From Methanobrevibacter sp. (lineage in GTDB: Archaea > Methanobacteriota > Methanobacteria > Methanobacteriales > Methanobacteriaceae): a stretch of DNA of 33,794 nt. Where the stretch lies: the NCBI GenBank assembly GCA_030539795.1, contig JAUNXN010000005.1:1-33794 (forward strand), written 5' to 3'. Below are positions 1 to 33,794 of the stretch, piece after piece. Below the pieces are notes generated by a model. The model saw nothing but the letters and a program-made list of their open reading frames with translations. It searched no databases and was not told the origin of the DNA. How positions within the stretch are numbered: position 1 is the stretch's first letter; each line of letters starts with the position of its first letter. The position numbers and the translations under genes are program-made.

Positions 1-321
1 GTCGGTCGAAATTTCCCAGATATTATAGAAATTAGAAATCAAATCGTAGATTTAGCAAAAAAATATGATTTTTATGAAGATTATCGATTTACAATTTATT
101 CAAGGAAATATATGTTTATAAAACTTCTATTCATGCAAACAACAGAACATTATAAACAACAATTTTTTGAAAAAATAAAAGAAGATTGTTTAAATAAAAA
201 AGAAGAATATGAAAACGAAGGAATTTTTGATATTTTAGATGAAAAATCAATTAAAATTTTTAATGCTGGCTTAAATTCCAAAGATTATAAAGAATTTGAA
301 GAGCAGATTCGAAATGCCTAG
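1..321 (+). CDS. Glycosyltransferase family 2, C-terminal tail (5' end outside window)
   Basis: The frame is open from the first base to the TAG at 319-321, so this is the 3' end of a gene that starts upstream. The visible 106 residues contain no catalytic motif. They align by eye with the C-terminal region of the GT2 enzyme at 4641-5840: both have a KL/KY segment, an aromatic helix, a run like QFFEKIKEDC against EFFKELKKDF, and a final IFN-A block followed by an acidic helix. I therefore infer the helical tail of a cell-surface GT2 enzyme. The stop overlaps the start region of the next reading frame (GTG at 321, ATG at 324 and 330), which suggests one transcript. The first in-frame ATG is at 112, but nothing suggests a real start there. 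Base composition is even more AT-rich than in the genes after 890. Confidence 0.6.
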   Translation, partial: VGRNFPDIIEIRNQIVDLAKKYDFYEDYRFTIYSRKYMFIKLLFMQTTEHYKQQFFEKIKEDCLNKKEEYENEGIFDILDEKSIKIFNAGLNSKDYKEFEEQIRNA

Positions 322-329
322 TGATGATA

Positions 330-869
330 ATGTATAAAATTTCCATAATAGTTCAAATATTTAATGTTGAAAAATATTTTAAGCAATGCTTTGATATATC
401 CCGAAAATTCATATTTGATATTTTAGAATCAGATTCCATGGTTTTTGATTTGCTTGAAAAGTATGCTATTGATAACTTACCTAGGAAACTTTATTTTACA
501 AAAAATCATTTTAATTTCTTTATAGTAAAACTGAACAAATCAAAATTTGGTGAAGATGAACTTTCAGAACTATTTTCATCTGAACATTTTTTAAAGCATA
601 AAAATCAAAAATATAAAGAACTGAATAACTTTTCTAATCAACTAGTTGGAAATCATAAATCTATTGAAGGAAAAACGCTTCAACTAATTTGTAAGCAAAC
701 AAAAAATGATATTATGAATTCAGATGCGTTTACTCCAGAAATAACCTATAAATATCGTGAAAAAAGCAGAGCCAAAAATAATTCAATTGATTTTATTGAA
801 AAAAGATTAAATTCATTTATTAAGAAAAATGCTAAATTATACAATACTATTGAAGATTCTAAAAAATAA
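330..869 (+). pseudogene. Decayed glycosyltransferase family 2 remnant
   Basis: The first 20 or so residues (MYKISIIVQIFNVEKYFKQC) are a clear GT2 nucleotide-sugar-binding start, where intact enzymes read SVIVPIFNVEKYLKQC. After that the frame jumps to sequence with no DDGS and no DxD motif, so the catalytic core is missing. The remaining ~150 residues are lysine- and asparagine-rich and end in a helical tail, as in neighbouring glycosyltransferases. The simplest reading is an in-frame internal deletion that joined the N-terminus of a GT2 gene to a downstream tail. ATG 330 is chosen because MYKIS is the natural GT2 beginning; GTG 321 and ATG 324 are also in frame. It could still be expressed as a 180-residue protein of unknown role. 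Confidence 0.55.
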
Positions 870-889
870 GTTTAATATTGGGTAATAAA

Positions 890-3568
890 ATGAGTGAAAA
901 AGCATTTGCAGATAAAAAACAGTTTACAGTTGTTGTAGCTTGTTATAACTGTGAAAACTATCTTACTGAAACAATAAACTCCGTTTTAAACCAAACATTA
1001 GAATTTGAAAAAAATATTGAAGTTATTTTAGTTGATGACGGCAGTACTGACAACACCAAAAGAATCTGCCAGAAATACCTTGAGTTATATCCAAATAACA
1101 TCACCTACATCTATCAGGAAAACCAAGGCCAAGGCCCTGCTAGAAACCACGGATTAAAATACGCAAAAGGAAAATACATCAATTTCCTGGATAGCGATGA
1201 CAAATTTTCAAAAAACACCTTTGAAAATGTCTTGAACTTTTATGAAAAACACCCGGAAATCCCCTTCATTACTGTTCCATTGATATTTTTTGATGCTCAG
1301 GAAGGAAATCATCCATTAAACTATAAATTTGACAAGGACAAAGTTGTTGATTTGCAAAAGGATTGGGACAATATTCAGCTTCATGCAAATTCAAGCTTTT
1401 TTAAAAGAGAACTATTTGAAAAATATCAATTTGCAACTGACTTGATTTCATCGGAAGACACTCTAATGATTAACAAAATGTTAATCGACAATCCTCAATA
1501 TGGCATAATAACCAATGCCAAATATTACTACAGGAAAAGGGACAACAACACTTCCACATTGGATAAGGCGAATTATAAAAAAGAATACTATTTAGATAGA
1601 TTAAACAATTATTTCAAAGAGCTAATCAATTATTCCATAAACAAATATGGGGAAGTTCCCGAATTTATCCAATATCTCATCGTTTACGACATTCAATGGA
1701 TGTTCAATCTAGACGATGCCAGTGATGTTTTAGAAATTGATGAAATTAAGGAAGTTTATGTAGCTATCAAAGATATCCTAAACCATTTGGATGATGATGT
1801 CATATTATCTTTAAAGGAAGATAAATTAAACATTGCACACCACCTTCTTGCACTCAAATACTCGGACGTTAATGTTGATTTAAATGGAGTTGTAACCTGC
1901 CAAGATATCCATTCGGATTATGACGGCAAAATCGCCCAGGTATTTTCAGGCACCAAAGAAATCGACCAGCTTGACATTCACAAAATTTGGATTGACATCT
2001 GTGAAATAAAAGGAACCACCTTTTACCTATCAGGTTATTTAATGTCCTTTTTCAATGACGAAGACATTGAAATTGAAATTATCAAAAACTCTAAAGAAAC
2101 ATATAAAGCAAAAAGAGTCTATTATCAAAATACCGCCAAGCACTTCTTAGGATGCACTTTGGAAGACAGATACAATTTTGACTGTGAAATTCCAATCGAA
2201 GATGGCTGTTCAATTGACATAAGAACCAGATTTATTGGTGAAAACTCAACAAAGGATTCTGTTTGGTCACTTCCAATCGATTTTTCATATTATGCAAGGC
2301 TTTCAACCTTAAGCAACTACAGCATCTCAAACAATCATTTTCTAATTTTAAAAGGAAGGACCTTTAAGATTTCCAAGTATTCCTATCCGAAAATGATTAG
2401 GGCGGAAGCTCCAATTTTACTTAGAATACTGAAAAGGCATGAGCAATATTACTCATCCGTCTTTCTTACAAGACTAACATATTTAATATTATATCCATTT
2501 TATAGAAATAAAAGAATTTGGCTTTTTATGGACAAAATTGAAGCTGCCGATGACAATGCAGAACATTTATACAAGCATGCACTAACCAAAAACGACAATA
2601 TCACAAAATATTTCATCTTGAATAAAGATTCGAATGACTATAAAAGACTTTCAAATTTGAAAAATTTAATAGCTTTTGATTCATTCAAGCACAGATTAAT
2701 GTATTTGTTTGGAGAAAAAATCATCTCATCACACCCTGATGATGAAATATTGAACCCATTCATCAACAAAACCGAAAAATCATATGCCGGATTAAACAAT
2801 GCCGATAAGATATTCCTGCAGCATGGAGTTACCAAGGACAATGTCTCCTCCTGGCTTAAGAAATTTGAAAAGAACTTAAAACTTATCGTTGCGGTTTCTG
2901 ATGATGAGAAAAAATCATTCATGGACCCAGGCTATAACTATAAAGAAGAAATCATTCAGGTTCTTGGTTTTCCAAGATTTGACAATCTGGAAAAAAGTCA
3001 AACTTCAAAACAAATCATTATTATGCCCTCCTGGAGGAAAAAATTGCTTTATGCCTCTGAAGATCAAATCAAGGAATCCGAATACTTCCAAAAAATCAAT
3101 TCGTTAATCAACAATGAACATTTAACTGAAATGGCTAAAAAATACAACTACAAAATCATTTTCAAGCCCCATCCTAGAGTCTATGAATACATTCATCTAT
3201 TCAACACCAACAATTACATCGAAATCGATGAAAACACAACATATCAAGAATTATTCAAAAATTCTGATTTGATGATCACGGATTACTCATCAGTGGCATT
3301 TGACTTCGCATATATGGAAAAGCCAGTTATCTACTACCAATATGGAAATGACTACAACTTTGAGGAAGGCTATTTCAAATACAGAACCATGGGTTTCGGA
3401 GAAGTCATTCCAAGCGAAGAAGAATTAGTTGAAATCATTGAAGATTACCTTGAAAACAACTGCCAAATGAAAGAGGAATATAAAAACAGAGTAAATACTT
3501 TTTTTAAATATAAAGACAAAAATAATTGTGAAAGAGTTTACAATGCAATTTTAAATTTGAAAGATTGA
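890..3568 (+). CDS. Bifunctional GT2 glycosyltransferase / CDP-glycerol glycerophosphotransferase-like protein
   Basis: This 892-residue protein has two enzyme domains. Residues ~10-240 are a GT-A family 2 glycosyltransferase, with VVVACYNCENY at the start, DDGS at ~49-52, GQGPARNHG and the metal-binding DSDD at ~101-104. Residues ~300-520 are a beta-rich linker I do not recognise. Residues ~550-890 resemble the TagF/TarF glycerophosphotransferase fold: LQHGVTKDN, LGFPRFDN, a PSWR motif, FKPHP and ITDYSSVAFDFAY with the KPVIYY that follows. Known TagF enzymes add glycerol phosphate from CDP-glycerol to a growing polymer at the inner membrane face; the substrate here is inferred. ATG 890 is preferred over the in-frame TTG 878 because GGGT lies just upstream of it. 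It is a paralog of 8492-11203 and sits in the first operon, 13 bp before the FkbM gene. Confidence 0.85.
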   Translation: MSEKAFADKKQFTVVVACYNCENYLTETINSVLNQTLEFEKNIEVILVDDGSTDNTKRICQKYLELYPNNITYIYQENQGQGPARNHGLKYAKGKYINFLDSDDKFSKNTFENVLNFYEKHPEIPFITVPLIFFDAQEGNHPLNYKFDKDKVVDLQKDWDNIQLHANSSFFKRELFEKYQFATDLISSEDTLMINKMLIDNPQYGIITNAKYYYRKRDNNTSTLDKANYKKEYYLDRLNNYFKELINYSINKYGEVPEFIQYLIVYDIQWMFNLDDASDVLEIDEIKEVYVAIKDILNHLDDDVILSLKEDKLNIAHHLLALKYSDVNVDLNGVVTCQDIHSDYDGKIAQVFSGTKEIDQLDIHKIWIDICEIKGTTFYLSGYLMSFFNDEDIEIEIIKNSKETYKAKRVYYQNTAKHFLGCTLEDRYNFDCEIPIEDGCSIDIRTRFIGENSTKDSVWSLPIDFSYYARLSTLSNYSISNNHFLILKGRTFKISKYSYPKMIRAEAPILLRILKRHEQYYSSVFLTRLTYLILYPFYRNKRIWLFMDKIEAADDNAEHLYKHALTKNDNITKYFILNKDSNDYKRLSNLKNLIAFDSFKHRLMYLFGEKIISSHPDDEILNPFINKTEKSYAGLNNADKIFLQHGVTKDNVSSWLKKFEKNLKLIVAVSDDEKKSFMDPGYNYKEEIIQVLGFPRFDNLEKSQTSKQIIIMPSWRKKLLYASEDQIKESEYFQKINSLINNEHLTEMAKKYNYKIIFKPHPRVYEYIHLFNTNNYIEIDENTTYQELFKNSDLMITDYSSVAFDFAYMEKPVIYYQYGNDYNFEEGYFKYRTMGFGEVIPSEEELVEIIEDYLENNCQMKEEYKNRVNTFFKYKDKNNCERVYNAILNLKD

Positions 3569-3581
3569 ACTTGGGATTATT

Positions 3582-4640
3582 ATGAGTTTGCAAGAAAGAA
3601 TATTATCCAAAAGTAATTCCTACAACTATTACAAAGAAAAAAATGAATCCTTGGAAAAAAGAGTTGAGGAGCTCGAAAAGGAACTTGAAGAAATAAAAAA
3701 AGAAAAAGAAACAACTCTTCGCGAGGACTTTTTGGAAAAGTATCCAGTCGCAGGAGGATTCTGCAATTGGAATTACATTGAATATTATTTTAAAGACGGT
3801 TTTGAAGAAAAGTTTATGGATGTTACATCCAGATTAAACCACACCTCCAAAAACAGGTTTAAATGGCTGCTTTTAAGGGCATTAGCCGTTAATGTCATTA
3901 AAATGAATTCACTTTATTTCCATTATGAATTAAAAGATCAAGAGAAATTCCTGAAATTTAGACAGGAAAATTCCGGTCCGAACATGATTGGAGGATACAC
4001 ATATTACGGAAGATATAACCTGCATCCATTCATTGACTTGAATCTGACTGATAATGACAAAAAATTCCTTAAGGACAAAGACATCATAGATGCAGGGGCA
4101 TTCACAGGAGATACATCAATTCCACTAGCAAAATTCACAGACAAAAACATTTATGCTTTTGAACCTTTCGACGATTCCTTTGAAGGTTTGAAGAAAAACA
4201 TTGCAGCGAATGACATCAAAAACATCATTCCAGTTAAAAAATCCTTGGGAAACATCAATGGCGAGAGGACATTATACCTGGCAGGAAACAACGTTCAGGG
4301 AATCACAAGCAATCCAAATGCAAGAGAATTTGATGAAGAGCTTAAAGTTGAAGAAATTACTGTTGACAAGTTTGTTGAAGATAACAACTTGGATGTCGGT
4401 TATATTACAATTGATGTTGAAGGTGCCGAAAGGGATCTTCTGGAAGGTGCCCTGGACACAATAAAAACCCAAAGGCCAATATTGACAATAAGCATCTACC
4501 ACAAAGTGACTGACTTTTTTGAAATCATTCCATGGATTGACGATTTAGGCCTTGATTACGAGTTCAATGTTGTAAAAGAACAGCCTTGGCCATTTTTAGG
4601 GGATACTGTTGTACAATGCAGACCGAAAGAGTTGATATAA
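3582..4640 (+). CDS. FkbM-family SAM-dependent methyltransferase with N-terminal coiled coil
   Basis: The 352-residue protein begins with a heptad-rich coiled coil (about 18-46, many E and K). A middle helical region follows, then an FkbM-type methyltransferase domain. IIDAGAFTGDTS (168-179) is the SAM-binding motif I, AFEP (~192-195) carries the acidic ribose-binding position, and IDVEGAERDLLEGA (277-290) is the FkbM signature. FkbM enzymes O-methylate sugars or related hydroxyls; here the target is presumably the surface glycan made by the neighbouring glycosyltransferases. The coiled coil may hold it in a complex with the next protein, which also ends in a coiled coil (inference). ATG 3582 is supported by TTGGGAT upstream. 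Its TAA is directly followed by the ATG of the next gene. Confidence 0.8.
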   Translation: MSLQERILSKSNSYNYYKEKNESLEKRVEELEKELEEIKKEKETTLREDFLEKYPVAGGFCNWNYIEYYFKDGFEEKFMDVTSRLNHTSKNRFKWLLLRALAVNVIKMNSLYFHYELKDQEKFLKFRQENSGPNMIGGYTYYGRYNLHPFIDLNLTDNDKKFLKDKDIIDAGAFTGDTSIPLAKFTDKNIYAFEPFDDSFEGLKKNIAANDIKNIIPVKKSLGNINGERTLYLAGNNVQGITSNPNAREFDEELKVEEITVDKFVEDNNLDVGYITIDVEGAERDLLEGALDTIKTQRPILTISIYHKVTDFFEIIPWIDDLGLDYEFNVVKEQPWPFLGDTVVQCRPKELI

Positions 4641-5840
4641 ATGACTAAAGTATCTGTCGTGATGCCAGTATATAATGCCGGTAGATTTTTAGATGAATCA
4701 GTTAATTCCATTTTAAATCAGACATTAGATGACTTGGAATTAATTTGTGTTGATGATGGCTCAACCGATGATTCTTTAAGCATTTTAAATGATTTTGCAA
4801 GCAAAGACGATAGAGTTAAAGTATTTTCACTCGACCATCAGGGCGGCGGAAACGCCAGAAATTATGGTTTGACACAAATAACCGGCGATTATCTATTTTG
4901 CATGGATGCTGATGATACTTTGGATTTAAATGCCTTTGAAGACTTTTGCAAAATAGCTGAAGAAAAAAACCTTGATTTTTTAGTTTTCAAAGCAATTAAT
5001 TACGGTGTTGAAAAGGACCATTTCTTTGAAACAGAATACCAGAACATGACCTCAATTTCAAATCTTGTGGAAGACAATGTTTTCAGTTATAAAGACATTG
5101 GAAACTTGCTGTTTGACTTTAATGTAAGTCCGTGGTGCAAATTCTACAACTCAGAGTTCATAAAAAACAGCGGCGCCCAATTCAGAGAAAACTCCAAATT
5201 CCATGATAATCAATTTTTTTGGGACATAATATTTCAAGCTGAAAGAATCCTATTTATAGACAAATTTTACTACACCAGAAAACGATATAATGATTCTTTA
5301 ACCGCATCAGGCGATAAGGGACACATAAATATCATAGGAGTGGTAAATGACATTATTCAATTGTTCATTAAGCATGGTGAGCTTGACAACTACAAAAACA
5401 AATTATATAACCTGAAAATAACATGGATAATTGACAGATATAATCAAATTCAAGAACAGTTCAAAGAAGAATTCTTTAAAGAGCTGAAAAAAGACTTTGA
5501 AAGTCTTAAAAATACTGAATTTGAAGAATTATTAACCGAAAATCATAAATTCATATTCAATAATGCAGTCATCTCAAACAATCATGAGGAGTTTGACTTG
5601 ATGAATGACTTTTACAGCAATGCATTGGAAACATTAGGTAGCGAACTTAAGGAATGCATTTCGATTATAAATAAAAATAAAATTGAAATCGATAGGCTGA
5701 ATTCAGAAAATGACTACTTTAAAAACCAAAACAAAAAATTGACAATCTTAAATATTGAATTGCTCGATGAATTAGAAAGAAAAAACAAATTTCGCAATGT
5801 ATTTTCAAAAAGCAAAATATTAGATAAAATCAATGAGTGA
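4641..5840 (+). CDS. Glycosyltransferase family 2 with C-terminal coiled coil
   Basis: The 399-residue protein carries a complete GT2 domain in its first ~220 residues: VSVVMPVYNAGRFLDESV, DDGS at 38-41, GGGNARNYG at about 68-76 and the DxD-type DADD at 89-92. The family transfers sugars from nucleotide-sugar donors to a membrane-linked or nascent polysaccharide. The tail after ~340 is a likely coiled coil (repeated N, K, E, L heptads). Its middle and tail resemble the partial protein at 1-321. Start and stop of neighbours form TAAATG with no gap, so translation is probably coupled to the FkbM gene. The 3' end overlaps the methyltransferase gene by 8 bp. Donor and acceptor cannot be told from sequence. 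Confidence 0.85.
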   Translation: MTKVSVVMPVYNAGRFLDESVNSILNQTLDDLELICVDDGSTDDSLSILNDFASKDDRVKVFSLDHQGGGNARNYGLTQITGDYLFCMDADDTLDLNAFEDFCKIAEEKNLDFLVFKAINYGVEKDHFFETEYQNMTSISNLVEDNVFSYKDIGNLLFDFNVSPWCKFYNSEFIKNSGAQFRENSKFHDNQFFWDIIFQAERILFIDKFYYTRKRYNDSLTASGDKGHINIIGVVNDIIQLFIKHGELDNYKNKLYNLKITWIIDRYNQIQEQFKEEFFKELKKDFESLKNTEFEELLTENHKFIFNNAVISNNHEEFDLMNDFYSNALETLGSELKECISIINKNKIEIDRLNSENDYFKNQNKKLTILNIELLDELERKNKFRNVFSKSKILDKINE

Positions 5841-6435
5841 AAAAATGCATAGAAGTTCATATAATAAAATGAAACGCTTTAAGCAAGATTATTTGAATCC
5901 AGACGATAAATTGAAAATCCTCGATATCGGATCATTTGACAAAAATGGAGATTACAATTACGGTTTGATATTGAATGAAAAAAGATGGACATATCACGGG
6001 CTTGATTTAAAAGAAGGAAACAACGTGGATATTGTCGTTAAAGATCCATATAACTGGAAAGAAATAAAAGACAAAACTTATGATGTGGTTGTATCCGGCC
6101 AGGCTTTTGAGCATATTGAATTTTTTTGGCTCACATTAGAACAGATTAACAGAATTTTAAAACCGGGAGGATTATTCTGCCTTATTGTTCCCAGTTCAGG
6201 ACCGGTTCACAGAAACCCGTATGACTGCTACAGATTCAACGAAGACGGCATGAAAGCAATGGCCAAATACATCAATTTTGAAGTATTGAAAGCTGGAACC
6301 GATTTTGACGCCCACACCTGGCAGGACAGCTATCTTGTTGCCAAAAAACCGGAAAGTGGGAAAAATCTTGAAGGCAGAATGAATGCATTAGAAAATAAAT
6401 TGAATTTGATAATGTCAAAATTGGATATTAAATAA
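5833..6435 (+). CDS. Class I SAM-dependent methyltransferase
   Basis: The 200-residue protein has a Rossmann-type methyltransferase domain: LKILDIGSFD (motif I), YHGLDLKEG with the acidic residue that binds the SAM ribose, DVVVSGQAFEHIE (motif IV region) and RILKPGGLFCLIVPSSG. This is the Methyltransf_11/25-like arrangement found in many surface-glycan clusters. A later HRNPYDCYRF segment may help shape the active site. The last ~25 residues form a short leucine-heptad helix (LEGRMNALENKLNLIMSKL), a possible coiled coil. It is the last gene of the first operon, overlapping the GT2 gene by 8 bp (start within the end of that frame), and its stop codon lies in the terminator hairpin. Confidence 0.8.
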   Translation: MSEKMHRSSYNKMKRFKQDYLNPDDKLKILDIGSFDKNGDYNYGLILNEKRWTYHGLDLKEGNNVDIVVKDPYNWKEIKDKTYDVVVSGQAFEHIEFFWLTLEQINRILKPGGLFCLIVPSSGPVHRNPYDCYRFNEDGMKAMAKYINFEVLKAGTDFDAHTWQDSYLVAKKPESGKNLEGRMNALENKLNLIMSKLDIK

Positions 6436-6457
6436 TATCCCAAATATCCTTTTTTTT
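6423..6457 (+). terminator. Hairpin plus T8 at end of polysaccharide operon
   Basis: GGATATT (6423-6429) pairs with AATATCC (6434-6440) around a 4-nt loop, and eight T residues follow at 6450-6457. The TAA stop of the methyltransferase (6433-6435) lies at the loop/stem junction. Archaeal termination mainly needs the U tract; the hairpin is an extra that recurs at other ends in this window. Confidence 0.6.
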
Positions 6458-6482
6458 AAAAAAATCGCCAAATTAAAAGAGA

Positions 6483-6535
6483 TATTATATATTAAGTATC
6501 ACTTAAATACTACTATACACGAACAAATTTGGTGA
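6483..6535 (+). promoter_or_regulatory. Promoter, possible operator and ribosome site of beta-helix adhesin gene
   Basis: A TATA-like ATTATATATTA lies near 6484-6494, which puts transcription start near 6515. GGTGA at 6531-6535 is the ribosome site 4 nt before ATG 6540. A perfect palindrome TTAAGT-ATC-ACTTAA spans 6492-6506, directly beside the TATA box, and would suit a repressor. No protein is known to bind it. Confidence 0.5.
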
Positions 6536-6539
6536 ATTT

Positions 6540-8429
6540 ATGAAGATTAATGTGAAAATTATTTCATTATTGATTATTCTATTTATCACATTAGGGGCTG
6601 TTTCGGCAAATGATGATGCGAGCCTTGTTGATTCAATAGATGACAATCCTAATGAAATTTTAAAGGTAGATGAAACTGATAATTCTGGTGATGATACGAA
6701 CAACGACCAGAATGATATAGATAATAATGTTGGAAACAATACTGAAACTCCAACAGAAGATAATCAAACTGATGAAAATACGAATGAAATAGACAATCAG
6801 ACTGATGATAATCAAACAGAACAAACAAATGAAACAAACACCAACACTACTGAAAACACCAACATAACAGAAACAAATACAACAGAACCACAGAACAATA
6901 CTCCTGCAGAACCTGAACCATTTGTTAAAGGAAAAACACAAACATTCTCAGAATTGCAAAAATTGCTTGATGCTGCAAGTGCAGGTGCTGTAATTGAACT
7001 TACACGCGATTATTATTCAACAGGTAAGGAAATAACAATCCGAAAAGCTGTTACAATTATCGGTAATGGCTGCATTTTAGACGGGAAAACTAAAAGTAGA
7101 ATTTTGGCAATACAGAATTATCCGAATGGTGTTCCAAATGTGATTCTGAAAAACATTACTTTCCAAAATGGTAAAGCGGATACTGGAGGAGCAATTTTTG
7201 CAAGAAGCGGATCCAATAAACTTCAAATTGAAAATTGTATATTTACAAACAATCAGGCTACAACTGGAAACATCGGTGGTGCAATCTACATTGCCTCAAG
7301 CAATTATTGTACAATAACAGGCAGCACATTTACAAGCAATACTGCTAAAATGAGCGGTGGGGCAATTCGTATTGAAGGAAATCACCATACAATCTCAAAA
7401 AATGTTTTCAAATACAATAAGGCAACTGAAGCTCTTGGTGGTGCTATCAATGCTTTAGGTCATTACTACACTATTTCAAGTAACAAGTTCACAAGCAATG
7501 TTGCTGGTCGTGACGGTGGAGCAATCGATATCGAAGGTGCTAAAGTAGCCACCAAAGGTAAAAACAACGTCATTTCCGCAAACACCTTCACATCAAACAA
7601 AGCAAGTGGATCAAAACAAGGAAGTTATGGTGGTGCAATAAGCATCAACGGTCAGTCCTGTACAATTACAAAAAATACATTTTCCAAAAATACTGCTGCA
7701 AGTCTTGGTGGTGCAATCAGATGGAATGGAGCAACCTCAAAAACCGGTAAAATAACCAATAATAAATTCACATCAAACTCCGCTAAAAGTGGAGGTGCGA
7801 TTTACCTTGCAGGAAGTGGGGCTACAATTTCCGGCAACACTTTCAAAAGCAATAAAGCGACAAAAGGAGCTGGAGGAACCTTAAACATTAAAGGTAACAG
7901 CAATCTAATCACTAAAAACACAATAACCAGTTCTTCCGCTAAAACAAGTGGTGGAGCAATATACTACTCCGGTGCAAAAGCGAAAATTACTTCAAATACA
8001 TTCACCAGCTGTAAAGCAACACAAAATGGTGGTGCAATTTATTTAACCGGTAAATCCGCAACATTTACCTCAAATAAATTCTCATCCTGTTCCGGTAAAA
8101 TGGGTGGAGCAATCCAACTCAAAGGCAATTATGGAAAGCTTACCAAAAATACATTTACCAAAAACACTGCAAAGCAATCAGGTGGTGCAGGCTATCTTGA
8201 AGGAACAAAAATAACTGTTACATCAAACAAGTTCACTTCAAACAAAGCGGGTAAAAAAGCGGTTGGCGGAGCAATCAGAATTTCCGGAAAATCTGCAACA
8301 ATTACCAAAAACACATTTACCAAAAACACAGCCGTTGCTGGTTTTGCCGTTTGGGGAAGTGGCGCAAGTAAAAAAGTTTCAGGAAACAAAGTTTCACCTA
8401 AAGGTAAAAATCAAATAAGATGGGGATAG
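6540..8429 (+). CDS. Secreted adhesin-like protein with right-handed beta-helix repeats
   Basis: The 629-residue protein starts with a signal peptide (KINVKIISLLIILFITLGAVSA, cut near residue 23). Residues ~24-128 are a low-complexity linker rich in D, N, T and E with many N-x-T sequons (NQT, NET, NTT, NIT), a likely N-glycosylation stalk. Residues ~134-629 are a right-handed beta helix of about 20 short turns built on GGAI-x-NxFTSNxA, as in polymorphic outer membrane/NosD-type repeats. Such proteins are exported and mediate contact with other cells or substrates in gut methanogens. Unlike the proteins at 11437-20824 it has no lysine-rich Ig-like C-terminus and no transmembrane anchor; it stops at the last helix turn. 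It has its own promoter and terminator and lies between two GT2-TagF-like paralogs. Confidence 0.85.
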   Translation: MKINVKIISLLIILFITLGAVSANDDASLVDSIDDNPNEILKVDETDNSGDDTNNDQNDIDNNVGNNTETPTEDNQTDENTNEIDNQTDDNQTEQTNETNTNTTENTNITETNTTEPQNNTPAEPEPFVKGKTQTFSELQKLLDAASAGAVIELTRDYYSTGKEITIRKAVTIIGNGCILDGKTKSRILAIQNYPNGVPNVILKNITFQNGKADTGGAIFARSGSNKLQIENCIFTNNQATTGNIGGAIYIASSNYCTITGSTFTSNTAKMSGGAIRIEGNHHTISKNVFKYNKATEALGGAINALGHYYTISSNKFTSNVAGRDGGAIDIEGAKVATKGKNNVISANTFTSNKASGSKQGSYGGAISINGQSCTITKNTFSKNTAASLGGAIRWNGATSKTGKITNNKFTSNSAKSGGAIYLAGSGATISGNTFKSNKATKGAGGTLNIKGNSNLITKNTITSSSAKTSGGAIYYSGAKAKITSNTFTSCKATQNGGAIYLTGKSATFTSNKFSSCSGKMGGAIQLKGNYGKLTKNTFTKNTAKQSGGAGYLEGTKITVTSNKFTSNKAGKKAVGGAIRISGKSATITKNTFTKNTAVAGFAVWGSGASKKVSGNKVSPKGKNQIRWG

Positions 8430-8465
8430 TGCTGTAAAAAGTATTTATAACCATCAAATAACTTT

Positions 8466-8493
8466 AACTGTCCAACCGGACAGTTATTTTTTT
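8466..8493 (+). terminator. Terminator between convergent genes
   Basis: AACTGTCC (8466-8473) pairs perfectly with GGACAGTT (8478-8485) around AACC, followed by A and T7 (8487-8493). It ends the adhesin transcript and touches the stop codon of the convergent minus-strand gene. Confidence 0.8.
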
Positions 8494-11203
8494 AATTTTT
8501 TTTAATCCAATCGTAAACTCTTTTTGAATTGTTCTTATCAGTATATGTGAAAAATTCATCTACCCGTTTTTTATACTCATCTTCCATTTCACAATCGTTT
8601 TTGATATAGTCATCCAATTTATCAATTAAATCACTTTCTGTTTTAACGATATCTCCAAAGCCCATGGTGTTATAGTCAAAATAGCTTTTTTCGTAGTGAT
8701 AGTCATCATTTGGATGATAGTAAATCACCGGTTTTTTAAGATAAGCAAAATCAAAGAACACAGATGAATAATCAGTGATTAAAACAGAGGAATTGTTGAG
8801 CAAATCCTGATAGGATTCGTCAATGGCCAAATGGACATTATCCGGAATGTCAAATAAATCAATGAATCTCTCATCGCTTTCGCCAATATTCTTAATTAAT
8901 TCAGGATGCGGCTTGAAAGCAACTTTATAATCATCCCTAACTAAATCCGGATTATTTAACAATGAATTTAGATTAGTGAAATACTCTGACTCCAAGAAAG
9001 TCCGTTTATCTCCCCTTAGATACTTCCTCCATGTTGGAATAATCAGAATTTGCTTTTGATTATTCTTTTCCAAATTATCAAAGCGAGGAAAACCGAGATT
9101 TTGAATTATTGATTTGTCATAACCATATCCTTCCTCCAGAAAAGATTCTGATTCCAAATCAGATACCGTAACAATCAATGAGAGATCCTTTTCATATTTA
9201 TACATCCATGAGGAAATGTTATCCTTCGTTACGCCATGCTGGAGCCAGTAGATTTTATAATTGAGCAATCCTGAAATCAAAGGCCTTAAGTCAACATCCT
9301 CATAAAACGGATTTATCACGCTGTCATAGGGGTGTGTTGTGATAATCTTATCCGCATGCAGCATCAATAGCTTATGCTTTTTGGATCCGAACTCCACAAC
9401 ATTGCCTATTTTAGACAACTCCTTAAATCGTTTGCTTTCACGTGAAACGACAAAATATTTTTTAATCTTATCTTTTTGACGGGCAGCATACTTAAATAAA
9501 TGATAAGCGTTATCATCCGCTTCATCAATTCTGTCCTGGAAAAGATAAACTGTTTTGCCTCTCCAATAAGGTAATGTGGCCAAATAATACTGCTTTAATT
9601 TAATAATTTCATTCAAATCATCGCCGGACAAGCCATATTCATTTTGAATATAATCCAAATTGTCAAATTGACTTTTCAACAAATCTATGCTGTCCATTTC
9701 CCGTTTGACATGTGACTTGAATGAATTTGGAATGACATTGAATGCATAATTGTTGTAATAAAGGATGTTTTCCTCAGATATTTTGTATTTGCTCAATTCA
9801 GAAATTTTAACATTTGTTGTGAACGCCGTTCGCAGGAAAAGCTCAACAATATTTTCAGAGTCAAAATTCCTATTGTCGGCATCCCTGTGATATGTGACCT
9901 GAAGCTTGACTTTAGATATTTCCCCTTTTTTAAGGGGCACTTCAACATCGAAATTGAACTTATACTGGAATAGCTTATCCAAAAAGTAGACGTCAGGACG
10001 TGCAGTATATTTTACCTGTGTTGCATCAAAGCGGTCCACTTCCGCATCATCGACATACTTGATGGCTTGAATGGACAAATACCTGTAATCGATTATGCTG
10101 TTTAAAAATCCGGATAACCTTAACTTATCATCGCGAATATCAACAATATCAAACCATATCCTATGAGATCCAAGTGCACTTGGCATATAATCCCCAATTT
10201 TGATTAATACATCGCCATCTGCAACTTCAGTATGTAAATCGCCAGTTTTGAGATAAGCCAAGAATTGTCTGAACCTTTCATCTGTGAAGTTGGTTGAATA
10301 TAATATCACATCCAAATCGATGAAATCCAGAACATCGTATAAATCATTGTAAAACTCCTCAACTTCCTGAGGGTTTAAAATCGATAAGTCTTCACGAACC
10401 ACCCATTGCAGGTCATAGACCAGACTGTACTGAACAAACTTTGGGACATCGCCCTTATTCTCCTTGGCATAATTGAACAGGTAGAGATAGTAATCCTTCA
10501 GCTTATCTGTGAAAAACTCCCTTTGAGTGCTGACATTATCTATTGTTGATGATTCATCGATACGCTTTCGCAAAAAGTATTCTGTAGTGTTTACTACGCC
10601 TAAAAATGGCTTTTCAAGTAATATTTTTGTTAAAACAATCACGTCTTCTGATGATACAACATTTGTCGGAAACTCATATTTGGAGAAGACATCCGATTTT
10701 ATGAAGGCTGAATTGGTGTGAAGCTGCGGGTTATCCGGTTCAGCGTTCAAATCGATTACTCTGGTTTCGCTGAACTTTCCGTTCAGCATGTGCCCCCCGT
10801 TCAAACGCCCGAAAAATGTAATCGGAATGGAGACCACATCAGTTTCATCAAAATGCTCTTCAAAAAACCCGTAAACTTCCTCCAGGGCATTCAATGAAAA
10901 AAAATCGTCGCTGTCTGCAAAATTCACATACTTTGCATTAACGTGTTCAAATCCATTGTTTCGAGCCGCAGCCTGCCCGGCATTTTCCTGATTCAAAACA
11001 ACAATGTTGTCGGGAAATCTTTCCTGATAGCCCAGACAGATTTCACCGCAGTTGTCTTCGCTGCCGTCATTAACCAAAATCAGCTGAACATTATCCTCAA
11101 ATCCTATGGTCTGGTTAACTATTGAATCGATGGCCTGATTTAAATAATCTCCAGTATTGTAAATTGCCATTACAATTGCGAATTCAAATCTCTTTTCAGC
11201 CAT
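8492..11203 (-). CDS. Bifunctional GT2 glycosyltransferase / CDP-glycerol glycerophosphotransferase-like protein (paralog)
   Basis: The 903-residue protein has the same layout as the one at 890-3568. It has a GT2 domain (FAIVMAIYNTGDYLNQA, a DGSED variant of the DDGS motif, GQAAARNNG, DSDD), a long middle region, and a TagF-like domain with LQHGVTKDN, LGFPRFDN, IPTWRKYL, FKPHPE and ITDYSSVFFDFAYLKKPVIYY. Note that the first acidic motif reads NDGS instead of DDGS. The family builds phosphate-linked surface polymers; the actual sugar and polyol are unknown. ATG 11203 is chosen over the in-frame TTG 11209 because GGGTGG at 11219-11214 is spaced 10 nt from it and only 4 from the TTG. It is a single-gene unit with its own promoter, divergent from the adhesin gene at 11437. 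Confidence 0.85.
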   Translation of the reverse strand: MAEKRFEFAIVMAIYNTGDYLNQAIDSIVNQTIGFEDNVQLILVNDGSEDNCGEICLGYQERFPDNIVVLNQENAGQAAARNNGFEHVNAKYVNFADSDDFFSLNALEEVYGFFEEHFDETDVVSIPITFFGRLNGGHMLNGKFSETRVIDLNAEPDNPQLHTNSAFIKSDVFSKYEFPTNVVSSEDVIVLTKILLEKPFLGVVNTTEYFLRKRIDESSTIDNVSTQREFFTDKLKDYYLYLFNYAKENKGDVPKFVQYSLVYDLQWVVREDLSILNPQEVEEFYNDLYDVLDFIDLDVILYSTNFTDERFRQFLAYLKTGDLHTEVADGDVLIKIGDYMPSALGSHRIWFDIVDIRDDKLRLSGFLNSIIDYRYLSIQAIKYVDDAEVDRFDATQVKYTARPDVYFLDKLFQYKFNFDVEVPLKKGEISKVKLQVTYHRDADNRNFDSENIVELFLRTAFTTNVKISELSKYKISEENILYYNNYAFNVIPNSFKSHVKREMDSIDLLKSQFDNLDYIQNEYGLSGDDLNEIIKLKQYYLATLPYWRGKTVYLFQDRIDEADDNAYHLFKYAARQKDKIKKYFVVSRESKRFKELSKIGNVVEFGSKKHKLLMLHADKIITTHPYDSVINPFYEDVDLRPLISGLLNYKIYWLQHGVTKDNISSWMYKYEKDLSLIVTVSDLESESFLEEGYGYDKSIIQNLGFPRFDNLEKNNQKQILIIPTWRKYLRGDKRTFLESEYFTNLNSLLNNPDLVRDDYKVAFKPHPELIKNIGESDERFIDLFDIPDNVHLAIDESYQDLLNNSSVLITDYSSVFFDFAYLKKPVIYYHPNDDYHYEKSYFDYNTMGFGDIVKTESDLIDKLDDYIKNDCEMEDEYKKRVDEFFTYTDKNNSKRVYDWIKKN

Positions 11204-11213
11204 GTTCAATTAA

Positions 11214-11256
11214 CCACCCAATAATTTAAAAAAAAGTTCATTGATAATATATAAAA
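11214..11256 (-). promoter_or_regulatory. Promoter and ribosome site of minus-strand GT2-TagF gene
   Basis: On the minus strand TTTTATATATTAT lies at about 11255-11243, predicting a start near 11223, and GGGTGG at 11219-11214 precedes ATG 11203. The 227-bp divergent region 11210-11436 holds only this and the opposite promoter. Confidence 0.5.
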
Positions 11257-11372
11257 TTTATTAAATATTTAAAAGTTACTCAACAAAATAAAACCATTAA
11301 ACTTCCTGTTTAATCAAAATAATTCTTAAAAAAGAGATTCAGTTAAAATAGCCACTTTAAATTTAAAAAAAA

Positions 11373-11432
11373 TTTTATATTAGAAGACGAATATACACAA
11401 TTATCATACTAAACAAAAAAAATATTTGGAGG
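11373..11432 (+). promoter_or_regulatory. Promoter and ribosome site of adhesin-like gene 11437
   Basis: An A-rich run (BRE-like) precedes TTTTATATTAG at 11373-11383; transcription should begin near 11403. A perfect GGAGG at 11428-11432 lies 4 nt before the ATG at 11437. Confidence 0.55.
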
Positions 11433-11436
11433 AAAC

Positions 11437-14400
11437 ATGAATCTTAAAAGATTAACTATCATTGTCTTGATTTTGCTGTGCCTTTTAAGCATCGGCGCAG
11501 CCAGTGCAGATGAAAATGTTACTGTGCAAGACAACACAACACAGGAAATTATAAAAACATCGGATTATACTCATTGGATTGAAATACCCGAAGGAAACTG
11601 CACAAGCTTTGATAACGGAATGGAATTAAGAGACCTTCCAAAAGATGCTTCCGGAAACATTTCAATGTCAATTGATGGAAATGAAAAGTACAATAAATAC
11701 GTGTACCCAAAAGGAAACAGATATTCCATTGACGCCAAAAAACTGGCTTTCGGAAACCATACTGCCGAAATCAAATACAGCGGCGATGAAAAATACGAAG
11801 GATTTATAAAAACATCTTCATTCAATTATGTGCCTGTAATCGTTGATGTGCCGGATGAAGTTGAAATAGACAACAACTATGGAAATTCAATCAAAATTTA
11901 CATTGCAGACGGAGTCACAGGCAACATCAAGATTGTAATCGACGGTAAAACCTACCTGAATCACGCAATAAACAGCGACATTCTTGAAGAAGATTGGGAT
12001 ACAGGAGAATTTTACATTACAGTCGGCTTAGATGAATTATCCTATAAGAAACACGCTTATCAGGTTACATATTCAAAAGGAAACCAGAAAGGTTTTACCA
12101 AATCAGGATTATTTAACGTGAGCTACTTATTTTCAATTACCAATGACTATGAAAATGACAATATCACTTATGGTGAAAGTCTTGATTTTTCATTCAACCT
12201 TCCAGAAAATGCAAATTCAAATTTAACAATTGAATTAAACAATAGAACATACTATACTCCCCTCATATATGGTAATGGACATATGACATTGTCTGATTTT
12301 GATTTAGGTGAAAATATCATAAAATGCACCTATAAAGACAAAAATCTTCCACAAAAGACAGCCATAAAAACAATCAACGTCAAACCGAACCTAACTGCCC
12401 CTAAAACAATTGCATACAACGATGACCAAAATATAAGTTTAAAGATTCCAAATACATTAACCGGCAACTTAACTGCATTAATTAATGATAAGAAATACCA
12501 AACCCCAATCGTTAATGGAAGCGCAAGCATTTCGCTCAACAATTTAACACCTGGAACATATGATGTAAATGTGATAAGCAATTATGCACAACTAAATTAC
12601 ACAATGACAGTCCTGCCTAACTTAAAACTACCTTCTAAAATTTATAACCAGGAAACCTATAATCTTACATTCACTGCTCCGGAATATTTCAATGGAATTT
12701 TGCAGTTAAACGGCATGATAAATGACAATATTTCTGTCACCAACGGAACAGCAGTGATTCCAATTGAAAACTTAAGTGAAGGGGATTACCAGCTAGAAGC
12801 AGTATACTTTGAAAATAACACTCCAATTTATAATTGGAAGTTTAACACAACATTATCAAGCGAAAGTCCAAATTGGGAACTGGAACTTGATTTTCCAGAT
12901 GAAATCAGTAAATTTTATTACATCTTCGAAGATGTGATTGTGAAAACCCTACCCGGCATCATTGAAGGAGATTTAATATTATACATTGACAATGAACAGT
13001 ATTCTTCTAAACACATCTATGATTTATTTGAATACCCCTTCCAAATTGATCCCGAATCAATAGGTTTAGGAAATCATACGCTTACACTCGCATACTCCGG
13101 AGACGGCTATCTTCAACCAATCAACAAAACCAAAACCTTTGAAATAAAAAATGTAACCATCCAGATGAGCGAAACAAATGAAAGGATTATTGTTACTACT
13201 TCAAATAATGATAAAGGAACAATTACCGTTAATGTTGATGGAAAATTATTCAAAACCGTTAAAATTACCCCTGATGACTGGGAAGACTACAATCAAATTA
13301 CAATCAAATTAAATGAATACAAAAATCAGAACGTTGAGGTAATCTACTCTGGAAAATACGGCAAAATCAATAAAACATTTAACGTTACCCCAACATACAT
13401 GATTTACTTACGCACTGACACATATGATTTTGAAGAAACATATGACTTTGATTTGACTGCACCGACAGACCTGGCCAATGAAATTACCATATCAATTGAC
13501 GGGAAAATTATAGAAAATGTTTCACCTAAAGACCTGGATGAAGACGGATATTACTATATAGACCTTCCAAAATTAGCCCCCGGCAAACATCTTCTTGTTG
13601 CAGACTATCCTGGAGACAGCAAATATCCACAAAAATCTTTTAATGAGACATTTAGCGTATTTTCACAAATTAAAGCTCCATACTGGCTATACTATGGGGA
13701 AACCGACTTTGTAACATTGACATTGCCTGAAGACGGTGCGGGAAATCTCACACTCTACATCAAAGATGAAAACGGCAGATACCAATTATACAACACAACC
13801 GAAATGAGCAAAGGATTAGCGAAAATGCCCCTTCCAAACTCCGAAATAAGCAGCTATGATTATAAGGCATCATTTAAAGGAAATTATTACGTTGAAGATT
13901 TTACCGACAAAATGTATGTCAGACTGCATTTGACCTGTCCTAATGAAATGACATGGGGCGAGGACGAATACATCACCCTTAACTGCAACAATATTACTGA
14001 CGGATACCTTCTACTTCAAAGCTTTTCTGGTGATTACTATGCCTCAGTTAGGTTTAACGGAAGTGAAGCTAAAATATCACTTAAAAACCTGGATATTGGA
14101 GATTACTCAGACGGATATTTGGTCGGCGTGCTTTATGAAAAAGGAAAATATATTGATGAGGCGGATTTAAGCTTTTATATAAATCCAATCAAATCAAAAT
14201 TGACCGGCGGCAAAAACATAAACATGTACTACAGCGACTCAAAAACATACTCCCTAAAAATCTGGGGAGATTACGGAAAAGTGGTTGGAGCAGGCCAGGT
14301 CGTGACCATCAAAATAGGCAAAAAAACCTTTAAGGTGAAAACCAACAAAAACGGAATTGCCAAACTCAAAATACCAAACACAATCACACCGGGCACATAC

Positions 14401-14730
14401 AAAATCAAAGCGACATACCACGGAACAACTGTTACAAAAACCTTGAAAGTCAAGAAAGTCCTATCCCTTAAAGCCGTCAAGGTCAAAAAGTCAGCCAAAA
14501 AACTGATATTGACAGCAACCCTTAAAAAAGGCAAAAAAGCAATCAAAAACGCAAAAGTAACCTTCAAGTTCAACGGAAAAACCTACAAGGCAAAAACCAA
14601 CAAATACGGAATAGCAAAAGTGACAATCAAAAAATCAGTTCTCAAAAAACTCAAGGTAGGCAAAAAAATCAAATACCAAGCAACATACCTGAAGGTAACA
14701 GTCAAAAAAACCGCAAAAGTCAAAAAATAA
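11437..14730 (+). CDS. Large secreted adhesin-like protein with Ig-like repeats and lysine-rich C-terminus
   Basis: The 1097-residue protein starts with a signal peptide (MNLKRLTIIVLILLCLLSIGAASA). About nine Ig-like beta modules of ~100 residues follow, each with recurring marks such as GNHTAEIKYSGDEKY and GNLT or GNIT, many of them N-x-S/T sequons. The main body is acidic. From ~920 it becomes strongly basic: one module ends in KATYHGTTVTKTLKVKK, and the last 90 residues (TATLKKGKKAIKN, FKFNGKTYK, VLKKLKVGKK, YQATYLK) are a Big_1-like module with K at about every third position. No sortase motif or C-terminal membrane helix is seen, so attachment by charge to an anionic wall polymer is an inference. 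The N-terminal half is paralogous to 17645-20824. It has its own promoter and terminator. Confidence 0.8.
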   Translation: MNLKRLTIIVLILLCLLSIGAASADENVTVQDNTTQEIIKTSDYTHWIEIPEGNCTSFDNGMELRDLPKDASGNISMSIDGNEKYNKYVYPKGNRYSIDAKKLAFGNHTAEIKYSGDEKYEGFIKTSSFNYVPVIVDVPDEVEIDNNYGNSIKIYIADGVTGNIKIVIDGKTYLNHAINSDILEEDWDTGEFYITVGLDELSYKKHAYQVTYSKGNQKGFTKSGLFNVSYLFSITNDYENDNITYGESLDFSFNLPENANSNLTIELNNRTYYTPLIYGNGHMTLSDFDLGENIIKCTYKDKNLPQKTAIKTINVKPNLTAPKTIAYNDDQNISLKIPNTLTGNLTALINDKKYQTPIVNGSASISLNNLTPGTYDVNVISNYAQLNYTMTVLPNLKLPSKIYNQETYNLTFTAPEYFNGILQLNGMINDNISVTNGTAVIPIENLSEGDYQLEAVYFENNTPIYNWKFNTTLSSESPNWELELDFPDEISKFYYIFEDVIVKTLPGIIEGDLILYIDNEQYSSKHIYDLFEYPFQIDPESIGLGNHTLTLAYSGDGYLQPINKTKTFEIKNVTIQMSETNERIIVTTSNNDKGTITVNVDGKLFKTVKITPDDWEDYNQITIKLNEYKNQNVEVIYSGKYGKINKTFNVTPTYMIYLRTDTYDFEETYDFDLTAPTDLANEITISIDGKIIENVSPKDLDEDGYYYIDLPKLAPGKHLLVADYPGDSKYPQKSFNETFSVFSQIKAPYWLYYGETDFVTLTLPEDGAGNLTLYIKDENGRYQLYNTTEMSKGLAKMPLPNSEISSYDYKASFKGNYYVEDFTDKMYVRLHLTCPNEMTWGEDEYITLNCNNITDGYLLLQSFSGDYYASVRFNGSEAKISLKNLDIGDYSDGYLVGVLYEKGKYIDEADLSFYINPIKSKLTGGKNINMYYSDSKTYSLKIWGDYGKVVGAGQVVTIKIGKKTFKVKTNKNGIAKLKIPNTITPGTYKIKATYHGTTVTKTLKVKKVLSLKAVKVKKSAKKLILTATLKKGKKAIKNAKVTFKFNGKTYKAKTNKYGIAKVTIKKSVLKKLKVGKKIKYQATYLKVTVKKTAKVKK
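14533..14639 (+). repeat. Near-identical 107-bp block in lysine-rich module, copy 1
   Basis: 106 of 107 bases match 20627-20733 in the paralog two genes away; the one difference is G at 14590 against A. A further 34-bp match lies upstream, near 14466. The rest of the two genes is far more diverged, which points to gene conversion or recent shuffling of this module. Confidence 0.85.
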
Positions 14731-14760
14731 GGATCAATTCCTTATTTTACTTATTTTTTT
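14726..14760 (+). terminator. Hairpin with embedded stop codon and T7
   Basis: AATAAGGA (14726-14733) pairs with TCCTTATT (14739-14746), and T7 follows at 14754-14760. The TAA stop of the adhesin-like gene (14728-14730) sits inside the left arm. Two weaker palindromes follow (14766-14781 and 14787-14803). Confidence 0.7.
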
Positions 14761-14818
14761 AGAGTCTATAAAATTTTATAGGCTTATTTGATTTTTCATC
14801 AAATCCGGACCGTCTAAA

Positions 14819-14870
14819 ACAATATATATCATTTCATTCAGACCTATATAATATAACATTTTAAGGGAGA
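14819..14870 (+). promoter_or_regulatory. Promoter and ribosome site of three-gene adhesin operon
   Basis: AATATATATC at 14820-14829 is placed to start transcription near 14851, and GGGAGA at 14865-14870 is the ribosome site before ATG 14875. A second TATA-like run at 14843-14855 is too close to the ATG to leave room for that ribosome site. Confidence 0.45.
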
Positions 14871-14874
14871 TAGA

Positions 14875-17631
14875 ATGAAATATGGAAAAACTATTTTGAT
14901 TATCATTTTCATCTTAACATTATTGACGCTCAGCACGGCGTGTGCAGATGAAAATGTTACCGAAAACACTACCTACAGCCCAGATATCCGGGTTCCGGCA
15001 AAGATCTGGAAGGATGGGAACTATAACATTACCATCGAGACAAACGAAGCATCCCAAATAGACATTAGCGGTGCTGTCACATATAACTCAACAGTGAATC
15101 CGGGAAAAACATCGATTCCGATTGAAAACCTCTCAACAGGAAGGCACAGCATCTGCATAAACTCCAATGACACACAAAAGCAGTACAATATCACTGTCTT
15201 AAGGGAAAATCCGCACTGGAATCTGGATTTCACTGAGGAAGAGAGTGAAGAGCTATACGGCCCGCCATGGGATCATGAGTTAATAGGGTCTAGTTTTTGT
15301 ATCCTCAATGCACCTGAAGGCCTTACGGGCAATTTCAGCTTCTATGTAAACAACAGGCTCATCGGCACATGGGATGCCCAGAAATTCCTGTCAGAGCCAT
15401 ATTTTTATGAGGAATATTATGAAGTGGGAACATACAACTACACCATAACCTATTCCGGCGATGACTACTTCTACCCTGCAAGCAAAACCAAAATACGCGA
15501 ATTCACAGAACTCCTGATAACCATTCCGGAAGAAGTCATATTGGGCGATGATGACTACATTCTGATTAAATCAGAATCCCAAATCATAAATGGAAGGCTA
15601 ATTATAAGAATAAACAACAAAACAGTCTATGATAAAAGCAAAATCACAGACATTTACTTCCAATATAACCTGAATCAATTGGAATTGAACAAGCAATATG
15701 ATATTGAAGTGATCTTTACAAGCGCCTACCTCAACAAAACAAAAAAGGCAACCGTAAACGTTACCGACCATATCAGAAATTACGTCACATTCAAGGGAGA
15801 ATACTACTCTGATGTGGACAGTTTCAAATACATCTACGGAAAGGAGAACTACTATAATATCATATCCCCAAAAATCAATCTGAATATCTCCATCGACGGC
15901 AATGAAGTCGAATCAACTTATTACGGTAGCCGTTATATAGTCAATGTAAGTGATTTGGCCCCTGGAACACATAGAATTACAGCCAGCTATGCTGGAAACG
16001 AGAAATATGCGGAAAATACATTCTATAACGATTTTGAAGTGGTCGTAAGGGGAGACTATCCTACAAGCGTAAAGCAGAATGAACTCTGCAACATGCAATT
16101 GACATTGCCTGAAGATGCTGCAGGAAACCTGACAGTCGAGATTGTAAACCTTGACAAAGGCACAAAATATTATAAAAGCATTGAATTAGAAGAACCAAAC
16201 CTGAACATTACCCTTCCAACAGACAATGTGGGACACTATCAGTTCAACTGCTATTTCAATGGAAATTACGAATTAAATGAGATAATGGGCAAATATTTTG
16301 TAAAGGACTTTGCAAAATGGTCATTGAACCATGACTACTGGTTTACATACCTGAACGATTCAGTAATCCTGACCCTGAAGCTGCCTAACGATGGAATCGG
16401 AAATCTGACCGTTGAAGTTAAAAGATATGGGGAGGACTATGCAAATTACACAATTGAAGTGAACAGGACCTGCAAAGTCACATTGCCGACAGACCATATC
16501 GGCGAATACGCCGTGAAAACATCATTTGACGGCAACTACGATTTGAATCCATATGAATACCATTATGAAGTCGATTCCGAATATTTTATAGAAATAATGG
16601 ATGTAATGGGTGACTGTGAATTGGATTACAATTCAAAACATTATGTTTACATTGAACTTCCAAAAGACGGCATCGGCACCTTGACATTGGAAGTGAAATA
16701 CGGCGAAAATGACAATTATACCATTTACAAAAGCGTGAAATTAAATAAGGGAAAGGCTTCAATCAAATTCCCAACCAACCATGTCGGAAAAATATATTAT
16801 AACACATTATATAGTGGAAATTATGAGATCTACAATATCACAGGCGAATCAACAATAATATATCCGATTTATACATTTAAAAATAGCATAGCCACCATAA
16901 TCGCAAACAAGGAACTGAACGGAAACTTCATCGTTACCGACTATATGGCCGGAAAGACATTCACAAAAAGGCTGGCAAACGGTACTGCATCAATCGATTT
17001 GAGAAGTTATGCTAAAAAACTCAACAAGCCAACATCTATCTCTTTGGAGTTCATATCAGATGAAAATGATAACTATTACCTGAGCACCGTTCAGCTTAAT
17101 CCAAACATTAAAGTGGTTGCAAAGAACGTTGTGATGTATTACGGGGATTCCAAAGTATTCAAAGCCAAAATTTACAGAAACGGCAAGGTAGTTGGAAAAG
17201 GAGAAAAGATAACTGTAAAAATAGGATCAAAGACCTACAAGCTAACAACCGACAAGAACGGAATAGTCAAAATAAAAATAACTCAAACTCCAAACAAGTA
17301 CACAATAAGGGTCATTTACAAAGGAATGACCTTTAAAAAGAAACTGACAGTAAAACAGACATTGACACTCAAAAAGGCCACAGTCAAAAAGTCAACAAAA
17401 AAGCTAATCTTAACAGCAACCCTTAAAAAAGGCAAAAAAGCAATCAAGAACAAGAAAATAACCTTCAAGTTCAACGGAAAAACATACAAGACAAAAACCA
17501 ACTCAAAAGGAATAGCAAAAATAACAATCAACAAATCAGTTCTCAAAAAGCTTAAAGTAGGTAAAAAGGTAACTTACCAGGCCACATATCTCAAAACAAC
17601 AGTTAAAAAGACTGCAAAAGTTAAAAAATAA
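14875..17631 (+). CDS. Secreted adhesin-like protein with Ig-like repeats and lysine-rich C-terminus
   Basis: The 918-residue protein starts with a signal peptide (MKYGKTILIIIFILTLLTLSTACA). About seven Ig-like beta modules follow; a motif such as LPEDAAGNLTVEI or LPNDGIGNLTVEV recurs at least four times, each with an N-x-T sequon. The last ~170 residues are basic and mirror the ends of 11437 and 17645: a GKGEKITVKIGSKTYKLTT module, then TATLKKGKKAIKNKKITF, FKFNGKTYK and YQATYLKTTVKKTAKVKK. Family members in gut methanogens are surface-exposed; the ligand is unknown. It opens a three-gene operon, 13 bp from the next gene. Its body is shorter and more diverged than its two neighbours, while the end is conserved. 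Confidence 0.8.
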   Translation: MKYGKTILIIIFILTLLTLSTACADENVTENTTYSPDIRVPAKIWKDGNYNITIETNEASQIDISGAVTYNSTVNPGKTSIPIENLSTGRHSICINSNDTQKQYNITVLRENPHWNLDFTEEESEELYGPPWDHELIGSSFCILNAPEGLTGNFSFYVNNRLIGTWDAQKFLSEPYFYEEYYEVGTYNYTITYSGDDYFYPASKTKIREFTELLITIPEEVILGDDDYILIKSESQIINGRLIIRINNKTVYDKSKITDIYFQYNLNQLELNKQYDIEVIFTSAYLNKTKKATVNVTDHIRNYVTFKGEYYSDVDSFKYIYGKENYYNIISPKINLNISIDGNEVESTYYGSRYIVNVSDLAPGTHRITASYAGNEKYAENTFYNDFEVVVRGDYPTSVKQNELCNMQLTLPEDAAGNLTVEIVNLDKGTKYYKSIELEEPNLNITLPTDNVGHYQFNCYFNGNYELNEIMGKYFVKDFAKWSLNHDYWFTYLNDSVILTLKLPNDGIGNLTVEVKRYGEDYANYTIEVNRTCKVTLPTDHIGEYAVKTSFDGNYDLNPYEYHYEVDSEYFIEIMDVMGDCELDYNSKHYVYIELPKDGIGTLTLEVKYGENDNYTIYKSVKLNKGKASIKFPTNHVGKIYYNTLYSGNYEIYNITGESTIIYPIYTFKNSIATIIANKELNGNFIVTDYMAGKTFTKRLANGTASIDLRSYAKKLNKPTSISLEFISDENDNYYLSTVQLNPNIKVVAKNVVMYYGDSKVFKAKIYRNGKVVGKGEKITVKIGSKTYKLTTDKNGIVKIKITQTPNKYTIRVIYKGMTFKKKLTVKQTLTLKKATVKKSTKKLILTATLKKGKKAIKNKKITFKFNGKTYKTKTNSKGIAKITINKSVLKKLKVGKKVTYQATYLKTTVKKTAKVKK

Positions 17632-17644
17632 CTGGAGAATTAAA

Positions 17645-20600
17645 ATGGAACTTGAAAAAATAATTGTGATAAGCCTAATTCTGGCAGTGCTGACAATAGG
17701 AGTTGCCGCAGCTGAGGACAACTCAACTCAAGACATCGAAAGCACACCAATAGCCATTGATGTGATTGATGAAACGGCACAGGCAGATATTGATGAAGAA
17801 CTGAATGCAGACGAGCCCCTTCAGGAATTAACAGAAGGCGAAGACTATGAAATAAACATCCCCGCAGAGATTTCACAGCCGGGATGGTGGGGATTTGATA
17901 TAGCAAGCGTTGAGAATATGCCATTTGATGCTAAAGGAAACATCTCAATGAAAATAGATGATATCGAAAGGTACAACCAGAAAGTTTCACCAGGATCAAA
18001 TGCACTCTCCCTTTGCGATTTGAATCTGAATTATGGAAACCACAGCATATCCATCATATACAGCGGAGACAACAAATATGCGGGATTTGTGAGAAATTCA
18101 TCATTTGAAAGGACATTTTTTGACGTGTCCTGCCCATATGAATTTGAAATCGACGGGTACGACTACAGTCTGGACGTCAGTCTTGCCAAAGACGTTACAG
18201 GCTACATCAAAATCCTGATTGACAAAAAGACAGTCTACAACAAAAAATATGATGCTGCAAAGCCGCCAAGCATACTTTTAAGTAAGTATCGTGGAAATCA
18301 CACATACGAAGTGATGTATTACAACGGAAACCAGAAGGATGTGACAAAAAAGGACTCATTCAATGCGGTGGTATACAGGCCGTACTGGGATGTCTTCTAC
18401 AATGATGAAATAACATACGGCGATTCAGTAACATTTGATATAGACCTTTATGGAGACGGATACGGAACTGCAAGATTTAAAAACAGAACTTATTCATTTG
18501 AATTTGATGAGGAAACATGGAGTGCGAACATCAACATCTCCGATTTTGACATAGGACCCAACACTGTCGAGTTTACTGTACATTTCCCTGACGGAGACAG
18601 CCAAACAAAGGAATTTTCACTTTTTGTAACACCCCAAGTCAACGTTCCAACAGCATTATTAACAAATGAAAGTTATGAACTGACTTTTGAAGCCTCCGAT
18701 GACTTCAACGGCAATCTGACATTAGCAGGCATGATTAATGGCACATATAAGGTCAATGACGGCAAAGCGACCGTTCCTATTTCATGTAAAACACCAGGAA
18801 ACTACAGCCTGTCCGTAAGCTATGGAAACTATACTTGGAACTACAATATGTCAGTTCTTGAGGAATCTCCGGAAGTTTCAATAACATTCATATACTACAA
18901 TGAGATATATCCATGGTACGCCGACTATGACCTGGATCCTGACCTTTATGATTTTAAATATTACATCAATGTTACAGCAATGCCTTACGAACTCACCGGA
19001 AACACCGAAATCTATCTGGACGGCAAACTGGTCACCACACTTTCAGGAGAATTTCAGACATATCACATATGGCCGGATTATTATGATTTCGGAAATCACA
19101 CCATAGAAGTTGTTTATCTTGGCGATGAAACATTCAAAGCAACAACAAAAACATACAACTACACAGTGCACGCCTATGACTGCTATGTTGAAAAGGACAC
19201 CGTCAACGTAAAGCTGCTCGGCGACATTTCAGGTACAATAACCGTAAGCTGCAATGGAAAGACATACACCAAAAATATTAAACGCCATTATTCCTATGGG
19301 GAAACATATGCAATTGCATTGGAAGGCATCGAACGGGATGTGAACTACACCATTGATGTCAGATTCAAGGCAAATCCATCCGAATACTCATTCACCCAGA
19401 GCTTCAACTACTCACGAAGCTGTCCGATTGAGATTCATGAAGGCAACTGCATTTATGGTGAAAACAATGCAATCGCATTCTGCATTCCAAATGACATCAA
19501 AAACAAGGCCACAGTCACAATTGACAACAAAACATACTCATACTCCAAAATCAGCACATATTCAGAGGAATGGGATTGGCTCTTTTGGGATGATGACGCT
19601 AAACTTGCCTATGAAGTGGTATTCTCTGATTTAAGCGTCGGAAGCCATGAAGTTGAAATTTCATATCCTGGAGATTCAAAATATCCTCAAACAACATTCA
19701 CTGAAATCATAAATGTTACCTGCACTATCAAAGGTCCGTCTGAGGAAAATCCGAAAAACATCTCCCTGACATTGCCTGTTGATGCTGAAGGCAACCTGAC
19801 TGTTGAAATCGAATTTGGAAGCGTCTACAAGATATTTAAAAGCGTTGAATTGAATGAAGGGCATGCAAATATCGAACTTCCTGTTGGAGGATATTCATTT
19901 AGGGCATATTATACCGGAAGCGACTATGAGGTTAATGACATAGACCCTTACGTGTGCGTATATCCGGACACCACCTACTCCAGATCAATGACCTACGGAC
20001 AGTCAAAGCCGTTCAAAATCGCAGACAATATTAACGCAACCCTGATATTTTACATCGGCTCATATTATGATGGAAACAAGATGCCTGTAGCAGAATTTGA
20101 CCTCAATGAGATCAGCACAATAAGCATAAACAAGAATCTTATTGATGCTGTACTGAAAAACTCAATGGCAAAACTCCTCATACAACATAACTACAATATA
20201 GAAGGATACTATTATTTAGGATTAACTCCGGTTGTCTATACCGGATTTGGCAGTGTGGTACTGGAACACATTGAAGTGAACTTTAAAGCCAAACTTACTG
20301 GCGCAAAAAACATTGCAATGCATTACGGCGATTCAAGAAGCATCAGCCTAAAGGTCTATGACATCTACGGCAAACTTGTGGGCAAAAACAAGGTTGTCAA
20401 AATCAAAATCGGCAAAAAGACATTCAACGCAAAAACAGACAAGAACAGTATTGCAAAATTCAAAATCCCAAATACAATAACTCCTGGAAAATACACAATG
20501 ACCATGACTTACAAAAACGCCAAGGTCACCAAAAAGCTTACCGTAAAACAGGTATTAACCCTTAAAGCCGTCAAGGTCAAAAAGTCAGCCAAGAAGCTAA

Positions 20601-20824
20601 TCTTAACAGCAACACTTAAAAAAGGTAAAAAAGCAATCAAAAACGCAAAAGTAACCTTCAAGTTCAACGGAAAAACCTACAAGACAAAAACCAACAAATA
20701 CGGAATAGCAAAAGTGACAATCAAAAAATCAGTCCTGAAAAAACTCAAAGTCAGCAAAAACGTCAAATACCAAGCAACATACCTTAAAAACACCGTTAAA
20801 AAGACAGTTAAAATTAGAAAATGA
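17645..20824 (+). CDS. Large secreted adhesin-like protein with Ig-like repeats and lysine-rich C-terminus
   Basis: The 1059-residue protein starts MELEKIIVISLILAVLTIGVAAA, an uncommon signal peptide that is acidic before the lysine. An acidic spacer follows (~24-62). About nine Ig-like modules come next; the first two align by eye with those of 11437-14730 (KGNISMKIDD, YSGDNKYAGF, VTGYIKILIDKKT). Marks such as YGNHSISIIYSGD and LPVDAEGNLTVEI recur. The last ~175 residues are the basic pair of modules (TATLKKGKKAIKNAKVTF, YQATYLKNTVKKTVKIRK). GGAG at 17634-17637 fixes the ATG at 17645, so it is the second gene of the operon. The final module shares a 107-bp near-identical DNA block with 11437-14730. 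Confidence 0.8.
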   Translation: MELEKIIVISLILAVLTIGVAAAEDNSTQDIESTPIAIDVIDETAQADIDEELNADEPLQELTEGEDYEINIPAEISQPGWWGFDIASVENMPFDAKGNISMKIDDIERYNQKVSPGSNALSLCDLNLNYGNHSISIIYSGDNKYAGFVRNSSFERTFFDVSCPYEFEIDGYDYSLDVSLAKDVTGYIKILIDKKTVYNKKYDAAKPPSILLSKYRGNHTYEVMYYNGNQKDVTKKDSFNAVVYRPYWDVFYNDEITYGDSVTFDIDLYGDGYGTARFKNRTYSFEFDEETWSANINISDFDIGPNTVEFTVHFPDGDSQTKEFSLFVTPQVNVPTALLTNESYELTFEASDDFNGNLTLAGMINGTYKVNDGKATVPISCKTPGNYSLSVSYGNYTWNYNMSVLEESPEVSITFIYYNEIYPWYADYDLDPDLYDFKYYINVTAMPYELTGNTEIYLDGKLVTTLSGEFQTYHIWPDYYDFGNHTIEVVYLGDETFKATTKTYNYTVHAYDCYVEKDTVNVKLLGDISGTITVSCNGKTYTKNIKRHYSYGETYAIALEGIERDVNYTIDVRFKANPSEYSFTQSFNYSRSCPIEIHEGNCIYGENNAIAFCIPNDIKNKATVTIDNKTYSYSKISTYSEEWDWLFWDDDAKLAYEVVFSDLSVGSHEVEISYPGDSKYPQTTFTEIINVTCTIKGPSEENPKNISLTLPVDAEGNLTVEIEFGSVYKIFKSVELNEGHANIELPVGGYSFRAYYTGSDYEVNDIDPYVCVYPDTTYSRSMTYGQSKPFKIADNINATLIFYIGSYYDGNKMPVAEFDLNEISTISINKNLIDAVLKNSMAKLLIQHNYNIEGYYYLGLTPVVYTGFGSVVLEHIEVNFKAKLTGAKNIAMHYGDSRSISLKVYDIYGKLVGKNKVVKIKIGKKTFNAKTDKNSIAKFKIPNTITPGKYTMTMTYKNAKVTKKLTVKQVLTLKAVKVKKSAKKLILTATLKKGKKAIKNAKVTFKFNGKTYKTKTNKYGIAKVTIKKSVLKKLKVSKNVKYQATYLKNTVKKTVKIRK
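20627..20733 (+). repeat. Near-identical 107-bp block in lysine-rich module, copy 2
   Basis: Partner of 14533-14639 (106/107 identical). The gene lying between them (14875-17631) has the same protein module but clearly more base differences, so copies 1 and 2 exchanged more recently with each other than with the middle one. Confidence 0.85.
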
Positions 20825-20834
20825 AGGGCTTTAA

Positions 20835-22553
20835 ATGAAAAGGATATTGCTAATTACAATTTTAATAGCTTTAATTTCGCTGACTGCAGTAAGTGCAGAA
20901 GACAATGAGACGATCATCATCGGCGATAATCCCCTAAACGTGAGCGGGACCGCATTCGATGATATTCAAAACACAATCGATGAAGCTGAAGCGGGATCAA
21001 CAGTGAATCTGAATGGAACCTACACTGGATTAAAAGAAATCGAAATTGCAAAAGACATTACCATTGAAGGAAATGGCGCTACACTTGATGCCAACCACAA
21101 ATCAAAGATAATTCACATATCTTCAGGCAATGTCATATTGAAAGATATCAACTTCATCAATGCACAATCAAAAACCAATGGAGGAGCAATTTTTGCCAAC
21201 TCGCAATTGACCCTCATAAACTGCAATTTCACAGACAATAGCGTGAATGCCGATTACAAATGGTATGGCAAGACTACAGAGCCGGTCACACCTGATGATT
21301 TAGGCAAAGGCGGAGCAGTATATTCAAACAGCGATTTGACCATCATAAATTCCAACTTCATCGGCAATTCTGCAACTTACATTGAACAGTTTAGAGAAAT
21401 GGACTGGTATTTCACATCAGATGAAGGAAATGGCGGTGCAATACTCACAAAAGGCAAACTACATCTTGAAAAAAGTACATTCGCCAACAATAGCGCATCA
21501 GCAATCGTTTCATATGGCAATGCAGAGATATTGGACTGCATCTTCAAAGAGCAGTCATCAACCCTAACTGTTGGAGAGGAATCAAAGGCCACAATAACCA
21601 ATTCAAGCTTAAGCAATTGCGGTTCTGAGCCGAGAAATCCCACCTATGACCTGACATATCCGGAAATATACTGTGAAAACCTTGAAATCAATGGCTGCAA
21701 TTTCACGAATAATGTAAACAGACTCATTATAGGCGTGAATGCAACAATTAAGGATTGTCTTTTTGAAAACAACACCCAGAATGTGGATGATAACCATATC
21801 ATTGAATTGGATTATGCCAATATCACAAACACCACATTCAAAAACAATTCGAACATCAATTCGGCAATCCTGAAATTCATATCATATGACCTCAAGGATT
21901 GCAGATTTGAAAACAACAATGATGCGGCAATTCTTTCAAATGACATTTTATATGATGATTCGATAAATCAAACATATTTATATAAACCGAAAATCAGAAA
22001 CAAACTCGTGAAAGCCTATTATAATTCAGGCAAAGTAATTACGGTTGATTTGGTCAACATGAAAACCGGGGCCATATTGGATGATTTGTATGCAGACCAT
22101 AAGATTTACAGAAATGGAAAACGATATTATCAGGAATGGTTTTATGAATCCCTCACATTTCCTGTTTCAACATGGAAAGTTGGAACCTATACTGTCGTGA
22201 TTAAATATTTTCAGTCATATATTAAACCAAAAGAGATATCCTTTAAAATAACCATTAAAAAGGCACCAACCATCGTAAAGGCGCCGAAAGTAACCAACAA
22301 GTACAAGAAATCGAAATACTTCAAGGTTACAGTAAAGCACAAGTCAACCAAAAAGGTCGTGAAAAGCCTCAAGCTCAAGGTCAAGGTATACACAGGCAAG
22401 AAATACAAGACCTACAACATCAAGACCAACAGCAAGGGTCTAGCAAAGCTCAACACTAAAAAGCTTAAGGTCGGAAAGCATAAGGTCGTTATTTATTCCG
22501 GAAATGCGAACTATCAGATTTCGGCTAAAAGCACAATCATCATTAAAAGATAG
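20835..22553 (+). CDS. Secreted beta-helix protein with C-terminal Ig-like domain
   Basis: The 572-residue protein starts with a signal peptide (MKRILLITILIALISLTAVSA). Residues ~35-370 form a right-handed beta helix introduced by FDDIQNTIDEAEAGSTVNLNGTY, the usual entry of NosD/Pmp-like helices, with turns such as NGGAIFANSQLTLINCNFTDN and GGAVYSNSDLTIINSNFIGN. Residues ~380-470 may be one Ig-like fold. The last ~100 residues are a basic Ig-like domain (TNKYKKSKYFKVTVKHKS, IKTNSKGLAKLNTKKL, GKHKVVIYSGNANYQIS) of a different type from the lysine-rich end of the three proteins before it. It is the third gene of the operon, 10 bp after its neighbour, with only a weak AGGG ribosome site. Its stop codon lies within the terminator stem. 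Confidence 0.8.
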   Translation: MKRILLITILIALISLTAVSAEDNETIIIGDNPLNVSGTAFDDIQNTIDEAEAGSTVNLNGTYTGLKEIEIAKDITIEGNGATLDANHKSKIIHISSGNVILKDINFINAQSKTNGGAIFANSQLTLINCNFTDNSVNADYKWYGKTTEPVTPDDLGKGGAVYSNSDLTIINSNFIGNSATYIEQFREMDWYFTSDEGNGGAILTKGKLHLEKSTFANNSASAIVSYGNAEILDCIFKEQSSTLTVGEESKATITNSSLSNCGSEPRNPTYDLTYPEIYCENLEINGCNFTNNVNRLIIGVNATIKDCLFENNTQNVDDNHIIELDYANITNTTFKNNSNINSAILKFISYDLKDCRFENNNDAAILSNDILYDDSINQTYLYKPKIRNKLVKAYYNSGKVITVDLVNMKTGAILDDLYADHKIYRNGKRYYQEWFYESLTFPVSTWKVGTYTVVIKYFQSYIKPKEISFKITIKKAPTIVKAPKVTNKYKKSKYFKVTVKHKSTKKVVKSLKLKVKVYTGKKYKTYNIKTNSKGLAKLNTKKLKVGKHKVVIYSGNANYQISAKSTIIIKR

Positions 22554-22573
22554 ATTTCATAATCTATCTTTTT
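22545..22573 (+). terminator. Strong hairpin terminator overlapping a stop codon
   Basis: Twelve-base arms, AAAAGATAGATT (22545-22556) and AATCTATCTTTT (22561-22572), pair perfectly around TCAT; T5 lies at 22569-22573. The TAG stop (22551-22553) is in the left arm. It ends the adhesin operon. Confidence 0.8.
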
Positions 22574-22580
22574 AAAAACA

Positions 22581-22610
22581 TTAATATAATGTATTGCTAA
22601 ACTATTATTA
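22581..22610 (+). promoter_or_regulatory. TATA box placed for a leaderless transcript
   Basis: TTAATATAAT at 22581-22590 is the only TATA-like block between the terminator and ATG 22610. Its centre is about 25 bp from the ATG, so transcription should start at or next to the A of the ATG. No GGAGG-type ribosome site is present in the 37 bases before it. Confidence 0.5.
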
Positions 22611-24064
22611 TGGAAGCGAATAAAAACACGATAGGACAGGTATTTTTTGCACTAAGTATTTTGATGTTAATCTATATGCTCATAAGCCCCTTGAATCAGG
22701 TGTTGAGCAATATCAGTGAATTCTTCACATTGACACTGATTAATTTTCCAATGAGTGATTTATTGCATATTCTCGGTGGAGAAACAAACCCTCCGTTATA
22801 TTTCCTACTTTTAAAGGCAATGTCTAAACTGACAAGCGATTTTGCCATTTTAAAAGTGTTTTCAGCTATTCCATATGCAATCATTCTAATTTTATCCACC
22901 CTTAAGCTCAGAAGGGATTACGGCTGGCTTACAGCAGGACTATTCGCCTTCGCATTAGCAGTGATGAGCGAATTCTTGATAACCTACTCACTTCTAAGGC
23001 CTTACAGCTGGGCGATGCTGTTTACTTTATTGGCGTTCATATTCTTTAAGGACATTATATCCACTGCTGATAAAAAATCATTTGTCCTGTTTACCGTATT
23101 TTCTATTTTAGCATCATACACCCACTATTATGGACTAATCGCAACAATCGTTCTTTATCTGATTTTGCTGTTCCATATCCTGACTTATGATAAGGATAAA
23201 ATCAAATATTGGGGAATTTCCCTCGTTGCGACAATTGTCCTTTATGCACCATGGATTCCAACATTAATCAAGCTTTTAGGATCCATGAACCCTATGGGCA
23301 AACTAACAAGCGATTCAATTGTCCAGTCTTTGGCACATTTTGCATATAGCGGAGATACACTTTTAAGCGTCATTACCCTAATAGTATTTATAGCAATCCT
23401 TGCCGTTTACTTGAAAGAAAAGGACAATGATACACAATTCGTTTTATACGGCACAATAGCTTACTTTGCAACAATTGCAGTGGTATTTTTAATTTCAATC
23501 ATTTTAAAACCTATCCTACTTACAACAGGTCTTGTTTTGGCTTCAGCAATTTTATGGCTTATCATCTCAATTATGATGGGTAAGATAAAAAGCAGAAGGA
23601 CATTCCTGATTTCTCTTGCTTTGATATGCCTTGTCCTGATAAGCGGCATCGGAACAATGATTGCAACAAGCAATGATGCATACCAATCCGGACTGAAACA
23701 GAATGAGGCTTTGGATGAAATATTGAAAGACAACAATTCAATAACAATAATAACCAATCCAGGTCTTGCAATGTACTATTTAGATTTTGACGGTGCTACA
23801 GACATGTACTGTGTCAGCCAGGATTACATCTATGGAGAAAACATAAACAGACTCCATGAGATCTTCGACTTCAAGACTGTCGACAAGGACAACATCACTA
23901 GCCTGGCTAGAAACAACACCGGCAAAAACATTTACCTCATCAGCTGGGGAAATCCGGACGTTGACTTGAATGTCACCAAGGTTTCAAATGAGCTTGGAAC
24001 AACAATTTCAAAGGTCAACACCACAGGCCTGGCATATGACGAATATGATGAATATTACTATTAA
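22610..24064 (+). CDS. GT-C type membrane glycosyltransferase (GT39/ArnT-PMT-like)
   Basis: The 484-residue protein has about nine to eleven hydrophobic segments through residue ~350 and a soluble C-terminal part (~355-484). The loop after the first membrane segments holds SDLLHILGGETNPPLYFLLL (49-68), which matches the conserved loop of GT39-like enzymes where an acidic residue precedes (H/N)PPLYY. RPYSWAMLF and SYTHYYGL are further family marks. These enzymes use polyprenyl-phosphate-linked sugars on the outer side of the membrane and glycosylate proteins or lipids; the target is unknown. Its position next to secreted proteins rich in N-x-S/T fits a surface role but does not prove one. ATG 22610 is used although it has no ribosome site (see leaderless promoter). 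Confidence 0.75.
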   Translation: MEANKNTIGQVFFALSILMLIYMLISPLNQVLSNISEFFTLTLINFPMSDLLHILGGETNPPLYFLLLKAMSKLTSDFAILKVFSAIPYAIILILSTLKLRRDYGWLTAGLFAFALAVMSEFLITYSLLRPYSWAMLFTLLAFIFFKDIISTADKKSFVLFTVFSILASYTHYYGLIATIVLYLILLFHILTYDKDKIKYWGISLVATIVLYAPWIPTLIKLLGSMNPMGKLTSDSIVQSLAHFAYSGDTLLSVITLIVFIAILAVYLKEKDNDTQFVLYGTIAYFATIAVVFLISIILKPILLTTGLVLASAILWLIISIMMGKIKSRRTFLISLALICLVLISGIGTMIATSNDAYQSGLKQNEALDEILKDNNSITIITNPGLAMYYLDFDGATDMYCVSQDYIYGENINRLHEIFDFKTVDKDNITSLARNNTGKNIYLISWGNPDVDLNVTKVSNELGTTISKVNTTGLAYDEYDEYYY

Positions 24065-24083
24065 TATTCATTTTCTTTTTTTT
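24050..24083 (+). terminator. Hairpin with embedded stop codon and T8
   Basis: GAATATTA (24050-24057) pairs with TAATATTC (24062-24069) around CTAT; T8 is at 24076-24083. The TAA stop (24062-24064) of the membrane glycosyltransferase lies in the right arm. Confidence 0.7.
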
Positions 24084-24129
24084 ATGAAAATTGCCTTCTG
24101 CCCAATCAAATAAGAACACTTTCCTAAAC

Positions 24130-24170
24130 CTTTAATAAAAATATCAACATATATTTATATATCAGGTGAA
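24130..24170 (+). promoter_or_regulatory. Promoter and ribosome site of aspartate kinase
   Basis: GGTGAA at 24165-24170 lies 5 nt before ATG 24176. TTTAATAAAAATA at about 24130-24142 would start transcription near 24162. A better TATA-like run at 24150-24160 is too close to the ATG unless it also drives a leaderless form. Confidence 0.35.
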
Positions 24171-24175
24171 TTTTA

Positions 24176-25360
24176 ATGGAATTATTGGTAGCAAAATTCG
24201 GCGGAACATCAGTCGGAAACGGGAAAAGAATCAGGAAAGCCGCCGAGTCAATCGCAAAAGAATATCTAAAAGGAAATCAGATTGTTGTTGTAGTCTCAGC
24301 AGTCAACAAGACTACAGATGACTTGATAAGCCTTGAAAATGATGCAATTACAAACAATCTCACAGCCAAACATCATGCCGAGATTGTCGGCATGGGCGAG
24401 AGAACCAGCGTCAGATTATTCTCAGCTACCCTAGAATCCCTGGGAGTCAAATCCCAATTCATCGACCCTTACTCTGATTTATGGCCAATCATTACCGATT
24501 CAAACTATATGGAAGCCAAAATTGACGTTGAGGCAACCGACAAAAAAATCAAGGAATTGAAAACCCTTTTAAATCAGGGAATAGTTCCGGTCATCTGCGG
24601 ATTTTTGGGAAAATGCCGAGACCAAATCACCACTTTAGGGCGTGGTGGAAGCGACATCACTGCATTCCTGATTGGAGAATGCCTTAATGCCGATGAAGTC
24701 ATCATTGTAACTGATGTTGACGGAGTCCTGTCAACAGACCCTAGAAAAATCAATGAAGCGGAACTTCTGGAAAGCATCACCGTTGGAGAGATGAAAACCC
24801 TTGCGACACACGGAGCGCAGGTATTGCATCCGAATGCACTTGACTACAAGCATCCTGACATTGATGCAAAAATCATCAATTTCAAATATGGGGACTTGAC
24901 AACCGAAGGAACCCACATTACAGGTCCATATGATTATAAGCCAATGGAACTGCTGAAGGAACCCGTTACTTCAATAACTGTTGTCGGAAAGGATTTGCTT
25001 CATAAAAGCGGAATAATAGCTGATTTGACAAATATGCTATACGATAACGGCATCCATCTTTATAAATTGAATCCCCACCACAATTCAATCACAACTTTCA
25101 TCAATAAAACCGACGGGGACAAGACTTACAAATTATTCCATGAATACGTTATTGAAAACGAGTTTTTAAGTTCAATCTCACAGGGCCAGGATACCGCAAT
25201 GATCAGCATTATCGACCCTGAGCGTGACGAGTTTGCAATCAGCAAAATACTGTCCAAAAATGGTATTGATGCGGAACTGATCAATGTTGCCAAAACCGAG
25301 ATTCTTATTTTTGTTGACTGGGAAGTTGGCGAGAAGGTTTTCAACCTGCTTAGCAAATAA
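24176..25360 (+). CDS. lysC: Aspartate kinase
   Basis: The 394-residue enzyme phosphorylates aspartate with ATP, the first step toward lysine, threonine and methionine. KFGGTSVGNGKRI (7-19) is the amino-acid kinase signature, and GRGGSDITAFLIGECLNAD and VTDVDGVLSTDPR complete the nucleotide and aspartate sites. Residues ~265-394 form two ACT domains (SITVVGKDLLHKSGIIADL, and the second near AMISIIDPERDEFAISKIL), the usual sites of feedback control by lysine or threonine. Length is typical for archaeal single-function enzymes. It stands alone here: a GT-C gene on one side, an insertion element on the other, and no lysine pathway genes nearby. Confidence 0.93.
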   Translation: MELLVAKFGGTSVGNGKRIRKAAESIAKEYLKGNQIVVVVSAVNKTTDDLISLENDAITNNLTAKHHAEIVGMGERTSVRLFSATLESLGVKSQFIDPYSDLWPIITDSNYMEAKIDVEATDKKIKELKTLLNQGIVPVICGFLGKCRDQITTLGRGGSDITAFLIGECLNADEVIIVTDVDGVLSTDPRKINEAELLESITVGEMKTLATHGAQVLHPNALDYKHPDIDAKIINFKYGDLTTEGTHITGPYDYKPMELLKEPVTSITVVGKDLLHKSGIIADLTNMLYDNGIHLYKLNPHHNSITTFINKTDGDKTYKLFHEYVIENEFLSSISQGQDTAMISIIDPERDEFAISKILSKNGIDAELINVAKTEILIFVDWEVGEKVFNLLSK

Positions 25361-25607
25361 TTACTTTTTGATACACACCGTGCTGGTGAAACTAATCCGT
25401 CTTGAAATTAAATTTAAAATTTTAAAAAACAAGTAAAAAATAAATGATAAAAAATGAGATTAGTGTCAATTTAATCAATCATAAAATTAAGAATTTTATA
25501 AGTTCAGATAGTGCTCGTCTGAAACTTCTTTTCCAAAAAATATTTTCACATGAAAATCATATGCGAAACAAAAAAATGTTTACACTCGAAACAATCATGT
25601 GATGTAT
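25361..25607 (+). other. Non-coding stretch with one hairpin
   Basis: No credible gene is seen. An imperfect inverted repeat lies at 25500-25527 (AAGTTCAGA and TCTGAAACTT, one bulge) with a 9-nt loop. A T5 at about 25365 after lysC may terminate it. The rest is AT-rich spacer. Confidence 0.4.
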
Positions 25608-25673
25608 AAAAAATTCGAAGCTACGGCAGTGCAACTTCGAACTCTCATTTTTCACGACTTGTTAATCAGTCAT
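25608..25673 (-). ncRNA. Candidate small RNA with terminator hairpin
   Basis: On the minus strand TTTATATTATAG (25704-25693) is a good TATA box; 26 bp on, a start near 25673 is expected. About 32 nt later an 11-pair stem with two wobbles (25641-25614, arms starting TTCGAAG and ending CTTCGAA, loop ACTGCC) is followed by six T residues (25613-25608). No meaningful peptide is encoded. The unit would be about 66 nt. It lies just beyond the right end of the TnpB element and could instead be a decayed end of an older element. Confidence 0.3.
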
Positions 25674-25775
25674 TTAATAATTATTACTTTTCTATAATAT
25701 AAATTAATGGGTTGTGCAAACTGGCCCTTAAAAAAATCATTGAAAAAAAGAAAGATATAAGTGAAATATTTTGAA

Positions 25776-27017
25776 CTACCTCGAGCTATAGAGCTCGAGG
25801 ATTCTTACTTCACGGGCTATAGATGCTATTGCCTCTAGAATTACCGTGCTATCCCCCCTGCACCAGAGGTTCACAAAATTCCGATTATAAATCCTTAAAC
25901 CTTCTTCGTGTATGTTTTTTGCTGCATTGATGTCTCTGTCATGGTGTTTTCCACATTGTGGACATGTCCATTCCCTATCTTCTCTTTTTAGTTTTTTGTG
26001 GTAGTACCCGCAGTTGCTGCAAATTTTGCTTGAAGCAAACCACCGGCTGATTTGGATTAATATTTTACCATACCAATCAGCCTTGTATCTAATTTTATCC
26101 ACCAACGATGACAAACCTATTCTTTGCAGTTTGCTGCTTTGATCCGAGTCTTGGAACATTTATTTGATGTCCAAGTCTTCCATGCCTATCACATCGTAAA
26201 ACTTGACTATATTGTGGCTTAGTTTGTGGTATGTATCTCGTATTTTGTTGTTTTTCTTGTCAATCCATTTCCAGTAGGTTTTTTGGATTTTGCGATATCG
26301 TTTGCTATTGTATTTTCGTCGTGAGAGTATGCGTTGGTATTTTTTTATCATTTGCTCCTCATAGGACAGGTCTAAATTGGTTATCTTTAGGCCGTTGCTT
26401 AGGGTTGCTAATGTTTTTAATCCCAAATCGATTCCCACGCTATTTAGTGTTTTTTCAAAGGATTCAACGGGCACTTCGATGTTGAATGCAGCGTAATATT
26501 TTCCATTGTGTTTTTTGATTGTGACATTGTTGATTTTGATTTCATCACTATTCAATAATTGCTTGTACTCTTTGCTTGTTCTATAATATATTGCCCCTAT
26601 TTTAGGTAAAACAATAGTATTGTCTTTTATTTTGATGTTATTGTTGTTTTGTATTCTGAATGATTGTTTATGGTGTTTTTTGGATTTGAAACGTGGATAT
26701 CCAGTGCCTTCATTGAAGAATTTATTAAAAGCATTGATGAGATCACGATAAACCTGTTGCAAACTACTGGATTCACTTAAATAAAGAAACTCATACGCTT
26801 TTTTAAGCATATTCAACATAGTATTGAAAGTAGTCCAATTGCACTTTAAACGATTATATCCATGCTGTTTGAACAACATATAGGTTTTTTGGTATTCGTC
26901 CAATAGATGATTCCAGGCGAAACGAGCATTACCAATATTCAGATTAAGTTCACCCACCATATCCTCATCAGGGTACAATCGAACCTCCAAACCTTTATTA
27001 ACCATCTTACAAGCCAT
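25776..27017 (-). pseudogene. tnpB: RNA-guided endonuclease TnpB interrupted by an in-frame TAA
   Basis: The frame runs 414 codons with a single TAA at 26162-26160. The first part (285 residues) holds the N-terminal wedge/REC region, RuvC-I (SVGIDLGLKTLATL, catalytic D197) and RuvC-II (IGMEDLDIK, E280). After the stop the same frame continues at once with ATG and 127 residues: the zinc finger (CSNC and CPQC, C47/C50/C66/C69 of this part) and RuvC-III (HDRDINAAKNI). Family members are one protein of about 370-420 residues, so a one-base change in the codon between DIK and MFQ explains the split. TAAATG could allow reinitiation, as this genome also uses TAAATG between genes at 4638-4643, giving two halves; more likely it is inactive. 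The last codons are formed by the right-end hairpin. The GTGG upstream of ATG 27017 is a weak ribosome site. Confidence 0.85.
25779..25800 (-). repeat. Right-end hairpin of the TnpB element
   Basis: CCTCGAGCT (25779-25787) and AGCTCGAGG (25792-25800) pair perfectly around ATAG. It encodes the last residues of TnpB (LELYSSR) and lies where the guide-RNA scaffold (omega RNA) of this family ends, so it is probably part of both the transposition end and that RNA. Confidence 0.7.
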
Positions 27018-27145
27018 AAAAAAACCACTTTATGAAAAAATATGGATGCAACAAACCACCACATACATATTGATTATTTAAGTATAATCATCATATATTA
27101 AAAATTAGCAAGAGCATTTGAAAAGTAATATGCTACCCCTTAATT

Positions 27146-27190
27146 GTGCAATTCATCCACGACTTAAAAGAAGTCGGAGTATTCTTGCAC
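27146..27190 (-). repeat. Left-end imperfect hairpin of the TnpB element
   Basis: Two nested stems are symmetric: outer GTGCAA (27146-27151) with TTGCAC (27185-27190), and inner CGACTT (27160-27165) with AAGTCG (27171-27176). An 8-nt internal loop lies on each side. It fits a subterminal recognition hairpin upstream of tnpB. The rest of 27018-27145 is AT-rich leader of tnpB. Confidence 0.5.
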
Positions 27191-27205
27191 CATCTAGATA
27201 AAAAT

Positions 27206-27604
27206 TCATAACTTAAAGCCTGTTCCGACAAATTGGGCAACATCACGGCCAATATCATCCGAAACGTTTACAATGACTATGGATGATGTTCTCCCGCTTT
27301 TGCGGCAAGTTGCCTCGGCAATCAATTTATCGCCTTTTGGAGCAGATAGATAATTGATGCTTACCTGTTGAGCAACTGTCAATTGATGGATTTGATTAGA
27401 TAAAACTGCAAAGGCAAAATCGGCTAATGTGAATATCACTCCACCCATTACGCCACCATAGGCATTTTTATGATCATCATTTAACACCAAAGAACAGATT
27501 GCCGTATCCTCTGTCAATTCATCCAATGTGATTCCGGTATCCACTGCAAACTTGTCCTTGTAAAAAAATTCTCTTGCTTCTTCTAATGAGTTGAAATTAG
27601 CCAT
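27206..27604 (-). CDS. PaaI-family hotdog thioesterase
   Basis: The 132-residue protein is a single hotdog domain of the 4HBT/PaaI type: NAYGGVMGGVIFTLADFAFA (47-66) is the signature helix, with D62 in the position of the catalytic acid, although the usual HGG reads AYGG. The later VSINYLSAPKGDKLIAEA and GRTSSIVIVNVSDDIGRDVA are the expected beta strands. These enzymes hydrolyse acyl-CoA thioesters, often aromatic; the substrate here is unknown. ATG 27604 has GGTAGAT upstream. It follows the flavoprotein gene by 63 bp with no clear terminator between, so it may be in the same transcript. Only a few bases separate its stop from the left end of the TnpB element. Confidence 0.85.
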   Translation of the reverse strand: MANFNSLEEAREFFYKDKFAVDTGITLDELTEDTAICSLVLNDDHKNAYGGVMGGVIFTLADFAFAVLSNQIHQLTVAQQVSINYLSAPKGDKLIAEATCRKSGRTSSIVIVNVSDDIGRDVAQFVGTGFKL

Positions 27605-27667
27605 ATTATCTACCTATTACTTAATTGTTGTTCATTACTAATAATGTTTTTCTAAAGAGGCATCCAA

Positions 27668-28399
27668 TTATTTCATTACTTTTCTGAAAATGAAAAACAT
27701 CACTTTTGAAAATAATTTCTTTACAATATTCAATCTGACTTCCGGCGCAAAATCATGACTCACCAAATCCCTCTCAAGCCAGAAATCCCTGTCCGCCTCA
27801 ATAGGGTCTTTCGATAATGCCATGGCTTTCCAGACATTATAGAATAGGACATCCCCAAATTTGGGACTGTGCAGTTTTCCTGACTCAACATCACTGCCGA
27901 ATTTCTTGGAGACCTTATTGATGTTTTCCACATCAATCGAATCCTTTCCACCGCATGCATAAGTGATTTTATAAACCTTATTTACACCCCAATGCCTTAA
28001 GGTTTCATCAATATATTTTGCAACGTCCTTTTGGCCCGCACCGGCAGTGGATACTACAACCAATGCCTTTTTGGTGAAAAATTCAGGCCTGTGATACAGG
28101 TAAGCGGTATGGTCAAGGAAATTCTTCAAAAGTGCAGTGACATTCATTGCATATACCGGACTGGCGATTATGATTGCATCAGCATTCCTGATCTTATCAA
28201 TAATCGGTTTGATCTTATCAAAGTGAGGGCATTTATCCTCGCCTTCCATTATGCACTTAAAACATCCGTTGCATAATGGAATGTTTTCCTTCATAAGCTG
28301 AACTTCTTCAAAATTACCCTTCAAATTTGATTTTGCCTGCTGTACCATTTTCCAAGTGTTCTTCTTTCTTGGAGATCCGTTTATAATTACATAATTCAT
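27668..28399 (-). CDS. Iron-sulfur flavoprotein (Isf-like, NADPH-dependent FMN reductase family)
   Basis: The 243-residue protein has the flavodoxin-like FMN-binding start MNYVIINGSPRKKNTW. A compact cysteine cluster C43-x2-C46-x2-C49-x7-C57 (CNGCFKC) matches the CX2CX2CX4-7C motif that binds a [4Fe-4S] cluster in archaeal Isf proteins. ASPVYAMNVTALLKNFLDH is the flavin-contact helix. Isf proteins move electrons from ferredoxin to small acceptors and help against oxygen or peroxide. The last ~55 residues form a basic, partly hydrophobic extension. The longer frame begins at ATG 28423, but GAGGAG at 28412-28407 lies 7 nt before ATG 28399, and that start is 1 nt from the GNAT stop, so 28399 is chosen. 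Confidence 0.82.
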   Translation of the reverse strand: MNYVIINGSPRKKNTWKMVQQAKSNLKGNFEEVQLMKENIPLCNGCFKCIMEGEDKCPHFDKIKPIIDKIRNADAIIIASPVYAMNVTALLKNFLDHTAYLYHRPEFFTKKALVVVSTAGAGQKDVAKYIDETLRHWGVNKVYKITYACGGKDSIDVENINKVSKKFGSDVESGKLHSPKFGDVLFYNVWKAMALSKDPIEADRDFWLERDLVSHDFAPEVRLNIVKKLFSKVMFFIFRKVMK

Positions 28400-28400
28400 A

Positions 28401-29015
28401 TTATAACTCCTCAAGCTGTCCATCTAAAACTTCCTTTTTCCTATATTCAAATTTCTTGTCAAACTCATCAACATCTTCCGGATTAACATCAAATACGTCC
28501 GGATTGTGGAATATTCCAATATTATCTCCTGATTCGAATTCATCAAATAACTTAATCATGAAAAACGGGCATTCATCACCTGTATCAGTTCCTTCAAGAT
28601 ACAAACCGTATTTCGATGCGCTTACAAAGCCGAATCTATGATAATAATTCTCATCACCAACAACAAGGACAAATGGAATGCCCTCATTTTTGACCAGATT
28701 TAGAGTATAGTCTATTAATCTTGAACCCAAGCCCTGATTTTGAAAATCCTCATGAATCGCCACCGGACCCAATATGACGGCATCAATCCTTTCGCCGCCA
28801 TAATCTATGAAACCTACAGAATAATTAATGTGGCCTATAATCCTATCATCGCTTTCGATTACATATGAAAGATTCTTAAGGATGCTTTCATCATCCCTTA
28901 GATTATGCACGATATAATGTTCAAATGCACCTGGACGATATACATTCCAAAAGGAGTTTCGAACCATGCATTCAACTTCAAAATAATCCTTTTCCTGCTC
29001 CAATCTTATTTTAAT
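28401..29015 (-). CDS. GNAT-family N-acetyltransferase (YhbS-like), probable ATT start
   Basis: The domain is clear: a beta/alpha start (IRLEQEKDYFEVECMVRNSF), ILGPVAIHEDFQNQGLGSRLI with the acetyl-CoA loop Q-N-Q-G-L-G, and ENYYHRFGF, typical of YhbS-like GNATs. They acetylate amines; the substrate is unknown. The last ~45 residues are an acidic tail. The first standard start is TTG 29003, but it cuts off the first strand and lies 18 nt from the ribosome site GGGAGGT (29028-29022). ATT at 29015-29013 is in frame, lies 6 nt from that site and gives the family start (xKIRLEQ); I take it as the start, giving 204 residues. It follows TetR by 14 bp and is coupled to the flavoprotein gene. Confidence 0.75.
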   Translation of the reverse strand: MKIRLEQEKDYFEVECMVRNSFWNVYRPGAFEHYIVHNLRDDESILKNLSYVIESDDRIIGHINYSVGFIDYGGERIDAVILGPVAIHEDFQNQGLGSRLIDYTLNLVKNEGIPFVLVVGDENYYHRFGFVSASKYGLYLEGTDTGDECPFFMIKLFDEFESGDNIGIFHNPDVFDVNPEDVDEFDKKFEYRKKEVLDGQLEEL

Positions 29016-29029
29016 GCTAAAACCTCCCT

Positions 29030-29650
29030 TTATATTTTCACTGAATTAAAAAGCAATTTGATGTGATTTTGCGATTTAATAGATAACTCTTCAACGAATT
29101 TCCCGTCATCTTCCGGATAATCGATGACGTAATGTTCATACAATAGAAACAGCCCGAATTTGTAGAAAGACTCGGCCAATTGCCTTGAATCGCAATCACC
29201 ATCAATTAATTTTTTGGATTTCATCAAATCAAACAGCACTATCCAGCCGTCTATTGCCTGTGAAATGATGCTGTCCTTCATGAAATTTTTCATTTTTTCG
29301 TTATGATAAGATTCAATGAGAATTATCCTTGTAATCTTAGACATCTTTTCGTCTTTCAGCTGCGATGCGAATGCATCCAATCCGGATTCATAGAAATAGT
29401 CAAAGCCCACATCCAGATTTTCACTGGCCTGGCTTACCGGAATGTCATTGGACATCATCCTGCCAATATAGTAATCAAGTATTGCATCCATAATCGATTC
29501 CTTGCTCTTGTAATGGTTATAAATTGAACTTTCCTTTATTCCCACTTCCTTTGCAATTTGGCGAATGGAAACCCCATCGTAGCCATATTCGGAGAACAAA
29601 TCAATTGAAACGTCAAAAATCTTTTCTTTATTGTTTGATTTGGTTGCCAT
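29030..29650 (-). CDS. TetR-family transcriptional regulator
   Basis: The 206-residue protein begins MATKSNNKEKIF and has a classic TetR N-terminal helix-turn-helix: ALDLFSEYGY-type DVSIDLFSEYGYDGVSI, RQIAKEVGIKESSIYNHYKS. The C-terminal ~140 residues are the all-helical ligand and dimer domain (IILIESYHNEKMKNFM, FGLFLLYEHY). A longer frame starts at 29668, but it would begin inside the operator, so ATG 29650 is chosen. It heads the minus-strand run TetR-GNAT-Isf, and two operators in its promoter point to autorepression, a common arrangement for this family. The inducer is unknown. Confidence 0.9.
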   Translation of the reverse strand: MATKSNNKEKIFDVSIDLFSEYGYDGVSIRQIAKEVGIKESSIYNHYKSKESIMDAILDYYIGRMMSNDIPVSQASENLDVGFDYFYESGLDAFASQLKDEKMSKITRIILIESYHNEKMKNFMKDSIISQAIDGWIVLFDLMKSKKLIDGDCDSRQLAESFYKFGLFLLYEHYVIDYPEDDGKFVEELSIKSQNHIKLLFNSVKI

Positions 29651-29657
29651 ATTATCA

Positions 29658-29721
29658 TTAACTAACACTTGTTAGTTAACTTTATTGTGGTCTGCATTAT
29701 ATATAACTAACGATTGTTAGT
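29658..29721 (-). promoter_or_regulatory. TetR promoter with two operators
   Basis: Operator 1 has ten-base arms TTAACTAACA / TGTTAGTTAA around CT (29658-29679). Operator 2 (29706-29721) repeats the core ACTAAC-4-GTTAGT. Their centres are 45 bp apart. The TATA box TTATATATAATG (29706-29695) lies between, so operator 1 covers the expected start near 29675 and operator 2 touches the upstream promoter elements. Confidence 0.75.
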
Positions 29722-29723
29722 CT

Positions 29724-29730
29724 AAAAAAA
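29724..29730 (-). terminator. T7 tract after the unknown gene
   Basis: Fourteen bases after the stop at 29745, the minus strand reads CCTTTTTTTAG. This is a sufficient archaeal U-tract terminator just before the TetR promoter. Confidence 0.45.
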
Positions 29731-29744
29731 GGAATGAGGAGAAA

Positions 29745-30296
29745 CTAATACCCTTCATCATCAAAGTGCTTTTTAACCTTAAGGTAAAATTCTTCACTTG
29801 TAAACCCAAAATCATTGTTAAAAGATTTATAAGCCAGCTCGCAATCGCGCTTTAAATTAAACCTGAAATCAGAACATTTTTCAAAAAATTTATCAAAGCA
29901 AAGTTTGGAATGTTCCGGAAATTCAACTTCCTCAAAACGAATTTTATCCATTACCATTTTCATGGCGCATGACAGCACGGTCAGCTGCAAAGCTGAAGCA
30001 TAAGCGTCATAATACTCCCCATAATCCAGATTAACATTAAAATAAATCATGAAATTAACCATCACATGGGAAACCCAAATCAGGGAATTCGGTTCGAATT
30101 TTTCCAGCTGCAAATCGGTGAAACTGAAAATCAATTTCTCCAAGTCATCATCATTTTCCTGGCAGAATTCAACGAACTCCTTAAATGAGTAATTTGTCAG
30201 ATATTTAATGTATGCATCTTTTATTTCCTCATCGCAGGGATATTTGGAAATCTTTTTCAACTCTTTGCGCATTAAAACTTTTGGATAATTAAACAT
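29745..30296 (-). CDS. Hypothetical protein, helical
   Basis: I do not recognise this 183-residue protein. It is mostly alpha-helical by composition, with a central hydrophobic region (SLIWVSHVMVNFMIYFNVNL and ASALQLTVLSCAMKMVM) that is more like a helical bundle core than membrane segments. It is rich in D, E, F and Y and has four cysteines without a motif. It has no signal peptide. ATG 30296 has GGGTG 4 nt upstream, so expression is credible. It ends in a T7 tract and lies head-to-tail with the TetR operon but in a separate unit. Confidence 0.6.
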   Translation of the reverse strand: MFNYPKVLMRKELKKISKYPCDEEIKDAYIKYLTNYSFKEFVEFCQENDDDLEKLIFSFTDLQLEKFEPNSLIWVSHVMVNFMIYFNVNLDYGEYYDAYASALQLTVLSCAMKMVMDKIRFEEVEFPEHSKLCFDKFFEKCSDFRFNLKRDCELAYKSFNNDFGFTSEEFYLKVKKHFDDEGY

Positions 30297-30385
30297 GAAA
30301 CACCCATTGCATTTTCTAATTATTAGATTTGAAATTCAATGCATATGAGCTTTTGCATAGACTCTAACAAAAAAAAGCAACAAAA

Positions 30386-30704
30386 TCAATTTGATTTCTT
30401 GTCTTCAAAAAGCTCATCCTGCAAATCAGAATCATTTTCTGAGGGCATTTAAATCAACTTTTCTAGTGCCTCTATAGTCCCCGTTTTCAAAATGTCTAAT
30501 TCTTTCATTATAGTAATCTGCTTCTTCATCGCTTAATTCATCAAAATACATTCTTTCATACACTCCGGGCTCGATGACATTTAGGGCATTTAACACTATT
30601 AAATTCTATGAATTCCTCATCATACGGATTATTCAATATTTCATGATACTTTTTAGTTTAACAGCATGAGTTTTTTCAGAAACCTTAATAGTTTTAGTCA
30701 TCAT
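30386..30704 (-). pseudogene. Frameshifted small gene with ribbon-helix-helix-like N-terminus
   Basis: GGTGG (30714-30710) precedes ATG 30704, which reads MMTKTIKVSEKTHAVKLKSIM, typical of ribbon-helix-helix antitoxin-like starts, then stops. If one T is restored in the TATTG near 30630 the next frame continues LNNPYDEEFIEFNSVKCPKC. One more shift gives IEPGVYERMYFDELSDEEAD, and the frame ends at RK stop (30432); a last overlapping frame could run to 30386. Three consecutive meaningful frames with simple indels mean a decayed gene of about 90 residues. The original function is not certain; the CPKC pair hints at metal binding. Confidence 0.6.
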
Positions 30705-30790
30705 CGGTTCCACCAATATATAGCATACTATAAATAATTTTCCATACGCCTGCAGAAGACTTCAAACAATGAATTATATTAAATTTGAAA

Positions 30791-30949
30791 CTAAATATAT
30801 TTTTTGTTGGAAATAAAAACAATTTTACGAATTTAAAACAATATTACTGGATAAAAGCAATAAAAGACCTATTACCACTCCGTTTCAAGTGGGAAAAAAC
30901 AACTTTGCAAAAACAATGAATAATTAAATGCCACTAACTTAAAATAAAA
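30791..30949 (-). repeat. Diverged copy of the region downstream of gdhA (copy R1)
   Basis: 30811-30842 matches 32511-32542 at 26 of 32 positions, and the match continues weakly upstream to 30791. ACTTTGCA recurs at 30902 and 32769, at nearly the same distance (48 against 52 bp) from the direct repeats. R1 lacks the five-palindrome array of R2. Nothing else is seen in 30720-30949. Confidence 0.6.
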
Positions 30950-31022
30950 TAAATAAAAAAAGAAGAGTTAAAAACTCTTAAAAAAAAGAAAAAAGGCCAA
31001 GGAAAATCTATACGATTCCTTG
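30950..31022 (-). repeat. Direct repeat DR1: copy of gdhA 3' end and terminator
   Basis: 73 bp match 32821-32891 with only two one-base gaps in A runs. It holds the last codons QGIV-stop of glutamate dehydrogenase, a hairpin CAAGGAA/TTCCTTG around the stop, and a second hairpin AAGAGTT/AACTCTT between T tracts. Here it lies 37 bp after the ATPase gene and likely serves as its terminator. Confidence 0.85.
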
Positions 31023-31059
31023 TGAGGGAATAGGGCAATACCCCCCACTTCCAATGAAG

Positions 31060-32259
31060 TTAAATGCTTTTAAATGGATATACTCCCCTCATTTCATATC
31101 CATTTTTCAGCCATGCCCTGAAAACTGAATTGGGAACATAATACTGCATGTTTTCCATTTCGACTAATCCATTATCTTGTAATGTATTTAGTGACCTGCT
31201 GATTGCCCCACTTGTAACATTCAATTCCTTTGCAATTCCAGACTTATTTAAAGGACCATCAAGAAGAGTTGTTAGGATTTTTTGTTGTTGGAGATTTAGC
31301 CTAAACCAGGAATTTGTAAAATGTGTGGCCAACACCGGCAAAAACTTAATGAAATTCTCTTTAACCGATTCAGAATCCAATAGAGCATTTCTAGGAAGTA
31401 GATTTCCAAAAACATTGATGTAAAATGGAACGCCTTTAGTGCATTCATAGAATTGATCAAAACCGTCATCAGTGAATTTCAGATACTCTGCCTTTTCATT
31501 CAAGTAGTTTCTTGTTGTTTGGTGTGAAAATGGCTTGATTTCAATTGTGAGCATTCTTCCGCCGAATGCTCCATTGCTGCCTGCAATCTCTTCTATGAGA
31601 CTGTCTTTAACGCTCATGCTTCCGGAAAATACGTATGAAACATTATTATGTTTTTGGATATGGCTTCTCATGAACCATAAGAAATCATTTAATTTACCCC
31701 CAAGTTCCTTAATAATTTGAAATTCATCAAAAAACAAGAATACACCATTGATTTCATCTTTATATTCATTATACAGATATTGAGGCAATTCCATTACAAA
31801 ATTGGCTAATTTTTTGTAATTCTTTTCTGTCCACAAAAAGGGCACTGGATATCCTTTAACATTAATAAACTCTCTTAAAGTCACATCATGAGTTTTAATA
31901 AACTTCTCTATCTTTTTTTCAACAGTAGTGATGCCAAATTCATTACATTCTTCCATAATCTCATCATAGATTAATTCCATAACGGTTTCTCTTGTAAATT
32001 CATCCTTTTGATAGGCATCTGATGATGAAAAATCAATGTAGACTACCAAATAATTCTCATCCCGAAAAGTCTTCTGTATTTTTTTCATCAATGCAGATTT
32101 GCCAACACCACGAACACCAGTCAGCAATATTGATGGTGAAGTACCGTATTGACTACTCCTCAGCAAATCAGATATGAATTCAATATCTTCGACCCTGTTA
32201 TAGAATTGATTGTCATTTAAATCAATGTTAGTTCCCCATGCTAGTTCATTCATACACAT
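31060..32259 (-). CDS. Archaeal AAA-type ATPase with C-terminal winged helix
   Basis: The 399-residue protein belongs to the archaeal ATPase group (ATPase_2, related to STAND/Orc1-like NTPases). FYNRVEDIEFISDLL is the N-terminal box, GVRGVGKSA (from ~49) is Walker A, VFLFFDEFQ (DE at ~179-180) is Walker B, and YVFSGSM is a sensor-1 type strand. Residues ~320-390 are a winged helix-turn-helix (KSGIAKELNVTSGAISRSLNTL). Family members are abundant in archaeal genomes, often near mobile elements, with mostly unknown roles; DNA binding is inferred from the winged helix. ATG 32259 follows GGGT by 8 nt; GTG 32262 and ATG 32253 are alternatives. The gene lies alone between two copies of the gdhA 3' end and is controlled by palindromes over its promoter. 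Confidence 0.8.
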   Translation of the reverse strand: MCMNELAWGTNIDLNDNQFYNRVEDIEFISDLLRSSQYGTSPSILLTGVRGVGKSALMKKIQKTFRDENYLVVYIDFSSSDAYQKDEFTRETVMELIYDEIMEECNEFGITTVEKKIEKFIKTHDVTLREFINVKGYPVPFLWTEKNYKKLANFVMELPQYLYNEYKDEINGVFLFFDEFQIIKELGGKLNDFLWFMRSHIQKHNNVSYVFSGSMSVKDSLIEEIAGSNGAFGGRMLTIEIKPFSHQTTRNYLNEKAEYLKFTDDGFDQFYECTKGVPFYINVFGNLLPRNALLDSESVKENFIKFLPVLATHFTNSWFRLNLQQQKILTTLLDGPLNKSGIAKELNVTSGAISRSLNTLQDNGLVEMENMQYYVPNSVFRAWLKNGYEMRGVYPFKSI

Positions 32260-32297
32260 CACTTAATACCCTGTTTATTTTTAATCTTAATTAAATG

Positions 32298-32396
32298 TTT
32301 GCAATTTGCAAAATTTATTCAAATTGCACAAAAAATATAAAGTTTGCAATTTGCATAATGCCAAAAAAATAATCCTCATGGTTGCAAATTGTAACC
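32298..32396 (-). promoter_or_regulatory. ATPase promoter with three TTGCAA palindromes
   Basis: Palindromes are TTTGCAA-T-TTGCAAA (32298-32312), TGCAA-T-TTGCA (32345-32355) and GGTTGCAA-A-TTGTAACC (32380-32396, one mismatch); AAATTGCA at 32321 is a half site. Minus-strand TATA TTATATTTT at 32340-32332 predicts a start near 32309, inside the first palindrome. The second lies just upstream of the TATA box. Confidence 0.65.
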
Positions 32397-32623
32397 AACT
32401 TAAGACCCCTCTTCAACATTATTTTTACAATACAATCATACACATATTCAATTAAGACCAATCACTTAATATTATATTTAGTTCAAAAAGCAAATATAGT
32501 TTTTGTTTTCAAATCAAAGCAATCTTACGAAGTTATAGCAATTTTAAGAAGTAAAAACAAATTATATTTATACTTTCTTCCCCACAAATGCAATTTTCTA
32601 AAACCAATATAATTTTATAAAGT

Positions 32624-32734
32624 TATTCACCAAAAGAATAGGTATTCACTATTAGAATAAATATAAAAGTTATTCACTAAGAGAATAAGTATTCCCATAT
32701 AGAATAAAAATTAAAGTTATTCTAACAAGGAATA
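32624..32734. repeat. Array of five TATTC-N7-GAATA palindromes
   Basis: Exact copies start at 32624, 32643, 32671, 32690 and 32718, so spacing alternates 19, 28, 19, 28 (a 47-bp period). The spacers differ (ACCAAAA, ACTATTA, ACTAAGA, CCATATA, TAACAAG) while both arms never change. It looks like a protein-binding array or iterons. The stretch 32397-32623 before it is AT-rich with no credible gene. Confidence 0.85.
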
Positions 32735-32773
32735 TATTTTGAAAAATAATAATAATTTTGGAAGTGCGACTTT

Positions 32774-32797
32774 GCACAAAAGCACAATTGCACAAAA
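32774..32797. repeat. Three tandem 8-bp GCACAAAA-type repeats
   Basis: GCACAAAA, GCACAATT, GCACAAAA follow one another without a gap. The TTGCAC core resembles the half site near the ATPase promoter. The R1 copy at 30902 keeps only part of this block. Confidence 0.6.
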
Positions 32798-32820
32798 ACA
32801 TGAAAAATCAAATTAATCAA

Positions 32821-33794
<974 letters not shown>

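Follow-up and report, generated by a model that had tools for sequence, protein, structure and literature searches.

Which protein reads the row of palindromes that lies between gdhA and an ATPase gene on this Methanobrevibacter contig, and what does the row do? The stretch analysed here, called the window, is 33,794 nucleotides long and belongs to a 1.66-Mb MAG. At its end lies the 3' part of gdhA (glutamate dehydrogenase; 32877..33794, minus strand), which runs off the window, and an archaeal ATPase gene (31060..32253, minus strand) lies further in. A first-pass annotation, made from the letters of the window alone, described five exact palindromes between these genes. It assigned them to the ATPase and offered three readings: plasmid iterons, a partition site, or a cooperative operator.

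The last of these turns out to be the best reading, although the ATPase concerned is a different one. With a probability of about 0.6, judged from sequence comparison, the array serves as a docking site close to the promoter, and probably as an autoregulatory operator, for an ATPase whose winged helix recognises it.

Five dyads beside a TATA box

The window contains exactly five matches to TATTC-N7-GAATA, all within positions 32624-32734. By chance, 0.09 matches would be expected across the whole window, and a count of five was reached in 0 of 100 shuffles. Dyad 1 (TATTC-ACCAAAA-GAATA, 32624..32640) is followed at a distance of 19 by dyad 2 (TATTC-ACTATTA-GAATA, 32643..32659), at 28 by dyad 3 (TATTC-ACTAAGA-GAATA, 32671..32687), at 19 by dyad 4 (TATTC-CCATATA-GAATA, 32690..32706), and again at 28 by dyad 5 (TATTC-TAACAAG-GAATA, 32718..32734). 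The palindromes and their alternating spacing are thus as first described. Since the N7 centres all differ from one another, the identity of the arms cannot be put down to recent tandem duplication.

The left arm of dyad 1 abuts a TATA-box-like sequence on the minus strand, CTTTATAAA (32614..32622). This element adjoins the array downstream and reads leftwards, forming a putative promoter. No uniform face of the helix was found when the helical phase of the sites was compared, and Rfam returned no relevant match.

In the rest of the genome there are six further matches to the pattern, all singletons. A reversed-pattern control also gives six, the same number, so that the signal is the cluster of five.

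The array and its ATPase in other genomes

A search for the motif pair, which the first-pass annotation had suggested, shows that the array recurs. A pattern of two dyads 19 apart, allowing at most two mismatches, matches in 22 of 139 Methanobacteriaceae genomes (a backwards control matches in 4), and the full 19/28/19/28 series is present in most of the strong matches. In this search each genome has one TATTC array. Ten arrays were compared, one from the window and one each from nine further genomes. On average, pairs of arrays have an identity of 0.935 in the arms, against 0.49 in the spacers (N7), 0.60 in the linkers and 0.49 in flanking DNA. Because the arms are so far above the spacers, linkers and flanks, selection must hold the arms, as had been surmised, and the distances as well. 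The TTTATA of the TATA box is invariant in all ten, and the gene-side arm runs straight into the box.

An ATPase gene of a single subfamily directly follows the array in eight genomes (G018, G039, G041, G045, G048, G075, G083 and G117). No other genome has a relative of this kind (at least 74% identity to the G039 member). The array therefore stands at the promoter of the presumed regulator's own gene in 8 of 8 cases. Where the start is intact (seven loci), 43-51 bp separate the end of the array from the ATG of the ATPase. In G041, the ATPase gene has internal stops and some of the arms are eroded, as expected if the two decay jointly.

The array and its ATPase occur in three neighbourhoods: beside gdhA in most genomes, beside ilvC in G018, and at another place in G117. 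As the array moves with the ATPase to different neighbourhoods, it belongs to the ATPase promoter and not to gdhA. The candidate of a gdhA feature was rejected on these grounds, and the earlier assignment of the array to an ATPase-type unit is borne out. The annotation had named an array beside gdhA without the ATPase as evidence against that assignment. Such an array does occur, in G070, but most gdhA-side arrays have an ATPase of the cognate kind.

Other arrays depart from this pattern. Orphan TATTC arrays in G010 (L036 7003-7236) and G019 (L038 6626-6727) have 19/19/28 spacing and intact arms; they arose from recent 66-bp tandem copies, and no cognate ATPase is nearby. In G125 (L048 7025-7135) the array and TATA box are present with no ATPase directly downstream, and the next ORF encodes a 692-aa protein.

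The window itself is another exception. Its ATPase likely starts at ATG 32253 (the ORF is open from GTG 32262), about 360 bp from the array. The 400-aa protein consists only of a PF01637 (ATPase_2) P-loop domain, at 61.9 bits against a cut-off of 33.2, and a C-terminal winged helix (residues ~322-375) as in 2fna and 2qen, where HTH_5 scores 31.3 bits against a cut-off of 22. Its identity to the TATTC subfamily is no more than 44-47%, which places it in another. Its closest named relative (87%) is encoded on a contig from an uncultured Methanobrevibacter sp.

Orthologs of the window ATPase at L053-L055 (87, 81 and 77% identity) carry dyads with 27/18 spacing and other arms, and no TATTC array. 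Three such dyads, as in the orthologs, are kept next to the start of the window ATPase (32297-32358, minus strand). Dyad a, TTATGCAAATTGCAAAC, lies at 32342..32358; dyad b, TTGTGCAATTTGAATAA, at 32315..32331, 27 from dyad a; and dyad c, TTTTGCAAATTGCAAAC, at 32297..32313, 18 from dyad b. Pairing of the TATTC array with this ATPase, as first proposed, was therefore rejected: the array is that of a different subfamily.

At cognate loci the TATTC-subfamily gene occupies the place of a stretch of about 350 bp in the window (32262..32612, minus strand), which has a copy of the R2 repeat inside. No remnant of that gene was found in the stretch by tblastn, nor was a TATTC-subfamily ATPase found in the MAG, which is 80.5% complete. 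With neither a cognate ATPase in the MAG nor a remnant at the locus, the array and its TATA box are an orphan, and here, the cognate gene being absent, the array does not stand at the promoter of its own regulator. Most simply, one ATPase unit has been replaced by another: the TATTC-reading ATPase would have gone from its place, with array and TATA box left next to gdhA, and the site would now belong to a paralog that has a 27/18 array of its own. The orphan array could still function as a distal promoter or have a reader in trans. A TATTC-reading ATPase acting in trans could, for instance, sit in the missing part of the MAG.

R2 is a dispersed repeat of about 75 bp, found in the window at 30773-30846 and 32471-32546 (76% identical), and R2-like copies occur in L052, L053, L079, L090, L096 and L099. 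A further 173 bp of the window (~30391-30563) match part of G100 (L046 563-734) at 90% identity. In G100 this stretch, with two small toxin-antitoxin-like ORFs, lies between gdhA and an array; the window keeps a remnant only.

One geometry, many arms

A detector that fixes only the geometry, not the sequence, was run on the regions upstream of 123 ATPase genes. Many of them are preceded by a five-dyad array in which a short spacing (17-19) goes with a long one (27-29). By a strict score, an array is present at 56 of 100 related ATPases, compared with none of 20 distant ATPases, none of 96 other genes and none of 120 shuffles; the same detector found no array at the other 44 related ATPases. 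Most wrong-geometry controls lose the signal, while 29/19 and 27/18 are true variants. The arms differ by ATPase clade and include TACTA, TATTA, TAATA, TAATC, TAATG and TATTG. One genome can hold several arm types, each paired with an ATPase of its own (TATTC and TATTA in G117, for example).

A phylum-wide search (E<=1e-25) gave no match outside the Methanobacteriaceae. Phages yielded no relatives and viral contigs only distant ones, and the sole close relative on a plasmid is a broken gene, carried by a plasmid of Methanosphaera.

How the arms might be read is suggested by the winged helix, which is ArsR/MarR-like. Where the recognition helix has K or R at residue 356, base 5 of the arm is a G:C pair; with N, L, A or D at that residue, the base is mostly A. 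On the tree, C at this base arose at least three times, each time with K at residue 356. Corrected for the tree, the covariation comes to 3:0 informative pairs (p about 0.25), too few for significance, so that the pairing of a basic residue 356 with a G:C arm pair is suggestive but underpowered. Direct reading of the arms by the ATPase's own winged helix is likely.

These observations fit a mechanism in several steps. The winged helix of a PF01637 AAA+/STAND-like ATPase would read the TATTC/GAATA dyads, and the two spacings would be set by ATP-dependent self-assembly of the ATPase. An ordered row of subunits would then cover the DNA up to the BRE/TATA box of the ATPase's own gene, resulting in autoregulation, with repression likelier than activation. 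Autorepression is favoured by several clades whose arrays extend over the core promoter and stop only 5-30 bp short of the start codon. Arrays of the TATTC clade lie wholly upstream of the TATA box, a position that would also allow activation; we infer binding, assembly and the direction of regulation alike. If each subfamily kept the short/long geometry and evolved arms of its own, paralogs could share one genome without cross-talk.

Parallels exist among known systems. STAND transcription factors of the MalT type combine an ATPase with a DNA-binding domain and oligomerise, and arrays of MalT boxes with set spacing lie near promoters. The ATPases studied here likewise have a DNA-binding domain and promoter-near arrays of set spacing, and their assembly is proposed. 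Unlike MalT, they lack an inducer-binding repeat domain, their winged helix is of the ArsR/MarR rather than the LuxR type, their sites are complete dyads, and each array is found only at the ATPase's own promoter. A sensor domain and targets beyond the own gene, as in a MalT-like factor, are thus not seen in a 400-aa protein whose TATTC array occurs once per genome.

An AlphaFold model of the ATPase (pLDDT 83) has its best Foldseek matches in 2qen and 2fna, followed by Orc1/Cdc6 bound to origin DNA. The first two, PAB2304 (2qen) and SSO1545 (2fna), are PF01637 structures with the same domain order; their entry titles name no DNA target. Orc1/Cdc6 initiators and their origin recognition boxes share the AAA+ plus winged helix fold and the multiple sites beside the gene. 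They differ in that the ATPases here have many paralogs per genome, with arrays that overlap or abut promoters. Against the Orc1/Cdc6 model TIGR02928 the TATTC-subfamily protein scores 22.9 bits (cut-off 181.3), and the window ATPase is not listed. No replication origin signal was seen.

PF01637 ATPases are numerous in archaea, with no established DNA target in the literature searched. Nor was any description of such arrays found in the open-access literature, subscription papers being outside the scope of the search. One geometry with many arms offers a direct way to test which targets these ATPases bind. The set of arrays also allows tests of ATP-driven assembly on two alternating spacings and of paralog insulation.

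Rival readings and repeat-bracketed units

The array might instead be bound by an unlinked regulator, such as a general dimeric transcription factor, and merely be located in ATPase promoters. A dimeric HTH protein can read any dyad, and orphan arrays persist in G010, G019, G070 and the window, none of which yielded a cognate ATPase. This reading is nevertheless unlikely, because arm types that change with the ATPase clade at constant geometry, and that coexist in one genome with their own ATPases, could not all be read by one common regulator. As a partition site of a chromosome or plasmid (parS- or centromere-like), the array would have in its favour tandem palindromes adjoining an ATPase gene. 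By Pfam and fold, however, the ATPase is not of the ParA type, the neighbouring ORFs include no ParB-type partner, and a single genome has arrays at several paralog promoters; this second proposal of the annotation is highly improbable. A functionless chance or low-complexity tandem repeat, for which the AT-rich region and the 47-bp tandem similarity might speak, is refuted by the shuffles, by the conservation of arms over spacers across genomes and by the controls of the family-wide detector.

The iteron proposal is best considered together with the repeats around the ATPase genes. The R1 repeat of the first-pass annotation is real. One copy, R1' (32819..32891, minus strand), is the 3' end of gdhA, comprising its last codons, stop and terminator hairpin, and adjoins the TATTC array. 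The other, R1 (30948..31022, minus strand), lies 38 bp beyond the ATPase stop. The two are 97% identical and together bracket the ATPase unit of the window. Similar copies of the gdhA tail bracket the ATPase unit in G045, G048 and G075. The array and ATPase could thus be a past or present small mobile or circular element, in which the array is an iteron-like replication or recombination site for an Orc1/Cdc6-like ATPase. In its favour, apart from the likeness of the fold, matching upstream and downstream repeats occur in 24 of 111 ATPase units, compared with 1.4% for mismatched pairs. In G048, five gdhA-tail copies separate an acetyltransferase-like gene, an array-ATPase unit, an antitoxin-like gene and another ATPase. 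Iterons, too, are repeated protein-binding sites (predicted here) beside the gene of their binder, with possible autoregulation. Unlike iterons, the sites are dyads rather than direct repeats and have two alternating spacings; they lie on chromosomal contigs, adjoining chromosomal genes such as gdhA, and no replicon was found. The units contain no integrase or transposase, phages hold no relative, and plasmids hold a single close one, which is broken. The array keeps a fixed position relative to the TATA box and start codon, and the repeated sequence differs between units. The element reading is accordingly unlikely, and the specific proposal of plasmid iterons is unsupported.

The bracketing repeats, whose content varies, point to recombination-prone, cassette-like units, and the gdhA-tail copies suggest that ATPase genes travel as small cassettes too. 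For the repeat-bracketed units, neither an enzyme nor a mechanism was found. A combined view, speculative and rather improbable, would give each paralog among the STAND/Orc-like ATPases of gut methanogens a private polymerisation platform of fixed geometry. Platform and ATPase together would make up a minimal mobile cassette lacking a recombinase of its own; it would insert at the 3' ends of genes, chiefly gdhA, accompanied by a copy of the gene tail. The platform would then act in self-regulation as well as in the spread or replication of the cassette.

In L042, gdhA-tail copies lie at 451-498, 950-1003, 3470-3542, 5061-5134 and 6423-6474, like a row of cassettes without a recombinase. Elsewhere in the window, an IS605-type OrfB/TnpB (25776-27017, minus strand) is split by a stop or frameshift into adjacent ORFs of 285 and 127 aa, probably a broken TnpB. 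Large adhesin-like, repeat-rich surface proteins, mostly on the plus strand, are encoded at 6540-22553.
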